Shown in pieces: positions 1 through 64,000 of a stretch of DNA of 64,000 nucleotides; the first letter of the stretch is position 1; the number at the start of each line of letters is the position of its first letter. The DNA is from Pseudotabrizicola sp. (GTDB lineage Bacteria > Pseudomonadota > Alphaproteobacteria > Rhodobacterales > Rhodobacteraceae). Location of the stretch: the NCBI RefSeq assembly GCF_030684215.1, contig NZ_JAUXOV010000076.1, positions 1 to 64,000 of the forward strand. Direction: 5' to 3'. The notes under the pieces are model-generated. The model ran no database searches. It was not told the DNA's origin and saw only the letters and a list, made by a program, of their open reading frames with translations. The position numbers and the translations under genes were made by a program.

Positions 1-64
1 GACCTTCCGATAGAGTTCCACGATTAAAATACCCCCGCCCTCCCTGTCGCCAGAAAGGGCCAAA

Positions 65-132
65 GTGGCAAAGTTTTACTCTGCCCGCAGCAGGACTATC
101 CCGCCACTTCCGTGGCAAACTTTTGCACTGCC
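65..132. repeat. imperfect 21-bp direct repeat pair
   Basis: Two copies of GTGGCAAAnTTTTnCnCTGCC lie at 65-85 and 112-132, identical at 18 of 21 positions and 47 bp apart. The spacing is between four and five helical turns, so they could be binding sites on nearly the same face, but no protein is identified. Confidence 0.5.
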
Positions 133-319
133 GTTCTCACACGCAACGCTTAGCGGCGATCCGCGCTGGCCGCGCAGGTTGCGAAAGCCGAAGCAGACGA
201 ACGAGGTGGTGCGAGACATGGAGCGCGATGGCATCTTGGCAAAGGAACCATACCAGCGCCCGAACCGAACTTGGGCGGAACGGTGGATGGTGATGCGCGA
301 CCCGAGCAAGCCCTATTGA
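65..319 (+). CDS. small hypothetical protein
   Basis: Possible 84-residue protein from a GTG start; the frame is closed by a TAG at 11-13, so it is not the tail of a gene entering from the left. The C-terminal half (E/R/W-rich, containing DGILAKEPYQRPNRTWAERW) looks more protein-like than the N-terminal half, which lies over a pair of direct repeats. I do not recognise a family. It could instead be a decayed fragment of a mobile-element gene. No convincing ribosome binding site is visible. Confidence 0.3.
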   Translation: MAKFYSARSRTIPPLPWQTFALPFSHATLSGDPRWPRRLRKPKQTNEVVRDMERDGILAKEPYQRPNRTWAERWMVMRDPSKPY

Positions 320-326
320 GCTGAGG

Positions 327-450
327 GCACACAGTGCACACAGTGGCACACGGTATGCTTTGTGCCACCGTGTGCACACTGTGCCGTGTCCCGGCACACA
401 GTGTGCGGGGGTATATAGGGGGGACACTGTGCAGTGCCGCTTTGTGCACC
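327..450. repeat. palindrome-dense CACACAGTG / CACTGTG array
   Basis: The stretch begins with a perfect tandem of CACACAGTG (328-336 and 337-345), followed by a degenerate third copy. Inverted forms (CACACTGTG near 376-383), a perfect palindrome GCACAC-A-GTGTGC (394-406) and CACTG-TG-CAGTG (425-436) follow. Such density of one short motif in both orientations resembles an operator or iteron cluster. It sits between a doubtful small ORF and a large orphan gene in accessory DNA. Function unknown. Confidence 0.6.
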
Positions 451-623
451 CCCTACGCGCCCGCCCGCGCGCGCAACGGTCGAGCGGTTTACAGTTGTTC
501 AACGAGCCATAGCCCGCAACGTGCTTGAATGGTTAGCCTGCGCGGCGCGCCTGCCCTTGGGCGCAAGCCTACGGCAAGCCCACCCTGCCGGTCGCCGCAT
601 TGGCCTCCACTAGCCAAACTAGG
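451..623. other. intergenic, no recognised feature
   Basis: GC-rich spacer between the repeat array and the stop codon of the convergent large orphan gene. It contains a run of alternating CG (CCCGCCCGCGCGCGC) but no gene, RNA or clear hairpin terminator that I can support. Confidence 0.4.
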
Positions 624-2399
624 TCAGGGGTCGGGCGCGTGACGTCTCAAGTCGCCCCCTGTCACACCGAATGCCTCTGCAACGTTTTCAATAAGCTGCG
701 CGGCCTGTTGAATTAGCGGTGCCGAACGATCCACACCAAGTCTTGAATAGCATTCCTCAATGTCGGAACTTGATAGGTGTGCATCAGCACCACGCAGATC
801 ATACACTCCGAAAAGTGGTGTCATTCGTTTGTATGCATAGCTTTCTTCGGTGTACTTCGCCAACAACTTCTGGAGCAACTTGAGTGTCCCTTGGTCGGTC
901 TTACCCTCCCCGAGCGCGCGGAGCAGGTTTGTTTTGTTAATCCGCTCAATCGTTGCCTTCACAACGTCCTTGGCTAGGGAACGCAGCCCATTCTCATCGA
1001 CACCGCGAAAGCGATGAATTCGCCCTTCCAGTTCTTCAACCTCATGATGATCTCTTAGAAGCATTGCTTCAAACTTCTGTTGAAAGACTCCGTCGAGCCA
1101 TGAAATTGCGCTATGAAGCAGAAATTCTGGAGATTTGGTACCTGCGGGTTTGCAGGCCATTTGAGCCTGCATCAGTTCAGCGGACACGCCTCCATCTGGG
1201 CGACAGTTGTGCGCGACCCATATCCGTCGCTCCCATAGCGGTCTGCGAGCAATGTCATATGCGTAAGCATTGATTAGCCCTAACTTGTTCACACCGAAAT
1301 GTAGGAGCCAGTCTGGAGATGGTGAAACTCCACCAGTATCGCGGGTGTACCACTTCATGGTCGCGCCTCGACGGGACAACAGGTCATTCACCACACTGGG
1401 TTGAAACCACAAATATTTGCCGACTTCCTCTCGATTGAGGGTCTTTAGGTCAACACGCCCCCCACCGCCGTCAAGTCGGACCATGAGGGTTTCGTCCGGT
1501 TCTCCGTAACCGATCAGACAGGATTTTGCGGCGGGTTCGATCCATTCACCGCGCCACATCTCACCACAAACATGGAAGCGACCGCCCTCATCGCCGCGAA
1601 CGCCTTTTCTGGTCGCCGTCTCCGTGGCTTCATCGTCGTTGCCGGAGAAGTCGGGGACTTCCTCCTCAGGGTCAACGTCAGTTCTCCACGCAGTGAAAAC
1701 AGCCCACGTCGTACCGGGGAAATCACCTGATGCGTCGATTTCGTTGCAGCGGACTTCCAGTCGGTCGTTGGGTTCAGAAACGAGCGAAAAATCTTCGGGC
1801 CAATCAAAATTAGGATTGTCCTGAATAACCGCGCGACGTTGCCGGTAGTAGTACAGGCGTAGAGCAGCGTCTCTCGCCGCCAAATAGTCCTTGAGGTATT
1901 CCGCGCGGATTTCAACGAAGGATACCGTTCCGTCGCCCTTCCGCGTCAGCCTTATTACTTGCTCATACCCCTCATTGGGACGCACCCAATAGTCGCCCTC
2001 CTCCAGAAGGCCATAGGCCAATATAAAATCTTGATTGATGAAGATCTGTCTTTGATGAGAAGAATTGAGATATTGAGTCAGGACCAGCCTAAGCCCTAAG
2101 CGACCGTCGGGGTCATCATAAAAGGATTCCGCCTCAAGATACTGCCCATCATCCTTCAAGTATGGAGTTGTATTGTCGAGCGACCAATAGTGCCAATCCA
2201 GACCTTCCGCCTTCTCGCGCTTGCTGTTGAAGACAACCGCCGACCCAACGGCCAGCACTTCTTCGACATGTCCTAGTTCAGGGTATTTCCCCCTCTCAAT
2301 GGGAAGAATGCTTCCATATACAGGGATCCAAACAGCACGGGAAAATAGCCTCTTCCGAAGGTCCCTTAGTTCAAACCATTCCTGACTAAACTCTTCCAT
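624..2399 (-). CDS. large hypothetical protein with possible HEPN-type Rx4H motif
   Basis: A 591-residue protein of unrecognised family, starting at the ATG at 2399 (a TTG six bases upstream is the alternative). No signal peptide or membrane segment is seen. The middle is rich in acidic patches. The C-terminal ~150 residues look helical, with charged heptad-like stretches, and contain DLRGADAH, where Arg536 and His541 give an R-x4-H spacing like that of HEPN ribonuclease domains. Base composition is visibly lower in GC than the chromosomal genes to the right, consistent with transfer. It is alone on its strand among phage-like genes. A defence or abortive-infection role is possible but is inference only. 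Confidence 0.75.
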   Translation of the reverse strand: MEEFSQEWFELRDLRKRLFSRAVWIPVYGSILPIERGKYPELGHVEEVLAVGSAVVFNSKREKAEGLDWHYWSLDNTTPYLKDDGQYLEAESFYDDPDGRLGLRLVLTQYLNSSHQRQIFINQDFILAYGLLEEGDYWVRPNEGYEQVIRLTRKGDGTVSFVEIRAEYLKDYLAARDAALRLYYYRQRRAVIQDNPNFDWPEDFSLVSEPNDRLEVRCNEIDASGDFPGTTWAVFTAWRTDVDPEEEVPDFSGNDDEATETATRKGVRGDEGGRFHVCGEMWRGEWIEPAAKSCLIGYGEPDETLMVRLDGGGGRVDLKTLNREEVGKYLWFQPSVVNDLLSRRGATMKWYTRDTGGVSPSPDWLLHFGVNKLGLINAYAYDIARRPLWERRIWVAHNCRPDGGVSAELMQAQMACKPAGTKSPEFLLHSAISWLDGVFQQKFEAMLLRDHHEVEELEGRIHRFRGVDENGLRSLAKDVVKATIERINKTNLLRALGEGKTDQGTLKLLQKLLAKYTEESYAYKRMTPLFGVYDLRGADAHLSSSDIEECYSRLGVDRSAPLIQQAAQLIENVAEAFGVTGGDLRRHAPDP

Positions 2400-2670
2400 T
2401 GTCAACCTTTTGCGACGGTTCGCCCGAGTTCAAGATGTGGTAGGAGGTGTGGCAATGCAAGCCTAGATGCAGGCTGCCAGCAACGGCACAGTGACTCGAA
2501 AGTCTTTCCCAAATCGTGACGGGGTGACAAGTCTCAGTGTCCCGCATATATGCAATAAGACGTTCTGAGCCACTTAAAACATTGATACAAAAAGAAAAAA
2601 GTAGCTGACCTATCCCGAGAACAGGTAACCTTGCAGCACATAGCAAGCCTCTATCAGGGTTATCAGCACC

Positions 2671-3372
2671 ATGTCCGACGAAATTGACATCCGAGTCTCC
2701 CCCTCCCTTCACCCCAAGGTCGTGGAGGAGCTTGAAGACTTCGAGGAAATGAAAGACGTCCTCGGAGCCACGCAAACCGCGTTCAGCACCGCCTATGAGG
2801 GGCTGCGGGCGGTCCACAATACACGCGAGGTCGTGGGCAAGAACCCCGGCTGGACCGCCGAGCAGAAGCTGCTCCAGGTGGACAACTTCGCCAAGAAGCA
2901 CCTCGACAAGATCACCCGGACCTTCGACGCGACCCGGAGCAATCTGGAGCGCAGCATCGCCTATCTTGACGGCGAGTTGTCGCAGCCCGTGCAGGCGCGT
3001 GCCGCCAGCACCATCGCCAATCAAATCCGCGACTATGCGCGCCAACTGCCCAGCGAGAAGCTGCACAAGTTTGTGGCGGATGCGATTGACGGCGGGGACC
3101 ACGATACCGTCACCGCAATCCTCGGCGCGCCTCCATACCTGTCCGGCTTGACCGCCGACTTCCAGAAAACCTACCTGCGCCTCTACCACGAGCGCAGCAA
3201 CCCCGCGACCGCCAAGCGCCTCAAAGCGATGCGCGCCGCCAAGGAACTGATCGAGACCCGCGCTGGCAGGGTGTTTATCGAGATGGAGCGCGCCATCGGC
3301 GGGCAGTCGTCCAAGGCGAACATGGTCCGCAAGGCACAGGAAGCCGCTGAGAAGGCGCTCGGCGGTATCTGA
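2671..3372 (+). CDS. hypothetical protein, first gene of phage-like cassette
   Basis: A 233-residue, highly charged, predicted helical cytosolic protein, with long amphipathic stretches in the N-terminal two thirds and a Lys/Ala-rich C-terminus. I recognise no catalytic motif. It precedes a DUF5681-like gene and a series of tiny overlapping genes, a layout typical of phage or phage-satellite modules. It could be a scaffold, portal-associated or DNA-packaging accessory protein, but nothing in the sequence decides this. Confidence 0.7.
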   Translation: MSDEIDIRVSPSLHPKVVEELEDFEEMKDVLGATQTAFSTAYEGLRAVHNTREVVGKNPGWTAEQKLLQVDNFAKKHLDKITRTFDATRSNLERSIAYLDGELSQPVQARAASTIANQIRDYARQLPSEKLHKFVADAIDGGDHDTVTAILGAPPYLSGLTADFQKTYLRLYHERSNPATAKRLKAMRAAKELIETRAGRVFIEMERAIGGQSSKANMVRKAQEAAEKALGGI

Positions 3373-3404
3373 TCGAAACATGATTACATCACGGAATCGC
3401 CCGC

Positions 3405-3839
3405 ATGACTGAAGCATCTGAAACCACCGCGCCCTCCAAGTGGACGCCCGGAATGCCCAGCCCAAACCCGGCCGGACGTCCGCGAGGCATCATCGACAAG
3501 CGGCAGAAGCTGCAAGCTGCGTTTGCCGACGACGCGGTAGCCATCGCAAAGGTTGTCACGGCGAAGGCGTTGGAGGGCGACATGCAGGCGGCGAACATCG
3601 CCCTTGCCCGCATTGCGCCACCCATCCGGGCACAGGCGGAACGGGTCCAGTTCGAGTTGAGCGACGACGCGCCCATGTCGGAGCAGGCCCGCCAAATCCT
3701 TATTGCGGTGAGCGAGGGCAAGCTGGACGCCGACACCGCCCGCATCCTTATCGGGTGCATCCAATCCGTCGCGGGCATCCGCGCGGTTGAAGACCTTGAG
3801 AGCCGCATCATCACATTGGAGGCTAAGACGATCACATGA
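3405..3839 (+). CDS. DUF5681-like protein (phage packaging-associated)
   Basis: A 144-residue protein whose N-terminus carries the DUF5681 signature: KWTPGMPSPNPAGRPRG, a variant of the usual W-x-P-G-x-S-G-N-P-x-G-R-P-x-G. Proteins with this motif are commonly found beside phage terminase genes and are often annotated as small-terminase-like. The rest is helical and acidic. Its stop overlaps the next start as ATGA, indicating translational coupling. No large terminase subunit is present in the window, so the module is partial or belongs to a satellite. Confidence 0.75.
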   Translation: MTEASETTAPSKWTPGMPSPNPAGRPRGIIDKRQKLQAAFADDAVAIAKVVTAKALEGDMQAANIALARIAPPIRAQAERVQFELSDDAPMSEQARQILIAVSEGKLDADTARILIGCIQSVAGIRAVEDLESRIITLEAKTIT

Positions 3840-4225
3840 CAAACATCTGGACACCCGGCGGCGGTCGCGTCGCTACCATGGCACCCGGCCCTGACGACTT
3901 GTTCGTGGTCACTGCCGTATCGGGCCGTAGGGCATTGCTGCATACCGTGGACCAATACGGGCACGCCCTCAGGCTGGCAGAAGCTGCCGCCAGCACAGCG
4001 CCCATGCCTGTCACGATCAGGGTGATGCCGCTGTCGTTGCGTGAGGCCCAAGCGCTCGGGTTCTTGCCCAGCGAAGACCTCATCAGTGACCATGCGCCCG
4101 CAGAGGAAGCGGACAATCGCAATCTGGTTGTTCACACCTGCATGGACGTGCTGCAAAACTGCAACGAAGCTGCGCCTCGCGCTGAAGCGCTGCGGCTGCT
4201 CAAGGAAATGGGGGTGATGGGATGA
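3836..4225 (+). CDS. hypothetical protein, coupled cassette gene
   Basis: A 129-residue protein starting within the previous stop (ATGA) and ending in an ATGA overlap with the next gene. The N-terminal half is beta-rich (VATMAPGPDDLFVVTAVSG and following), and the C-terminal half is helical. No known family is recognised. Real coding is supported by the overlaps on both sides and the continuous same-strand frame. Confidence 0.6.
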   Translation: MTNIWTPGGGRVATMAPGPDDLFVVTAVSGRRALLHTVDQYGHALRLAEAAASTAPMPVTIRVMPLSLREAQALGFLPSEDLISDHAPAEEADNRNLVVHTCMDVLQNCNEAAPRAEALRLLKEMGVMG

Positions 4226-4404
4226 GCGACGACCGCCCCCTGAAAGCTGGTGGCGACCGCGCCACCCCTCCAACTCTTGCCGACCGTCAGGCCATCCACC
4301 AGCGGGACGCCGAGGCGGTCGCAGCGCGCAAGCGCTATGCCGACCAGCACCTTGCCGCCGCCCCGCGCCTTGGCGCAGCGTTGCGGGCGCTGGAATCGGA
4401 CTGA
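4222..4404 (+). CDS. small hypothetical protein
   Basis: A 60-residue Ala/Arg/Asp-rich helical protein, starting in the ATGA overlap with the upstream gene. It has no recognisable domain. Position in a chain of coupled genes is the main evidence for it. Confidence 0.5.
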   Translation: MSDDRPLKAGGDRATPPTLADRQAIHQRDAEAVAARKRYADQHLAAAPRLGAALRALESD

Positions 4405-4408
4405 CCAC

Positions 4409-4648
4409 ATGCCCAGCGTTCAAGCCCTTCTGCGGCGCGTCCAGCGGCTTGAGACCGCCCGCACCGCAACCCCGTCGCCCATCGTCCAGCTCTACGGGTC
4501 GGTTGATGGTTTCGCTGACGGTGCCGAGGGGCTGGACAGGGTGGACTTCCCCCTCGTGCTCGCTGCTCTGCGCCGATGGGAGGCTGACGGGGTGTGGAAC
4601 CACTGGCACCGGCAGCGCAACGGCATGTGGGAAGGCTCCGCGCGATGA
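4409..4648 (+). CDS. small hypothetical protein
   Basis: A 79-residue protein from the ATG at 4409, four bases after the preceding stop. The same frame is open further upstream to 4250, but that part overlaps the upstream gene. Its stop overlaps the next start (ATGA). It starts with a short helix (SVQALLRRVQRLETA), then a segment rich in Trp/His (VWNHWHRQRNGMW). No family recognised. Confidence 0.5.
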   Translation: MPSVQALLRRVQRLETARTATPSPIVQLYGSVDGFADGAEGLDRVDFPLVLAALRRWEADGVWNHWHRQRNGMWEGSAR

Positions 4649-4887
4649 CCGATAGGCGCTATGGGGTCCGCGCGCCGCCCGGTTTCAGCGAACCTGCGCC
4701 GTGGGCGTGGGACGGCGGCAAGCGCCGCGAGCCTGTGCTCGATCTGGATCGCACGCCGCCCCAAGTGGTGCGGCATGTTGGCTGGCGCGTGTGCCTCAAG
4801 TGCGCAAACCCGTTCTTCAGCGACGACACCACACGGATTCGCTTGTGCCATCGGTGCAAGGGGACCGACAAATCCGCTGCCATGTAA
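4645..4887 (+). CDS. small CxxC-CxxC zinc-ribbon protein
   Basis: An 80-residue protein starting at the ATG that overlaps the upstream stop. Two cysteine pairs, CLKC and CHRC, are separated by about 17 residues, a classic small zinc-ribbon layout. Phage and plasmid genomes often carry such proteins near their packaging or regulatory genes. It is the last gene before the hairpin terminator at 5012. It probably binds zinc; whether it contacts DNA, RNA or protein is unknown. Confidence 0.6.
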   Translation: MTDRRYGVRAPPGFSEPAPWAWDGGKRREPVLDLDRTPPQVVRHVGWRVCLKCANPFFSDDTTRIRLCHRCKGTDKSAAM

Positions 4888-5011
4888 GGGGACTGGCAGA
4901 GCGGCGGGAGCGGGCTCGCCACCCGCGACGGGGCATAGCGTTCAGTTCCCCGATAAATCCAACGAACGCAGACAGGGCGTGGGGCCTCCTTTACTTGCGT
5001 GACCTGCCCAG

Positions 5012-5039
5012 CACCCTCGCCGCAAGGCGGGGGTGTTTT
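5012..5039 (+). terminator. Rho-independent terminator of the phage-like cassette
   Basis: CACCCTCGCC-GCAA-GGCGGGGGTG forms a ten-pair stem with one mismatch and a stable GCAA tetraloop, followed by TTTT. It lies 125 bases after the zinc-ribbon gene, on the plus strand. Confidence 0.75.
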
Positions 5040-5152
5040 GCTGTACGAGTCAGCGACTGGCGGCGGCTGCTATTGGTGGGCTTATGACCCCAAAAGCAGC
5101 ACTCACCGAGGCCGTTAGGCCTTCGGTAAGTAGCTGTTTTTGTAGGGATTTT

Positions 5153-5227
5153 TGGCTCCGGCGGTAGGGATCGAACCTACGACCAATTGATTAACAGTCA
5201 ACTGCTCTACCGCTGAGCTACGCCGGA
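5153..5227 (-). tRNA. tRNA-Asn (GTT)
   Basis: All arms fold. The acceptor is TCCGGCG/CGCCGGA with G as discriminator and an encoded CCA. The D arm is GCTC/GAGC, the anticodon stem GTTGA/TCAAT with loop CTGTTAA, and the T arm GTAGG/CCTAC with loop TTCGATC. The anticodon GTT reads Asn codons. The total is 75 nt including CCA. Its 3' end faces the accessory region at 1-5150, so it is a likely island attachment site. I found no second copy of the 3' end inside the window. Confidence 0.97.
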
Positions 5228-5286
5228 ACATGTGGGCCGTATAGCAAGTGGTTTTGGGGGCGTAAAGGGGCTTTGGGGAAAAATCG

Positions 5287-6183
5287 TCAGGCAATGTCAG
5301 ATCGGGTGAAGATTGTTTGCGGGCCGGGTGGGTCATTGTAGGTGATCACTTTTCTTTCTGAAAGATCAATAAGATGCGCCAGAATGTTTCTTTGGGCTGC
5401 AGGGCGCAGGGCGGTGGGGGTATCGTGATAGATCTGTGCGGTCAGGCGCAGGGGATCGGATGGGCCGCTGTGCAGCACGCGCAAGACTTCGGCCTCGCGC
5501 TCTTTTCTGTGCCGGATCAGCGCGTGCAGGCGGGCGGCGGGGTCCTGAACGGCGGCGCCGTGGCCGGGCAGCATCAGGCTCCACTGCTCAGACGCCAGCC
5601 GCGCAAGCGAGGCCATGTAGTCTGCCATGTCGCCATCAGGCGGCGAGATCAGGCTGGAAGCCCAGCTCATCGCATGATCGCCAGACAGCAGAACGTCACC
5701 AAATCCAAGGCAGATATGCCCTCCCATATGGCCGGGGGTGTGGATCACCCGCAGACCCTTTCCACCACTATCCAGCACATCACCATCGGTCAGCAGCCTG
5801 TCGGGGCGAAAGCCATCGTCCACGCCCTCGCCACCACCCACCAGCCCCTCGGCGGCCAGGCGCTGCATCACCGCGCTGCGGCCCGATCTTGCATCGCCAA
5901 AGGCCAGTATCGGTGCCGCGGCGCGCGCCGACAGCAGCGGGGCCGCAGCCGAATGGTCCTTATGAGCATGGGTGACAACAATGGCTGCCACCGTCTCGGC
6001 ACCAAGGGCCGCCAGCACGGCATCAATATGCTGTGGATCTGCCGGGCCGGGGTCAACAACGACCACACCCTTGCCTTGCCCAAGGATATAGGTGTTGGTC
6101 CCTGGTCCGGTCATCGGCGACGGGTTGGGTGCCAGAATGCGCCTTATATCCGGCGTGACCCACTCCACACGTCCCGTCTGCAT
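5287..6183 (-). CDS. MBL-fold metallo-hydrolase, LACTB2-like
   Basis: A 298-residue metallo-beta-lactamase-fold hydrolase. The metal motif is THAHKDHS (His72, His74, Asp76, His77), a variant of the usual HxHxDH. It is followed by HTPGHMGGH, the SGDH loop and the PGHG motif. The winged-helix-like C-terminus (residues ~215-298) matches the LACTB2/glyoxalase II-like subgroup, whose members cleave RNA or thioesters. The start is the ATG at 6183, 46 bases from the divergent kinase gene, so they share a short promoter region. Substrate unknown. Confidence 0.85.
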   Translation of the reverse strand: MQTGRVEWVTPDIRRILAPNPSPMTGPGTNTYILGQGKGVVVVDPGPADPQHIDAVLAALGAETVAAIVVTHAHKDHSAAAPLLSARAAAPILAFGDARSGRSAVMQRLAAEGLVGGGEGVDDGFRPDRLLTDGDVLDSGGKGLRVIHTPGHMGGHICLGFGDVLLSGDHAMSWASSLISPPDGDMADYMASLARLASEQWSLMLPGHGAAVQDPAARLHALIRHRKEREAEVLRVLHSGPSDPLRLTAQIYHDTPTALRPAAQRNILAHLIDLSERKVITYNDPPGPQTIFTRSDIA

Positions 6184-6229
6184 CTGTTGTCCGCTTCCCT
6201 TTGGTCTGTGCTGCGGCTAGGCTAACGCG

Positions 6230-7552
6230 ATGCGCCTGAGCCTCAAGCCCTTTTTGCCCCGCAGCCTGTTCGGCCGTGCCGCGCTGATTCTGATTGTGCC
6301 CACCGTAGCCATTCAGTTGATCGTCTCTATTGCCTTTATCCAGCGGCATTTCGAAGGGGTGACGCGGCAATTGGTGCATGGTGTTGTGATGGAACTGGCG
6401 CTCCTGCGCGAGGCTGTCGATGGCTCCAGCAGCATTGAGTCGGCGCTTGCAACGGTCCAGCCCCTCGCCGAGGCGGTAGAGATGGTGGTGGAACTGCCCG
6501 CCGTGTCAATCGCGGCGCAGGATACGCGCGACTGGGCCGATCTGACCGCGCGCCCGGTGATTGCCGAATTGCGTGAGCGTTTGCCAAATGTGCTGTCGGT
6601 TGATCTGGCCAGCGTCAAGGGCAGGGTCTTGCTGACCGAAGCCACTCGCTTCGGGCCGATGCAAGTGTCGCTGCCACGCGGTCGGGTTTCAGCCTCTAAC
6701 CCGCATCAGTTGCTGGTGATCATGATGCTGGCCTCGATTCTGATGACCTTGATCGCCTTTATGTTCCTGCGCAACCAATTGCGACCGATCAAGCGGCTCG
6801 CCGAGGCTGCTGAAGCCTTTGGCAAGGGTGAAGCGGTGCCTTACAGGCCGCGCGGCGCGTTGGAGGTGCGGGCAGCGGGGGGGGCGTTTCTGGACATGCG
6901 CGCGCGGATTGAACGCGCGATTGAAACCCGCACGTTGATGCTGTCCGGGGTCAGCCACGACCTGCGCACCCCGATCACCCGGTTGCGGCTTGGTCTGTCC
7001 ATGCTGCCCGAAGATGAGGAAGTGCAGGCGCTTTTGTCGGATGTGCGCGAGATGGAGCGGCTGGTGGATGAGTTTCTGGCCTTTGCCCGTGGCGATGCGA
7101 TGGAAGAACCGGTCGAGGCAGACCCGGCCCAGATTGCCGCGCGCATTGTGGATAATGCCGCGCGCTCAGGCCGTAGTCTCGCGTGGGAGTCGCGGCTGTC
7201 AGGGCCGATCACGCTGCGCCTGCGACCGCAGGCGGTGCAGCGCGCGGTCGAAAATCTGCTGGGCAATGCGCAGCGCCATGGCGATCAGGTCAGGCTGACC
7301 CTGTCGGCAACCGAGCGGACGGTGCGTTTTGTGGTCGAAGACAACGGGCCGGGGATCCCAGAGGCGCAACGCGAAGCCGCGATGGCCCCTTTTGCCCGGC
7401 TTGGTGGCGCGCGTGATCCCAATCAGGGCGGCGGCGTTGGCTTGGGCCTGTCGATTGCGGCAGATGTGGCGCGCAGTCATGGCGGGCGCTTGCTGCTGGG
7501 CCGGTCTGACAGTCTGGGCGGGCTGCGGGCAGAACTGGTTCTGGCCCGTTGA
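6230..7552 (+). CDS. EnvZ-like membrane sensor histidine kinase
   Basis: A 440-residue two-component sensor. A first membrane helix (~15-36), a periplasmic loop of about 120 residues and a second helix (~158-178) are followed by a HAMP linker. The HisKA helix carries SHDLRTPITRLRL, with His243 the likely phosphorylation site. The HATPase domain follows, with N box (NLLGNAQRHG), G1 (VEDNGPGIP) and G2 (GGGVGLGLSIA). It is of the EnvZ/OmpR-partner type. No response regulator is adjacent in this window, so the partner is encoded elsewhere. The neighbouring MBL gene is divergent. Confidence 0.9.
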   Translation: MRLSLKPFLPRSLFGRAALILIVPTVAIQLIVSIAFIQRHFEGVTRQLVHGVVMELALLREAVDGSSSIESALATVQPLAEAVEMVVELPAVSIAAQDTRDWADLTARPVIAELRERLPNVLSVDLASVKGRVLLTEATRFGPMQVSLPRGRVSASNPHQLLVIMMLASILMTLIAFMFLRNQLRPIKRLAEAAEAFGKGEAVPYRPRGALEVRAAGGAFLDMRARIERAIETRTLMLSGVSHDLRTPITRLRLGLSMLPEDEEVQALLSDVREMERLVDEFLAFARGDAMEEPVEADPAQIAARIVDNAARSGRSLAWESRLSGPITLRLRPQAVQRAVENLLGNAQRHGDQVRLTLSATERTVRFVVEDNGPGIPEAQREAAMAPFARLGGARDPNQGGGVGLGLSIAADVARSHGGRLLLGRSDSLGGLRAELVLAR

Positions 7553-7576
7553 TTCTGGGCCGTTCAATCTGTCCCG

Positions 7577-8230
7577 TCAAAGCGCGACCGGCTGGCCGAG
7601 CGGGCTGACAACCGGGCCACCGGCGGCGACCGCGTCTTCTGCATCGTGGGTGACCAGCACTGCCGGAAGCCCCTCATTGCGCACGCGCGACAGAACAAAG
7701 CTGCGGATTTGGGCGCGCAGGCTGGCATCCAGCCGCGAAAACGGTTCATCCAGAAGCAGCGCGCAGGGTTGGGCCAAAAGTGTGCGCATCAGCGCCACCC
7801 GCGCCCGTTGCCCGCCCGAAAGTGTTGCCGGATCGCGCGCGGCAAAGCCTGAAAGATCGGCGGCATCCAGTGCGGCGTCAATCGCTGCGCGCCGCGCCTG
7901 CCGCCCCTTGACTGAAGGGGGCAGGGCAAAGGCCAGATTTTCCCCGACAGACAGGTGCGGAAACAGCACGTCATCCTGGAACAGCAGGCCAACCCGGCGT
8001 TGGTGCGCGGGCAGGGTGGTGATGTCGCGCCCCATCAGGATAACCCTCCCTTCGGTTCGAAACGCGGGCGACAGGGTGCCCATCACCGCCGCAAGTGCTG
8101 TTGATTTGCCTGACCCCGACGGGCCCATTATTGTCAGCACCTCGCCGGGGGCGACAGCCAGATCGAGCGCCACAACCTGCGCTGCCCCGTGATAGACGCA
8201 CAGGCCCTGTAGCTCCAGCACACCCGTCAT
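7577..8230 (-). CDS. ynjD: ABC transporter ATPase, YnjD-like
   Basis: A 217-residue ABC ATPase energising the adjacent permease. Walker A is GPSGSGKST, the signature LSGGQRARVAL, Walker B ALLLDEPFSRLD, and the switch His lies in VTHDAEDA. The start is the ATG at 8230, which overlaps the permease stop as ATGA; a longer reading into the permease gene is antisense-free but not needed. The set binding protein - large permease - short ATPase with a ynjF neighbour matches the ynjBCD system of enterobacteria, sometimes proposed to import thiamine-related compounds. Confidence 0.85.
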   Translation of the reverse strand: MTGVLELQGLCVYHGAAQVVALDLAVAPGEVLTIMGPSGSGKSTALAAVMGTLSPAFRTEGRVILMGRDITTLPAHQRRVGLLFQDDVLFPHLSVGENLAFALPPSVKGRQARRAAIDAALDAADLSGFAARDPATLSGGQRARVALMRTLLAQPCALLLDEPFSRLDASLRAQIRSFVLSRVRNEGLPAVLVTHDAEDAVAAGGPVVSPLGQPVAL

Positions 8231-9900
8231 GACGCCACCGACATGCCGCGACGGTTGCGAAACAGTAGGGCAGGCACCAGAAGCGCCAAGGCAAACCCAA
8301 CAGCGGGCAGGATCATTTGCAACAAGGCATAGGCTCCGATCAGACGGCGGTTTCCGCCCGAAGACAGGGCGACGGCTTCGGTGGTTAGCGTCTCGATCCT
8401 GCCGCCGCCGATAAGCAGTGTTGGCAGATATTGCCCGACCGACACCGCCCCGCCGACCGCTGCTGCCGTCAGCACAGGGCGCAGCACCATCGGCAGACGC
8501 AACCGCCAAAACACCCGCGACGGCGTGGCTCCCAAGGCCATTCCGGCAACCGCAATCCTCGAGTCCCACGCGCGGTAGGCGGGGGCCAGCGATAAAAAGA
8601 CGTAAGGCAGCACAAAGACCATATGAGCGGCGGAAACCGCCACCCAATGCCCTTCGGCACCGCTGCGCAGGGCCGCGATCTGAAGGCCCGGCAAAAACGC
8701 CACCTGTGGCACCAGCAAGGGCAGATACAGCACCCACAGCGCACCCGATCCGGGCAATAGGGCAAAGCGATGCTCGGCCTCCAGACAGGCCAGCACCAAC
8801 GCAAGTGACAGCGCCGTTGCAAGGGCGGCGATGCCAAGGGTCACCCCCCCGGTGGACACAAGATCAGGGGCGGCGCGCAGCCATGTCCGCAGGGTCAGGC
8901 TTTCTGGCAGCACATCGGGAAACTGCCAAAGGCCCGCCACCGACCACACCGCCAACCCGGCCAGCCCTAAAATAAGCGCACCTGATGTGAGGGCGCCCGC
9001 CACCACAGCGACCCAGCGGGCAACCGGATCTAACCCATGCGCCCGAAGCCCCGCTTCTGCCAGATAGACCAGCAGGCGCCGCGCCAGCCTTTCAGAGCCA
9101 ACCCACAGCCCCAACGCCAGCCCCACCAGCGCCAGTTGTAAAATCGCCCCCGCCGAGGCTGTGGCCCGCCCGGTCAGCATCGGGTCTGCCATCCAGATCA
9201 CCACTTGCACCGAAAGCGTATAGGGACGGGTCGGGCCAAGGATCATCGCCATCTCAACAGCGGTCATCGAATAGGCAAGGACTGCATAAACAGGCAGTCG
9301 CAACTGTCTGTAAAGGCTTGGGAAAACCGAGATCACAAATGCGGCCACGCGGCCCGCGCCAAGGCTTTGCGCCACATTTATGCGGCGCGTTACATCGGTT
9401 TGCGGCAAGGCCGCCAAGGCCATCAGAAACAGAAATGGCACCTCTTTGGTGACCAGACCCAAGGTCAGCGACAAACCGTAGGGATCGTTCAGAATCAACA
9501 GATCAGGCGGGAGCGCCCACCCCGTCGCCCATGGCGACACCAAGCGCACGATCCAGCCCGACGGTGCGATCAAAAAGGCCAGCCCCAAGGCCGCAGCGGC
9601 ATGCGGCACCGACAACAGGGGGGCCAGCATGTGCTGGATCAGCGCAAAGGCCCGCGTGCCCCACAGGCTTGCCACCAATAACAGCGTCACCGCAAGCGAA
9701 AGCGCGGTCGCAGCAACCCCCGTGGTCAAGGACAGGATCGCAGCGCGAGGCAATCCCGGCCAATCAAGAAGCGCGCGCAGGCCCTTGGCATCTTGGGAAA
9801 AAGCCGGGATCACCGTGCCCAGAAGTCCGGCCGCCACCGGCACCACCAGCAGCGCCAGTGTTAGACGGGGGGCCCACCGAAGCAGGCCGCCCGTGCTCAT
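8227..9900 (-). CDS. ynjC: ABC transporter double permease, YnjC-like
   Basis: A 557-residue inner-membrane protein with about 12 hydrophobic helices. It reads as two fused binding-protein-dependent permease halves, as in ThiP, FbpB and YnjC. The EAA-type coupling loops are visible as repeats of the form slGAgr...pslyrqlr and alGAtpsrvfwrlrlp. It is coupled by ATGA overlaps to the upstream binding-protein gene and the downstream ATPase gene, so the three are one operon. Confidence 0.85.
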   Translation of the reverse strand: MSTGGLLRWAPRLTLALLVVPVAAGLLGTVIPAFSQDAKGLRALLDWPGLPRAAILSLTTGVAATALSLAVTLLLVASLWGTRAFALIQHMLAPLLSVPHAAAALGLAFLIAPSGWIVRLVSPWATGWALPPDLLILNDPYGLSLTLGLVTKEVPFLFLMALAALPQTDVTRRINVAQSLGAGRVAAFVISVFPSLYRQLRLPVYAVLAYSMTAVEMAMILGPTRPYTLSVQVVIWMADPMLTGRATASAGAILQLALVGLALGLWVGSERLARRLLVYLAEAGLRAHGLDPVARWVAVVAGALTSGALILGLAGLAVWSVAGLWQFPDVLPESLTLRTWLRAAPDLVSTGGVTLGIAALATALSLALVLACLEAEHRFALLPGSGALWVLYLPLLVPQVAFLPGLQIAALRSGAEGHWVAVSAAHMVFVLPYVFLSLAPAYRAWDSRIAVAGMALGATPSRVFWRLRLPMVLRPVLTAAAVGGAVSVGQYLPTLLIGGGRIETLTTEAVALSSGGNRRLIGAYALLQMILPAVGFALALLVPALLFRNRRGMSVAS

Positions 9901-11096
9901 TGGGCAACGCCGTAGCGTGCGATCCAGTCTTGTCCGATCCGCACCATCCAGCTGCCGTGCGGTTCCAGCAGCGCAGGCCCAAGATCAGCAGGCGACAGGG
10001 TGGCCACGCCCAGTTCCAACGCATCAAAGCGAGCGCGGTCGGTGTCGGCAAGTGAGGAAAGATCCAGAACAGTCTGGAATCCCAGAATATTCGGGTCTTG
10101 CGCGCGGGCCTGAATTTCCGGGTCCAAAAGCAGATTGGCCACCACTTGCGCGCCTGCCTGATGGGCGGCGTTAAACGGAATGGCCACAAAGGACGCGTTG
10201 CCGATCGTGCCGCCCTCAAGTGTGAAGGTGCGCACAGTATCGGCCAGGTTTCCGGCGGCGATTTCGGCGCTTGCGCGGCCGGGGTTCAGGGCAAAGCCTA
10301 CATCCACCTCGGCATCGGCCAGAAGCTGCCCAAGCGCGGGTTCGTTTTGCGGATAGGCCTTTCCCGCCCGCCACAGCGCCGGGGTTACTTCGTCCAGCCA
10401 CGCCCACATGGGGGCGACTGTCGCATCATACGTCGCTTCATCCAGCGGTTGTTGCATCACCGACGGGTCGGCCAGAGTGCCGTAAGCCACCTGTTTGAGG
10501 AAAGTGGTTCCCAGATAATCGGGCGGTTGCGGATAGCTGAAGCGACCGGGGTTCGCGATGATCCAGTCTTTCAGCGCGGCAAGACTGCGGGGCGGTTCGG
10601 GCAAGCGGGTGCTGTCATATTCAAAGACGAATTGCGCCATGGCCCAAGGCGATTCGAAACCTTCGGTCGGCAGGGTGAAATCGGTCACCACAGCCGGTTT
10701 TCCGGCCACATCCATCAACGGCCAGTTCGGCAATTGTTCCGCAAAGGGGCCAAACAGCAGTCCCTGATCCTTCATCGCGGCAAAATTCTCGCCGTTGATC
10801 CAGATAAGGTCCACCGCGCCGCCCGTGGTGATGCCTGCATCCCGCTCGCCCAGCACACGCGCGACCGCGTCTGCGGTTGAGGCGAGTTTGACATGTTCAA
10901 TCGAGACGCCATGGCGCGCCTGTGCCTGCTCACCAACCCAGGCGATAAAATCGTTGATTTTCGGATCACCACCCCAGGCGTGCCAATAAACCGTCTGCCC
11001 CTTGGCTGCTTCAAGCGTGCTGTCCCATGCGGTTTGTGCCTGAGCGGGCAGGGCCAACATAAGGGCGGAGGCAAGTAGGAAATGGCGTCTGTTCAT
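9897..11096 (-). CDS. ynjB: ABC transporter substrate-binding protein, YnjB-like
   Basis: A 399-residue periplasmic binding protein. The N-terminus MNRRHFLLASALMLALPAQA is a signal peptide with an RRxFL core that could use Tat export. The mature part fits the type II binding-protein fold of the YnjB family (WHAWGGDPKINDFIAW near the start). The ATG at 11096 is preferred over a much longer upstream frame, which would bury the signal peptide. I looked for a TPP riboswitch upstream and did not see its conserved core. Confidence 0.85.
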   Translation of the reverse strand: MNRRHFLLASALMLALPAQAQTAWDSTLEAAKGQTVYWHAWGGDPKINDFIAWVGEQAQARHGVSIEHVKLASTADAVARVLGERDAGITTGGAVDLIWINGENFAAMKDQGLLFGPFAEQLPNWPLMDVAGKPAVVTDFTLPTEGFESPWAMAQFVFEYDSTRLPEPPRSLAALKDWIIANPGRFSYPQPPDYLGTTFLKQVAYGTLADPSVMQQPLDEATYDATVAPMWAWLDEVTPALWRAGKAYPQNEPALGQLLADAEVDVGFALNPGRASAEIAAGNLADTVRTFTLEGGTIGNASFVAIPFNAAHQAGAQVVANLLLDPEIQARAQDPNILGFQTVLDLSSLADTDRARFDALELGVATLSPADLGPALLEPHGSWMVRIGQDWIARYGVAQ

Positions 11097-11310
11097 GGGA
11101 ACCCCTGTGTGATGAACTTGTCGGCGGCCGTGCCCGCTTGTCGCGGGTAACGTCTTCGGGATAGGCAGGGCAGACCCTTGCGTGCAAGGAGAAATTGGAC
11201 TGGACAACTGTTCGTGACGGTCAGTCACACCTGCGCCAGCCCGTGTAACGAACGCCCGGTTTGCAACGAATGCGCCGGATTGAAGCAGGCGGTAGGGGAG
11301 TGGACAGATC

Positions 11311-11940
11311 ATGCTGGACGGGGTCATGCGCAGATGGATCGACCCACCCCTGAACCGGGGAGGACACTGGTTGGCAGCGCGCGGGGCGACGGCGGATGGG
11401 GTCACGCTGGTGGGGCTGGGATTCGGGTTGTTGGGAGCGGTGCTGCTGGCGGTGGGGATGCCGGGCTGGCTTGCGCTTGTGCCCTTGTTGATCGGGCGGG
11501 TGATGGACGGGTTGGATGGGGCCGTGGCGCGCGCGACATTCAAGACGGATTTCGGTGGCTATTTCGACATTTTTTGCGACTTCGTGTTCTATGCCGCGAT
11601 TCCCTTGGCCTTTGTCTTGCGTGATCCGGGCCAGAATGCGGTTGCCGGTGCCTTTCTTCTGGCCGCTTTCTACATCAATGCTGCCAGTTTTCTGGGCTAT
11701 GCGATTATTGCGGCGAAACGGCGCATGAGCACCACGCAGCAGGGCGAAAAATCACTCTATTACGCGGTTGGGCTGTTGGAGGGGACAGAGACCATCGCGT
11801 TTTTCACGCTGCTGTGTCTGGTGCCGTCGGTATTCCCGGCTGCTGCTTTGGTGTTTGGTGGCTTGTGCCTTGTCACGGCCTCGGCCCGCGTGGTGCTGGG
11901 GCGTCGCGCCTTTTATGATGCGCCCTCGGGTCGCGATTAG
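11311..11940 (+). CDS. ynjF: CDP-alcohol phosphatidyltransferase, YnjF-like
   Basis: A 209-residue membrane enzyme of the CDP-alcohol phosphatidyltransferase family. It transfers a phosphatidyl-type group from a CDP-alcohol to an acceptor alcohol. The catalytic motif D-G-x2-A-R-x8-G-x3-D-x3-D is complete in MDGLDGAVAR...GGYFDIFCD. Four to six hydrophobic segments follow the family pattern. In enterobacteria ynjF lies beside ynjBCD; here the same gene is divergent from them, so the association is conserved although the arrangement differs. The acceptor is unknown. Its stop overlaps the convergent photolyase-like gene by four bases. Confidence 0.85.
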   Translation: MLDGVMRRWIDPPLNRGGHWLAARGATADGVTLVGLGFGLLGAVLLAVGMPGWLALVPLLIGRVMDGLDGAVARATFKTDFGGYFDIFCDFVFYAAIPLAFVLRDPGQNAVAGAFLLAAFYINAASFLGYAIIAAKRRMSTTQQGEKSLYYAVGLLEGTETIAFFTLLCLVPSVFPAAALVFGGLCLVTASARVVLGRRAFYDAPSGRD

Positions 11941-13139
11941 ACCAGAGCCCGCGCGCTTTGATGAAAGCGGAAAAAGCCGTGTGTGGCATGCGGCCAAAGT
12001 GCGGCATCATAGGGCCGCATCGCCCGGATCAACCTGATGTTTTCCGCCGCGAGCCGCGCATCAAGCAAGCCAATCAATCCCGCAACCGGTCCAACGGGGG
12101 CAAAGGGCGTGACGATCTGCACCGCAGCCGTCTGGCGCGCCCAGGCCACCAGCGCATCAACTGCGCCCGGTCCCTGAACAGGGCCGTGCAGGCCCGCAAG
12201 ACCAGACCCAAGCCGCCGGGTGCAATCCTCGACCGCAACGCGAAGGAACCTCTTTATCAGCGGGGACACAGGACGAGGAGACCGGGCATCAGGGGCCAGC
12301 AGAATCGCAGTCGAGTGCGGGCGCAACCCGGCTTCCAGCAACCAGTCGGGCGACAGATCTTCTTCATGCAACAGCAGCGCGGTCGGCAGGTGGCGGTCCC
12401 ACGCACCGCCCTGTGGGCAGGGTCCAGCAGGCGGATTGGATGGCCCCGCGACAGCAAAGGCCGTTTGCGCCAGACCCTTAGGCCAAAAACGCCCGTCGGT
12501 GAGGGTGGTGATCACCTCTGCCCGCGCCAGATAGGATTTGCCCGGCGTATGCAACCCTGCAACCCAACGCCAGGACAGCGTGTTCGAGGCCGGGTCACCA
12601 TCCAGCAGGTGGCGCAAAAAGAAATCCGCGCCCAATTCCCAAGGCAGTTTCAGGGTGTAGATCCAGATAGAGGCAAAGCACATGCGCTGGTGATTGTGCA
12701 GATATCCGGTCCCGGTCAGGTCGCGCGCCCAGCCGTCAAACCCCTCGATCCCGGTCTTGCCTGCACAGGCCGCTTCATAGGTGTGGGTCAGGTCGCGGTC
12801 CCGGTCCAGACGGGCAAGGCCCGCGTAAACCCCGGCCTGGGTTTCGCGCCAGACCTGCGGACGCATCTCCAGCCAGCCCTTCCAATAGGCACGCCACAAC
12901 ACTTCGGCCACAAAACTATCGGCCCGATCACCATGGGCGGCGCGTGCGGCCTTGATCACCTCGGCCTCGGTCAGCAGCCGGTGCCGCAGATAGGGAGACA
13001 GTTGCGACACATGAGGATGGCCGGGGCGGTGCAGGTTGCGATTCTTTGTATAATCATCACCTGCAACCGGAATAAACCGGGCAAGCTGCGCAAGGGCGTG
13101 GCTGCGCGTCGCATCGCGAGGGGGCGGGATCATCTCCAT
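11937..13139 (-). CDS. photolyase/cryptochrome-like protein with apparently permuted domains
   Basis: A 400-residue protein. Residues ~1-215 resemble the FAD-binding (C-terminal) half of DNA photolyases: RNLHRPGHPHVSQLSPYLR, EVLWRAYWKG, TGIEGFDGWARDL, GTGYLHNHQRMCFAS, then LLDGDPASNTLSWRWVAG. Residues ~240-400 resemble the Rossmann-type antenna half that normally comes first: LLLHEEDLSPDWL, a core helix, and the closing HGFFRFHQSA. So the order appears reversed relative to classical photolyases. It may repair UV lesions or sense light; the conserved flavin-pocket residues favour FAD binding. The function of the C-terminal half is uncertain. Confidence 0.75.
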   Translation of the reverse strand: MEMIPPPRDATRSHALAQLARFIPVAGDDYTKNRNLHRPGHPHVSQLSPYLRHRLLTEAEVIKAARAAHGDRADSFVAEVLWRAYWKGWLEMRPQVWRETQAGVYAGLARLDRDRDLTHTYEAACAGKTGIEGFDGWARDLTGTGYLHNHQRMCFASIWIYTLKLPWELGADFFLRHLLDGDPASNTLSWRWVAGLHTPGKSYLARAEVITTLTDGRFWPKGLAQTAFAVAGPSNPPAGPCPQGGAWDRHLPTALLLHEEDLSPDWLLEAGLRPHSTAILLAPDARSPRPVSPLIKRFLRVAVEDCTRRLGSGLAGLHGPVQGPGAVDALVAWARQTAAVQIVTPFAPVGPVAGLIGLLDARLAAENIRLIRAMRPYDAALWPHATHGFFRFHQSARALV

Positions 13140-13302
13140 TGTCAGCGGGAACTAGGGCACACGCCCCTGTGATCAAGACTGGCGGGCCTGCATCTGCAGA
13201 GATGAAAAAACCGCCTGCCCTTGCGGCCCCCGCATCGCCCTACTAAGACTCTGTCAACCACCGCCCCGTATTCAGCTATCAGACATCAAAGAGGCAGGCC
13301 CC

Positions 13303-13935
13303 ATGCGCGACCCCGTAGATTACTTCACGAATAACCTTGTTCCTATGGTTGTCGAACAGACCAGCCGTGGGGAACGCGCCTATGATATCTTCTCGCGCCT
13401 GCTCAAAGAGCGGATCATTTTTGTAAACGGCCCTGTTCACGATGGCATGTCCACGCTGGTGGTCGCACAGCTTTTGCACCTTGAAGCGGAAAATCCATCG
13501 AAAGAAATCTCGATGTATATCAACTCGCCCGGCGGCTCTGTCGTGGCAGGGATGAGCATTTACGACACGATGCAGTATATCCGGCCAAAGGTGTCAACGC
13601 TGGTCTGCGGGCTGGCGGCGTCGATGGGGTCGGTGATCGCTGTCGGGGGGGCAAAGGGGCAGCGCTTCTCGCTGCCGAATGCCGAATTTCTTGTGCACCA
13701 GCCCTCGGGCGGCATGCAGGGAACCGCCGCTGACATCATGATCTCGGCCCGCCACATCGAACAGACCCGTGAACGGATGTATCAGCTTTACATGCGCCAC
13801 ACCGGGCAAGACTACGACACGGTGCGCGCCGCAATGGAGCGTGACAAGTGGATGACCCCGGAAGAAGCGAAAGAATGGGGCCATATTGATGAGATCGTCG
13901 CCAACCGCGACAAGTTGGATGACACGACGAAGTGA
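13303..13935 (+). CDS. clpP: ATP-dependent Clp protease proteolytic subunit
   Basis: A 210-residue serine peptidase that forms the double-heptamer chamber of ClpXP/ClpAP. The catalytic triad is intact: Ser107 in LAASMGS, His132 in FLVHQPSGG and Asp181 in ERDKWM. The YINSPGGSV oxyanion-loop motif is present. The ATG at 13303 follows a purine-rich AGAGG element. It lies just upstream of clpX on the same strand, the common alphaproteobacterial arrangement. Confidence 0.97.
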
Positions 13936-13941
13936 CGTTTT

Positions 13942-13968
13942 GCCCCCCGTGCGATGTGTCCGGGGGGC
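13942..13968 (+). terminator. hairpin between clpP and clpX
   Basis: GCCCCCCG and CGGGGGGC form a perfect eight-pair stem with an 11-nt loop just after the clpP stop. The following GATTTGAC is only weakly T-rich, so it may act as an attenuator or mRNA-stabilising hairpin rather than a full terminator, letting some transcription continue into clpX. Confidence 0.5.
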
Positions 13969-14033
13969 GATTTGACATTGTGGAGGGTTGAGGCTTGGCC
14001 TAGACTTTCCTTTGACAAGGCTTGAGGAAACCC

Positions 14034-15299
14034 ATGGCGAACAATTCCGGCGACAGCAAGAACACGCTTTACTGTTCCTTCTGCGGCAAAAGCCAGCACG
14101 AGGTGCGAAAGCTGATTGCCGGTCCCACAGTGTTTATCTGCGATGAATGCGTCGAACTTTGCATGGATATCATCCGCGAAGAAACCAAGACGACCGGTCT
14201 GAAATCTACCGATGGTGTGCCGACTCCGCGCGATATCTGCAAAGTTCTGGATGATTATGTGATCGGTCAGATCCACGCCAAGCGCGTGCTGTCGGTCGCG
14301 GTTCACAACCACTACAAGCGGCTGAACCATTCGTCCAAGTCCGACATCGAACTGTCGAAATCCAACATCCTGCTGATTGGCCCGACCGGGTGCGGCAAGA
14401 CGCTGCTGGCGCAAACGCTGGCGCGCATTCTGGATGTGCCGTTCACCATGGCCGACGCTACCACGCTGACCGAAGCTGGATATGTCGGTGAAGATGTCGA
14501 AAACATCATCCTGAAACTGTTGCAGGCCAGCGAATACAACGTCGAACGCGCTCAGCGCGGCATCGTCTACATCGACGAAGTTGATAAAATCACCCGTAAA
14601 TCTGACAACCCGTCGATCACCCGCGATGTGTCGGGCGAAGGTGTGCAGCAGGCGCTGTTGAAGATCATGGAAGGCACCGTGGCTTCGGTTCCGCCGCAGG
14701 GTGGGCGCAAGCATCCTCAGCAGGAATTCCTGCAGGTGGACACCACGAATATTCTGTTCATATGCGGCGGTGCTTTTGCGGGTCTGGAAAAGATCATCGC
14801 GCAGCGCGGCAAGGGGTCAGGCATTGGCTTTGGTGCCGATGTGAAAGACCCCGATGCCCGCGGCGTGGGCGAATTGTTCATGGAGTTGGAACCCGAAGAT
14901 CTGCTGAAGTTCGGCCTGATCCCGGAATTTGTCGGCCGCCTGCCGGTGATCGCAACCCTGACCGATCTGGACGAAGCGGCGCTGGTCACCATTCTGACCG
15001 AACCGAAGAACGCGCTGGTCAAACAGTATCAGCGCCTGTTCGACATTGAAGGCGTGAAGCTGACCTTTACCCCCGATGCTCTGGTCGCCATCGCCAAGCG
15101 CGCCATCAAGCGCAAGACCGGCGCGCGCGGCTTGCGTTCGATCATGGAAGATATCTTGCTGGACACCATGTTTGAACTGCCGGGGATGGAAGGCGTGCAA
15201 GAAGTTGTCGTCAAGGACGAGGCGGTAAACGCCGGGGCCAAGCCGATGCTGGTGTACACCGAAGCGCCGAAGAAGAAAGAAACTGCGAATGCGGGCTGA
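14034..15299 (+). CDS. clpX: Clp protease ATP-binding subunit ClpX
   Basis: A 421-residue AAA+ unfoldase that feeds substrates to ClpP. The N-terminal zinc domain has Cys pairs CSFC and CDEC. Walker A is GPTGCGKT, Walker [11 protein letters not shown], with sensor and arginine-finger regions downstream, and the ClpP-docking IGF-type loop lies in [10 protein letters not shown]. The start [10 protein letters not shown] at 14034 is preferred over an upstream in-frame start that adds four residues. Length matches the family. Confidence 0.97.
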
Positions 15300-15327
15300 C
15301 AGCCTGCGCGCTGATTGACCGGGGAAG

Positions 15328-15351
15328 GGCAGGCCAGTGGCCTGCCTTTTT
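15328..15351 (+). terminator. Rho-independent terminator after clpX
   Basis: GGCAGGCC-AGT-GGCCTGCC forms a perfect eight-pair stem followed by five T residues, 28 bases after the clpX stop. Confidence 0.93.
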
Positions 15352-15477
15352 CATGGCATCGGCCGCTTTGTTCCCGACGCATCAGATCCGGGCAATAACC
15401 AGCCGCCCGCTTCGGCTTGACACTGGACCTTGGTCGTCATTTCCGCCATATCAGGCACAAGTAACCGGAGGCTCCCG

Positions 15478-15852
15478 ATGTATTTCCTCAAGCGCCTGCT
15501 GACATGGTGGAACAGCCAGACCCTCGGCACCCAGATCTTTACCGCCCGCAAGGGGATAAAGGTGGGCGAGGATGATCAGGGCAATATCTATTACCAGACC
15601 GCAGACGCCAAAAAGCGCTGGATCATTTACAACGGCGACATGGAGGCAACCCGTGTGTCGCCCGATTGGCATGGCTGGCTGCATTTCACGTGGGATGATC
15701 CGCCAACCAAGGCCCCGCTGACCCACAAGGTCTGGGAAAAGCCGCATCAGGAAAACCTGACCGGAACCGTCGGTGCCTATGCGCCCGCCGGGTCGCTGCG
15801 TCGCACCACGCCCGCGCCACGCGCCGATTACGAAGCGTGGCAGCCTGAATAA
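15478..15852 (+). CDS. NADH:ubiquinone oxidoreductase accessory subunit, NDUFA12 family
   Basis: A 124-residue supernumerary complex I subunit of the NDUFA12/B17.2 family, found in alphaproteobacteria and mitochondria. Family features seen are GNIYYQ, RRWIIYNG-like [17 protein letters not shown] and [18 protein letters not shown] element precedes the ATG at 15478. Its stop overlaps the next start as TAATG, coupling it to mlaD although the functions differ. Confidence 0.92.
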
Positions 15853-16322
15853 TGGCTTCGGAACGCGCTGAAATTTTCGCGGGTGCTGCGGTGCTGGCTG
15901 TCGCTGTGGGTTTTCTGGCCTATGCCGCCAATTCTTCCGGGTTGATGACGCGGGTGGGGGAAACCTATCCGCTGACCGCCAGCTTTCGGGGCATGGATGG
16001 AATCAACATAGGCTCTGATGTGCGCATGGCGGGCATCAAGGTTGGCACGATCAGTGACATGCGACTGAACCCGCAAACGTTTTTTGCCGACGCGACGATC
16101 CAGCTGCGTAAAGACATCCTGCTGCCCGAAGACAGCGCGATCCTGATCTCATCCGAGGGTTTGCTTGGCGGTAACTTTGTCGAGATCATTCCCGGCGGAT
16201 CGCTGGAAAATCTGGCTCCCGGCGATGAGATTGAAGACACCCAAGGGGCAGTCAGCCTGATCACGCTGTTGATGAAATTCGTCAGCGGCGGCTCTGACGC
16301 GCCGGCGAGTGCTGAAGAATGA
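15852..16322 (+). CDS. mlaD: outer-membrane lipid asymmetry protein MlaD
   Basis: A 156-residue MCE-domain protein, the membrane-anchored substrate-binding ring of the Mla phospholipid transporter. An N-terminal anchor helix (~9-28) precedes the MCE domain (YPLTASFRGMDGINIGSDVRMAGIKVGT) and a short acidic tail. The partner genes mlaE, mlaF and mlaC are not in the window. It starts inside the NDUFA12 stop and overlaps the next gene by ATGA. Confidence 0.92.
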   Translation: MASERAEIFAGAAVLAVAVGFLAYAANSSGLMTRVGETYPLTASFRGMDGINIGSDVRMAGIKVGTISDMRLNPQTFFADATIQLRKDILLPEDSAILISSEGLLGGNFVEIIPGGSLENLAPGDEIEDTQGAVSLITLLMKFVSGGSDAPASAEE

Positions 16323-16756
16323 ACCGGCTTTGCATTCTGGCGCTGCTGCTGGCCCCAACTCTGGCCTCTACGCCGGGGATGGCGCAGGAAATGGCTTCGG
16401 CTCCGGGGGGCACGCTGCGGTTTCTGGATAAGGTGACAGGCCGGGTTCAGGATCTGTCGCTGTCGCGCGGGCAGTCTGTGCGGTTGGGTCGCCTGACAGT
16501 GCAACTGGATGAATGCCGCTATCCACGCGACAACCCGGCAGCGGATGCGCAGGCGCATATGACCGTGATGGACACCGCTGCGGCACAGCCGATGTTTGCA
16601 GGTTGGATGCTGGCCTCTAGCCCGGCGCTGTCAGCGATGGATCATCCGCGCTATGATATCTGGGTGTTGTCCTGCGAGTCCGGCTTTGTAGCGCCAGAGG
16701 TGACAGAGCCTGTCGAAGACCCCGACGCGCCGCTGGAAGAAATCAACGAAGGGTAG
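16319..16756 (+). CDS. DUF2155 domain-containing exported protein
   Basis: A 145-residue protein with an N-terminal signal peptide (hydrophobic to ~22, cleavage likely after GMAQ). It has the DUF2155 pattern: LDKVTGR, the LDECRYP cysteine segment and DIWVLSCES. The gene sits after mlaD in many Rhodobacterales. The molecular role is unknown; a cell-envelope function is suggested by context. Its 3' end overlaps the convergent aat gene by about 106 bases, mainly through an acidic tail ([19 protein letters not shown]). Confidence 0.88.
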
Positions 16757-17361
16757 GGCGCATAGCCGGGCGGAGCGAAGTGCGCCTGCCGCCCAAGTGC
16801 CCGTTCCAGTCTGCTATGATACTCGGCACGTGGAATTTCCTGCGCGCCAAGGCTGGCCAGATGCGGTGTCAGAAATTGCGTGTCAAACAGGGTGAACCCG
16901 CCCGCGCGCAAGCGATGAATCAGCCAAGATAGCGCAATTTTTGACGCATCGGTGCGGCGCGAGAACATCGATTCGCCAAAAAACGCCGACCCCAGCACCA
17001 CGCCGTAAACGCCACCGATCAGTGTGGCCCCATCCCAGACCTCCAGACTGTGCGCGCGCCCCTGATCATGCAGGGCGCGGTAGAGCGCAAAGATCTGATC
17101 GTTGATCCACGTCTCGTCGCGGTCGGCACAGGCCGCAACCACGCCGGCAAAATCGGTGTCAACCGTCACGCGGTAGTCAGCGCGCAGCAGGGAGCGTCGC
17201 AGGCTGCGCGAGATGTGAAAATGGTCAAGCGCGAACACGCCCCGCCTGCGCGGATCAACCCAGTGAATGGTGGGGTCAGTTGCAGATTCTGCCATGGGAA
17301 AAATCCCCATGCCATAGGCGCGAAGCAGAATATCGGGGGTGATTTCGGTCTGATGGGGCAT
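16651..17361 (-). CDS. aat: leucyl/phenylalanyl-tRNA-protein transferase
   Basis: A 236-residue N-end-rule enzyme that adds Leu or Phe to proteins with N-terminal Lys or Arg for ClpS/ClpAP degradation. Conserved segments are [30 protein letters not shown] and [15 protein letters not shown] followed by [14 protein letters not shown]. The start is set at the ATG at 17361; a TTG at 17385 would add eight residues. The final ~30 residues (Ser/Gly-rich) are antisense to the DUF2155 gene and exceed the normal end of the family, so they may be a late extension. Confidence 0.92.
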
Positions 17362-17390
17362 CAATGAACGCTCAAACCGGGACAATAGTG

Positions 17391-17414
17391 AAAAGGGGGC
17401 CAGCGGCCCCCTTT
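17391..17414 (-). terminator. terminator after accC
   Basis: Read on the minus strand, GGGGGCC-GCT-GGCCCCC is a perfect seven-pair stem followed by TTTT, starting a few bases after the accC stop. It closes the accBC operon before aat. Confidence 0.8.
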
Positions 17415-17418
17415 CAGA

Positions 17419-18768
17419 TCATTGGCCAAACTGGGAGGCCAGCCATTTTTCCAGCCAGTGGATGTTATACTCACCCGTCTGGATATCAGGCTCGTTGAGC
17501 AGGGCCTCAAACAGCGGTGTGCTGGTATCAACCCCGTCGATGATCAATTCGCCAAGCGCGCGGCGCAGACGGGCAAGTGCTTCGGGCCGGTCGCGACCAT
17601 GCACGATCAGCTTGCCGATCAGGCTGTCGTAGTAAGGTGGGATCGAATAGCCGGAATAAAGCGCGCTATCCATCCGCACACCAAAGCCGCCCGGCGCGTG
17701 GAACATCTTGACCTTGCCGGGGCAGGGCGTGAAGTTGGGCAGCTTTTCTGCGTTGATCCGCACCTCAATCGCGTGGCCGTTGATTTCCAGCTCGTCTTGA
17801 GTGAACGACATCGGCATGCCAGAGGCGACGCGGATCTGTTCGCGCACAAGATCGACGCCGAAGATATACTCGGTGACCGGGTGTTCGACCTGCAAACGGG
17901 TGTTCATTTCGATGAAATAGAACTTGCCGTCCTCATACAGGAATTCGACTGTTCCCGCGCCGATGTAGTTGATCTTTGCGACCGCATCGGCGCAGACCTT
18001 GCCGATTTCAGCCCGCATCTTGGGGGTGATCGACGGGCCGGGGGCTTCTTCAAACACTTTCTGGTGGCGGCGCTGCAAGGAACAATCCCGCTCGCCCAAG
18101 TGGACCGCGTTGCCTTTGCCGTCGCCAAAGACCTGAATCTCGATATGGCGGGGCTTTTGCAGGTATTTCTCGATGTAGACTTCGTCGTTGCCAAAGGCGT
18201 TCTTGGCCTCTGACCGCGCGGTGCGGAAGGCGACCTCCAGTTCGGCGGCATTTTTTGCCACCTTCATGCCGCGCCCGCCGCCGCCTGCGGTGGCCTTGAT
18301 GATCACTGGAAAGCCGATGTTTTCGGCAACTCCGATAGCGGTCTCAAAATCGGCAACGCCACCGTCAGACCCCGGCACGACCGGGATCCCCAGATCTTTG
18401 GCAGTGACCTTGGCGGTGATCTTGTCGCCCATGATGCGGATATGCTCCGCATTCGGGCCGATGAAGGTCAGACCATGGTCTTGCAAGGCTTGGGCAAAGC
18501 TGGCGTTTTCCGACAAGAACCCATAGCCCGGATGCACCGCCTGCGCGCCCGTGATCTCACAGGCCGAGATGATCGCGGCCTTGTTCAGATAGCTTTCCGA
18601 ACTGGGGGCAGGGCCAATGCAGATAGACTCGTCTGCCATGCGCACATGCATGGCGTCCGCGTCAGCGGTGGAATGGACGGCGACCGATTTGATCCCCATT
18701 TCGCGGCAGGCGCGGATCACGCGCAGCGCGATTTCCCCGCGGTTGGCGATCAGAATTTTTTCAAACAT
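17419..18768 (-). CDS. accC: acetyl-CoA carboxylase biotin carboxylase subunit
   Basis: A 449-residue biotin carboxylase, the exact length of the E. coli enzyme. It carboxylates the biotin on AccB using ATP and bicarbonate. [13 protein letters not shown] starts the pre-ATP-grasp domain. The glycine-rich ATP loop is [12 protein letters not shown], and the catalytic segment includes [19 protein letters not shown] and [14 protein letters not shown]. The ATG at 18768 is chosen over an upstream GTG. It follows accB by a few bases on the same strand. Confidence 0.97.
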
Positions 18769-18773
18769 CGGCG

Positions 18774-19262
18774 TCACTCGATGATCAACAAGGGCGCGCC
18801 GAATTCAACGGGCGTGCCATCCTCGACCAGAATGCGCTTGATCACACCTGCGCGCGGGGCCGGGATGTGGTTCATGGTTTTCATCGCTTCGATGATCAGA
18901 ACGGTCTGACCTTCAGCCACGGTGGCGCCAATGGTGATGAACGGCGTCGCCCCCGGTTCGGCCGCCAGATAGCAGGTGCCGACCATGGGCGAGGTGACCG
19001 CGCCCGGATGCTGCGACGGGTCTTCATTGGCAGCAGCAGCGGCGGGGGCCGCCGCAAGAGCCGCCGGGGCTGCGGCATAGACCGGAGCAGGGGCCGCCAT
19101 CTGTGTCGTCACGATATTGGCCTGCTTGACCACGCGCACATCAAGGCTGTCATCCTCACCATACTCGCGCTTCACGCTCAGTTCGGTCAGGTCGTTCTTG
19201 TTCAAAAGTTCTGCAAGGGCCGCGATAAAGGCCACATCTGCGTCGGGGGAATGTTTGCTCAT
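18774..19262 (-). CDS. accB: acetyl-CoA carboxylase biotin carboxyl carrier protein
   Basis: A 162-residue biotin carrier of acetyl-CoA carboxylase. An N-terminal helical region (~8-50), an Ala/Pro-rich linker and a C-terminal biotinyl domain carry EAMKTMN, with Lys128 as the biotin attachment site (Thr replaces the commoner Leu after it). The start is MSKHSPDAD at 19262; the reading frame stays open much further upstream only because it is antisense to preT and preA. It shares a divergent intergenic region with preT. Confidence 0.96.
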
Positions 19263-19407
19263 ACCGTCCTCTGGTTGGCTTGGGTGCCAGTTGGTGACCG
19301 TCTTACCATGGCGCAACGGCCTTGGTCGGGGCTGCATGCTTATAGCCCGCGATTTCGGGCGAGAAAAGCACCCTTTCAACTGCGCAATTTTTGGGCAGGA
19401 AACCGGC

Positions 19408-19436
19408 TTGGTCCTGAAATTATATGGCGTGATAAA
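19408..19436 (+). promoter_or_regulatory. candidate promoter of preT-preA
   Basis: TTGGTC (19408-19413) and GATAAA (19431-19436) are 17 bases apart, a plausible -35/-10 pair for a housekeeping sigma factor. The predicted start of transcription falls inside the palindrome that follows at 19438. Confidence 0.45.
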
Positions 19437-19437
19437 A

Positions 19438-19453
19438 TTTACCATTTGATAAA
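19438..19453. promoter_or_regulatory. RutR-like operator
   Basis: TTTACCATTTGATAAA is a near-palindrome that agrees at 11 of 14 defined positions with the known RutR site TTGACCAnnTGGTCAA. RutR is a TetR-type repressor that responds to uracil and thymine. The site sits just downstream of the candidate promoter and about 60 bases before preT, which encodes a pyrimidine-degrading enzyme, so repression relieved by pyrimidines is a natural reading. Confidence 0.55.
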
Positions 19454-19511
19454 AAAACGGACCTGTGCCAGTTTTTTGAAAAGACCACAAAGAACAGGGA
19501 GACGACAGCCC

Positions 19512-20837
19512 ATGACCAACAGCCCGCTGACGCCCGGCATTGCGCCCGCGCGCCTGCCAGCCGACCGCATCGCCGCAAACTTTGCCGATCACACGGCACC
19601 GCTTGACCGGCACGAGGCGCTGGTGGCCTCTGACCGGTGCTATTTCTGCCATGATGCGCCCTGCATCACGGCTTGCCCTACGGCCATCGACATTCCGCTG
19701 TTCATCCGCCAGATCGCAACCGGCACGCCCGAGTCTGCGGCAACCACGATCTGGACGCAGAATATCCTGGGCGGCATGTGCGCGCGGGTGTGCCCCACCG
19801 AAACCCTGTGCGAACAGGCCTGCGTGCGCGAGGCGGCAGAGGGCAAGCCGGTGGAAATTGGCAGGTTGCAACGCTTTGCCACCGATACCGCGATGGCTAA
19901 GGGGCTGCACCCGTTCACCCGCGCGGCCAGCACCGGCAAGTCGGTGGCGGTTGTGGGCGCAGGGCCTGCGGGTCTGGCCTGCGCGCACCGGCTTGCCATG
20001 CACGGGCATGACGTGGTGGTGTACGAACGCCGGGCCAAGGCGGGGGGGCTGAACGAATACGGCATCGCCAGCTATAAATCGACCGGGGGTTTCGCGCAGA
20101 AGGAAGTGGACTGGCTGCTGCAAATCGGCGGCATCACGGTGAAAACCGGGGTGGAGCTGGGCCGCGACGTCACGCTGGACGGGTTGCTTGGCAGCCATGA
20201 CGCGGTGTTTCTGGGCATTGGTCTGGGTGGCGTGAACGCCTTGCGCGCGGATGGCGAGGACAAGGCGGGTGTCGCCAACGCGGTCGATTTCATTGAGGAA
20301 CTGCGCCAGACGTCGGATCTTGGCACATTGGCCGTGGGCCGCGATGTGGTGGTGATCGGCGGCGGCATGACGGCAGTGGATGCGGCGGTGCAATCCAAAC
20401 TGCTGGGCGCAGAGAACGTGACCATTGTGTACCGTCGCGGTCAGGAAAAAATGAGCGCGAGCGCCTATGAACAGGAACATGCGACCAGTGCGGGCGTGCG
20501 GATCATCTGCAACGCGGCCCCCGTCGCGGTACATGGCAATGGTGCGGTGCGCGAGGTCGAGTTTGGCTATATGGCCGACACGGCTGAAGGGCTGAAAGCC
20601 AGCGGAGAGACGTTCCGGCTGAAGGCCGATCAGGTGTTTAAGGCCATCGGCCAGACCCTGACCGGCGCGCCGGACGGGGCCACGCTTGCGGGCGGCAAGA
20701 TCGCCGGCCTGCCCGCCGGGGTGTGGGCCGGGGGCGATTGCACTGGCGGGGGCGAAGACCTGACCGTGACAGCCGTGGCCCAAGGGCGCGACGCGGCTGA
20801 GGAGATTCACACGTTCCTGTTGGGGGTGGCGGGGTGA
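19512..20837 (+). CDS. preT: NAD-dependent dihydropyrimidine dehydrogenase subunit PreT
   Basis: A 441-residue flavoprotein that passes electrons between NAD(H) and PreA in the reductive pathway of uracil and thymine breakdown. The N-terminal cluster domain has CYFCHDAPCITACPTAID and CARVCPTETLCEQACV for [4Fe-4S] centres. Then come two dinucleotide-binding motifs, VVGAGPAGLACA and VVIGGGMTAVDAA. The ATG at 19512 follows a GGGAG element. preA is 24 bases downstream. Confidence 0.95.
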   Translation: MTNSPLTPGIAPARLPADRIAANFADHTAPLDRHEALVASDRCYFCHDAPCITACPTAIDIPLFIRQIATGTPESAATTIWTQNILGGMCARVCPTETLCEQACVREAAEGKPVEIGRLQRFATDTAMAKGLHPFTRAASTGKSVAVVGAGPAGLACAHRLAMHGHDVVVYERRAKAGGLNEYGIASYKSTGGFAQKEVDWLLQIGGITVKTGVELGRDVTLDGLLGSHDAVFLGIGLGGVNALRADGEDKAGVANAVDFIEELRQTSDLGTLAVGRDVVVIGGGMTAVDAAVQSKLLGAENVTIVYRRGQEKMSASAYEQEHATSAGVRIICNAAPVAVHGNGAVREVEFGYMADTAEGLKASGETFRLKADQVFKAIGQTLTGAPDGATLAGGKIAGLPAGVWAGGDCTGGGEDLTVTAVAQGRDAAEEIHTFLLGVAG

Positions 20838-20861
20838 ACCCCGCCCTACGGAGAAATTGAC

Positions 20862-22166
20862 ATGGCAAACCTGACAACAGACTTTATTGGCATCAAATCC
20901 CCAAACCCGTTCTGGCTGGCCTCGGCGCCGCCAACAGACAAGGAATACAACGTGCGTCGCGCGTTCGAGGCCGGGTGGGGCGGTGTGGTGTGGAAAACCC
21001 TTGGCTCTGAAGGGCCGCCGGTGGTGAACGTCAACGGCCCGCGCTATGGCGCGATCTGGGGCGCGGACCGTCGCCTTTTGGGGCTGAACAACATTGAGCT
21101 GATCACCGACCGCCCGTTGGAGGTGAACCTTCGCGAGATCAAATCGGTCAAGCGCGACTACAAGGACCGGGCGATGATCATCAGCCTGATGGTGCCTTGT
21201 GATGAGGACTCGTGGAAAGACATCCTTTCCCGGATTGAAGACACCGAAGCCGACGGGGTGGAACTCAACTTTGGCTGCCCGCATGGGATGGCCGAACGCG
21301 GCATGGGGTCTGCCGTGGGGCAGGTGCCCGAATATATCGAGATGGTCACCCGCTGGGTGAAACAGCACAGCCGCATGCCGTGTATCGTGAAGCTGACCCC
21401 GAACATCTCTGACATCCGCAAACCGGCCGAGGCGGCAAAGCGTGGTGGTGCGGATGCGGTGTCGCTGATCAACACCATCAATTCGATCACCAGCGTCAAC
21501 CTTGACAGCTTCAGCCCCGAGCCGATGATCGACGGCAAAGGCACGCATGGCGGCTATTGCGGCCCGGCGGTCAAACCGATCGCGCTGAACATGGTGGCCG
21601 AGATTGCGCGCAGCCCTGAAACCTACGGCATGCCGATTTCCGGTATTGGCGGGGTGACGACATGGCGCGATGCGGCTGAGTTCATGGCGCTGGGGGCGGG
21701 CAATGTGCAGGTGTGCACGGCTGTGATGACCTATGGCTTCAAGATCGTGCAGGAAATGATCTCGGGCCTGTCGCAATATATGGACGACAAGGGCATGACC
21801 ACGACCGCTGACCTTGTGGGCCGCGCGGTGCCCAATGTCACCGACTGGCAGTTCCTGAACCTTAACTATGTGACCAAAGCCCATATCAGCCAGGATGATT
21901 GCATCAAATGCGGGCGCTGCTACGCCGCCTGCGAAGACACCAGCCATCAGGCCATTTCGATGAGTTCGGAGCGGGTGTTTGAGGTGATGGACGACGAATG
22001 CGTCGCCTGCAACCTGTGCGTCAACGTCTGCCCGGTGGAAAACTGCATCACCATGGTCGAGATGCCCAAAGGGGCGGTGGACCCGCGCACCAAGACCCCG
22101 GTGGGCGATTATGCCAACTGGACGACGCATCCGAACAATCCGTCCACGGTGAAGGCTGCGGAATAA
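20862..22166 (+). CDS. preA: NAD-dependent dihydropyrimidine dehydrogenase subunit PreA
   Basis: A 434-residue subunit that reduces uracil or thymine to the dihydro forms. Residues 1-~330 form the FMN-binding, dihydroorotate-dehydrogenase-like barrel. The C-terminus has a ferredoxin domain with CIKCGRCYAACEDTSHQ and CVACNLCVNVCPVENC, giving two [4Fe-4S] clusters. A GGAG element precedes the start. Downstream pathway genes (hydantoinase/dihydropyrimidinase, beta-ureidopropionase) are not adjacent here. Confidence 0.96.
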   Translation: MANLTTDFIGIKSPNPFWLASAPPTDKEYNVRRAFEAGWGGVVWKTLGSEGPPVVNVNGPRYGAIWGADRRLLGLNNIELITDRPLEVNLREIKSVKRDYKDRAMIISLMVPCDEDSWKDILSRIEDTEADGVELNFGCPHGMAERGMGSAVGQVPEYIEMVTRWVKQHSRMPCIVKLTPNISDIRKPAEAAKRGGADAVSLINTINSITSVNLDSFSPEPMIDGKGTHGGYCGPAVKPIALNMVAEIARSPETYGMPISGIGGVTTWRDAAEFMALGAGNVQVCTAVMTYGFKIVQEMISGLSQYMDDKGMTTTADLVGRAVPNVTDWQFLNLNYVTKAHISQDDCIKCGRCYAACEDTSHQAISMSSERVFEVMDDECVACNLCVNVCPVENCITMVEMPKGAVDPRTKTPVGDYANWTTHPNNPSTVKAAE

Positions 22167-22169
22167 GCC

Positions 22170-23030
22170 CTAGCGCGCGCCGGGGGTTTGCAACCTTCGG
22201 CGCGCAGCTTGTATCAGCCGCTTGTGCGTGGCCGCAGTGCGGTTGCGCAGATGCATCGCGGCATAGACCGGCTGGCGGATCACCGGCGCATCGGTGACCA
22301 TTTGATACTCGCCTTGCGCCACCATAGCGCGGGCCTGACTTTCCATCACATAGCCCGACCCGCCAATGCGTTCCAACAACAGCGCCACGGCGCTGCTTTG
22401 CCCGACGGACAGGTGGGCTGCTGTCAGATGTGGCAGGAGTTGGCGGTGTGCCGCCTCGAACGCGGGCGAGAAATTGGCGCAGACGTAGGTTTCTGCCGAT
22501 ATGGCCGCAAGGGTATCGGCCTCGGTCGAGATCAGGTGGTAGGGGATCTCGGCCAGAGTGTCGAAATACAGGTCTGGCTGCGGCTTTGGCGTGAACATCA
22601 GCGCGAAATCCAGCGCGCCGGTGACCAGATCGGCGCACATCTGGGTGGAGTAATCCGGTTCTATATAGAGTGCCGCTTGCGGCAGCAGCGCGCGGAAATC
22701 GGCCACCAGCGCGCCCAGATGCGCGGGGGCAAGGTCGTTCTGCACCCCGATCCGCAACGTCAGCGCCGCTGTGCCGCTGGCCATCACCGCGCGGCGGGCC
22801 ATCGTCCATTCCTGCCGGAGCAGCCTTGCGTGCGGCTCGAATTTCAGCCCTTCGGTGGTCAGCTGCGTGCCCGCGCGCGAGCGGGTGAACAGCCGCGCGC
22901 CAAGCGCCTGTTCCAATGCCACGAGACGCCCTGAGACGGTGGATTGGGTCAGGCCCATCCGTTCCGCGGTGCGGTTGAAGCTGCGGGTTTCGATCAGGTC
23001 AAGGAAGGTGTCGATCTGGTCGATCTGCAT
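22170..23030 (-). CDS. LysR-family transcriptional regulator
   Basis: A 286-residue LysR regulator. The N-terminal winged helix spans ~1-60 (FLDLIETRSFNRTAERMGLT...VSGRLVALEQALGARLFTR), and an effector-binding domain of ~195 residues follows. The ATG at 23030 is chosen because the upstream extension is Pro/Gly-rich and not typical of the family. It is divergent from the FAD oxidoreductase operon, and a perfect palindrome with a T-N11-A box lies between, so it probably controls that operon. The effector is unknown; the convergent end is three bases from preA. Confidence 0.9.
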   Translation of the reverse strand: MQIDQIDTFLDLIETRSFNRTAERMGLTQSTVSGRLVALEQALGARLFTRSRAGTQLTTEGLKFEPHARLLRQEWTMARRAVMASGTAALTLRIGVQNDLAPAHLGALVADFRALLPQAALYIEPDYSTQMCADLVTGALDFALMFTPKPQPDLYFDTLAEIPYHLISTEADTLAAISAETYVCANFSPAFEAAHRQLLPHLTAAHLSVGQSSAVALLLERIGGSGYVMESQARAMVAQGEYQMVTDAPVIRQPVYAAMHLRNRTAATHKRLIQAARRRLQTPGAR

Positions 23031-23069
23031 GGGTTTTTTCCTGTGGCTGACCCCGGGGCGCTGCCCCGC

Positions 23070-23099
23070 ACCCCGGAGTATTGGGGCCAAAATGAAGCT
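23070..23099. repeat. short intergenic repeat, copy 1
   Basis: CACCCCGGAGTATTGGGGCC followed by AAAATGAAG is one copy of a short element of the form CCGGAGTATTT-N6-AAGATGAA. Other copies are found at 25668, 28155 and as an inverted pair at 30687-30765. Confidence 0.6.
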
Positions 23100-23117
23100 G
23101 ATCGGTTTTTCCGATCA
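23099..23117. promoter_or_regulatory. palindromic LysR-type operator
   Basis: TGATCGG-TTTTT-CCGATCA is a perfect 7-bp inverted repeat, and its core TCGGTTTTTCCGA fits the LysR T-N11-A rule. It lies 69 bases upstream of the LysR start and 76 bases upstream of the first oxidoreductase gene, where a shared divergent operator would be expected. Confidence 0.6.
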
Positions 23118-23193
23118 ATAGCCGGGTTCCGGGCGAATTGAAAGCTGTGTCAAGCGGGCGGATAGTGCGGCCAAAGACAGGGGAGACCGGGGT

Positions 23194-25635
23194 ATGGCAG
23201 CTTTGCCTTCAAGCGCGCGTGTGGTGATCATCGGCGGTGGGGCGGTGGGGGCATCTGCCTTGTATCATCTGGCGCTGGCCGGATGGACGGATTGCGTTTT
23301 GCTGGAGAAAAACGAGCTGACCGCCGGCAGCACATGGCATGCGGCGGGCAATGTGCCGACGTTTTCGGCAAGCTGGTCGATCATGAACATGCAGCGCTAT
23401 TCGGCCAGTCTGTACCGTGATCTGGGAGAGCGGGTCGGCTATCCGATGAATTACAATGTTACCGGGTCGGTGCGTCTGGGCCACAGTGCGGAGCGGCTGC
23501 TGGAATTTCGCCGCGTGGCGGGCATGGGGCGCTATCAGGGGATGGATCTGGACATTCTGGGCCCAGGAGAGATTCACTCGCGCTATCCTTTTTTGGAAAC
23601 GCATGATCTGACGGGCGCGCTGTATGATCCATACGACGGCGATATTGACCCTGCGCAGTTGACGCAGGCGCTTGCCAAGGGCGCCCGCGACATGGGCGCA
23701 CATGTGGAGCGCTTCTGCCCGGTGACAGCGGCGCGCTGGACCGGGTCGGAGTGGGTGCTGACCACGCCAAAGGGCGAGATCCGGGCCGAATATGTGCTGA
23801 ATGCGGGCGGCTATTACGCGGCCGAAGTGGGTCGCATGTTCGGCCGCCGGGTGCCGATGATGGTGATGAGCCATCAGTATATGCTGTTCGACGCCATCCC
23901 CGAGCTGGAAGCATGGACGAAGGAAGTCGGCCACAAGCTGCCGCTGTTGCGCGATGTGGATTCGTCTTATTACCTGCGGCAGGAAAAGATGGGCTTCAAC
24001 CTTGGCCCTTATGAAAACACCTGCCGCGCGCATTGGGCCACGCCCGATGATCCAATGCCGGAGGATTTCAGCTTTCAGCTTTTCCCCGATGATCTGGAGC
24101 GGCTGGAGTTCCAGATCTCGGACGCAATGGCGCGGGTGCCGTTGCTGGCCGAGGCCAAGCTGCAAAAGGTGATCAACGGGCCGATCCCCTATACGCCCGA
24201 TGGCAACCCGCTGATCGGGCCGATGCCGGGTGTGCCCAATGCGTTCGAGGCGGCGGTGTTCACCTTTGGCATCTGTCAGGCGGGCGGTGCGGGCAAGGTG
24301 CTGGCCGAATGGGTGACCCAAGGGGCGACCGAGTGGGATATGTGGTCATGCGATCCGCGCCGATTTACCGGTTTTGAGGATCACGATTACTGCGTTGCCA
24401 AGGGGATGGAGGTTTACGGCCACGAATATGCTATCCATTTTCCGCATCATGTCTGGCCCGAAGGCCGGATGAAGAAAACCAGCGCCGTGCATGACCGGGT
24501 GGCGGTTCTGGGGGCGCAGTTTGGCCCTTACAACGGCTGGGAGCGCGCACTTTGGTATGCGGGCGAGGGCGATGATAGCTCTGAGGCGGCGCAACGCACA
24601 TGGCGCCGTGAGGGCCCGTGGTTTAGGGCGGTCAAGGCCGAGTGCGAGGCGGTGCGCGATGCCTGCGGTATTCTGGACCTGCCGGGCTTTTCACGCTTTG
24701 CCATTAAGGGGCCGGGGGTGGCTGACTGGCTGGGCGCACAGATCACAGGGCGGGTGCCGGGGGTGGGTCGCCTCGGGCTGGCCTATTTCGCGGATGACAA
24801 GGGGCGGATCGTCACGGAGATGTCGGTCGCCCGCATCGCCGAGGATGAACTCCTGCTGATTACGGCCGCGACCGCACAAGAGCATGACAAGGCGTGGCTG
24901 GTCCGGCATCTGGCGCCGGGCCTGGTGCTGAGCGACCACAGCGCCGAATGGAGCACGCAGATCCTGACCGGTCCAAAGGCGCGCGATGTGCTGCGAGCGG
25001 TGACAGACGCTGACCTGTCGCGGCCCTGGCTGACGTGGCAGGAGGCAACGATCGCAGGGGCCGGGGTGATGCTGATGCGGGTCAGCTTTGCTGGCGAGCT
25101 GGGCTGGGAGATTCACAGCCGCGTGGCGGACACTGCGATGGTCTGGGATGCTGTCTGGGCGGCAGGGCAAGCCCATGGTCTGCGCCCGTTTGGCATGTTC
25201 GCGCTGAACTCTTTGCGCATTGAAAAGGGATATCGCGCCTGGAAGGGTGACCTTTCGACGGATTACACGGTGCTGCAAGGCGGGCTGGAGCGGTTTGTCG
25301 ACTGGGCCAAGCCCGATTTCCGAGGGCGCGCGGCTTTGGCGGCGGAAAAGCAGGCGGGGGTGACGAAGCGCTTTGTCACCTTGCGGGTGGCGGCAGGCGA
25401 ATTGGACCCGCCCTACATGTCGACGATCTGGCACGGCGGTGCCGTGGTTGGGGAAACCACCAGCGCTTATTGGGGCCACCGGGTGGGCGCGTGCCTTGCA
25501 CTAGGGATGCTGCGGGCCGATTTGTGCGCGCCGGGCACAGAGGTGGAGGTCGAGGTGTTCGGGGAGAGGCTGGCGGCACAGGTGCTGCCTGACGCGCCGG
25601 TTTGGGATGCAACGAACGCGCGTTTGCGCGGCTGA
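23194..25635 (+). CDS. FAD-dependent oxidoreductase with GcvT domain, dimethylglycine/sarcosine dehydrogenase-like (1)
   Basis: An 813-residue enzyme of the dimethylglycine dehydrogenase/sarcosine dehydrogenase family. The DAO-type FAD domain begins VVIIGGGAVGASALYHLA and carries TAGSTWHAAGN, where His49 matches the residue that binds FAD covalently in mammalian dimethylglycine dehydrogenase. The C-terminal half (~430-813) is a GcvT-like folate domain that can trap the methyl as methylene-tetrahydrofolate (FGMFALNSLRIEKGYR motif). A GGGAG element precedes the ATG. Probable reaction: oxidative N-demethylation of a methylated amine; exact substrate unknown. Confidence 0.88.
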   Translation: MAALPSSARVVIIGGGAVGASALYHLALAGWTDCVLLEKNELTAGSTWHAAGNVPTFSASWSIMNMQRYSASLYRDLGERVGYPMNYNVTGSVRLGHSAERLLEFRRVAGMGRYQGMDLDILGPGEIHSRYPFLETHDLTGALYDPYDGDIDPAQLTQALAKGARDMGAHVERFCPVTAARWTGSEWVLTTPKGEIRAEYVLNAGGYYAAEVGRMFGRRVPMMVMSHQYMLFDAIPELEAWTKEVGHKLPLLRDVDSSYYLRQEKMGFNLGPYENTCRAHWATPDDPMPEDFSFQLFPDDLERLEFQISDAMARVPLLAEAKLQKVINGPIPYTPDGNPLIGPMPGVPNAFEAAVFTFGICQAGGAGKVLAEWVTQGATEWDMWSCDPRRFTGFEDHDYCVAKGMEVYGHEYAIHFPHHVWPEGRMKKTSAVHDRVAVLGAQFGPYNGWERALWYAGEGDDSSEAAQRTWRREGPWFRAVKAECEAVRDACGILDLPGFSRFAIKGPGVADWLGAQITGRVPGVGRLGLAYFADDKGRIVTEMSVARIAEDELLLITAATAQEHDKAWLVRHLAPGLVLSDHSAEWSTQILTGPKARDVLRAVTDADLSRPWLTWQEATIAGAGVMLMRVSFAGELGWEIHSRVADTAMVWDAVWAAGQAHGLRPFGMFALNSLRIEKGYRAWKGDLSTDYTVLQGGLERFVDWAKPDFRGRAALAAEKQAGVTKRFVTLRVAAGELDPPYMSTIWHGGAVVGETTSAYWGHRVGACLALGMLRADLCAPGTEVEVEVFGERLAAQVLPDAPVWDATNARLRG

Positions 25636-25667
25636 CAGGGTGGACCGGGGGTTTCACACCCCCGGAC

Positions 25668-25697
25668 CCCCGTGGGATATTTGGGAACAGAAAATGG
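25668..25697. repeat. short intergenic repeat, copy 2 (spans the next start codon)
   Basis: CCCCCGTGGGATATTTGGGA followed by ACAGAAAATGG is a diverged copy of the element. The ATG at 25694 of the downstream gene lies in its 3' part, where the intact element has AAGATGAA, so the repeat appears to supply the start region. Confidence 0.5.
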
Positions 25698-28141
25698 GGT
25701 TTGACGTGGGATTGCCGGACAAGGCGCGGGCGGTGGTGATCGGGGGCGGCATCTCGGGCTGTTCGGTGGCCTATCATCTGGCAAAGGCCGGTTGGTCGGA
25801 TGTGGTGCTGTTGGAGCGCAAGCGGCTGACATCGGGCACCACCTGGCATGCGGCGGGCTTGATCGGGCAGTTGCGGGCGAGTGCCAACATGACGCGGCTC
25901 GCGCGGTATTCGGCGGAGCTTTATGTCGGGCTGGAGGCGGAGACCGGCATTGCCACGGGGATGCGGCAGGTGGGCAGCATCTCGATGGCGCTGACGGCGG
26001 ACCGGATGGAGGAGTTGCGGCGTCAGGCCACCATGGCGCGGATCTTTGGCGTGGATGTGGAGGAGGTGTCGCCAACTGCGATCAAGGCGATGTATCCGCA
26101 TCTGAACGTGTCGGATGCGGTTGGCGGGGTGCATCTGCCCCTGGACGGGCAGTGCGATCCGGCCAATATCGCGATGGCGCTTGCACGCGGCGCACGGATG
26201 CGCGGGGCGATGATTGCCGAAGGGGTGCTGGTGGAGCGCGTCACCGTGGCGAACGGCCGGGTGACCGGGGTGGATTATGCGGGGCCGGAGGGGCCGGGGC
26301 ACATCGCAGCCGATGTGGTGATCAATTGCGGCGGGATGTGGGGGCGTGATCTGGCAGCGCAGAATGGCGTGACGGTGCCGCTGCATGCCTGCGAGCATTT
26401 CTATCTGGTGACCGAACCGATTTCCGGGCTTGGCCATCTGCCGGTGCTGCGGGTGCCCGATGAATGCGCCTATTACAAATCCGACGCCGGCAAGATGATG
26501 CTGGGCGCATTTGAGCCAAAGGCCAAGCCCTGGGGCATGGGTGGCATCCGCGCAGATTTCGAGTTCGACACGCTGCCTGAGGATTGGGACCATTTTCAGC
26601 CGATCCTTGAGGCCGCGATGGAGCGGATGCCATTGTTCCAGAGTGCGGGGATTCACACGTTTTTCAATGGACCGGAAAGCTTTACCCCCGATGACCGCTA
26701 TTACCTTGGCGAAGCGCCGGAGGTTGCGGGGTATTGGGTGGCGGCTGGATATAATTCCATTGGTATTGCCTCCAGTGGTGGGGCGGGGATGGCCTTGGCG
26801 CATTGGATTACGGAAGGGGAACCTCCGTTTGATCTGTGGGAGGTGGATATCCGCCGCGCCCAGCCGTTTCAGAAAAACCGCCAGTATTTGCGCGAAAGGG
26901 TAAGCGAGACGCTGGGTCTTTTGTATGCCGATCACTACCCTTACCGCCAGATGGCGACCAGCCGGGGGATACGCCGCAGCCCGCTGCATGACGCCCTTGC
27001 CGTACGCGGCGCGGTGTTTGGCGAGGTGGCAGGATGGGAGCGGGCGAACTGGTTTGCCGATGAAGGGCAGACGCGGGAGTATCAGTATGGTTGGGGCCGC
27101 GCGAACTGGTGGGGCAACCAGCGGGCCGAACATACGGCGGTGCGGGAGGGTGTCGGCCTGTTCGACATGACCAGCTTTGGCAAGATCCGGGTTGAGGGGC
27201 GCGACGCGTGCGCGTTTCTTAACCGGGTCTGCTCGGCGCAGATGGATGTGGCAGCGGGGCGCATCGTTTATACCATGATGCTGAACGGCAAGGGCGGCAT
27301 CGAGGCCGATCTGACGGTGACGCGGCTGAGCGAGACCGCGTTCCTGCTGGTGGTGCCGGGGGCGACGCTGGCGCGTAATCTTGCATGGCTTCGGGCGCAT
27401 TTGGCGGATGATTTCGTCGTTGTCACCGATGTGACGGCGGGCGAGGCCGTGCTGTGTCTGATGGGGCCGGGCGCGCGCGATGTGATGGGGCGGGTGAGCC
27501 CGCAGGATTTTACCAATGCAAGCCACGCCTTTGGGCAGGCGCGCGAGATCGAGATCGGCATGGGATTGGCCCGCGCGCACCGGGTGTCTTATGTGGGCGA
27601 GCTTGGCTGGGAGATCTATGTGCCTACCGATCAAGCGGCACATGTGTTCGAGACGCTGGTCGCGGCCGCCCCCGAGATGAAGCTGTGCGGGCTGCATGCC
27701 CTGGACAGTTGCCGGATCGAGAAGGCCTATCGCCATTGGGGCCATGACATCACCGATGAGGATCATGTGCTGGAGGCGGGGCTTGGCTTTGCCGTCAGCC
27801 GCAAGAAGGCCGATTTTCTTGGGCGCGATGCGGTGCTGGCGCGTGAGGACGCGGGGGTGCGGCGGCGGATGGTGCAGTTTCTGGTGCGCGACCCGGAGGC
27901 GATGATTTTTCACAACGAGGCGATCGTGCGCGACGGGCAGATTGTGGGGCCGGTCACGAGCGGTAACTATGGCCACGCTCTGGGGGGATGTGTCGGGCTG
28001 GGCTATGTGCCTTGCGCGGGGCAAAGCGAGGCCGATGTGCTGGCGTCCACCTATGAGATCGAGATTGCCGGGCGGCGGTTTAAGGCAGAGGCGTCTTTGG
28101 TGCCGCTGTATGATCCGATGTCGGGACGAATGCGTGCGTGA
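25694..28141 (+). CDS. FAD-dependent oxidoreductase with GcvT domain, dimethylglycine/sarcosine dehydrogenase-like (2)
   Basis: An 815-residue paralogue of the upstream enzyme with the same layout. The FAD site is AVVIGGGISGCSVAYHLA, and TSGTTWHAAGL places His52 as the likely covalent flavin ligand. The C-terminal GcvT-type domain starts at ~430 and includes GLHALDSCRIEKAYRHWGHD. The residues after WHAAG differ from the first copy (LIGQLRASAN versus NVPTFSASWS), suggesting different substrates, perhaps successive demethylation steps. The ATG at 25694 is favoured over an upstream frame overlapping the previous gene. Its ribosome binding site is weak. Confidence 0.87.
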   Translation: MGFDVGLPDKARAVVIGGGISGCSVAYHLAKAGWSDVVLLERKRLTSGTTWHAAGLIGQLRASANMTRLARYSAELYVGLEAETGIATGMRQVGSISMALTADRMEELRRQATMARIFGVDVEEVSPTAIKAMYPHLNVSDAVGGVHLPLDGQCDPANIAMALARGARMRGAMIAEGVLVERVTVANGRVTGVDYAGPEGPGHIAADVVINCGGMWGRDLAAQNGVTVPLHACEHFYLVTEPISGLGHLPVLRVPDECAYYKSDAGKMMLGAFEPKAKPWGMGGIRADFEFDTLPEDWDHFQPILEAAMERMPLFQSAGIHTFFNGPESFTPDDRYYLGEAPEVAGYWVAAGYNSIGIASSGGAGMALAHWITEGEPPFDLWEVDIRRAQPFQKNRQYLRERVSETLGLLYADHYPYRQMATSRGIRRSPLHDALAVRGAVFGEVAGWERANWFADEGQTREYQYGWGRANWWGNQRAEHTAVREGVGLFDMTSFGKIRVEGRDACAFLNRVCSAQMDVAAGRIVYTMMLNGKGGIEADLTVTRLSETAFLLVVPGATLARNLAWLRAHLADDFVVVTDVTAGEAVLCLMGPGARDVMGRVSPQDFTNASHAFGQAREIEIGMGLARAHRVSYVGELGWEIYVPTDQAAHVFETLVAAAPEMKLCGLHALDSCRIEKAYRHWGHDITDEDHVLEAGLGFAVSRKKADFLGRDAVLAREDAGVRRRMVQFLVRDPEAMIFHNEAIVRDGQIVGPVTSGNYGHALGGCVGLGYVPCAGQSEADVLASTYEIEIAGRRFKAEASLVPLYDPMSGRMRA

Positions 28142-28154
28142 CGGGCGGCGTGCC

Positions 28155-28184
28155 CCTGAGGATGGTTTTGAACAGAAAATGAGG
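28155..28184. repeat. degenerate copy of the intergenic repeat
   Basis: CCCCTGAGGATGGTTTTGAA followed by CAGAAAATGAGG keeps the right end of the element (GAACAGAAAATG) seen at 25668, in the short gap before the MttB-like gene. Confidence 0.4.
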
Positions 28185-28192
28185 GCAGAGCG

Positions 28193-29746
28193 ATGACGGA
28201 TCTGGGTGAGCTGTGTGAGCCCTCGCGGGCGCGGCGGTCGGGGGGACGGGGGGCGCGGGTGGCTTTGCGCTCGGCGCCCTTGTCGGATGCAATGCGGCCC
28301 ATTCGGCCCGGCATGCCGGGGGGACAGTATCGGCCGCTGACTGATGCCGGGATGGCGCGGATCCATCAGGCGGCTTTGCAGGCGCTGGAGGAAATCGGCC
28401 TTTCGCAGGCGCCGCCCTCGGGGGTGGAGGTGATGACAGCCGCCGGGGCCATTCAGGGCAATGACGGTCGGTTGCGCTTTCCGCGCGCGCTGGTCGAGGA
28501 CATGTTGAATGTGGCGGCGCGTGACATCACGCTGTTTGCCCGTGATCCGCGCCATGACCTGCATCTGACCGGAACCAATGTGCATTACGGCACGGCGGGG
28601 GCGGCGGTGCATATCGTGGATCCGTTCACGCTGGAATATCGCGATTCAACCGCGCAGGATCTGTATGATGCGGCGCGGTTGGTGGATAATCTGGACAACA
28701 TCCACTTTTACCAGCGCACCATGGTGTGCCGCGATGTGATTGATAACCGCGACATGGACCTGAACACGCTGTACGGCAGCCTTTCGGGCACGGCAAAGCA
28801 TGTGGGCACCTCGTTCAGCGATCCGTCGCATGTGGCTGATTGCTTTGATCTGCTTTACATGGTGGCGGGCGGCGAGGAAAAGTGGCTGGAGCGGCCGTTT
28901 GTCAGCAATTCCAACTGCTTTGTCGTCCCACCAATGAAGTTTGCCGAGGAATCCTGCATCACGATGGAGGATTGCATCCGGCGCGGCATGCCGATGCTGC
29001 TGCTGTCGGCGGGGCAGGCGGGGGCGACGGCGCCCGCGCCGATTGCGTTGACCATTGTGCAGGCGGTGGCCGAGTGTCTGGCGGGCGTGGTCTATGCCAA
29101 TTCCATCAGACCGGGCGCGCCTTGCATCTTTGGCACCTGGCCTTTTGTCAGCGATCTGCGGACCGGGGCGATGTCGGGGGGCAGTGCCGAGCAGGCCTTG
29201 CTGACGGCGGGCTGTAGTCAGATGCACAAGTTCTATGGCCTGCCCGGCGGCGCTGCCTCGGGCATTTCCGACAGCAAGCTGCCCGACATGCAAGCCGGGT
29301 GGGAGCAGGGCATCACCAACGTGCTTGCGGGTCTGTCGGGGCTGAACATGTGCTACGAGGCGGTGGGGATGCATGCCAGCCTGCTGGGGTTCTGTCTGGA
29401 AAGCCTTGTGCTGGGCGATGATCTGTTGGGGCAGGCGATGCGCTGTGTGCGCGGCATTGATGTGACCGAGGACAGCACCAGCATCGAGGCTATGAAAGAG
29501 GTCTGCCTTGGTGGGCCGGGTCATTACCTTGGGTCGGACCAGACCCTGCGGCTGATGCAGACCGAATACATCTATCCGGCTGTTGGCAACCGGATGAGCC
29601 CAAAGGAATGGAACGAGGCGGGCAAGCCTTTGCTGCTGGAAAAGGCGCTGGAGCGCAAGAATGCGATCCTTGCCAAAGCAGGCAGTCGGATAGATCCCGA
29701 GATTGATGCGGCGATCCGGGCAAAATACGCGATGCATTTCCGGTGA
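28193..29746 (+). CDS. trimethylamine methyltransferase (MttB) superfamily protein, non-pyrrolysine
   Basis: A 517-residue member of the MttB family. The frame is continuous without an internal TAG, so it lacks pyrrolysine and belongs with the MtgB-type enzymes that demethylate quaternary amines such as glycine betaine, rather than trimethylamine. The N-terminal ~35 residues are Arg/Gly-rich. The barrel region includes VVYANSIRPGAPCIFGTWPF and the glycine-rich LPGGAASGISDSKLPD. No corrinoid-protein or corrinoid-activator gene is next to it, although the oxidoreductases upstream could receive the demethylated product. It overlaps nothing upstream and runs into the next operon gene. Confidence 0.88.
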   Translation: MTDLGELCEPSRARRSGGRGARVALRSAPLSDAMRPIRPGMPGGQYRPLTDAGMARIHQAALQALEEIGLSQAPPSGVEVMTAAGAIQGNDGRLRFPRALVEDMLNVAARDITLFARDPRHDLHLTGTNVHYGTAGAAVHIVDPFTLEYRDSTAQDLYDAARLVDNLDNIHFYQRTMVCRDVIDNRDMDLNTLYGSLSGTAKHVGTSFSDPSHVADCFDLLYMVAGGEEKWLERPFVSNSNCFVVPPMKFAEESCITMEDCIRRGMPMLLLSAGQAGATAPAPIALTIVQAVAECLAGVVYANSIRPGAPCIFGTWPFVSDLRTGAMSGGSAEQALLTAGCSQMHKFYGLPGGAASGISDSKLPDMQAGWEQGITNVLAGLSGLNMCYEAVGMHASLLGFCLESLVLGDDLLGQAMRCVRGIDVTEDSTSIEAMKEVCLGGPGHYLGSDQTLRLMQTEYIYPAVGNRMSPKEWNEAGKPLLLEKALERKNAILAKAGSRIDPEIDAAIRAKYAMHFR

Positions 29747-29775
29747 GTGTGGTCCAGAAGCGGGAGGAGCAGGGC

Positions 29776-30675
29776 ATGAAGATCGGCTATATCGGGCTGG
29801 GCAATCTGGGCGGGCATATCGCGGCCAGTCTGATCCGCGCAGGGTATGAGGTGGTGGTCTATGACCGCGACCCGGCCCTTGGCGACAGGCATCGCGCCAT
29901 GGGGGCAGGTGTGGCCGACAGCCCCGCCGATCTTGCGGCGCAGGTGGACCATGTCTTTACCTGCCTGCCATCGCCCGCCGTGTCAGAAGCGGTACTGACG
30001 CAGGTTCTGACCACCGCACGGCCTGGCATGACCTGGGTGGAAAACTCTACCCTTGGCCGCGACGATGTGGTGCTGCTTGCAGGTCTGGCGCAGGCCGCAG
30101 GTCTGCGGATGCTGGAAGCCCCGGTGACGGGCGGCGTGCATCTGGCGGCGCGGGGGGAAATCACTGTGTTGGTGGGCGGCGACGTTGACCTGCTCGACCT
30201 GCACCGCGCCGCCCTTATGGCAATTGGCAACCGGCTGTTCCATATGGGGCCGTTGGGATCGGCGGCGGTGATCAAGGTCATCACCAATATGCTGGCCTTC
30301 ATCCATCTGGTCGCTGATGGCGAGGCGCTGATGCTTGCACGCCGCGGCGGCCTGGATCTCAAAACGGCGTGGGAGGCAATTGCCGCGTCATCCGGCAGCA
30401 GTTTCGTTCACGAGACCGAGGGCCAGCTGATCCTGAACGGCAGCTATGACATTGCCTTTACCATGGACCTTGCGCTGAAGGATCTGGGGTTTGCCATGGG
30501 TTTCGGGCAGGAATTCGGTGTGCCGCTGGATCTGGCGGGGCAGACCATGCAAACCTTTGTCAAAGGCCGCGCGGCCTATGGTGGGGCAGCGCAATCGACG
30601 CAGATCGTCAAACTGTTGGAAGACGCGCTTGGCACTGATCTGCGCGCCGAGGGCTTTCCGGCCCGGCTGGAATAA
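29776..30675 (+). CDS. NAD(P)-dependent oxidoreductase, 3-hydroxyisobutyrate dehydrogenase family
   Basis: A 299-residue beta-hydroxyacid dehydrogenase. The Rossmann motif is IGYIGLGNLGGHIAASLI, the substrate motif is APVTGGVHLAARG, and the catalytic Lys region is VIKVITNMLAFIH. The ATG at 29776 is chosen because GGAGGAGC lies just before it; an upstream GTG inside the MttB-like gene is less likely. As last gene of the operon it may reduce or oxidise a hydroxyacid released from the substrate carbon skeleton. Confidence 0.88.
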   Translation: MKIGYIGLGNLGGHIAASLIRAGYEVVVYDRDPALGDRHRAMGAGVADSPADLAAQVDHVFTCLPSPAVSEAVLTQVLTTARPGMTWVENSTLGRDDVVLLAGLAQAAGLRMLEAPVTGGVHLAARGEITVLVGGDVDLLDLHRAALMAIGNRLFHMGPLGSAAVIKVITNMLAFIHLVADGEALMLARRGGLDLKTAWEAIAASSGSSFVHETEGQLILNGSYDIAFTMDLALKDLGFAMGFGQEFGVPLDLAGQTMQTFVKGRAAYGGAAQSTQIVKLLEDALGTDLRAEGFPARLE

Positions 30676-30686
30676 ATAGGGGCGCT

Positions 30687-30765
30687 CCCCCCGGAATATT
30701 TCAGCCAGGATGAATAATGGACTATGGCGCATTCATCTTGGTAAAAATACTCCTGCCGGAGACAC
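30687..30765. repeat. inverted pair of the intergenic repeat
   Basis: A plus-strand copy (CCCCCCGGAATATTTCAGCC then AGGATGAAT, from 30687) is followed by a minus-strand copy (ATTCATCTTGGTAAAAATAC then TCCTGCCGG, to 30765). Together they can fold as a long imperfect hairpin between the oxidoreductase operon and the convergent PHP gene, where it could end transcription from both sides. Confidence 0.65.
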
Positions 30766-30783
30766 CCGTCCTGTCAGCCCGCG

Positions 30784-31707
30784 CTAACGCCAGATCGGGT
30801 TGGACCAGGCCTTTTTGCCCGCCGCATCCATCAGCGTAACGCGCAGCCAAGGGCTGTCGCCAAACCGTGTCAGGTCCAGCTTTGGCGTGGTCATCGAATG
30901 GCCATGCACGGCGCGGGCGGCTGTACCCTGGCCTTGCACGATCATGGCCGCGACGGCCGAGCTTTCCACCTCGATCCGATCATCAAACAGGCGGATGTCG
31001 CGCAGTTCCGGTCCTTGGCTTGAATAGAAGTCGCCGGATTTGAGGGCGGCAAGCAGGGCTTCGGGGGTATTCTCGGGCGACTTGACCATGACCCAGCCGC
31101 CGAAATGGTCAGGTTCGTAAAAATGGGCGTCGTCGGTGGCGATCATGGTCAGGCGGCGGCCTTCAGACAGCAAAAGGTCGGCGATGGCCGCGCCGTCGGG
31201 GCGGTCGCAGCCCATGGCGCAACCGTGGTTGTAGATCTCGACCGCATGGGCTGCGGTGATGCCACGCGCATCCGCCAGCGTCAGGCCCGACCATTGCGGG
31301 TGGGCGACGGCAACGAAGGCCCCGGCGGCGACGGCGCGGGCGGCAAGTTCGGCGCCGGTTTCCTGCCCTTCGACGGGGTGGAAGTCGGGGCTGTGCGAGG
31401 GCGCGAAATCGGTCGGCAGGCCGACGGCGAGGATATGCCACAACTCGCCATTTGCCATCGCGCCGGAATGGAGTTCCGCACCCAGAATGGTCGTGAAGTC
31501 TTCTGTACGATACGGCTGTGTATCGACGATGGGATAGTCGTAGGCGCCGACGAAATGATCGGTCAGAGCCAAAAAGTCATATCCCTCGGCCCGGTAGCGG
31601 CGGCAGACCTCTTCGGGCAACAGCACGCCATCGGACCTGGTGGAATGGGTATGCAGATTGCCGCGCCAGAAACGGCCGGGCGCGGTGAAGGCAGTGGGGC
31701 GGTGCAT
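30784..31707 (-). CDS. PHP-domain phosphoesterase
   Basis: A 307-residue PHP-family metal-dependent hydrolase. The first metal motif is NLHTHSTRSDG, then LALTDHF, a central ELHSG, VAVAHPQW, and TDDAHFYEPDH. The C-terminal ~80 residues form a beta-rich extension. The ATG at 31707 is preferred to that at 31716 because an AGGA element stands nine bases before it. Substrate unknown; the family includes phosphatases and nucleotide or sugar phosphoesterases. Confidence 0.85.
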   Translation of the reverse strand: MHRPTAFTAPGRFWRGNLHTHSTRSDGVLLPEEVCRRYRAEGYDFLALTDHFVGAYDYPIVDTQPYRTEDFTTILGAELHSGAMANGELWHILAVGLPTDFAPSHSPDFHPVEGQETGAELAARAVAAGAFVAVAHPQWSGLTLADARGITAAHAVEIYNHGCAMGCDRPDGAAIADLLLSEGRRLTMIATDDAHFYEPDHFGGWVMVKSPENTPEALLAALKSGDFYSSQGPELRDIRLFDDRIEVESSAVAAMIVQGQGTAARAVHGHSMTTPKLDLTRFGDSPWLRVTLMDAAGKKAWSNPIWR

Positions 31708-31730
31708 GGGGGGCATCCTGAAATTGCATA

Positions 31731-31754
31731 GGCCCCGGCACGCTAGCCGGGGCC
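31731..31754 (-). terminator. hairpin terminator of tyrS
   Basis: GGCCCCGGC and GCCGGGGCC make a perfect nine-pair stem with a six-base loop, 24 bases after the tyrS stop. The tail on the minus strand (TATGCAATTT) is only moderately T-rich. Confidence 0.65.
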
Positions 31755-31777
31755 TGTGACGCTGGCAAGACGCCGTT

Positions 31778-33028
31778 TTAGCCCAGTGTCACCAACGCGT
31801 GCCGCTTTTTCCCTGCGGTCAGCTTCAATGGCTCGGCCAGATCGCCCGCGCCGTAGCGCAGGGCGCTGTCGGTCACGATATCATCATTCACCTTTGCCCC
31901 ACCTTCCGCGATCAGGCGCTTGGCATCCTTGCCGCTTGCTGAAAGCCCCGCGCGCACGAACAGTTGCACGATACCGATGCCGTCGGCCATTTCCTCTGGC
32001 GACAGGGTAACGGTGGGCAGATCGTCGCCGATGCCGCCCCGCTCAAACACCTCACGTGCGGTGGCCTCTGCCGCCGCTGCCGCGTCTGCCCCATGCAGAA
32101 GTGTTGTCACCTCATTGGCGAGGATGATCTTGGCGGCGTTGATCTCTGACCCTTGCAACGCGCCCAAACGGTCACATTCCTCCAGCGGGAGTTCGGTGAA
32201 CAGCTTGAGAAAGCGCCCGACATCGGCATCGGTTGAGTTGCGCCAGAATTGCCAGAATTCATAGGGGGCCAGCATCGCGCCGTTCAGCCAGACCGCGCCA
32301 TTGGCTGATTTGCCCATCTTGCGCCCGTCAGATGTGGTCAGAAGCGGCGTGGTCAGGCCGTAGACCTCATGATCGACCACGCGACGCGTCAGATCGACGC
32401 CGTTGACGATATTGCCCCATTGATCTGACCCGCCCATCTGCAAAAGACAACCGTAGCGGCGGTTGATTTCAAGGAAATCATAGGCCTGCAGGATCATGTA
32501 GTTGAATTCGAGGAAGGACAGCGATTGTTCGCGATCCAGCCGGGACTTCACGGAATCGAACGACAGCATCCGGTTTACGCTGAAATGCCGCCCGATGTCA
32601 CGCAGGAACTCCAGATAGTTCAGATGATCCAGCCATTCGGCATTGTTGAGCATGATAGCATCGGTCGGCCCGTCGCCATAGGCGAGGTAGCGGGCAAAGA
32701 CCTGCTGCATCCCGGCGATGTTCTCGTCGATCTTCGCGGCGGTCAGCAGCGGGCGTTCTTCGGCGCGGAACGACGGATCGCCCACCTTGGTGGTGCCGCC
32801 GCCCATCAGGGTGATCGGCTTGTGGCCGCATTTCTGCAACCAGCGCAGCACCATGATGTTCAAAAGGTGCCCCACATGCAGCGACGCCGCGGTGGCATCA
32901 TAGCCGATATAGGCCGGCACGACCCCCTTCAGAAACGCCTCGTCCAGCGCCTGATAATCCGTGCAATCGGCCAGAAAGCCACGGGTCATCATCACGCGCA
33001 TGAAATCTGATTTCGGATGGTAGGTCAT
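31778..33028 (-). CDS. tyrS: tyrosyl-tRNA synthetase
   Basis: A 416-residue class I synthetase. The HIGH-type motif is HVGHLLN in [16 protein letters not shown], the tyrosine-binding region contains [14 protein letters not shown] and GGSDQWGNI, and the KMSKS-type motif is [15 protein letters not shown]-terminal S4 RNA-binding domain covers ~350-416. The start is the ATG at 33028. It is divergent from anmK. Confidence 0.97.
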
Positions 33029-33085
33029 AGCGTCCTCGTGTCATAGACTTCGGGGGGTATAGCGGGCGTGCGGGGGCTTGGAAAG

Positions 33086-34180
33086 ATGCGAGTATCGGGA
33101 CCGGTCTGGGCTTTGGGGGCGATGTCTGGCACCTCGCTTGACGGGGTGGATGCGGGAATGGTGCTCACCGATGGCCATACCATCACCGAGTTCGGGCCAG
33201 ACGCTTACCGGGCCTACACACAGGCCGAACGTGCGGTGATCCGCGCGGGCTTTGGCCACTGGCCGGGTGATCCGGGCGTAGAGGCGGCTGCCGAAGTGGT
33301 AGAGGCCGCCCATGCCGAGGTACTGGCGCGCTTTACCGGGGCCGAGGTGGTGGGTTTCCATGGCCAGACGCTGGCGCATGATCCGCGTGGACGTGGCACG
33401 CATCAGGCCGGAAATGGTGCGCTGCTGGCGGATGTGCTGGGCTGCCCCGTGGTGTGGGATTTCAGGTCAAACGATGTGCAGATGGGCGGGCAGGGCGCGC
33501 CACTGGCCTCGTTCTTTCACCACGCCTGCGCCCGCTACGCCGGGTTGACAGAGCCTGTGGCGTTCCTGAACCTTGGTGGGGTAGGCAACCTGACATGGGT
33601 TGATCCGGGTCTGTCGCGGCCCGATGAGCCCGGCGCGCTTCTGGCTTTTGACACCGGGCCTGCGAATGCGCCGATCAATGATCTGATGCTGGCGCGGCGC
33701 GGCGTGGCACAAGACGAGGGCGGGGCGCTTGCCGCTTCGGGCACGGTGGATGAGGCGGTGGTCGCGGCTTTCCTGAACCACCCCTATTTCTTCAAGATGC
33801 CGCCAAAATCCTTGGACCGGAACGATTTTCCGGCGCTGCTTTCTGCTGTGGCGTATGTGTCCGATGCTGATGCTGCGGCGACCCTGACTGCCTGTGCTGC
33901 GGCAGCGGTTGCGCGTGGGGCCGAGCATTTTCCTGCCCCCGTCGCGCGCCTGTTCGTCTGTGGCGGCGGGCGGCACAACGGCGCGATGATGGCGCAGCTT
34001 TCACAGCGGCTTGGTCTTGTGGCCGAACCGGTAGAAGCGATCGGTCTGAACGGCGATATGCTCGAGGCGCAAGCCTTTGCCTATCTGGCGGTGCGGGTGC
34101 TGCGGGGCCTGCCCACCAGCGCGCCCGCCACCACCGGGGTTCCGGCGGCGGTCGGGGGCGGGAAAGTCAGTCGGCCATAG
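33086..34180 (+). CDS. anmK: anhydro-N-acetylmuramic acid kinase
   Basis: A 364-residue kinase that phosphorylates and opens 1,6-anhydro-MurNAc in peptidoglycan recycling, giving MurNAc-6-phosphate. The ATP motif [14 protein letters not shown] stands near the N-terminus, followed by [12 protein letters not shown], the [10 protein letters not shown] loop and VCGGGRHN. The ATG at 33086, next to GGAAAG, is preferred over a GTG 18 bases upstream. Its last 14 bases overlap the convergent alkD-like gene. Confidence 0.94.
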
Positions 34181-34874
34181 GGGCTTCTGGCAGGCGCCGG
34201 GCGGCCTCTTTGCGGGCAAAGGTCTTCAGCCCAAGACCGGGACCATCCATGAACTCGGCCGCGCGGGCGGGGTCGTGCTTTGACAGCACCCCCAGCCAGT
34301 CGGCAATCGCCTTTTGGATAAACCAGTTGCGGTCGGGAACCAGATGTTCTGCCCAGACCAGCCCGGTTTCGCGGATGTCGTAATCTGCGTCTTTCAGGTT
34401 GTTCATCTTGGCCCATGGCAGCAGCATCAGCAGACTTGCGCGGCGCACCCAATGGTTTTCGCTCTCTACCCATTGTTCCAGATCGGCCAGCCGGGCCGGG
34501 TCGGCCACCACCCGCTTTTGCCCGGCGGTCGTGACCAGATCGGCCAGCGCCCAGACGTCAAGCTGGTCCACCCAGTCGCAGATCACTGCCCACGCCCGGT
34601 CATCCGGGCGCAGCCGTGCCTGTGTCAGCAGCTTGGCGGCCGCCACGCGAGCATCATGCACATCGGTGTTCCACAAGCCTTCGGCCAATGACACCCGGCC
34701 CTCGACCGAGAGATCGGCGCGCCATGTGGCGACATGTTCGTCGATTTGCGCCGGGGTCAGTCCCAGATAGCGCCGGCCCGCCTCGGGCGGGGCCTTGTGA
34801 TACTCTGCGGCCTCGGCCGCCTTTGCCGGATCGGTCAGCGCTTCAAGTGCCTCAAGGGCTTGATACGGGGTCAT
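34167..34874 (-). CDS. AlkD-like DNA alkylation repair protein
   Basis: A 235-residue all-helical protein of the AlkD/HEAT-repeat glycosylase family. The tandem helical repeats are visible as [30 protein letters not shown] and [18 protein letters not shown], with the family Trp and Asp residues at the usual places. It would remove alkylated bases from DNA. Its start overlaps the glmS stop (ATGA), so it is translated from the glmUS transcript. Confidence 0.87.
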
Positions 34875-36694
34875 TCCACTGTCACCGATTTGGCCAGATT
34901 ACGTGGTTGGTCCACATCGGTCCCCTTTGCTATGGCGGTGTGATAGGCCAGCAATTGTGCTGGCACGGCGTAAAGGATCGGCGCGAAAATCGCATCGACA
35001 GCGGGCATCGCAAGGCTTGCCCAAACGCCAGAGCCAGCCTCGGCCAGACCAGCGGCGTCTGAGATCAGCAGCACCTTGCCATTGCGCGCCATCACCTCTT
35101 GCATGTTCGACACGGTCTTGTCGAACAGGGCATCGCGCGGGGCCAGAACAATGACCGGCACATCCGCGTCAATCAGCGCAATGGGGCCGTGTTTCAGTTC
35201 ACCCGATGCATAACCTTCGGCGTGTATATAGCTGATTTCTTTCAGTTTAAGCGCGCCTTCCAGTGCCATCGGATACATCGGGCCGCGGCCCAGAAATAAA
35301 ATATCCTGCGCGCGGGCCAGATCTTCGGCAAGCTTTGCAATTTCACCCGACTGACCAAGGGCGTGGTTCATCAGCCCCGGCAGCGCATGCAGTGATTCCA
35401 GATGGCGGCCAAGGGCCTGCGTATCCAGCCGGCCACGGTCCACCCCTGCCTTCAGCGCCATCAGCGCCAGCACCATCAGTTGCGACGTGAACGCCTTGGT
35501 AGAGGCCACGCCCACCTCTACCCCGGCCATGATCGGCAGCGTCAGATCAGACTCGCGTGCGATGGACGATGTGGGCACATTGACCACCGACACCACCTTT
35601 GCCACCCGCTCGCGTGCATAGCGCAAGGCGGCCAGAGTATCCGCGGTCTCGCCTGACTGGCTGACGAACACCGCCCATTGCTTTGGCGAAAGGGGCGGCT
35701 CACGGTAGCGGAATTCTGACGCGATATCGATGTCGCAAGGCAGACCCGCAAGCTGTTCGAACCAGTATTTCGCAACATGGCAGGCATAAGACGCCGTGCC
35801 ACAGGCGACCAGAACAATGCGGTCCACCCCGGTAAAATCAACACCTTCGGGCAGGTGTAGGGCGGGGTTCACCCCGCCGCGCGTATAGTGTCTCAGGCCA
35901 TCGGCCAGAACCACCGGCTGTTCCGCGATCTCCTTCGCCATGAAATGCTTGTAGCCAGCCCGGTCGATGCGCGTTGCGTCAATCTGGATGCGGGTTTCCG
36001 CCCGATTGGCACGGCGGTCGTGATCGTCAAAGATTTCAGCGCCTTGCCGGGTAATGATCGCCCAGTCGCCTTCTTCCAGATAGGTGATACGGTCGGTCAT
36101 TGGCGCCAAGGCAATCGCGTCAGACCCCACAAACATCTCACCCGTGCCATGGCCAATCGCCAAAGGGCTGCCCTTGCGCGCGGCGATCAGCAAATCAGAC
36201 TCGCCATCAAACAAGAAGCACAGCGCAAAGGCCCCGTGCAGGCGTTTGAGGGTCTGGCGCGCGGCCTCAACCGGAGTGGCGCCACCATCCATCGCCTGTT
36301 GTACCAGCAGGGCGATGGTTTCGGTGTCGGTCTGGCTTTCTTGTGCATAGCCCGCGCCCGCCAGCTCCTCGCGCAGCTCGCGGAAATTCTCGATGATGCC
36401 GTTATGTACGACCGCAACCGGACCTGCCTTGTGCGGATGGGCGTTGATCACCGTTGCCGCTCCATGGGTGGCCCAACGGGTGTGCCCGATCCCGGATTTT
36501 CCGGCCAAAGGCTCATGCACCAACAGGTCCGACAGGTTCACCAGCTTGCCCACCGCGCGGCGGCGGTCCAGCTTTGTGCCGTTCACCGTGGCAATGCCCG
36601 CTGAGTCATACCCACGATATTCCAGCCGTTTCAGCGCTTCGACCAGCAGGGGGGCAACTTCGTGATTGCCCAGAACACCAACAATTCCACACAT
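34871..36694 (-). CDS. glmS: glutamine-fructose-6-phosphate aminotransferase
   Basis: A 607-residue enzyme that makes glucosamine-6-phosphate for peptidoglycan and lipopolysaccharide. The N-terminal glutaminase starts with the required Cys after Met (MCGIVGVLGNHEVAPLLVEA), with RWATHGAAT and HNGIIEN following. Two SIS isomerase domains follow a short linker (SQSGETADTLAALRYA; SGELKHGPIALID). The ATG at 36694 is set by the mature Cys1. glmU is four bases upstream on the same strand, a usual pairing. Confidence 0.97.
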   Translation of the reverse strand: MCGIVGVLGNHEVAPLLVEALKRLEYRGYDSAGIATVNGTKLDRRRAVGKLVNLSDLLVHEPLAGKSGIGHTRWATHGAATVINAHPHKAGPVAVVHNGIIENFRELREELAGAGYAQESQTDTETIALLVQQAMDGGATPVEAARQTLKRLHGAFALCFLFDGESDLLIAARKGSPLAIGHGTGEMFVGSDAIALAPMTDRITYLEEGDWAIITRQGAEIFDDHDRRANRAETRIQIDATRIDRAGYKHFMAKEIAEQPVVLADGLRHYTRGGVNPALHLPEGVDFTGVDRIVLVACGTASYACHVAKYWFEQLAGLPCDIDIASEFRYREPPLSPKQWAVFVSQSGETADTLAALRYARERVAKVVSVVNVPTSSIARESDLTLPIMAGVEVGVASTKAFTSQLMVLALMALKAGVDRGRLDTQALGRHLESLHALPGLMNHALGQSGEIAKLAEDLARAQDILFLGRGPMYPMALEGALKLKEISYIHAEGYASGELKHGPIALIDADVPVIVLAPRDALFDKTVSNMQEVMARNGKVLLISDAAGLAEAGSGVWASLAMPAVDAIFAPILYAVPAQLLAYHTAIAKGTDVDQPRNLAKSVTVE

Positions 36695-36698
36695 GGGA

Positions 36699-38048
36699 TT
36701 ATCCTTTGGCCTTTGCGGCCTTGATGGCGCGCAGTCGCGCAAAAAGTTTGGCAGCAAGGCCGGGTTTGTTCACTTGTTTGGCACGGCTGATCGCAAGCGC
36801 CTCGGCCGGCACATCTTCGGTTATGACCGAGCCAGAGGCGGTCAGTGCGCCATCGCCCACGCTTACCGGGGCGACCAGCATGGTATCGGATCCGATAAAA
36901 GCATTCTTGCCGATCCGGGTTCGGTGCTTCATCACGCCATCATAATTGCAAGTAACGGTGCCCGCGCCAATGTTGGTATGCTCGCCAATATCCGCGTCAC
37001 CGATATAGGTTAGGTGGCCGACCTTTACCCCCTCATCCAGAATGGCGTTCTTGATCTCGACGAAGTTGCCGACATGCACATCTTCGGCCAACTCGGCACC
37101 GGGGCGCAGGCGGGCGAAGGGGCCGACAGTGGCCCCCCGGCTGATATGGCAGCCCTCCAGATGGCAAAAGCCCTTGATCTCCGCACCTGATTCCACGGTG
37201 ACGCCGGGGCCGAAAATCACGTTGGGGCCGATGATGGCATCGCGGCCCACCACGGTATCAAGGCCAAAGAACACCGTTTCAGGCGCGGTCAGGGTGACGC
37301 CGTTTTCCAGCGCCTCGGCGCGGGCGCGGGTTTGAAAAGCGCGCTCGGCATCGGCCAGTTGAATCCTTGTGTTCACGCCAAGGGTTTCATCCTCGGGGCA
37401 GATTACCACACCCGCCGACAACCCGCGTTTGCGGGCAAGTTCGGGTAGGTCGGTCAGGTAATATTCGCCCGCCGCGTTGGCATTGCCCACTTCGCCCACA
37501 AGGCTGAACATCAGTTTGGCATCGGCAAATATGACGCCTGAATTGCAAAGGCTTATTGCGCGTTCCTCATCGGAGGCATCTTTGTATTCGACAATCTTGA
37601 GCAGCGAGTCCCCATCAGCCAACAGCCGGCCATAGCGTCCAGGATCGGCGGCGTGAAAGCCCAGCACAACAATGGCATGGCGGGCGCGGGCGGCCTGCAT
37701 CGCTTGAAGTGTTTCGGGGCGCACAAGCGGGGTGTCGCCATACAGTACAATCACATCGCCCGATGCATCGGCCAGCAGGGGGGCTGCTTGGGCAACCGCG
37801 TGGGCGGTGCCCAACTGTTCTGCCTGCACCACCGTCAGCGCGTCTTCGTCAAAGGCAAGCGTTGCGCGCGTCACGGCGTCGCCGCCGTGGCCCGTTACCA
37901 CCACCACCCGCTCTGGCCCAAGGCTGCGGCCCGCCTGCATGGCGTGGTGAAGCAAAGGGCTGCCTGCCATATGGTGCAGCACCTTGGGCAGGTCGGAATT
38001 CATCCGTGTGCCCTGACCTGCTGCCAGAATGACCAAAGATACCGGCAT
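36699..38048 (-). CDS. glmU: bifunctional N-acetylglucosamine-1-phosphate uridylyltransferase / glucosamine-1-phosphate acetyltransferase
   Basis: A 449-residue bifunctional enzyme producing UDP-N-acetylglucosamine. The N-terminal uridylyltransferase has LAAGQGTRMNSDLPKVLH and VLYGDTPLVRPET. The C-terminal half is a left-handed beta-helix of hexapeptide repeats (VGRDAIIGPNVIFGPGVT and onward), ending with the acetyltransferase region (KHRTRIGKNAFIGSDTMLVA). It is cotranscribed with glmS. Confidence 0.97.
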   Translation of the reverse strand: MPVSLVILAAGQGTRMNSDLPKVLHHMAGSPLLHHAMQAGRSLGPERVVVVTGHGGDAVTRATLAFDEDALTVVQAEQLGTAHAVAQAAPLLADASGDVIVLYGDTPLVRPETLQAMQAARARHAIVVLGFHAADPGRYGRLLADGDSLLKIVEYKDASDEERAISLCNSGVIFADAKLMFSLVGEVGNANAAGEYYLTDLPELARKRGLSAGVVICPEDETLGVNTRIQLADAERAFQTRARAEALENGVTLTAPETVFFGLDTVVGRDAIIGPNVIFGPGVTVESGAEIKGFCHLEGCHISRGATVGPFARLRPGAELAEDVHVGNFVEIKNAILDEGVKVGHLTYIGDADIGEHTNIGAGTVTCNYDGVMKHRTRIGKNAFIGSDTMLVAPVSVGDGALTASGSVITEDVPAEALAISRAKQVNKPGLAAKLFARLRAIKAAKAKG

Positions 38049-38134
38049 GCTGCCCCTTTCTTTCTTGGTTCCCCCGTTTTACCCATGGCACACTGGGCCG
38101 CAAGGGCCGTGTTCCTCACGCAAGGTTACAATCA

Positions 38135-38794
38135 ATGCGCACAGTGGTTTTCGATCTCGATGGCACCTTGGCAGATACCAGCGGCGATCTTCTGGCCGCT
38201 GCCAATGCCTGCTTTCGGGGTTTGGGCCATGGCGACCTGCTGGGTCCGGGGGATGCGCTGTGCGCGTTCCATGGCGGGCGGGCCATGCTGCGGCTGGGCT
38301 TTTCACGACTGGGTGCGTTTGATGACGCGATGATCGATGCGCAATACCCGGTGCTGCTCGACGCCTATGCGCAGGCGATTGATGTGCATACCACGCTGTA
38401 CCCCGGCGCAGTTGCTGCGGTCGAGGCCCTGCGCCGGAACGGATTTGCGGTGTCGATCTGCACCAACAAGCCCGAAGGTCTGGCCGAGGAACTGACACTT
38501 CGCCTTGGCATTCGCGGGCTGTTCGGGGCGTTGATCGGGGCCGATACCCTGCCCACCCGCAAACCCGACCCCGCGCCCTATATCGCGGCGGTTGAGCAGG
38601 TGGGCGGCATCGTGGGCCGGTCCATGCTGATCGGGGATACGGATACCGACCGCAAAACCGGCCTTGCGGTCGGGGTTCCGGTCGCGCTGGTCACCTTTGG
38701 GCCAGAGGGGCGCAGCATTGAACGCTTGGCGCCCGAAGCCCTTTTGGACCATTTCGACGACCTGCCAGAGCTTGCAGCCCGGATGCTGCGCTGA
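38135..38794 (+). CDS. gph: phosphoglycolate phosphatase-like HAD hydrolase
   Basis: A 219-residue HAD hydrolase. The nucleophile motif is FDLDGTLADT, motif II is ICTNKP, Lys lies in TRKPDPAPY and motif IV is MLIGDTDTDRKTG. Length and cap type fit phosphoglycolate phosphatase, which removes phosphate from the product of DNA-end repair and photorespiration. HAD substrate assignment from sequence alone is loose. It is divergent from glmU. Confidence 0.85.
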   Translation: MRTVVFDLDGTLADTSGDLLAAANACFRGLGHGDLLGPGDALCAFHGGRAMLRLGFSRLGAFDDAMIDAQYPVLLDAYAQAIDVHTTLYPGAVAAVEALRRNGFAVSICTNKPEGLAEELTLRLGIRGLFGALIGADTLPTRKPDPAPYIAAVEQVGGIVGRSMLIGDTDTDRKTGLAVGVPVALVTFGPEGRSIERLAPEALLDHFDDLPELAARMLR

Positions 38795-38797
38795 TCC

Positions 38798-39142
38798 TCA
38801 CCGTAAAAAGGCGCTGCGGCACCATCTTGCAGTAGCGTTATATTCTTTGACCAATTGCTCCAGCGTCCGGCTTGTCATGATGCGTTCAAACCGCTGCACC
38901 ATGGCGCGGCGGCGCTGGTCTTCACTCCCCGGCACCTGATCCAGGATCACAAGGGCGGCACGCTGCGCATTGTCGCGGGTGTTGCGAGAGATTTCGCCGA
39001 TGTCATAAAGCTCGGTCGAGACGATGAAGAGCATTGCCGCACAGTGCAGCGCCTGCGCCGCCCGTCCTTCGATCACCAGATCTGCCTGAGCAGTCTGGCC
39101 GAATGACAGCGCCAAAAGGATGGCGGCACATAGATTACGCAT
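38798..39142 (-). CDS. small exported hypothetical protein
   Basis: A 114-residue protein with a signal peptide (hydrophobic to ~16, likely cleavage after TAQA). The mature helical domain has two cysteines (ALHCAAM near 34 and RWCRSAF near the end), which could pair in the periplasm. I recognise no named domain. It is convergent with gph with a three-base gap. Confidence 0.7.
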   Translation of the reverse strand: MRNLCAAILLALSFGQTAQADLVIEGRAAQALHCAAMLFIVSTELYDIGEISRNTRDNAQRAALVILDQVPGSEDQRRRAMVQRFERIMTSRTLEQLVKEYNATARWCRSAFLR

Positions 39143-39237
39143 TGGGGGATTCCTTTTTTCTGAACGCTACCGTGCCATAGCGTCACGCCCGCGCCAAGCC
39201 ATTGACGACCTGCACTTTGCGCAGCATGGTCTCTAGG

Positions 39238-40467
39238 ATGGAGCGATTTACCGGAAGTTTCACCCAGCAAGAGCCGATCCCCGAAGAAGGGATAGCTGCG
39301 GCGTTGGATATTTTGCGCCATGGCCGCCTGCACCGCTACAACACGGCGGCGGGCGAAGTGTCGCCAACCGCGCTGCTGGAACAAGAGTTCGCGGAGTTCA
39401 CCGGCGCGCGCTATTGCCTTGCGGTGGCCTCGGGCGGCTATGCCATGGCCACGGCCTTGCGGGCGGTGCAGGTCTGTCCCGGTGCGCCGGTCCTGACCAA
39501 TGCCTTTACCCTTGCCCCGGTGCCGGGCGCGATTGCCAGCATTGGCGCGCGGCCGGTTTTCATCGAGACAACGCGAGATCTGACCATTGATTTCCCCCAT
39601 CTGGAACAGATGGCCCGTGCAACGGGGGCGCAGGTTCTGGTTCTGTCGCATATGCGCGGGCATCTGTGTGACATGGATAGACTGATGACCTTGTGCAACA
39701 GTCTTGGGGTGCGCGTGATCGAGGATTGCGCGCATACGATGGGGGCCGCTTGGAACGGCGTGCCATCCGGGCGGCATGGGGTGATCGGCTGCTATTCGAC
39801 GCAGACCTACAAGCACATGAACTCGGGCGAGGGCGGATTTCTGGTGACAGATGATGCCGGTCTTGCGGCGCGGTCTGTTTTGCTGTCGGGCAGCTACATG
39901 CTGTATGAGCGCCATCTTGCCGCCCCTCCGCCCGAGGTGTTCGAGGCGCTGCGGCTGGACGTGCCGAATGTCTCGGGGCGGATGGACAACTTGCGCGCGG
40001 CGATCCTGCGACCCCAGATAGCCCTGCTGCCCGATCGTGCCGCGCGCTGGACTGCGCTGTATCGTGTGATGGAACGGGGTTTGGATCAGACCAACGGTCT
40101 GCGCCTGATCCCGCGCCCGGAGCCAGAGGCGTTCGTGCCTTCCAGCTTTCAGTTCACCCTGCCGGGGTGGGATCCGGGCCGGGTGGCCGCACTGGTGGCG
40201 CGCTGTGCCGCGCGCGGGGTAGAGTTGAAATGGTTTGGTGCTCCAGATCCGGTTGGATTTACTAGCCGCTATGAGCATTGGCGCTACGCATCGCCCCAGT
40301 CCTTGCCGCAAACCGATGCCGTTCTGGCCGGGTTGATCGACTTGCGGCTGCCGCTGACATTCAGCCCCGAAGATGTGGCTTTGATCGCGCGGATCATCCG
40401 GGCCGAGGTTCTGGCCGTCGGGCAGGGCGAGATCGAGCGGGTGACGCTGGGGCAGATGGGGGACTGA
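39238..40467 (+). CDS. DegT/DnrJ/EryC1/StrS-family PLP aminotransferase
   Basis: A 409-residue PLP enzyme of the sugar aminotransferase type. The cofactor-binding region is AVASGGYAMATALRA, with EDCAHTMGAAWNG in the middle, and the Schiff-base lysine lies in STQTYKHMNSGEGGF. These enzymes usually make amino sugars for surface glycans or antibiotics, but no glycan genes are adjacent. The start is uncertain: ATG at 39238 or 39226. The fold region is complete. Confidence 0.85.
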   Translation: MERFTGSFTQQEPIPEEGIAAALDILRHGRLHRYNTAAGEVSPTALLEQEFAEFTGARYCLAVASGGYAMATALRAVQVCPGAPVLTNAFTLAPVPGAIASIGARPVFIETTRDLTIDFPHLEQMARATGAQVLVLSHMRGHLCDMDRLMTLCNSLGVRVIEDCAHTMGAAWNGVPSGRHGVIGCYSTQTYKHMNSGEGGFLVTDDAGLAARSVLLSGSYMLYERHLAAPPPEVFEALRLDVPNVSGRMDNLRAAILRPQIALLPDRAARWTALYRVMERGLDQTNGLRLIPRPEPEAFVPSSFQFTLPGWDPGRVAALVARCAARGVELKWFGAPDPVGFTSRYEHWRYASPQSLPQTDAVLAGLIDLRLPLTFSPEDVALIARIIRAEVLAVGQGEIERVTLGQMGD

Positions 40468-40572
40468 AGCGGGCCTGCACCCGGTGCCGTGCCGCTGCGG
40501 CATAGCAGATTTCCCTATTGCTTCGGGGATTTGACGGCTAACCTTGGCTTGATTGATCCGGGGTGCACGCTG

Positions 40573-41106
40573 ATGACTTCCGTCACTTTCACGATTCCGC
40601 ATCTGGAAACCGAACGCCTTGTGCTGCGCGATTATCGCCAATCCGATTTCGCCGATTTCGCTGGGTTTTACGCCACCGAACGGTCGCGTTTCATCGGCGG
40701 CCCCTTGACGCCGGAACTGGCGTGGCGCGGATTGGCCACGCATCTGGGCCATTGGGCGTTGCGCGGCTATGGGTTCTGGGCGGTTGAGGAAAAGGCCACG
40801 GGCCGGTTTTGCGGTCATGTCGGGCTGTGGTTCCCCGAAGGCTGGCCCGAGCCCGAGGTGGGCTGGGTGATGATGGGCCATGCCGAAGGCCGGGGCATCG
40901 CGTTGGAGGCGGCCTTTGCCTCGCGCGCCCATGCCTATGGCCGCTTGGGCTGGCAAACGGCGATCAGCCTGATTGATCCGGGCAACATCCGGTCCATCCG
41001 CCTCGCTCAGCGCATGGGCTGCTGGCTTGAGGGCGATTTCACCCATGTGCGCCTTGGCCCGATGCAAGTCTGGCGTCACCCTGCGCCACAAGACCTTACT
41101 GATTAA
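40573..41106 (+). CDS. GNAT N-acetyltransferase, RimJ/RimL type
   Basis: A 177-residue acetyltransferase. The N-terminus LETERLVLRDYRQSD is typical of the RimJ/RimL subgroup, and the acetyl-CoA loop appears in MGHAEGRGIALEA. The conserved Asn-rich segment DPGNIRSIRLAQRMG supports the family. Acceptor unknown. The cupin-SnoaL gene begins 22 bases after it, likely one transcript. Confidence 0.87.
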   Translation: MTSVTFTIPHLETERLVLRDYRQSDFADFAGFYATERSRFIGGPLTPELAWRGLATHLGHWALRGYGFWAVEEKATGRFCGHVGLWFPEGWPEPEVGWVMMGHAEGRGIALEAAFASRAHAYGRLGWQTAISLIDPGNIRSIRLAQRMGCWLEGDFTHVRLGPMQVWRHPAPQDLTD

Positions 41107-41128
41107 AGACCAGCGACAGGAGCCGAAA

Positions 41129-41797
41129 ATGACCCGCGCCAAAGCCGAACCGGTTGTGCATATCGACGATGACACCTTTCGGGTCACCGAATGGCGCTTT
41201 GCGCCGGGGGCGGAAACCGGCTGGCATGTGCATGGCCATGATTATGTGATCGTGCCGCTGACGGATGGCACCTTGGCGCTGGAAAACCCCGGCGGCGCAC
41301 AGGCGCAGGCGCATTTGACCCAAGGTGTGCCCTATTCCCGGCGGACGGGGGTGGAACATAACGTCATCAACGCAGGTGCCGCCCCCTTGGCCTTTCTGGA
41401 GGTGGAAACCGTGCGCGACCATGCAGCCCATCAGCGGCGCGATGTGCTGGTGCGGTTCATGGCGGCGTGGAACGCGCGCGATGTGGACGCGCTGATGGAT
41501 TGCATGGCGGCGGATTGCGCCTTTCACGCCTCGGCCGGGCCTTTGGCGCAAGGCACGCAGTATCAGGGCCGCGACGCCGTGCGCGCCGCCTATGCCGCGA
41601 TGTTCGACCAGTTTCCACAAGCCGCATGGACCGAGGACCGTCACAGCGTGCTGGGAGAGATCGGTGTTTCGGAATGGCGCTTTGTCGGCACGGACCGGTC
41701 GGGGCGGCAGGTGGATGTTCAGGGCTGCGACCTGTTCCGGTTTGACGGCGACCTGATCGCGCTGAAGGATTCCTATCGCAAGGCCCGTACAGGCTAA
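41129..41797 (+). CDS. cupin - SnoaL-like (NTF2) fusion protein
   Basis: A 222-residue two-domain protein. Residues ~1-105 form a cupin (WHVHGHDYVIVPLTDG and the later VEHNVINAG, giving metal-ligand histidines). Residues ~108-222 form an NTF2/SnoaL-type domain (RFMAAWNARDVDALMDCMAADC and YQGRDAVRAAYAAMF). The two domains are usually separate proteins; a frameshift is not needed to join them. A clear GGAG element precedes the ATG at 41129. The stop overlaps the convergent GTPase gene by four bases. Possible roles are an isomerase, a small oxygenase or a polyketide-type enzyme. Confidence 0.8.
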   Translation: MTRAKAEPVVHIDDDTFRVTEWRFAPGAETGWHVHGHDYVIVPLTDGTLALENPGGAQAQAHLTQGVPYSRRTGVEHNVINAGAAPLAFLEVETVRDHAAHQRRDVLVRFMAAWNARDVDALMDCMAADCAFHASAGPLAQGTQYQGRDAVRAAYAAMFDQFPQAAWTEDRHSVLGEIGVSEWRFVGTDRSGRQVDVQGCDLFRFDGDLIALKDSYRKARTG

Positions 41798-42780
41798 ACC
41801 GGCAGAGGCAAAGGCAGGTCCAGAAACCGCTGCATCGAGCGGGAAATATCCTCGGGGCGGTAGCCGCGCCCGATGAAGACGATGACGTTGTCGCTGCGCG
41901 CATCCCCTTGATCGGGCAGGATTTCCGGCGATTGCACTACCTTGCGGACGGTTTGCAACAGCAAGCGCCCGGCGGGCGTGCGCACCACGCCCTTGACGCG
42001 CACCAGATCCTCGCCGCGCGCATGTAGCAGCGCCGACAACCACACCGCAAACGACGCCCAGTCCAGCCCGTCTGGGATGTGAACCTGTGTCGGCTGAATC
42101 GGGCCGCGCACGTCATCGGGGCCAAGCGGCGGCAGGTCGGCGGGCAGGGTGCCGGGGGGCAGGGGGGGCAAGGCTACCTCGGCCCCCAGGACGCTGGCAC
42201 TGACTGTCGCATGGCCGTTGAGCAGGCCTAGCGTTGCCCGCAGCCGTGCCAGATCGGCGGGGCCTGCCGCATCGGCCTTGGTCAGCACCAGATGATCCGC
42301 CGCCCCGATCTGCCGCCGCCCAAGGGGTTCGGTTGCCAGTTGCGCCAGCGCGTGCAGCGCATCCACTGCAACGATGGTGGTCTCGACCACGATATGATGC
42401 ACCAGAACCGGGTCGGACTGGATCGCCGCCACAATCGAGCCGGGATCGGCAAGGCCGCTGGTTTCCAGAACCACCCGGTCCAGCCGGGGCGCATCGGCAG
42501 AAAGCCGGCTGCGCTGGTCGCACAGCGCCCGCAGCGCGTCGATCAGCGCCGCGCGCCCCGTGCAACAACAGCACCCCCCCGCCAGCAGGGTCATGCCCGA
42601 TGCGCCCGACAGCAAGGCGTCGTCGACGGGAACCTCGGCGGCCTCGTTCACTATGACATGTACGCGCGGCCCAAAAGCCCCCACATGCAACTGATGGCGC
42701 AGCCATGTGGTCTTGCCCGACCCAAGATAGCCGCCCAGAAGCGTCAGCCGCAGGCGGGTGTCGGGCACGGGATCAGTCAT
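41794..42780 (-). CDS. CobW/COG0523-family G3E GTPase
   Basis: A 328-residue metal-handling GTPase. Walker A is GGYLGSGKTT. The metal motif CxCC appears extended as GGCCCCTG. Walker B/Mg site is ETSGLADPG, and the base-specific motif is LTKADAAG. A C-terminal CobW domain starts at ~215. Family members load zinc, cobalt or nickel into target enzymes. Its position at the end of an amidohydrolase cluster suggests it serves a metalloenzyme there, perhaps the deacetylase. It overlaps the small CxxC gene by eight bases. Confidence 0.9.
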   Translation of the reverse strand: MTDPVPDTRLRLTLLGGYLGSGKTTWLRHQLHVGAFGPRVHVIVNEAAEVPVDDALLSGASGMTLLAGGCCCCTGRAALIDALRALCDQRSRLSADAPRLDRVVLETSGLADPGSIVAAIQSDPVLVHHIVVETTIVAVDALHALAQLATEPLGRRQIGAADHLVLTKADAAGPADLARLRATLGLLNGHATVSASVLGAEVALPPLPPGTLPADLPPLGPDDVRGPIQPTQVHIPDGLDWASFAVWLSALLHARGEDLVRVKGVVRTPAGRLLLQTVRKVVQSPEILPDQGDARSDNVIVFIGRGYRPEDISRSMQRFLDLPLPLPV

Positions 42781-43063
42781 TCAGATAGCGCGGGTCCAGC
42801 GGATCGATTTTGCGGCCCGCCAGGCGTTCGGCCTCTTGCCACAGATCCTCCAGCGTATCGACCATGGTGACAGCGCCCGACAAGGTGGAAAGCTGGATGC
42901 CCGGCACCGATCCGTCGTCATGCGCGGTCAGACCGTAGGGGCGCAGCACGTTGCGCAGCACAGCCGCACGGTGAAAGCGCGCGCGTAGCCGGTCGCCGGG
43001 GGTTGTCGTTCCGGCGTCCGTCCAGTGACCGGGGGCGGCGGGGTTGCCACAGGCATTGCACAT
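42773..43063 (-). CDS. small CxxC protein coupled to the COG0523 GTPase
   Basis: A 96-residue protein beginning MCNACGNPAAPGHW, a Cys pair with a nearby His, then a conserved-looking helical body (TLEDLWQEAERLAGRK). It overlaps the GTPase start by eight bases, so the two are made together. A small metal donor or acceptor for the GTPase, or a subunit of a neighbouring hydrolase, is plausible. No named family is recognised. Confidence 0.75.
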   Translation of the reverse strand: MCNACGNPAAPGHWTDAGTTTPGDRLRARFHRAAVLRNVLRPYGLTAHDDGSVPGIQLSTLSGAVTMVDTLEDLWQEAERLAGRKIDPLDPRYLND

Positions 43064-43096
43064 GGGATGACCTTTCGCAGGCGGTCTTGCAGGAAG

Positions 43097-43124
43097 GGGC
43101 GCGCGGAACTGTTCCCGCGCGCCC
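43097..43124 (-). terminator. strong hairpin after the deacetylase gene
   Basis: GGGCGCGCGG and CCGCGCGCCC form a perfect ten-pair stem just downstream of the deacetylase stop. There is no T tract, so it may attenuate or stabilise the message rather than end it, since the CxxC and GTPase genes continue on the same strand. Confidence 0.5.
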
Positions 43125-43134
43125 GGTTGTAAGG

Positions 43135-44037
43135 TCAGATGACTTCGGGACGATTTCCGCTGGCAAAGGGATAGCGCTTGCGGAAATCGTTTGCGATATC
43201 CTCAAAGGTCGCCCATTCGACGCCGGTGTGCTTGTTGATGTGTTCGATCAACCGCTCCAGCATCATAAGAACCTGCGGACGGCCGGCCACATCGGGGTGG
43301 ATGGTAAAGGCGAACACGCCGTAGTCCATTTCGCGATACACCCAGTCGAACTGGTCGCGCCACAGTTCCTCGATGTCGCGCGGGTTGACAAAGCCGTGGC
43401 TGTTTGGCGCTTTTTTCATGAACATCATCGGCGGCAGGTCATCGACATACCAGTTGGCCGCAATATCCACGAGGTCGATTTCCGTGCCATGCTTCAGCGG
43501 ATGCATCCAGTCCTTGGCGGATTTGGAATAATCGATGGTGTTCCAGCTGTCGCCCACGCGGGCATAGAAGGGCTGGAAGTCGCGGTAGCCTTGGCTGTGG
43601 TCATAGGTAAAGCCGTGCTTGAGCAGCAGAGCCGCGGTCGAGTTCGACATTTCCCACCACGGCGCCACATAGCCGCGCGGTTTCTGCCCGGTCAGGCCTT
43701 CGATCAACTCGATGGACTTGACCAGAACGTCTTCTTCCTGCGTCGGGGTCATCGCGATCGGGTTTTCGTGCAGATAGCCATGCGCGCCGATTTCATGCCC
43801 GTCCTTGACGATCATCTCCATTTCCTTGGGAAAGGTCTCAAGGCTGTGGCCGGGGATGAAGAAGCTGGTCTTGAGGTCGTATTTCTTGAACAGGCGCAGC
43901 AGGCGCGGCACGCCAACCTCGGTGGCGAAAATCCCGCGCTGGATGTCGGACGGGCTGTCGCCGCCGCCATAGGACCCGATCCATCCGGCGACCGAGTCGA
44001 TGTCGGTGCCAAAGGCACACATGATTTTCTTAGCCAT
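43135..44037 (-). CDS. polysaccharide deacetylase-family hydrolase, PuuE/allantoinase-like
   Basis: A 300-residue NodB-fold protein. The N-terminus [19 protein letters not shown] carries the Asp pair of this group (GTDIDS). [13 protein letters not shown] holds the metal histidines, and [13 protein letters not shown] stands near the end. Length and motifs fit the PuuE-like branch, whose members hydrolyse cyclic ureides such as allantoin, rather than sugar deacetylases. This suits the cyclic-amide theme of the surrounding genes. The substrate is inferred, not shown. Confidence 0.82.
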
Positions 44038-44071
44038 TCTGTCGTTCCTCCTTGTTGGTCTTTGGCCGGGA

Positions 44072-45421
44072 TCAGCCCCGGACGAGGGTCTCTAGTGTCA
44101 GTCCTGCGGACAAAAGGGCGGTGTCGCGCCCATGGGTGCCGCAGATCATCAGCCCGGTTGGCATGCCGTCGCCGTCGATGCCATTGGGGATAGAAAGGCC
44201 GCACCAATCCAGAAAATTGCCAAGGGCGGTGTTGCGCAAGGTACGGAAATTGTGGCGGAAAAATTCCTCCACATCCGCTTCGAGCGGGGCCGTCGGCATG
44301 GCCACGCTTGGGGTGGTGGGACAGATCAGCAGACTGGTGCCGATCCGCGCGCCCACCGCCGCAATCAGCCGTGCGCGATGGGACAAGAGCCGCGACAGAT
44401 CCACCGCTGTCATCTTGTCGGCCATGCGGATCCGGCGGATCACGCGGGGGTCAATCCGCGCCTCATCGGGCGTGTTCAACCGCGTCTCATGCACGATGGC
44501 CGCCTCGACCGAGGTGAGCGGGCCAAGGGCCGCGATGATCTCGGCGGTCTCGAACAATTCGGGCAAGGCGATGCGCCGCACCCGGACGCCCGCCCGTGAC
44601 AGGCGCTGCACGGTGTCGTCAAAGGCGCGGGCGACCGCCGGGTCAAGGTCTTCGAACATCACCGCGTCGGGGATCACACAGTCAATCTCGGTCGCGGCAC
44701 AGGCCACCGCGCGCGGGGCCGTCAGACCGCGCAAGACTGTGTCGACCAGCACGCAATCCTCGACCGTCTGCGCCAAGGGGCCAAGTGTGTCGAGCGTGGG
44801 CGAGAGGGGAAAGACGCCGTCCATCGGGTGATGCCCGGTCGAGGTCTTGTAGCCCACCACCCCATTGAACGCAGCCGGAATACGGATGGACCCGCCGGTA
44901 TCGGTGCCGATGGACAAGGGCACGATACCCGCCGCCACCACCGCCCCGCTGCCCGAGGAGGACCCGCCGGGCGAGCGGGCGACACCCCCCGCACGCGGAT
45001 TGCGCGGCGTGCCGTAATGCGGGTTCAGGCCAATGCCAGAATAGGCAAATTCCGTCATGTTGACGGTGCCGATGGTCACCAGACCCGCCCGCATCGCGGC
45101 CTGCACCAGCGCTGCATCCTGTGGGGCCGGGGCTGCGTCGCGCAGTACCGCCGAGCCTGCAGTCGTGACCGTGCCCCTAAGGTCGAACAGATCCTTCCAC
45201 GCCAGAGGCACGCCGTCGAGCAGGCTTGCCGGAAACCCGGCCTGCAGCCGCTCGCGCGCGGCCCGCGCCTCGGCCCGGGCGCGGTCGCGGGTCTGGCGGA
45301 TGAACAGCGCAGGGTCGTCATGGGCGTCGATGCGGTCAAAGACCTCATCGACCAGATCAACCGGATCGCGGCGCCCCGCCCGAAGGTCTTGCGCCAGAAT
45401 GCTTGCGGTGGGTGCAGTCAT
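44072..45421 (-). CDS. amidase signature family protein
   Basis: A 449-residue amidase. The Ser-Ser-Lys triad is present: Lys in [12 protein letters not shown], the cis-Ser loop [17 protein letters not shown], and the nucleophile in [12 protein letters not shown]. The start is [10 protein letters not shown] at 45421, since an upstream extension overlaps the transporter gene. The family hydrolyses amides, carbamates or allophanate-like compounds; in this cluster it could release ammonia from an opened ring. Confidence 0.9.
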
Positions 45422-45429
45422 GGTCTGGC

Positions 45430-46554
45430 CTATTGCAGGATCAGCGTGGCATCGGACGGGTTCCACGCCACAAAGGCAGTGCTGCCCGCCGTCAGCGTGT
45501 CACGATACTTGTCGGCATGGCCTTCGAGCGACACCGCCTCGCCATTGGGCAGGGTCAGCGCGATTTGCAGAATATGGCCGACAAGCTGCAAGCGGTTGAT
45601 CGTGCAGGCAATCACATTGCTGCCATGCTGGGCGCGCACCTCGGCCTCGGCCATGGTGCCGGGCAGAACATGCATCGACTCGGCCGGCAGAACGATCGAA
45701 GCCTGCGCCCCGGCAGAGGTCCCGCCCGCAGGGGCATGGGCGGCCAAGGGGCCAAAGGCGGTGTCCACCATCACGTCCTCACTGCCGCCCGACCGAACGG
45801 TTCCGGCAATCAGCGTGTTCGCCCCGATGAAGCGGGCCACGAAAATGCTTTGCGGGCGGGTGTAAAGTTCGCGCGGCGGGCTGATCTGTTCGACGCGGCC
45901 CGCGTTCATCACCACGATGCGGTCCGACAGGGCCAGCGCCTCGGATTGGGCGTGGGTCACAAAAACGAATGTGATGCCCAGATCGCGTTGCAGCAGTTTC
46001 AATTCGTTCTGGATGCTTTTGCGCAGGTTGGCATCCAGCGCGCCCAAGGGTTCATCCAGCAAAAGGATATCGGGTTCCACCACAAGGCTGCGCGCAAGGG
46101 CGATGCGCTGACGCTGGCCGCCCGAAAGCCGGGTGGTGCGGATCCCCGCCACTTCGGTCAGGCCCAGCTTGTCAAGGATGCGGTCCACCTTGCGATCGGC
46201 CTCGGCCTTGGGCAGGCCCTTGACCTCCAGCCCGAACATCACGTTCTGGCGCACGGTCATATGCGGGAACAGCGCATAATTCTGAAAGATCATCGACGTG
46301 GGGCGATGTTCGGGCAGCATGTCGTTGATGCGCTTGCCCCGGATCATCAGATCACCCGAGGTGATCGATTCAAACCCCGCAATCATGCGCAGCGTGGTGG
46401 TCTTTCCACAGCCTGATGGGCCAAGAAAGGCGATGAACTCTCCCTTGTCGACATCCAGATTGAAGTCGATGACGGCGGGCGTGCCGTTGTCATATACCTT
46501 GCCGATGTTGGAAAGCGATAGGTCGTAGGCCACGGGCTCGTCCTCGGGGTTCAT
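45430..46554 (-). CDS. ABC transporter ATPase, PotA-type
   Basis: A 374-residue ATPase of the spermidine/putrescine (PotA/FbpC) class. Walker A is LGPSGCGKTTT, the Q loop FQNYALFPHM, the signature LSGGQRQRIAL, Walker B DILLLDEPLGALD. A C-terminal TOBE-like domain covers ~240-374. The ATG at 46554 follows the hairpin behind the binding-protein gene. It is the second ATPase of this locus; the permeases sit with the other ATPase (51090-52166). Confidence 0.92.
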   Translation of the reverse strand: MNPEDEPVAYDLSLSNIGKVYDNGTPAVIDFNLDVDKGEFIAFLGPSGCGKTTTLRMIAGFESITSGDLMIRGKRINDMLPEHRPTSMIFQNYALFPHMTVRQNVMFGLEVKGLPKAEADRKVDRILDKLGLTEVAGIRTTRLSGGQRQRIALARSLVVEPDILLLDEPLGALDANLRKSIQNELKLLQRDLGITFVFVTHAQSEALALSDRIVVMNAGRVEQISPPRELYTRPQSIFVARFIGANTLIAGTVRSGGSEDVMVDTAFGPLAAHAPAGGTSAGAQASIVLPAESMHVLPGTMAEAEVRAQHGSNVIACTINRLQLVGHILQIALTLPNGEAVSLEGHADKYRDTLTAGSTAFVAWNPSDATLILQ

Positions 46555-46563
46555 GTCTTTGCA

Positions 46564-46590
46564 CGACCGGGGCGGGTGTCGCCCCGGTCG
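46564..46590 (-). terminator. hairpin between binding-protein gene and ATPase gene
   Basis: CGACCGGGGC and GCCCCGGTCG form a perfect ten-pair stem with a seven-base loop. There is no T tract. Placed just after a binding-protein gene, it likely protects that mRNA segment and lowers downstream ATPase expression, as is known in other ABC operons. Confidence 0.65.
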
Positions 46591-46607
46591 CAAGGGTCAA
46601 GGGTGGA

Positions 46608-47831
46608 TCAGGCGGACAGGAATTCGTCCCACTTCTGGATCAGCAGGTCGTATTCTGCTGGCCACTGGTGCCAGTAGGCGACGTTGGCCGCACGGGTGGC
46701 AAGCGAGCCACCGTCGCGCAAATCGCCTTCCTTGATGCCGCGCTCTTCAGCGCCGACCCATGGCGCGCCCTCATACCAGAACGCGTATTTCTCTGGCGCC
46801 ATGATGGCTTTGACCTTGTCGTTGGGCGAATAGTACCCCTGTTCCGACACAGCCACGGCTGGCGGACCCGACAGCCAGTAATCGGCATAGGCGGTGACCG
46901 CGTCAAAGTTGGGCGAGGATTTCAGCGCCGAAACCCCGATGGCCCAGCCGCGATAGCCGTTCTTCATGGTGGCATAGGAACATTGCACGCCCTGCGCCTT
47001 GACCGCCATCACGGCAGGCTGCCATGCGTCGGCCAAGATCATCTCGCCCGAGGCAAGCAGGTTGACGAGTTCGCCGAAGTCGCCCCAAAGCGCACGGAAC
47101 TGGCCTTCTTTCTTCTTGGAAATCAGGAACTTCGCGGCTTCTTCGATGGCGGCTGCGTCCGGGTTGCCTGGGTTTGGCACTTCCAGCAGGCCCAATTCGT
47201 TCATGGCCATCACGGCCTGACCAAAGGCGATCAGCGGGTCAACGTTCAGGCCGGTCTTGCCCTTGAACTTGGGGTCGAACAGCGACGACCACATCGACGC
47301 CTCTTCCTCGGACACGAGGTCGGGGCGATAGCCGATCGAGTCGAAGTTATAGACCGTCGGCACCATGTTTAGTGCGGTCTGGCTCTCGTCGGTCCAGATC
47401 TGGCCGACGATCTGCGCGCTGCGGTCCCATTTGTCGGATGGCGTGGTAAAGCTTTCGCCCACGCCGGTCCAGTTCGACAGCGCCGACACCGGGATCGGGG
47501 CCACAAGATCGGTCATCACGATCGATGGCAGACGCTCGCCGATGGTTTCCCAGCAGTCATAAGCGGTGGAGCCGGACAGAAGTTCGGTCTGGGTGTTGGG
47601 GAAGATGTCGGCCTTGCCCGACACCGCACGCACACCCGATGCCGTCTTGAAGTCGTTGAGGATGCGCTCTTGCACCGTCACCGACAGGCCGACCGTGCGC
47701 AATTCCTGCGACGCGAGATCCTGGGCAAAGGCCTGCTGCGCGCCCAGAAAGGGCATACCGCCGGCTGCAAGGGCGACCGATCCTGCAGTTCCCTGCAGAA
47801 AGCGGCGGCGGGATAGGGAATTCATTGTCAT
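46608..47831 (-). CDS. periplasmic substrate-binding protein of spermidine/putrescine type, Tat-exported
   Basis: A 407-residue binding protein. The Tat signal is SRRRFLQGTAG (residues 7-17) with a hydrophobic core, cleaved near AFAQ at ~37. The mature part fits the PotD-like fold, with NMVPTVYNFDSIGYRPD and the closing YWLSGPPAVAVSEQGYY, then WYEGAPW. AGGAGGT stands eight bases before the ATG at 47831, the best ribosome site in the cluster, consistent with high binding-protein output. It has a cytosolic homologue at 53404-54636. Confidence 0.93.
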   Translation of the reverse strand: MTMNSLSRRRFLQGTAGSVALAAGGMPFLGAQQAFAQDLASQELRTVGLSVTVQERILNDFKTASGVRAVSGKADIFPNTQTELLSGSTAYDCWETIGERLPSIVMTDLVAPIPVSALSNWTGVGESFTTPSDKWDRSAQIVGQIWTDESQTALNMVPTVYNFDSIGYRPDLVSEEEASMWSSLFDPKFKGKTGLNVDPLIAFGQAVMAMNELGLLEVPNPGNPDAAAIEEAAKFLISKKKEGQFRALWGDFGELVNLLASGEMILADAWQPAVMAVKAQGVQCSYATMKNGYRGWAIGVSALKSSPNFDAVTAYADYWLSGPPAVAVSEQGYYSPNDKVKAIMAPEKYAFWYEGAPWVGAEERGIKEGDLRDGGSLATRAANVAYWHQWPAEYDLLIQKWDEFLSA

Positions 47832-47891
47832 TCTCAGATACCTCCTGATTGCCGTGTTGGTTGTTGTCTTGGTCTTCTTGTTATCGCCGGG

Positions 47892-48647
47892 TCAGTAGCG
47901 CCCGACGAGTAGTCCACCGTCGACGACAATGACCTGTCCGGTCATGTATCGGGCAGCGTTGGATGCAAGGAACTGGATCACATCCGCGATGTCTTCGGGT
48001 TCGCCGATGCGCCCCATCGGAATGAATTCCCCCGCCTTTTCGGCCCCTTCGGGACCAAGCGAGTTTTCCTTGGACAAAAGTTGCGCGGTACGGATGTAGC
48101 CTGGGGCCACACCGTTGACGCGGATGCCGTCGCGGGCAAGCTCCACCGCGAGGCCGCGCACCAGACCGACGACACCGGCCTTGGCGGCGGAATAATGCAC
48201 ATGTTCGTCCCAGCCATAGGCGACGCCCATGATCGAGGACAACGCGATGATCGAGCCTTTCTTGCGCGTCTTCATGCCGGGCAGGGCCGGGCGGATCACG
48301 CGGAAGATGCCTTTGAGGTCGATGTCAAAGGTGTGGTCCCATTTTTCATCCGTCAGGGCGGGCAGGGGCACCTTGTGCGCGATCCCGGCATTGGCGACGA
48401 TCACATCGATCCCGCCGCGCGTGGCCTCGATCTGTGCCACCAGCGCATCGGCGGCTTCGGTCGAGCGCACGTCCAGCTTGTGGAATTCGGCGCTGCCACC
48501 TGCGGCCATGATCTCGGCCACAACGGCGTTGCCTTCGGTTTCCAGCACGTCGGTCACGACGATATGATGGCCGTCGCGGGCAAAGGCCAGGGCGGCGGCG
48601 CGGCCAATGCCGATGCCTGCGCCAGTGATGAGAACGGTGTCGGTCAT
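47892..48647 (-). CDS. short-chain dehydrogenase/reductase (1)
   Basis: A 251-residue SDR. The NAD(P) motif is TGAGIGIGRAAAL, followed by NAGIAHK and the catalytic Tyr-Lys in YSAAKAGVVG with Ser in ALSSIMG. The C-terminal PMGRIGEPEDIADVIQF is usual for the classical type. It overlaps SDR 2 by an ATGA. It may oxidise a hydroxyl group of the imported compound. Exact substrate unknown. Confidence 0.9.
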   Translation of the reverse strand: MTDTVLITGAGIGIGRAAALAFARDGHHIVVTDVLETEGNAVVAEIMAAGGSAEFHKLDVRSTEAADALVAQIEATRGGIDVIVANAGIAHKVPLPALTDEKWDHTFDIDLKGIFRVIRPALPGMKTRKKGSIIALSSIMGVAYGWDEHVHYSAAKAGVVGLVRGLAVELARDGIRVNGVAPGYIRTAQLLSKENSLGPEGAEKAGEFIPMGRIGEPEDIADVIQFLASNAARYMTGQVIVVDGGLLVGRY

Positions 48648-49366
48648 AGCATCACATCTCCGGAATTCGGGCCAAGCGTCTGGCCCACAAACAAGGACGC
48701 CGCGGGCGAGCAGAGAAACGCCACCGTGGCGGCCACTTCCTCAGCTTCGCCAAAACGGCCCAAGGGCAGGGTGGCGGCCTTGGCGCGTTGCCAATCTTCG
48801 GACAGGCTGCGCACCAAGGGGGTGTTGATCGGGCCGGGGGCGACCGCATTGACGCGCACGCCCTGCGCCGACACTTCACGCGCCAGGGCCTTTGTCAGGC
48901 CGATGATCCCGGCCTTGGCGGCGGAATAATGCACCAGCTCCACCCCGCCGATCTGACCCAGTTGCGAAGCGACATTGACGATCACGCCCGCGCCCCGGTC
49001 CAGCATCCCGCGCAGCACGGCGTGCGTGCACAGAAAGCTGCCGCGCAAATGGACCGCGATCATCCTGTCGAAGTCAGCAACCGTCAGGTCCAGAAACCGG
49101 CCCTGATGCACGTGGCCCGCGTTGTTGACCAGATGGGTCACCGGGCCAAAGGCCGTCTCGGCTGCCGCCACCATCGCAGCAACATCGGATTCGTCCGACA
49201 CATCGCCGCCGATGCCGTGGGCCGATGCGCCAAGGCCTGCCGCAACCTCTGCCGCCGCTTCGGCGCGGAAGTCATTGACCAGAACCTTGTAGCCATCGGC
49301 CACCAGACGTTCGGCAATGGCGCGCCCGATCCCCGATCCGGCCCCGGTGACGATTGCCACGCTCAT
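48644..49366 (-). CDS. short-chain dehydrogenase/reductase (2)
   Basis: A 240-residue SDR with TGAGSGIGRAIAE, NNAGHVHQG and YSAAKAGIIG. It is clearly related to SDR 1 but not a recent copy. Coupled by ATGA overlaps to the permease upstream and SDR 1 downstream, so both dehydrogenases are translated as part of the transport operon. Confidence 0.9.
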   Translation of the reverse strand: MSVAIVTGAGSGIGRAIAERLVADGYKVLVNDFRAEAAAEVAAGLGASAHGIGGDVSDESDVAAMVAAAETAFGPVTHLVNNAGHVHQGRFLDLTVADFDRMIAVHLRGSFLCTHAVLRGMLDRGAGVIVNVASQLGQIGGVELVHYSAAKAGIIGLTKALAREVSAQGVRVNAVAPGPINTPLVRSLSEDWQRAKAATLPLGRFGEAEEVAATVAFLCSPAASLFVGQTLGPNSGDVML

Positions 49367-50214
49367 GCGATATCCTCCTGCATGGCGGCTTTCTTGGCGC
49401 GGCGCACGGACATCGCCATCAGGATCCCGTAGACTGACAGCAGCGCAAAGGAGAACAGCGTGGTCAGCACCCCGAAGGCAAAGATATTGGGGTGAATTTC
49501 CACCGAGAAGGTGCCGTAGATCGCCAGCGGCAAGGTCTGATCCCGACCAGAGGCAAAGAGCGTGCGCGGGAATTCATCCAAGGACAGCGTGAAGGCAAAG
49601 AGCATCGCCGACAAGACACCCGGAAAGATCAGCGGAAAGGTCACCTTGCGGAACGTGGTCCAAGGGTCCACGCCCAGCGACCAGGCCGCCTCTTCCACGC
49701 TTGCATCAAAGCGGTTGAGGATGGCGAGCATCACGAGGAAGGCAAAGGGGAAGGTATAGGCGACATGGGTGGCAAAGGCGGTGGTATACCAGTGCCGTTC
49801 AATCCCGATCACGTTATTGGCCAAAAGCGAGGTGCCAAGCCCGGTCAGAACGCCCGGCACCATCATGCCCAGCACGATCAGGTAGAACACGACTGTCGAC
49901 CCCTTGAACTTGCGCCGAAAGGCCTGCGCCGACATCACGCCCAGAACGGTCGAGACAACCATGGTCATGAAGGCAAGGATCAGCGAGCGCATTAACGCCT
50001 CGCCCACCGGAAGCGGCGCGATACGCGACGGCGGGGTCAGGCCAAAGATATGTCGATACCAATAGGTGGACCATTCGATGATCGGAAACTGCGGCCCGCC
50101 CTCTGGCCCTTGCTGGAACGAGATGATCGTCAGCACCACAAAGGGACCATAGAGGAACAGAACAAACAGGCCGACGTAGAAACCAAGCAAAGGTTTAAGG
50201 ATACGCGATTCCAT
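49363..50214 (-). CDS. ABC transporter permease, PotC-type
   Basis: A 283-residue inner-membrane permease with six hydrophobic helices. The EAA-type loop is visible around VEEAAWSLGVDPWTTFRKVTF. The N-terminus FYVGLFVLFLYGPFVVL is the first helix. It pairs with the PotB-type permease three bases upstream to form the membrane channel. Confidence 0.92.
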   Translation of the reverse strand: MESRILKPLLGFYVGLFVLFLYGPFVVLTIISFQQGPEGGPQFPIIEWSTYWYRHIFGLTPPSRIAPLPVGEALMRSLILAFMTMVVSTVLGVMSAQAFRRKFKGSTVVFYLIVLGMMVPGVLTGLGTSLLANNVIGIERHWYTTAFATHVAYTFPFAFLVMLAILNRFDASVEEAAWSLGVDPWTTFRKVTFPLIFPGVLSAMLFAFTLSLDEFPRTLFASGRDQTLPLAIYGTFSVEIHPNIFAFGVLTTLFSFALLSVYGILMAMSVRRAKKAAMQEDIA

Positions 50215-50217
50215 GAC

Positions 50218-51090
50218 TTACAGCTCCCGCTTCAGGTCGACGATGCGTAGGAAGCCTGCAATCACGATGCCGATGACCACAGTCAGGATCACCCCCACCA
50301 CCGAGGCCATTGCCCATTTCAGCGACCCGACCTGTGTGACGATGATATTGCCCAACAGGTTGACCTTGCGGCCCGACAAGGCGCCAGAGGTAGCAAATTC
50401 ACCCAAAACCATCACAGAGACAAAGATCGACCCTACGACGACACCGGGCAGCGACAGCGGAAAGATGATCTTCCAGAAGATGCGGCCAAACCCGGCCCCA
50501 AGGTCGCGCGCGGCCTCGATGATGTTGCGGTCAATGCGGGCCAGCATGAAGGCGATGGGGCCCACCATGAACACGCAGTATATCTGTGTCATGCCGATGA
50601 TGACGGACAATTCGGTAAACAGCAGAACCTCGATCGGTTCACGAATGATGCCCAATTTCATCAAGACGATGTTCACCGCTCCCTCTTTGCCCAGCATGGG
50701 CCGCCAGGCCAGCACGCGGATCAGGAAGGATGTCCAGAATGGGATGACGCAGATCACCAGAAGAATGGTGGACAAGGTCTTGCTTTTGATCAGCAATCCG
50801 ACAAAGAGCGCCGTGGGGTAGCCAACCAGAAATGTGGTGGTCAGCACGATCAGCCAGATACGAATCGTGGTCCAGAGCGACCCGGTATAGGTGGCCGAGC
50901 CAAAGAACTGTTTCCAGCTTGCCAGCGTCGGTTCCGGCGAGATGGTAAAGGTGGTCTGGGTCCAGAAGGACACATAGACGATCATAAGGATCGGGGCCAC
51001 GAGGAAGAGGCACATCCAGATGATGCCGGGGGCCAGCAGCAACCGGGTGGTGGCGTTCTGGCGCTTTTCGATGGTGAGGGTATCGGACAT
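50218..51090 (-). CDS. ABC transporter permease, PotB-type
   Basis: A 290-residue permease with six helices. The coupling loop lies in IIEAARDLGAGFGRIFWKIIF. The start is MSDTLTIEKR at 51090, overlapping the ATPase stop by one base (TGATG). A longer reading into the ATPase gene is rejected because it lacks a ribosome site. Confidence 0.92.
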   Translation of the reverse strand: MSDTLTIEKRQNATTRLLLAPGIIWMCLFLVAPILMIVYVSFWTQTTFTISPEPTLASWKQFFGSATYTGSLWTTIRIWLIVLTTTFLVGYPTALFVGLLIKSKTLSTILLVICVIPFWTSFLIRVLAWRPMLGKEGAVNIVLMKLGIIREPIEVLLFTELSVIIGMTQIYCVFMVGPIAFMLARIDRNIIEAARDLGAGFGRIFWKIIFPLSLPGVVVGSIFVSVMVLGEFATSGALSGRKVNLLGNIIVTQVGSLKWAMASVVGVILTVVIGIVIAGFLRIVDLKREL

Positions 51091-52166
51091 CACGCTGCCT
51101 CGCGGCCAAAGACGATGGCCTGTTCGGGGTTCCACGTCAGCAGGTAGTCCTGCCGGGGTTCATAGCTGTCGGGGGCACCAAGGCTGAGATGGTGTTCCAT
51201 CTCGATCACATGCCCGTCGCTGGCCTCAAAGAAGTTCATGATCGACGACCCAAGGTATTCTGCGGCGATGAAGGTCGCCTTGACCGCCGGGCCGTCGGGT
51301 GTTGCCGAAACGGGCAGCACCCGCATCCGGTCATAGCGGATGGCATAGACATCTCGGTCGGCGCGCGATGCGCGCGACACAGGCGCAGTGCCAAAGACGC
51401 CGCTGAATTGGTTGCCCGACAAGGTGCCGTCGAACATGTTGAAACGGTTCAGGAAATGCGCCACATCGGGCGAGGCTGGCGTGTCATAGATCTGGTCCGA
51501 CGTGCCGCTCTGGATGATGCGCCCCCGGTCCAGCACGACCACGCGGTCGCCCATGGCAAGGGCTTCGTTCTCGCTGCCCGTCACATGCACAAAGGTCACG
51601 CCAAGCCGTTCGCGGATGGCGCGCAATTCGTTGCGCATCCGGCCACGCAGGTTGGCATCCAGCGCGCCCAGAGGTTCGTCCAGCAAGACAAGCTTTGGCT
51701 GCATGGTGAGGGTGCGGGCAAGCGCCACGCGCTGACGCTGGCCGCCCGAAATCTGGTCCACGCCCCGGTCTTCCATTCCCGAAAGGCCAACCAGATCAAT
51801 CATCTCGCGGCTGCGGCGGTCGATCTCGGCCGCACTCAGCCCGTGTTTGCCATGCGTCAGGCCAAAGCCGATATTCTGGATCACGGTCAGGTGGGGGAAC
51901 AGGGCGAAGTTCTGAAACACGAACCCGATTCCGCGTTCATGCGCGGGCGTGTTGGTGATGTCGCGACCCTGAAAATATACCCGGCCCTGTTCGGGTTGTT
52001 CGAACCCGGCAATGACGCGCAAGAGCGTGGTTTTGCCCGACCCTGACGGCCCGAGGAACGAGATATACTCGTTCTCGCCCGCCGACAGGGTGGCGTTGTC
52101 CAGCGCAACAAGATCGCCGTAGCGCTTTGTCACCCCCTCAAGTCGAAAGACTGCCGTTTCCACCAT
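51090..52166 (-). CDS. ABC transporter ATPase, PotA-type (first in operon)
   Basis: A 358-residue ATPase. Walker A is LGPSGSGKTTL, the Q loop FQNFALFPHL, the signature ISGGQRQRVAL, Walker B LVLLDEPLGALD. A C-terminal TOBE-type domain follows. The ATG at 52166 follows a GAGG element. It is the first gene after the divergent-free, AT-rich control region at 52260-52420. Its binding-protein partner is probably the one at 46608. Confidence 0.92.
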   Translation of the reverse strand: MVETAVFRLEGVTKRYGDLVALDNATLSAGENEYISFLGPSGSGKTTLLRVIAGFEQPEQGRVYFQGRDITNTPAHERGIGFVFQNFALFPHLTVIQNIGFGLTHGKHGLSAAEIDRRSREMIDLVGLSGMEDRGVDQISGGQRQRVALARTLTMQPKLVLLDEPLGALDANLRGRMRNELRAIRERLGVTFVHVTGSENEALAMGDRVVVLDRGRIIQSGTSDQIYDTPASPDVAHFLNRFNMFDGTLSGNQFSGVFGTAPVSRASRADRDVYAIRYDRMRVLPVSATPDGPAVKATFIAAEYLGSSIMNFFEASDGHVIEMEHHLSLGAPDSYEPRQDYLLTWNPEQAIVFGREAA

Positions 52167-52280
52167 CACCTCGTCTGCGTAAAGGCCAGCCGCCGGAGCA
52201 GGCTGCCCTAGTTCTGGTCATCCGCCTTGTCCCATCGTGGCGCAGCGGTCGAAACATAAAAACTGTATATCGTATGAAAT

Positions 52281-52307
52281 AACGGTTTTAATAACCTGTC
52301 AACCGTT
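52281..52307. promoter_or_regulatory. operator palindrome overlapping a -35 element
   Basis: AACGGTT (52281-52287) and AACCGTT (52301-52307) form a perfect inverted repeat with a 13-base spacer, so the half-sites are about two helical turns apart. On the minus strand the sequence TTGACA (52297-52302) starts inside the right half-site, so a repressor would block the -35. A good -10 was not found at the standard distance. It stands upstream of the transporter operon and downstream of the GntR gene, its likely regulator. Confidence 0.55.
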
Positions 52308-52423
52308 AAAAAAGTTTCGATATTGCTCGCATATGGGCAATGAAAGCAAAAATACGCACAATTATCCAGCCGACGCCAAAGCTTCGTCGAGTAAAAAAAT
52401 GGACTTACAATTCGATGTTCATT

Positions 52424-53407
52424 TTAGACCGGACTAAGGTAGGGGGAGAAAGAGCCGGTTTCACTGATAACGGCGACAATCTTCATCCGCGCCAGATAAC
52501 GGCGGGCCACGATAGACAGGTGGTCTCGCAGGTATTCTGCCGCAGAATCAATGGGATGGCGGGCAATCAGGTCGAACAGTGTGTGATATTGCTCGATCGT
52601 GGTCTCGTCGCGGGGCAGGCCAAGGCCGATCAGCGCCCGATCCACCGCCGAGAGCAGCAGGCCATTGCTGCGGATCATTTCGACGAGGGTCGTGTTCGGT
52701 GCCTGCGCGATACAAAGTTCAAGCAGCGCGTCGCCCAGATATTCCGACGAAATCGCCGGATCCTTGCCGATCCGGTCCAGCACGGTCTCGACATCGGCAT
52801 AACGGATATGCGGCGCGGCCAGTCGCAAGGCCGCAGGCTCGACGATGCTACGCAGCTGGAATTTCTCGCTCACGGTGCGGGCGGTCAGTGGCCCGGCGAT
52901 CCAGTGCGAACTGGCGCTTTTGCGAATCAGGCCACGTTCCTGCAACCGGGCCAGCACGTCGCGCACCACGGTGCGGCTGACGCCCAGATAGTCGGCCAAT
53001 TCGGTTTCAACGATGCGGAATTCGCCAAAGATCTGGCACGAGGCGACCTCTTCCTCGACCTGATCATAGACATGGCGCCATGTGCCGCGGGTTTGCAGCG
53101 CCTCATCCACCTCGGCTGGGATGTCCAGCGGCAGGTCGCGGATATCGCGGCGCAGCGGCACCACGGGTTGCGCCCCGCTGCCCACCAGATAGCCGCGCCC
53201 GTCAAAACGGTGGATCAGGTTTTCATCCAGCAATTGCCGCAGCGCCGATTGCACCGGCACGCGGCTGGTCTGCATCACGGCGGCAATCGGGCCTTCCAGC
53301 AGCACAAAGCCTTCGGGTATGGTGCCGCTGCGGATATTGCTGCGCAAAACGCGGGTAATCAGCTCATAGCGCGGTTCTTGCGCAAGGGGATTGGCCGAAC
53401 GGATCAT
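52424..53407 (-). CDS. GntR/FadR-type regulator with two winged-helix domains
   Basis: A 327-residue regulator. Residues ~12-75 are a winged helix (LITRVLRSNIRSGTIPEGF...VQSALRQLLDENLI), and residues ~110-172 a second one (YDQVEEEVASCQIFGEFRI...LGVSRTVVRDVLARLQERG). An FCD-type effector domain follows (~173-310, with IRYADVETVLDRI and later His-rich helices). GntR proteins normally carry one such domain, so the doubling is unusual. Its ATG overlaps the stop of the signal-less binding-protein homologue (ATGA). It is the likely controller of this cluster. Confidence 0.85.
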   Translation of the reverse strand: MIRSANPLAQEPRYELITRVLRSNIRSGTIPEGFVLLEGPIAAVMQTSRVPVQSALRQLLDENLIHRFDGRGYLVGSGAQPVVPLRRDIRDLPLDIPAEVDEALQTRGTWRHVYDQVEEEVASCQIFGEFRIVETELADYLGVSRTVVRDVLARLQERGLIRKSASSHWIAGPLTARTVSEKFQLRSIVEPAALRLAAPHIRYADVETVLDRIGKDPAISSEYLGDALLELCIAQAPNTTLVEMIRSNGLLLSAVDRALIGLGLPRDETTIEQYHTLFDLIARHPIDSAAEYLRDHLSIVARRYLARMKIVAVISETGSFSPYLSPV

Positions 53408-54636
53408 GCGGCCACCCCCTCGCGGACGCGCCCGATAAAGCGGTCCCATGCCCGTGTGGCATAGTTGTATTCATCCATGACGGTGTTCCAGATGGCGATC
53501 CGTCGGCTGCGCTCGTGATAGGGACCACCCGCACGGCGGGCGCCCGCCTTGACCACCGTATCGCCATCGGGGCCGGCTAGGTCGTGCCGGGCTGCGGCCC
53601 CGTCATACCAATAGGCCCATTCCTCGGGCGTCAGATGCGCCTTTATCGGCTCTGGGTTCGAGATGTAATAACCCTGACGCGCCATGACCGCGCCCGCAAA
53701 TCCCGATAGCCACCAGTTCAGGTATTCATAGGCCATGTCCAGCCCCGCGCCGCGCAGATGCCGCGACAGGCTGGCCCCGCCATGCCAGGCGCGGTAGCCC
53801 TCGATCGGGGCGGATTCGACGAAATGTCCAAAGCCCGCGCCCAGTTTGCCATAGACCGGCGACCACATGCTTTGCACCGCAACCGACCCGTTGCGGATCA
53901 GGTTTGCCGCCGCCTCGCCGTCGCGCCACGCGCCGCAGAAATAGCCCTGCGCCCGGCGATCCTCCAGCAGCGCCATCAGCGCATTGATCTCCTCGATGGT
54001 CATGTTGCCGATATCGGCAAATTCCAGCTCGCCCGAGGCTTCGGCGGCAAGGGCTGCATCAAACAGGCCGATGGCCGGTTCGTCCACCAGCGCGATCCGG
54101 CCCTTGGCGCGCCGGTCCAGCAGCCACGACCAGCTTGGCCGCACATCCGGCCCGGTGCCGAACACCCGCGCGTCAAAGCCGAAACTGTCCATGTTGTGAA
54201 CCGTGGGCAGCATCGAGATCTGCCGTGTGGGCTTGGGGCCCAGAAACCCGCCCGGTTGCACATACAGTTTCTTGACCGGTGCGTCGCCGTGGCCGCGCCA
54301 CGCGTATTTGCTGACGCCGCCTTCCTTGGCCAGCGCGCTGATGTTGCCCCAATCGCGGATGCGGCTGATGTCGATGGGCTGCAATGCGCCCCAGAACCAG
54401 ACGATATCAAGGTTGTGAAAGCATTGCTCGTAGACGTCATAGCCTTCGGGGTCCATCGCGGCCCGGCTTTGGCAGATCGGAAACTCCAGCAATTCGAAAT
54501 CGACATCGAATCCCAGATCGGCGGCGGCCCGCATCCGCACCGGGTCCAGCAGCGTGATCGAGGTGCCGCGCACGCGCAGACGTCGCCGAAGAACGACGGG
54601 CGGGGCAGTCAGGGTGGCGGGCGAAACATTGTCCAT
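53404..54636 (-). CDS. cytosolic homologue of an ABC substrate-binding protein
   Basis: A 410-residue protein of the PotD-like binding-protein fold without a signal peptide. The N-terminus goes straight into a mature-like LRVRGTSITLLDPVRMRA. The end matches the exported protein at 46608: NWWLSG (307-312) and QGYYISN (321-327) against YWLSG and QGYYSPN, then AYWYDGA against AFWYEGA. Its stop overlaps the GntR start, so both are made together. The best reading is a ligand-sensing partner of the regulator rather than a transporter part. The start may be the ATG at 54636 or an upstream GTG at 54642. Confidence 0.85.
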   Translation of the reverse strand: MDNVSPATLTAPPVVLRRRLRVRGTSITLLDPVRMRAAADLGFDVDFELLEFPICQSRAAMDPEGYDVYEQCFHNLDIVWFWGALQPIDISRIRDWGNISALAKEGGVSKYAWRGHGDAPVKKLYVQPGGFLGPKPTRQISMLPTVHNMDSFGFDARVFGTGPDVRPSWSWLLDRRAKGRIALVDEPAIGLFDAALAAEASGELEFADIGNMTIEEINALMALLEDRRAQGYFCGAWRDGEAAANLIRNGSVAVQSMWSPVYGKLGAGFGHFVESAPIEGYRAWHGGASLSRHLRGAGLDMAYEYLNWWLSGFAGAVMARQGYYISNPEPIKAHLTPEEWAYWYDGAAARHDLAGPDGDTVVKAGARRAGGPYHERSRRIAIWNTVMDEYNYATRAWDRFIGRVREGVAA

Positions 54637-54657
54637 GGTCACGGGTCTTTCAACAGG

Positions 54658-54682
54658 GCGCGGGCGATGGAGCCGCCCGCGC
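54658..54682 (-). terminator. hairpin before the cytosolic binding-protein gene
   Basis: GCGCGGGCG and CGCCCGCGC form a perfect nine-pair stem with a seven-base loop after the PxpC-like stop. There is no T tract, so it may reduce rather than stop transcription into the sensor and GntR genes. Confidence 0.5.
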
Positions 54683-54703
54683 GGATCGTGTCTTGTGTCG
54701 CGG

Positions 54704-55672
54704 TCAGCTCAGGCTCGACTCGATGGCGGCCAGCACCGCCGCCCGGTCCTTGCGCGCGGCCAGCGCCTGTTCCATCGTCACCTTGACGAAGCGCGTCGGT
54801 GTGTGTGGTTGCAATTGGCCGATCAGGTCCATATCGGCCGATACCACCGTGCCTACCATGAAATACCCGCCCCCCGACACCGCATCGCGGTGCAGCACGA
54901 TGGGTTCGGTCCCCCCCGGCACCTGCACCGAGCCATAGGGATAGCAGGCATCGACGATGTTCGACGGGTCCGACCCCGCGCCAAAGGGTTGGTCGCGTGG
55001 CACGAATTCCAGCGGCGTGCCGGCCTTGAACCGGTATCCGATGCGGTCGGCCTCTGGCGCGACTTTCCAGGTGTCGTCAAAGAATTGCGCGCCCGCCGCT
55101 TCGGTGATGCGGTGCCAGTACAGCCCCGGCAACATCCGCAATTCGGCAGGTGCGCCGGGCTTGCGCCGCAGGGTCTCTGGGACCGTGCGGCCAGCCGTGC
55201 CGCTGCCAGTCCCGACCGGCAGAACATCCCCCGCCATCAGCTTGCGCCCCTCATGTCCGCCCAGCGCGCCCAGCGTATAGGTCGAGCGCGAGCCCAGAAC
55301 CACCGGCACGTCGATGCCGCCCGAGACCGCGATATAAGCCCGCGCCCCCGACTTGAGAAAGCCGAAGGACAGAACCTGCCCCTTTTTCACCCCAAAAGAG
55401 GTCCAGCCCGCCTGTTCCGCGCCATCGACCTTTGGCGGCATGTCGGCCCCAGTGACGGCCACCACCGCATCGGCGGTGAATTCCAATTCCGGCCCCATGA
55501 ACACCGCCTCCAGCACCGCAGCCCCGGCGGGGTTGCCGACCAGCAGGTTTGCGGCGGCCAGCGACAAGCTGTCCATGCCCCCAGATTGCGGAATCCCGAT
55601 GTGGTAATATCCCGGACGACCCAGATCCTGCACCGTGGTCGACAGGCCGGGTTTGAGCACGTTAATGGCCAT
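54704..55672 (-). CDS. pxpC: 5-oxoprolinase subunit C / AHS2 family protein
   Basis: A 322-residue protein of the AHS2/KipA (PxpC) family, homologous to half of the carboxyltransferase domain of urea carboxylase. Conserved parts include VLKPGLSTTVQDLGRPGYYHIGIPQSGGMD split over the N-terminus, and GRTVPETLRRK. In PxpABC it helps open 5-oxoproline with ATP. Here a biotin carboxylase and carrier are next to it, so it may form a carboxyltransferase with PxpB. It overlaps the PxpB gene by 11 bases. Confidence 0.9.
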   Translation of the reverse strand: MAINVLKPGLSTTVQDLGRPGYYHIGIPQSGGMDSLSLAAANLLVGNPAGAAVLEAVFMGPELEFTADAVVAVTGADMPPKVDGAEQAGWTSFGVKKGQVLSFGFLKSGARAYIAVSGGIDVPVVLGSRSTYTLGALGGHEGRKLMAGDVLPVGTGSGTAGRTVPETLRRKPGAPAELRMLPGLYWHRITEAAGAQFFDDTWKVAPEADRIGYRFKAGTPLEFVPRDQPFGAGSDPSNIVDACYPYGSVQVPGGTEPIVLHRDAVSGGGYFMVGTVVSADMDLIGQLQPHTPTRFVKVTMEQALAARKDRAAVLAAIESSLS

Positions 55673-56537
55673 TGAGAGCCTCCATCACACGAGCATTGGT
55701 GCCGTCGATATCCTTCTGGAACTCTGCCAGCGAAAAGCGCACGGGGGCAATGCGCGGCATCCAGCGCCCGGCATCGACCTCGGCGACCGTATGATCATAT
55801 TCGGCGCGGTCGATGGGTTTCCATTTCACGATGTCCCCCGGTTTGAACAGGCACATGAAATCCTGCAGATAGGGCGTGGTCTGCGCCGGGTCATAGATCG
55901 GCATCGGCGTGATGCCGAACATCTGATACCCGCCCGCACCGCGCACCGAATAGATGCAGGCAAAGCAGCCACCATGCCCCACGGTCAGGCGCGGCGTATC
56001 GGTGCGTGGGCGCAGGTATTTCGGCGACTGGATCTGCCGCGCACGGTCCACCATCTGATACAGGAACGGCAGACCCGCGACGAACCCCACCATCGACACG
56101 AACCACGGCGCGCCGGAATGGGCTTTGACAAAGCCATCGACGCCGTCAAGATTGTTGATCCGGGCCGTATATTCGATGTCGGTCGAGGTCGGGTCCTGAT
56201 GGCGTTCGCGAAACCGCATCAGCGTCTCGTGCGTCCACGGGTCGTTATAGAGCACCGGCACCTCGATGATGCGCGTGTCCAGCGTCGAGGGCGCGGACTG
56301 GGCCGCCGCCTCCAGCGCCTTGAGCTCGCGCATCATGTCGTCGGGCGCGATCACGTCGGGGTCAAAGCGCACCTGAAAGGACGCATTGGCCGGGCAGATT
56401 TCGGTCACGCCCTTGATCTTTGCCTCGCGTAGCGCGTTGGTGATCGACATGCCCTTGAAGAACGCCTCAAGCGACATTTCCTCGTCACATTCGACAAAGA
56501 TGTGTTCATCCCCCCCAAAGGAGTATCTGGTCTTCAT
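55662..56537 (-). CDS. pxpB: 5-oxoprolinase subunit B / AHS1 family protein
   Basis: A 291-residue AHS1/KipI (PxpB) protein. The family core is seen in RFDPDVIAPDDMMREL, the central YTARINNLDGVDGFVKAH, and VGHGGCFACIYSVRGAGG followed by FGITPMPIYDP. It pairs with PxpC. It is coupled to the biotin carboxylase by an ATGA overlap, which supports a shared carboxylase complex. Its N-terminal ~75 residues are longer than those of a minimal KipI. Confidence 0.88.
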   Translation of the reverse strand: MKTRYSFGGDEHIFVECDEEMSLEAFFKGMSITNALREAKIKGVTEICPANASFQVRFDPDVIAPDDMMRELKALEAAAQSAPSTLDTRIIEVPVLYNDPWTHETLMRFRERHQDPTSTDIEYTARINNLDGVDGFVKAHSGAPWFVSMVGFVAGLPFLYQMVDRARQIQSPKYLRPRTDTPRLTVGHGGCFACIYSVRGAGGYQMFGITPMPIYDPAQTTPYLQDFMCLFKPGDIVKWKPIDRAEYDHTVAEVDAGRWMPRIAPVRFSLAEFQKDIDGTNARVMEALNGH

Positions 56538-57916
56538 TCCGTTGTCTCCTCAGTCCCAAGACGATGTGCGTTCTCTTGCAGCCACGGCTCCAGCCAGCGG
56601 GTGTGAAAATCGGCCACTGCCACCTGCCGGTCGCGGGCCAGCAATTGGTGCAGCGGTTTTGTGGTGGGCAGGCCGGTGATGTGCAATTCCTCCAGCGCGC
56701 GCTGCATCCGGGTGATGGCCGAGGCGCGGTCTTCGTCCCAGACGATCAGCTTGCCCAGAAGGGAATCGTAAAACGGCGGCACGGTATAGCCCTGATACAG
56801 CATCGTATCGAAGCGCACGCCCGCGCCGCCCGGCACGGTCAGCGCTTCGATCGTGCCGGGACCGGGCTGGAAATTGCGCGCGGGGTCTTCGGCGCATATC
56901 CGCACCTCGATCGCATGGCCCTTGAGGGAGATGTCCTCCTGCCGGTAGCGCAGCGGCGCGCCGCCTGCGATGCGCAACATCTCGCGCACCAGATCGACGC
57001 CGGTGATCATTTCCGTCACCGGATGTTCGACCTGAATCCTGGTGTTCATCTCGATGAAATAGAAATGCCCCGTGGCATCGTCATAGAGATATTCCAAGGT
57101 TCCCGCCCCGCGATAGCCCACCGCCTCGGCCAAGGCGACGGCAGAGGCGCAGAGTTTTTCGCGCATGGGCTGGGGCAGGGTGGCCGAGGGCGCTTCCTCC
57201 CAGACCTTTTGCCGGCGACGCTGCAAGGAACATTCGCGTTCGAAGAAATGCACGGCCCGTGCGCCATCGCCCAGAATCTGCACCTCGATGTGGCGGGCGC
57301 GTTCAATGACCTTTTCCATATACAGCCCACCATCGCCAAAGGCGGCCTTGGCCTCGGCGCTGGCTTGCGGCATCAGGCGGTCGAATTCGGCCATGTCATG
57401 CGCGATGCGGATGCCCCGCCCGCCACCGCCCGCCGCGGCCTTGATCATCACCGGAAAGCCGATGGCCAGCGCCACGGCCCGCGCCTGTGCCAGATCGTCG
57501 ATCCGCCCATCCGACCCTGGCACAACCGGCACGCCCGCGCTTTCAGCGGCGATGCGCGCGGCCACCTTGTCGCCCATGACCCGGATCGCATCGCCCGAAG
57601 GCCCGACCCAGACCATGCCCGCCGCCACCACCGCATCGGCAAAATCGGCGTTTTCGGCCAGAAAGCCGTAGCCGGGATGCACGGCATCGGCCCCGGTGCT
57701 GGCTGCGGCCTGCAAAATCGCGGGGATGTTCAGATAGGATTTCGCAGCCGAGGGCGGGCCGATGTTCACCGCCTCATCCGCCATGCGCACGGCCAGACTG
57801 TCGGCATCGGCGGCGCTGTGGACCTGCACGGTGCGGATGCCCAGTTCCTTTGCCGCGCGGATGATCCGCACGGCGATTTCGCCCCGGTTAGCGATCAGAA
57901 GTTTGCGGATGAGCAT
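56534..57916 (-). CDS. biotin carboxylase, cluster-specific AccC paralogue
   Basis: A 460-residue biotin carboxylase, second in this window. ANRGEIAVRIIRAAKELG, the glycine-rich loop KAAAGGGGRGIRI, the catalytic RECSLQRRRQKVWEEAPSA and [15 protein letters not shown] are all present. The ATG at 57916 has GGAG five bases before it and is preferred over a GTG two codons upstream. Its presence beside its own biotin carrier and PxpBC points to a dedicated carboxylation, not fatty-acid synthesis, which uses accBC at 17419-19262. Confidence 0.92.
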   Translation of the reverse strand: MLIRKLLIANRGEIAVRIIRAAKELGIRTVQVHSAADADSLAVRMADEAVNIGPPSAAKSYLNIPAILQAAASTGADAVHPGYGFLAENADFADAVVAAGMVWVGPSGDAIRVMGDKVAARIAAESAGVPVVPGSDGRIDDLAQARAVALAIGFPVMIKAAAGGGGRGIRIAHDMAEFDRLMPQASAEAKAAFGDGGLYMEKVIERARHIEVQILGDGARAVHFFERECSLQRRRQKVWEEAPSATLPQPMREKLCASAVALAEAVGYRGAGTLEYLYDDATGHFYFIEMNTRIQVEHPVTEMITGVDLVREMLRIAGGAPLRYRQEDISLKGHAIEVRICAEDPARNFQPGPGTIEALTVPGGAGVRFDTMLYQGYTVPPFYDSLLGKLIVWDEDRASAITRMQRALEELHITGLPTTKPLHQLLARDRQVAVADFHTRWLEPWLQENAHRLGTEETTE

Positions 57917-57918
57917 CG

Positions 57919-58155
57919 TCACTCCAACTCGACAAGCGGCTGGCCCGCCATCACGGGTTCTTCGTCATCGGTGGGAAAGCCGGTGATGATGCCGGCCTGA
58001 TCGGCCACCACCTCGTTGAAGGATTTCATCACCTCGATCAGCCCGATCACATCGCCCACCGCCACCGCGTCGCCAACCGATTTGAAGGCCGGCTGATCGG
58101 GGCTGGGTTTGCGGTAGAAGGTGCCGGGAAGCGGAGAGAGGATCTGTTTGGCCAT
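57919..58155 (-). CDS. small biotin carboxyl carrier protein
   Basis: A 78-residue stand-alone biotinyl domain. The biotin site is EVMKSFNEV with Lys44; the usual motif is EAMKM, so Val and Ser are substitutions also seen in other small carriers. SPLPGTFYRKPSPDQPAFK at the N-terminus resembles acetyl-CoA carboxylase carriers. It ends two bases before the biotin carboxylase start. Confidence 0.9.
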   Translation of the reverse strand: MAKQILSPLPGTFYRKPSPDQPAFKSVGDAVAVGDVIGLIEVMKSFNEVVADQAGIITGFPTDDEEPVMAGQPLVELE

Positions 58156-58196
58156 GGTCTTGTTCCTGTTGGTCGGTTCTTGTTTGTCTGGTCGAA

Positions 58197-58916
58197 TCAG
58201 GCGCGGGGGCGCACCGCATCGCGCACCGCCTGCGCCACCGCCACCGCATTCGGCGTATCGGAATGCACGCAGATCGCGTCGGCGCGCACCGGCACGTCAA
58301 CCCCGCCCACCGACCGCACCACCCCATCCGAAATCGCGCGCAGGCAAGCGGTAGACGCCGCCGCGGGGTCGGTTGCGGCATGTTCGCGGGTGATGATAAG
58401 CCCGCCTTGGTCATTGTAATCAAGGTCGGCATAGAATTCAGACACAAAAATGTGTCCCCGCGCGGTATAGACCTGTTCATGCAGCGTGCCTGCCATGCCA
58501 AACAGCGGCACCCTGAAGATGTCGGCAGCATCGGCCACCGCATGGGCGATGTCCTCCATCCGCGCGGCCATGCCATAGAGCGAGCCATGCGGTTTTATAT
58601 GGTTCAACACCATGCCTTCAGCGTCCAGAAAGCCCTTGAGCGCGCCAATCTGATAGATCAGGCAATTGAGCAATTCCTCGCGCCCGATCTTCATCTCGCG
58701 CCGGCCAAAGCCTTGCAGATCGGGCAGCGACGGATGCGCGCCCACCTTGACCCCGTGCTGTTTGGCAAGGTGCACCGTCTTGCGCATGTGGTTGAAATCG
58801 GACGCATGAAAGCCGCAGGCCACATTGGCCACGTCGATCAGCGGCATCAGCCCCTTGTCATCGCCGATGTGATAAAGGCCAAAGCCTTCGCCCATGTCGC
58901 AATTGATGATCGTCAC
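58197..58916 (-). CDS. pxpA: 5-oxoprolinase subunit A, LamB/YcsF family
   Basis: A 239-residue PxpA protein. The N-terminus INCDMGEGFG, then ANVACGFHASD, VGAHPSLPDLQGFGRR and HIKPHGSLYG are family signatures. The start is a GTG at 58916 with AGGAG upstream; no better ATG is in frame nearby. PxpA acts with PxpB and PxpC on 5-oxoproline. All three subunits plus the carboxylase parts are present here in one run. Confidence 0.92.
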   Translation of the reverse strand: MTIINCDMGEGFGLYHIGDDKGLMPLIDVANVACGFHASDFNHMRKTVHLAKQHGVKVGAHPSLPDLQGFGRREMKIGREELLNCLIYQIGALKGFLDAEGMVLNHIKPHGSLYGMAARMEDIAHAVADAADIFRVPLFGMAGTLHEQVYTARGHIFVSEFYADLDYNDQGGLIITREHAATDPAAASTACLRAISDGVVRSVGGVDVPVRADAICVHSDTPNAVAVAQAVRDAVRPRA

Positions 58917-58978
58917 ACCTGTTTCTCCTGACTTTGGGTGGGGGCGCCTGTGACGACCCCACATGAAACGTCCGTGGC

Positions 58979-61057
58979 TTAGCCTTTGTAATCCAGAACA
59001 TAGACGCCAGACTCGTGCAGTTCTGCCGTCCAGTCCGGTTCGATCACCACCGTTGTCGTCACTTCCTCGATCACGGCAGGACCGATGATCTGGTCGCCCG
59101 CACCAAGTTTTGCGCCCGTATAGACCGGCGTTTCCCGCGACTCCCCGTCGGCGGTAAAGATCATCGCGCGTGTCCCGGCCAGAGCATGGTCGGCCCCTTT
59201 GCCCTTTTCAACAGAAATTCGCTTGGGACGGTCCACACGTCCCCAGATTGCGCTTTCGACATTGACCACTTCGACTACGCTGCCGGGTTCAGAATAGGTA
59301 TAGAGTTCTTCGTGACGGGCATGGAAGGCCGTCTTGAGCTTTTCCAGCGCCGCCGCGTCCAGCGCGAAGGGATCGACATCGACGGTGCATTCATGGACCT
59401 GACCGACATAGCGCATGTCGAGCGAGCGGCGGATCGAGATGCGGTCGGGGCCAAAGCCGTCTTCGGCCAGATCGCGGCGACCCCTGTCCTCCAGCCCGTT
59501 GAACAGACCGTCCAGCTTGGCGGCGGCATCTGCCCCCTCCAGACGCACCGGGGCGGGGGCCATGTAGTTGTATTTGACGTCCGAGATGATCTGGCCATAG
59601 GCGCACAGGCCCGAGGCAAGTTTCGACACCAGCACCCGGCGGATGCCCATTTCCCGCGCCAGCGCCGTGATATGCGCGCCCGTCGCCCCACCTGCACAGT
59701 TCAGCACGAAATCGCGTGGGTCATAGCCGCGTTCGACCGACACGCGGCGGATGGCGTTGACCATGTTGTTGTTCACGATGGTGAACATGCCGTAAGCGGC
59801 CTGTTCCGTGCTCAACCCAAGGGGGTGGCCCAGATCGGCCGTGATCGCCTTGCGGGCCTGTTCGACGTTCAGCGGCAGACGCCCGCCCACCAGACCATCG
59901 TGGTTGAGATAGCCCAGCACAAGGTTCGCATCCGTCGTGGTCGGCCGCTCGCCGCCCTGATCGTAACAGGCCGGACCCGGTTCGGACCCGGCCGATTGTG
60001 GCCCCATCTGCAACAGCCCCATCGAGTCGATCCACCCGATCGACCCGCCGCCCGCGCCAAGCGTTTCGACCTGAATCATAGGAATCCCAATGCGATAGCG
60101 CAGAAAGTCGATGTTCTTTGACACATTCGCGCGCCCGTCGCGGGTCAGCGTGATGTCAAACGAGGTGCCCCCCATGTCTACGGTGATAATGTTCTTCAGG
60201 TCCCATGGCTCGCCGATATAAAGTGCTGCCTGTGGGGCGGAGGCGGGGCCGGAGTTGATGGCATAGACCGACTGGTCCGACACCACCGAGCCAAGCGCCA
60301 GCCCGCCGTTCGACTGGAAATAGCGCACCGGGTTGCGCGCGCCCAAGGACCGGAAATAGCCGTCCACCGCCTCGACATAGGCCGAGAGGATCGGGGCCAG
60401 ATAGGCGTTGACGATGGCGGTCGAGGTGCGGGTGTATTCGCGCACCTGCGGGTAAAGCTGGCTGCCGACGGTCAGGCGCACGCCGGGCATCATCTCGCGC
60501 ACGATTTCGGCGGCGCGCAACTCGTGTTCGGGGTGCAGCACCGACCAGACAAAGGAAATCGCCACCGATTCCACGCCTTCGCGCAGGAAATGTTCGCAGG
60601 CGGCGCGGACATCTTCTTCGTGCAAAGGCGTATGCACCGCCCCGGTGGACACTACCCTCTCGCGCACCGGACAGCGCAGATAGCGCGGCACCAGCATCCG
60701 CGCGGGCGGATATTCCGGGTCGTAGCGATAGCCGTCTTCCTTATGGCCCAGACGGATTTCGATACTGTCCTCATGTCCCTTTGTGGCGATCAGCCCGGTG
60801 CGCGCCCCCTTGTGCTGGATCAGCGCATTGAGGCCCACCGTGGTGCCGTTGATGCACAGGTCGGCGTTGGAGACGATCTCCGTGGCGGTGATGCCGGTTT
60901 CTTCCTCGATCAGCGCCAGACCGTTGCGGATGGCCTGCGTCGGGTCTTGCGGTGTGGACAGCGCCTTGAAGATGCGCAGGTCGCCCGAACGGTCGGCAAG
61001 GATGAAATCGGTGAAGGTGCCGCCGGCATCAATTCCCAGACGGTATTTGTGTTGCAT
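58979..61057 (-). CDS. hyuA: hydantoinase/5-oxoprolinase subunit A (HyuA)
   Basis: A 692-residue ATP-dependent hydrolase subunit. The N-terminal GIDAGGTFTDFILAD is the phosphate-binding loop of the family. Central features are SNGGLALGSVVSD, VDMGGTSFDITL and GAGGGSIGWID, with the C-terminal domain from ~510. With HyuB it hydrolyses hydantoins, 5-oxoproline, caprolactam or N-methylhydantoin in known relatives. The start is the ATG at 61057. Which ring it opens is not decided by sequence. Confidence 0.93.
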   Translation of the reverse strand: MQHKYRLGIDAGGTFTDFILADRSGDLRIFKALSTPQDPTQAIRNGLALIEEETGITATEIVSNADLCINGTTVGLNALIQHKGARTGLIATKGHEDSIEIRLGHKEDGYRYDPEYPPARMLVPRYLRCPVRERVVSTGAVHTPLHEEDVRAACEHFLREGVESVAISFVWSVLHPEHELRAAEIVREMMPGVRLTVGSQLYPQVREYTRTSTAIVNAYLAPILSAYVEAVDGYFRSLGARNPVRYFQSNGGLALGSVVSDQSVYAINSGPASAPQAALYIGEPWDLKNIITVDMGGTSFDITLTRDGRANVSKNIDFLRYRIGIPMIQVETLGAGGGSIGWIDSMGLLQMGPQSAGSEPGPACYDQGGERPTTTDANLVLGYLNHDGLVGGRLPLNVEQARKAITADLGHPLGLSTEQAAYGMFTIVNNNMVNAIRRVSVERGYDPRDFVLNCAGGATGAHITALAREMGIRRVLVSKLASGLCAYGQIISDVKYNYMAPAPVRLEGADAAAKLDGLFNGLEDRGRRDLAEDGFGPDRISIRRSLDMRYVGQVHECTVDVDPFALDAAALEKLKTAFHARHEELYTYSEPGSVVEVVNVESAIWGRVDRPKRISVEKGKGADHALAGTRAMIFTADGESRETPVYTGAKLGAGDQIIGPAVIEEVTTTVVIEPDWTAELHESGVYVLDYKG

Positions 61058-61173
61058 GGGGTGTATCCTTTTGAGTGCGCCCGCCCGTCAGGCGGCGATG
61101 TGGCGGAACGGCGGGGGTTGTCTGCCCCGCAAGTCGCCCGAGGAAAGTCGTGAACAGATGCGCCAATGGCAGG

Positions 61174-62928
61174 TCAGGTGCCCGCCCGCCGCAGCGCGTC
61201 CGTTGCCGCATGATCGACGTTCAGGCTGCTGCGGTCGGTGATGACGACGCCATAGTCGCGCCGCGCGCCTTCTAGGCTGACCAGCCCGTTGCGGACATCC
61301 TCGACCACCTTTTGCACCTCGCGCGCAAAGGCCGGGCCATAGCCGCCGCCGCCGGGGTTCTTGTTGGCGGCGCGTTCGCCTGGTTGGATGGTCTCGATCA
61401 CATTGTCGGTGATGATCTGGGTTTCGCCGTTGCGGGTGATTTCCAGCCGCCCGACCTTTTTCTCGATCCAGTCGGATTTTGCGCCCGCCGCCCCCATGGC
61501 GGGGATCCGGCGGCCTTCGCCAAAGGTGATGAGCGTCATCGGCGTGTCCAGTGGTTCCACCTCCCAACAGGTGCCGGAGCCGCCGCGATGCTTGCCCGCG
61601 CCGCCTGAATCCTCCATCAGCCCATAGCGGTGGATGATGATAGGGTAGCTGTGTTCCAGCATTTCGATGTCTCCGCTGGTCAGCGCGCCAAAACAACATT
61701 CCGGCCCGACCGCATGCCAGCCGTCGGCCTGCGCGGTGGCCCCGGCGCCCGAGATGATCGAGGCCAGCACCATGGTGACATATTCCTCGTCGTGGCGCTT
61801 GTCCCATCCGGCGATGTTGCAGCCATTGGCATGGCCCCAACTTGCCGAGACCTTGTGCGGGGCCGCTTGTTCAAAGGCCAGCCGCACCGCATCGGTAAGC
61901 GTTTCCATCGGCGTCGTGGTGCAGTTCATATGCGGGGCAGGGGCCTTTGCATTGCACAAGGTGCCCTTTGGCCCCATGTCGGTGCTGACACATCGATACA
62001 GCCCTTCGTTGTAGGGGGGCGGCAATTGCGCGAACATCATCAGCCCCAGATAGACGCCGGAATGGCTGTTGCCCTCATAGCTGTTGATGAAATACGGGAT
62101 CTGCGGCGGCGACTGGATGGCGATGTGACAGCCGTCGCCCTTGATCGTCACGGTGGCGGTGATTTCGAAATCGCCATAGCCGTGGCCCGCATCTTCCAGA
62201 ATGGCGGTGCCGGTATAGGTGCCATCCGGGACCTCGGCGATCAGGCCGCGCATATGCGCCTCGGCCATGTCGAGGAGTTCGGCAATGCACTCCTGCACCA
62301 AGGCCTTGCCGTATTTGTCCATCAACCGCTTGAGATTGCGCGCGCCCACCTGACAGGCACCGATCAGCGCGTTGAAATCGCCTTCTTGGTCGCGGCGCGC
62401 GCGCATGTTGATGAGCAAAAGGTTGAGCACATCATTGCGCGGCTTGCCCTTGTCCCAGATCTTGACGGGCGGGATGCGCAGGCCTTCGGCATAGATTTCG
62501 GTCGCATTGGGGTTGTAGCCCGCAGGCACTGGCCCGCCGATGTCGGTCAGGTGGCCCTTGCACACCGTCCAGAACACCAGCTCGCCCTCGTAGAACACCG
62601 GCATATACATGCAGGTGTCGATGATATGGCTGCCGCCATAGGTGGGATCGTTGTGCAAGATCAGGTCGCCGTCGTGGATGTCGCCCTCGAAATACCCGGC
62701 CACCGATTTCATCGCTGGAATCAGCGAGCCAAGGTGAATGGGAATATCCTGTCCTTGCAGGATCATTTCCGGCGTCGCGTTGAACAGCGCGGTGGAATAG
62801 TCATGCGCAAGGTTGAAGACCGAGCTTCTGGCGGTCTGTTCCAGCGCGAGGGTCATCTCGCGCTGTGTGGTTTCCAGCACTCCGCGCACCACGGACAGCG
62901 TAATCGGATCGACGTTGCGTTTGGCCAT
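61174..62928 (-). CDS. hyuB: hydantoinase/5-oxoprolinase subunit B (HyuB)
   Basis: A 584-residue HyuB subunit. The N-terminus DPITLSVVRGVLETTQREM, the metal-site region LHNDPTYGGSHIIDTCMY (given in part), then GGSGTCWEVEP and the glycine-rich NKNPGGGGYGPAFAREV are typical. GGAGG is five bases before the ATG at 62928, which is chosen over a longer frame. It lies 116 bases upstream of hyuA on the same strand. Confidence 0.94.
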   Translation of the reverse strand: MAKRNVDPITLSVVRGVLETTQREMTLALEQTARSSVFNLAHDYSTALFNATPEMILQGQDIPIHLGSLIPAMKSVAGYFEGDIHDGDLILHNDPTYGGSHIIDTCMYMPVFYEGELVFWTVCKGHLTDIGGPVPAGYNPNATEIYAEGLRIPPVKIWDKGKPRNDVLNLLLINMRARRDQEGDFNALIGACQVGARNLKRLMDKYGKALVQECIAELLDMAEAHMRGLIAEVPDGTYTGTAILEDAGHGYGDFEITATVTIKGDGCHIAIQSPPQIPYFINSYEGNSHSGVYLGLMMFAQLPPPYNEGLYRCVSTDMGPKGTLCNAKAPAPHMNCTTTPMETLTDAVRLAFEQAAPHKVSASWGHANGCNIAGWDKRHDEEYVTMVLASIISGAGATAQADGWHAVGPECCFGALTSGDIEMLEHSYPIIIHRYGLMEDSGGAGKHRGGSGTCWEVEPLDTPMTLITFGEGRRIPAMGAAGAKSDWIEKKVGRLEITRNGETQIITDNVIETIQPGERAANKNPGGGGYGPAFAREVQKVVEDVRNGLVSLEGARRDYGVVITDRSSLNVDHAATDALRRAGT

Positions 62929-63250
62929 GCCAACCTCCGGTTCGGGGATCGGGCCTTTGGCAAGACAGGGAGGGCCCCGCCCTTGGGCGAGGGGATGTGC
63001 AGGCTCCCTGAACGTACCGAATCCCGGCCTTTTTGTTTCTTTATGGGCCAAGCCTGCCGTTGATTGCGGCGCGCGTCTTGTCTGCGGGCGCACAAGCGTT
63101 TGTCACAGAGCGCGCAACGGTCTGCAGATCGGGCACCGCACGGTAAAGGCGGTGGATTTCTGCTATGCAGGGCGCTTGCGGGAATTGACTTATGACGTGG
63201 AAGCGCACCCAATGGCGCAGGAACCCTTTGCCCCACAGCGGAGGACGCAC
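62929..63250. promoter_or_regulatory. divergent control region between hyuB and the AraC gene
   Basis: This 322-base gap must hold the promoter of the long minus-strand operon and that of the AraC gene. It includes a short GC-rich inverted segment (GGGCCCCGCCCTTGGGCGAGG near 62972). I see no convincing -35/-10 pair on either strand and no riboswitch. Confidence 0.4.
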
Positions 63251-64000
63251 GTGAACATTCGGTCGCACAGCACAGACAGTCTTCCCGCATCGGCGCGTGC
63301 CGACCATTGGAATGCGGTGATTGCGCGTGCCTATTTCCCACTGGACCTGACCTTTCGCAACGCGGCCAGTTTTCAGGGCACGCTGGACATGAAGGATGCG
63401 GGCGATGTGTCCTTGTCGCGCCTGCGGACCGAAGCCGTGCAATATGAACGCCACCGCCACCACATCGCCGCCGCGTCCGAAGAACAGTATCTGATAACCA
63501 TCCCGCGCCAGTCCCCGGTCGAGTTTCGGCAGTTGGGGCGCGAGGTGCGCTGTGATCCCGGCGGGTTCATTCTGGAGCGCGGGGACGAGCCGTATAGGTT
63601 TTCCTATGGCGCGGCCAATGACCTGTGCGTGCTGAAAATCGACAAGCCCCTGCTTGCGGAACGGCTGCGCAATCCTGATCTGTTTTGCGCCCATGTCATC
63701 AACGGCCGCGAGGGCATCGGCAGCCTGTTCACCACCATGGCCCAGCAGGTGCAGCGCACCGGGGCCGAGGACCCGGCCAGCGGGCGGGTTCTGGGGCGGC
63801 ATCTGATCGAGCTTCTGGCGCTGGCGCTGGACCGCGGCGCGGATATTGAACAGGGCGCCGGGTCTTCGGTGCGCGCGGCCCATCGACGCCGCGCAGAGGA
63901 GGTGATCCGTCGCAATCTGGCCCAAGGCACACTGTCGCCCGAAACCGTGGCCGAGGGCTGTGGCATTTCCAAACGCTATTTGCACGAGTTGTTTTCCGAT
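63251..64000 (+). CDS. AraC-family transcriptional regulator (cut by the window end)
   Basis: The first 250 residues of an AraC regulator; the frame is still open at 64000. Residues ~15-190 look like the AraC-binding-like ligand domain (FQGTLDMKDAGDVSLSRLR). The first helix-turn-helix of the DNA-binding domain starts at ~225 (ETVAEGCGISKRYLHELFSD). The GTG at 63251 has GGAGG six bases before it; an ATG at 63212 in the same frame has only a weak site. It is divergent from the hyu operon, so it probably regulates it. Confidence 0.85.
   Translation, partial: MNIRSHSTDSLPASARADHWNAVIARAYFPLDLTFRNAASFQGTLDMKDAGDVSLSRLRTEAVQYERHRHHIAAASEEQYLITIPRQSPVEFRQLGREVRCDPGGFILERGDEPYRFSYGAANDLCVLKIDKPLLAERLRNPDLFCAHVINGREGIGSLFTTMAQQVQRTGAEDPASGRVLGRHLIELLALALDRGADIEQGAGSSVRAAHRRRAEEVIRRNLAQGTLSPETVAEGCGISKRYLHELFSD

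Follow-up and report, generated by a model that had tools for sequence, protein, structure and literature searches.

A conserved gene set beside pxpA encodes the parts of a putative split, urea-carboxylase-like enzyme that may take part in ring opening

Lactams with five- or six-membered rings resist hydrolysis, and to our knowledge few enzymes achieve it. A prokaryotic 5-oxoprolinase, PxpABC, was reportedly described by Niehaus in 2017. In a report on C. glutamicum PxpABC (PMC13274462), ordinary PxpBC is assumed to phosphorylate the substrate. The lactamase CapAB requires bicarbonate (PMC8453981), and the same source quotes the classical 5-oxoprolinase of P. putida as consisting of component A (64 + 51 kDa) and component B (82 kDa).

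The window analysed here is a 64,000-nucleotide stretch of Pseudotabrizicola sp. DNA (contig NZ_JAUXOV010000076.1). The initial annotation had placed seven genes at positions 54704–62928, and all of them were found there, on the same (minus) strand. At one end lie hyuB (61174–62928), encoding a CapB-like lactamase beta subunit (NF050157, 1101.2 bits against a cut-off of 1000; 908 bits to 6YRA chain B), whose proposed start at ATG 62928 was confirmed, and hyuA (58979–61057), encoding a CapA-like alpha (ATPase) subunit (NF050156, 1217.4 bits against 1000; 833 bits to 6YRA chain A). These are followed by pxpA of the LamB/YcsF family (58197–58964; PF03746, 288 bits; NF003814, 258.7 bits against a cut-off of 226), the true start of which may be a GTG near 58916. 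The next genes encode a biotin carboxyl carrier protein (BCCP) of 78 aa with the motif IEVMKSF (57919–58155; PRK07051, 116.2 bits against 87) and a biotin carboxylase (BC) (56534–57922; PRK12833, 779.9 bits against 686), which was aligned to solved biotin carboxylases and whose motifs were located in the window sequence. The BC start codon is GTG, with a possible ATG two codons downstream. The carrier motif contains EVMK and not AMKM, which counts against the carboxylation scheme proposed below.

The last two genes, named pxpB (55662–56537; PF02682) and pxpC (54704–55672; PF02626), encode carboxyltransferase (CT) subdomains C/D and A/B, respectively. Both were assigned to the urea-carboxylase type with the help of trees and, for PxpB, by alignment to 3VA7/5I8I. 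The ORFs of BCCP and BC and those of BC and PxpB overlap by 4 nt, and those of PxpB and PxpC by 11 nt, so that “coupled”, as the biotin carboxylase and carrier genes had been called, is a fair term. With BC, BCCP and both CT halves present, the complete parts list of a split urea-carboxylase-like enzyme does lie beside PxpA, as had been proposed.

Comparison with the NCBIfam equivalogs of the 5-oxoprolinase subunits revealed that both CT chains score below the cut-offs (71.2 bits against 145.55 for PxpB, and 215 bits against 500 for PxpC). K173 of the window PxpB aligns with K1605 of KlUA, the catalytic CT lysine (general-base column). Lysine occupies this column in 17 of 17 urea carboxylases and in 80 of 80 relatives identified by a scan, a count that is not independent, since these relatives were chosen by similarity to the window PxpB. 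In a survey of the phylum (299 genomes; matches listed to E 4.7e-74 only), 100 of the 106 stand-alone listed matches outside the window (106 being a hand count) were fetched, with 8 kb on either side where the contig allowed. After the second ORF of L056 (a short row) and the window copy (L002) had been dropped, these 100 loci comprised 13 with Lys and 87 with Arg, counts that refer to listed matches and do not include weaker ones, among them most of the window's own family. The use of Lys or Arg as a class marker was derived here and does not come from a family definition.

Trees were built from subsamples (134, 133 and 57 CT rows). In the PxpB tree (134 rows), a branch with support 99 unites the window clade (itself supported at 100) with urea carboxylase, apart from all 87 Arg rows. 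A careful PxpC tree (57 sampled rows) agrees with this topology (99/92); the urea-carboxylase grouping was not resolved in a quick PxpC tree (133 rows), and for PxpC the union with urea carboxylase was rejected once L071 was removed (p 0.01). The window CT clade stands beside urea carboxylase, not within it. Moreover, 17 PxpB positions are common to the window and urea carboxylase and rare in ordinary PxpB. Since the equivalog cut-offs are missed and the trees place the two chains with urea-carboxylase CT, the window “PxpB” and “PxpC” are, as judged from sequence, distinct from the 5-oxoprolinase subunits whose names they bear. The kinship with urea carboxylase CT had been stated in the initial annotation, and the trees and the catalytic lysine make the case stronger than it was there. 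The anatomy proposed for the locus is supported; the label of PxpABC with its own biotin parts is misleading, because the CT chains form a clade separate from 5-oxoprolinase PxpBC.

It is possible, though doubtful, that the system is nevertheless a 5-oxoprolinase, in which the CT halves activate 5-oxoproline by biotin-dependent carboxylation in place of the phosphorylation assumed for PxpBC. The window PxpA scores above the PxpA cut-off and is the only PF03746 match in the genome, and apart from the window gene PF02626 is matched there only by a full-length urea carboxylase; these observations would suit such a role. Besides the missed PxpB and PxpC cut-offs, it is opposed by the redundancy that would arise in at least seven of the 13 Lys-type phylum genomes, which also carry an ordinary Arg-type set, and by the neighbouring genes (for short-chain dehydrogenases, an amidase, a PuuE-like hydrolase and CapAB), which suit another ring compound.

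Two other BC-linked arrangements, accounting for 18 of the 87 Arg-type loci, fall outside the window CT clade; because they carry Arg, BC adjacency and Lys are not fully coincident. In the first, PxpB and PxpC are fused in 12 of 13 loci (L056 has two ORFs) and accompanied by a BC-BCCP-type protein, and in the second (5 loci) an AccBC-like pair is present. A rule by which any BC beside pxpABC denotes a window-type enzyme was rejected on these grounds. In six fused-type loci that were measured, the BC chain has a mass of 60.6–64.4 kDa in five cases (73.8 kDa for one longer ORF), PxpBC of 56.2–60.1 kDa and PxpA of 26.2–27.4 kDa; in these chain masses the loci resemble the classical P. putida 5-oxoprolinase.

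The scan yielded at least 590 relatives. Among 80 of these, the set pxpA-BCCP-BC-CT-CT is strongly conserved: 79 have BC and 75 the carrier (in the others a contig end cuts the locus), and PxpA lies near 74. All five genes are located on one strand in 69 of the 80, indicating that the grouping is not due to chance. In a PxpA tree (a subsample of 119 rows), PxpA of window-type loci forms one group (support 88). In the phylum sample, BC (at least 550 bits) adjoins 10 of the 13 Lys-type and none of the 87 Arg-type loci, and the carrier (at least 60 bits) 9 of the 13 and none of the 87. Genes for BioY-like biotin transporters occur in 22 of the 80 relatives, and at 2/13 Lys-type versus 0/87 Arg-type loci. 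At two Lys-type loci (L021 and L026), neither BC nor a carrier is encoded in the vicinity, and nothing in either genome exceeds the PRK07051 cut-off for the carrier. In actinobacterial and archaeal versions the genes are scattered; for Paenarthrobacter, an incomplete gene table lists no BC within 10 kb.

Public records annotate the window BC and carrier as acetyl-CoA carboxylase, and the carrier matches the AccB model, although below its cut-off (72 bits). That they are a spare pair of this enzyme, lying by chance beside an ordinary pxpABC operon, is nonetheless highly improbable. At 17419–19286 lies a further pair of BC and biotinyl proteins, interpreted as AccCB. This explanation, already disfavoured, was rejected in view of the conservation of the gene set, the presence of BioY beside relatives, the lack of AccA and AccD among 18 cluster proteins scanned with Pfam, and the urea-carboxylase type of the adjacent CT (PF02626/PF02682). 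Since the genome encodes a distinct urea carboxylase as well as further biotin carboxylases, the BC/carrier set of the window appears to be a dedicated one.

The HyuAB pair had been regarded as an added ATP-dependent ring hydrolase. It is of the caprolactamase (CapAB) type, as far as sequence can tell, but it appears to be an enzyme of its own and an optional neighbour, present in 32 of the 80 relatives. The metal tetrad of HyuB (D98/H156/D159/H181; longest-ORF numbering) and both ATP-site aspartates of HyuA are retained. A GABA transaminase gene (at least 500 bits) was detected beside four of the 80 relatives and, on a megaplasmid, in Ruegeria sp. TM1040, versus none of the 87 Arg-type loci; with a loose threshold, GABA-type genes accompany 9/80 relatives, 1/13 Lys-type and 2/87 Arg-type loci. 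The transaminase neighbours point to gamma-lactams as substrate in those few relatives. This reading is offered for them only, because no GABA-type genes are present among the identified genes of the window cluster, for which a GABA lactam was rejected as substrate.

The cluster continues beyond the seven genes, to approximately 41.8 kb, on the minus strand. The gene at 53404–54642 encodes a solute-binding-protein-like product, named by synteny with a protein annotated as extracellular solute-binding; it has no Pfam or NCBIfam match and no evident signal peptide, and its homologs near 19 fetched loci likewise lack one (by eye). It is followed by genes for a GntR-family regulator with two GntR-type HTH stretches (52424–53449; PF00392), and for proteins identified by profile matches: a PotA-like ABC transporter ATPase (51090–52169), PotB-like (50218–51135) and PotC-like (49363–50214) permeases, and two short-chain dehydrogenases (48644–49366 and 47892–48647). 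At 46608–47831 a solute-binding protein is encoded whose leader looks Tat-like by eye; it has no match in Pfam or NCBIfam and shares 71% identity with a protein from Shinella that is annotated as extracellular solute-binding. The remaining genes specify a second ABC transporter ATPase (45430–46593; profile match), an amidase (44072–45466; PRK06102, 576.4 bits against 559), an HP0310/PuuE-like hydrolase of the polysaccharide deacetylase family (43135–44037; 489 bits to 3QBU) and a CobW-type GTPase (41794–42780; PF02492, 126 bits; PF07683). The GTPase is seen again next to deacetylase/amidase versions of the cluster. Promoter and terminator scans gave counts near the shuffled expectation (7 versus 5.4 and 19 versus 15.4) and were not used.

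The amidase raises the question of whether the substrate of the carboxylase and PxpA is acyclic, either an amide or a derivative of urea, or whether the amidase performs the second step, as allophanate hydrolase does after urea carboxylase. The kinship of the CT and the position of the amidase within the cluster would agree with this. However, a PRK06102 amidase lies near just 4 of the 80 relatives, compared with 74 for PxpA, and the genome has a separate urea carboxylase; such a role is unlikely.

The reading that we consider reasonably likely is one in which the nitrogen of a cyclic amide is carboxylated by a urea-carboxylase-like enzyme of four chains, after which PxpA cleaves the ring thus activated. 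The products of the genes at 54704–58964 (BC, BCCP, the two-chain CT and PxpA) would form a five-protein enzyme, presumably assembled as one complex. BC would carboxylate the biotin of the small carrier at the expense of ATP and bicarbonate, and CT, with K173 as general base, would pass this carboxyl group on to the N-H in the ring of a lactam or cyclic imide. The activated ring would then be handed over to PxpA and hydrolysed to an N-carboxy amino acid, which would lose CO2. Overall, lactam, ATP and water are predicted to yield the amino acid, ADP and Pi, while bicarbonate is recycled. HyuAB would be an additional ATP-dependent lactamase of the same catabolic cluster, in which genes for a dedicated importer, two dehydrogenases, the amidase and the PuuE/HP0310-like hydrolase are also present.

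Whether a widespread, unrecognised class of biotin-dependent ring-opening systems exists (split N-carboxylase, N-carboxylactam, PxpA, with bicarbonate as recycled activator), and spans Proteobacteria, Actinobacteria and haloarchaea, we regard, as one joint proposition, as evenly balanced. If true, opening lactams by way of biotin would be a new strategy, of possible use for nylon-type lactams, and the system would be the second biotin enzyme family, after urea carboxylase, to carboxylate an amide nitrogen. Annotations would need correction in hundreds of genomes; in the records examined, the module carries the labels acetyl-CoA carboxylase, 5-oxoprolinase PxpA and subunits of either a carboxyltransferase or allophanate hydrolase. 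The Lys/Arg difference would provide a sequence test separating urea-carboxylase-type CT pairs from ordinary 5-oxoprolinase PxpBC.

No description of this four-chain enzyme with PxpA was found in the literature searched. In passages of two papers (PMC6249292, PMC5521831), the function of the P. aeruginosa PA0492–PA0496 operon is given as unknown; the labels printed there (biotin-requiring enzyme, AccC-like) fit the module, an apparent match of labels, and the operon, should it turn out to belong here, would gain a candidate function. The systems closest to the window HyuAB are the caprolactamase CapAB/OplAB and other HyuAB lactamases (PMC8453981); the window pair exceeds both CapAB cut-offs and would be a second lactamase, unrelated to the carboxylase/PxpA set. 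With urea carboxylase (EC 6.3.4.6; KlUC/KlUA) the module shares the CT halves, the catalytic lysine, BC and the biotin carrier, and by analogy N-carboxylation of an amide nitrogen is expected; unlike that enzyme, a single chain of ~1200 aa, it has four separate chains, belongs to a separate clade and is partnered by PxpA instead of allophanate hydrolase. With prokaryotic PxpABC it shares the PxpA family, homologous B and C chains and, as expected, ATP-driven lactam opening, but its B and C chains fail the equivalog cut-offs, have Lys in place of Arg and are accompanied by BC and a carrier.

The seven genes singled out in the initial annotation are all real and complete and lie on one strand (−), in the transcription order hyuB (62928–61174), hyuA (61057–58979), pxpA (58964–58197), BCCP, encoding a biotin carboxyl carrier protein (58155–57919), BC, encoding a biotin carboxylase (57922–56534), pxpB (56537–55662) and pxpC (55672–54704). 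ORF coordinates overlap by 4 nt (BCCP/BC and BC/pxpB) or 11 nt (pxpB/pxpC). Family scans placed BC (PRK12833; 779.9 bits, cut-off 686), the carrier (PRK07051; 116.2 bits, cut-off 87) and PxpA (258.7 bits, cut-off 226) above their cut-offs, as well as HyuA (1217.4 bits) and HyuB (1101.2 bits) with caprolactamase subunit models (cut-off 1000 for both). Both carboxyltransferase (CT) halves fell below the cut-offs of the 5-oxoprolinase equivalog models (PxpB, 71.2 versus 145.55; PxpC, 215 versus 500).

In an alignment with the structure of Kluyveromyces lactis urea amidolyase, K173 of PxpB falls on K1605, the probable general base in CT catalysis, whose replacement by alanine lowers kcat to approximately one-tenth (PMC5770610). 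This column contains Lys in 13 and Arg in 87 of 100 stand-alone CT loci of the phylum sample (fetched from 106 matches listed in a survey of 299 genomes), and Lys in the window PxpB, in 17 of 17 urea carboxylases and in six plasmid copies (Alphaproteobacteria, Actinobacteria and haloarchaea). It is also Lys in all of the best 80 of at least 590 relatives, which were picked by their similarity to the window PxpB. Seventeen PxpB positions, including K173, Y174, Y204, Q55 and N128, are common to urea carboxylase and the window-type clade (at least 90% in each) and occur in less than 20% of ordinary PxpB sequences; R112 and P116 are found at a gap in the latter.

In the PxpB tree (134 rows), the window-type clade is split off by a branch with support of 100, and is united with urea carboxylase and an outlying locus, L071, across a branch of 99, with all 87 Arg rows on its far side; the program itself warned that long branches meet at the union with urea carboxylase. 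The quick PxpC tree (133 rows) did not resolve this grouping, while a more carefully built tree (57 sampled rows) recovered the same union, including L071 (support 99/92). A union without L071 was rejected (p 0.01), because the PxpC of L071 groups with urea carboxylase. Judged by these sequence comparisons, the window CT halves are of the urea-carboxylase type, and the name PxpBC, used in the initial annotation, required correction. At L071 (genome G206), BC and carrier accompany a Lys-type CT pair whose PxpC half groups with urea carboxylase itself; this locus possibly represents an intermediate architecture.

The biotin-related genes follow the same division. Within 8 kb on either side of the phylum-sample loci, a BC of at least 550 bits adjoins 10/13 Lys-type versus 0/87 Arg-type loci, and a carrier of at least 60 bits 9/13 versus 0/87. 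Lowering the BC threshold to 200 bits gives 11/13 and 18/87, the 18 Arg-type loci being those of the fused and AccBC-like arrangements described below. Two important exceptions are L021 and L026, Lys-type CT pairs that come with PxpA but lack a neighbouring BC or carrier, and in whose genomes no carrier exceeding the PRK07051 cut-off was found. Among the best 80 of at least 590 relatives (one genome per species), 69 contain the five module genes (pxpA to pxpC) on one strand: 62 in the window order, five with BC and BCCP swapped and two with an extra copy. BC is present in 79/80 and the carrier in 75/80, the exceptions being loci cut by contig ends. The carrier motif [IV]EVMK[ST]F was identified in 66 of 85 carriers and another motif in four; the search did not locate it in 15, probably because these ORFs were extended at the start. 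BioY-family biotin transporter-like genes (query from relative L146; PF02632, 129.5 bits) accompany the module in 22 of the best 80 relatives, in 18 cases immediately 3′ of pxpC, and in the phylum sample at 2/13 Lys-type versus 0/87 other loci. The PxpA proteins of module loci form one group with moderate support (88). BC and carrier thus appear to belong to the urea-carboxylase-type CT. The interpretation given in the initial annotation is supported in part: its split urea-carboxylase-like anatomy is strengthened by the CT trees and the K173 column.

Elsewhere in the window (17419–19286) another BC and a biotinyl-domain protein are encoded, presumably the genuine AccC and AccB. The genome contains five biotin carboxylase domains in total and a single PxpA; its only other PF02626 protein besides the window PxpC is a full-length urea carboxylase. 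Window-type PxpB was found in 89 plasmid records (E 1e-60 or better), including haloarchaea and Actinobacteria, and nearly the whole cluster is found again on plasmid p2 of Shinella sp. H4-D48 (35–79% identity, 18 proteins compared).

Against the solved caprolactamase 6YRA, HyuA scores 833 bits and HyuB 908 bits, and both the metal tetrad and the ATP-site aspartates are retained. Caprolactamase (CapAB) requires ATP and bicarbonate, and caprolactam hydrolysis was undetectable without the latter (PMC8453981). CapA-like proteins of at least 900 bits are present in 32 of the best 80 of at least 590 relatives (13 upstream, 18 downstream, one on the other strand), so HyuAB, previously joined with the carboxylase as one system, is a frequent companion and not its subunit. 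No 900-bit match was found among the 100 phylum-sample loci, in which weaker HyuA adjoins 2/13 Lys-type and 0/87 Arg-type loci.

Beyond pxpC lie a solute-binding-protein homologue (53404–54642), a GntR regulator, a polyamine-type ABC importer and two short-chain dehydrogenases, followed by a binding protein with a Tat-like leader, a second ATPase, and an amidase, a PuuE/HP0310-like hydrolase and a CobW-type GTPase (41794–45466). The 53404–54642 protein has no evident signal peptide, as judged by eye also for its homologues at 19 other fetched loci; it may therefore be a cytoplasmic protein, perhaps one that senses the substrate. Some relatives also have the amidase/hydrolase/CobW group adjoining the module (L120, L168, L179 and the Shinella plasmid; in L180 no amidase is listed). 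A ribose-type binding protein (above 80 bits to that of L146, which matches TorT) occurs in 35 of the best 80 of at least 590 relatives (e.g. L129, L132 and L138), and also at L218. Most of these have a ribose-type ABC importer replacing the polyamine-type one, which suggests different substrates among relatives.

Of the 13 phylum genomes with a Lys-type locus, at least 7 also encode an ordinary Arg-type set, an argument for a different substrate of the Lys-type enzyme. GABA transaminase and semialdehyde dehydrogenase genes are annotated next to the module in Ruegeria sp. TM1040. With these proteins as queries (PF00202 and PF00171), a transaminase of at least 500 bits adjoins 4 of the best 80 of at least 590 relatives, three of them also with a dehydrogenase of at least 600 bits; matches of that strength were absent from the 87 Arg-type phylum-sample loci. 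At E 1e-20, the transaminase was found in 9/80 of these relatives, 1/13 Lys-type and 2/87 Arg-type loci. Where the strong matches occur, a gamma-lactam (2-pyrrolidone or another) is a reasonable guess. For the window system, a hydroxylated lactam or an imide is suggested, speculatively, by the dehydrogenases, PuuE-like hydrolase and amidase. HP0310, a close homologue of this hydrolase, is reported as inactive on typical polysaccharide substrates and allantoin, a small-molecule substrate being favoured (PMC3084791).

Public annotations name the carrier and BC as acetyl-CoA carboxylase; for the CT halves they give carboxyltransferase or allophanate hydrolase subunits. A paper of 2011 mentions split homologues of the CT of urea carboxylase as unstudied (PMC3199775); P. 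aeruginosa PA0493 and PA0494 are printed as of unknown function in PMC6249292, and their gene labels are given in PMC5521831. The literature searched, which includes few subscription papers, contained no account of a PxpA system dependent on biotin.

To the gene identities, conservation, CT lineage and lysine established by this analysis, a putative reaction scheme, the likeliest reading, can be added: BC would load a carboxyl group onto the carrier, CT would transfer it to a cyclic amide at its N-H, PxpA would hydrolyse the ring so activated, and the resulting N-carboxy compound would release CO2. The proposed steps are analogous to those of urea carboxylase and allophanate hydrolase acting in succession. 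For ordinary PxpABC, phosphorylation by PxpBC is assumed (PMC13274462).

Two other BC-linked arrangements were observed. In five loci (L018, L063, L069, L076 and L096), AccB- and AccC-like genes adjoin ordinary Arg-type pxpBC and pxpA. In 13 others (L046, L054, L056, L067, L068, L072–L074, L079, L080, L088, L090 and L100), with Arg at the CT column, PxpBC is fused in 12, and the adjoining BC protein has a biotinyl motif in 6/6 checked. A single catabolic region of one genome (G253, contig 13) contains both a split Lys-type (L024) and a fused Arg-type system (L079), separated by approximately 18 kb. The chain masses of the fused arrangement resemble those of the classical P. putida 5-oxoprolinase components.
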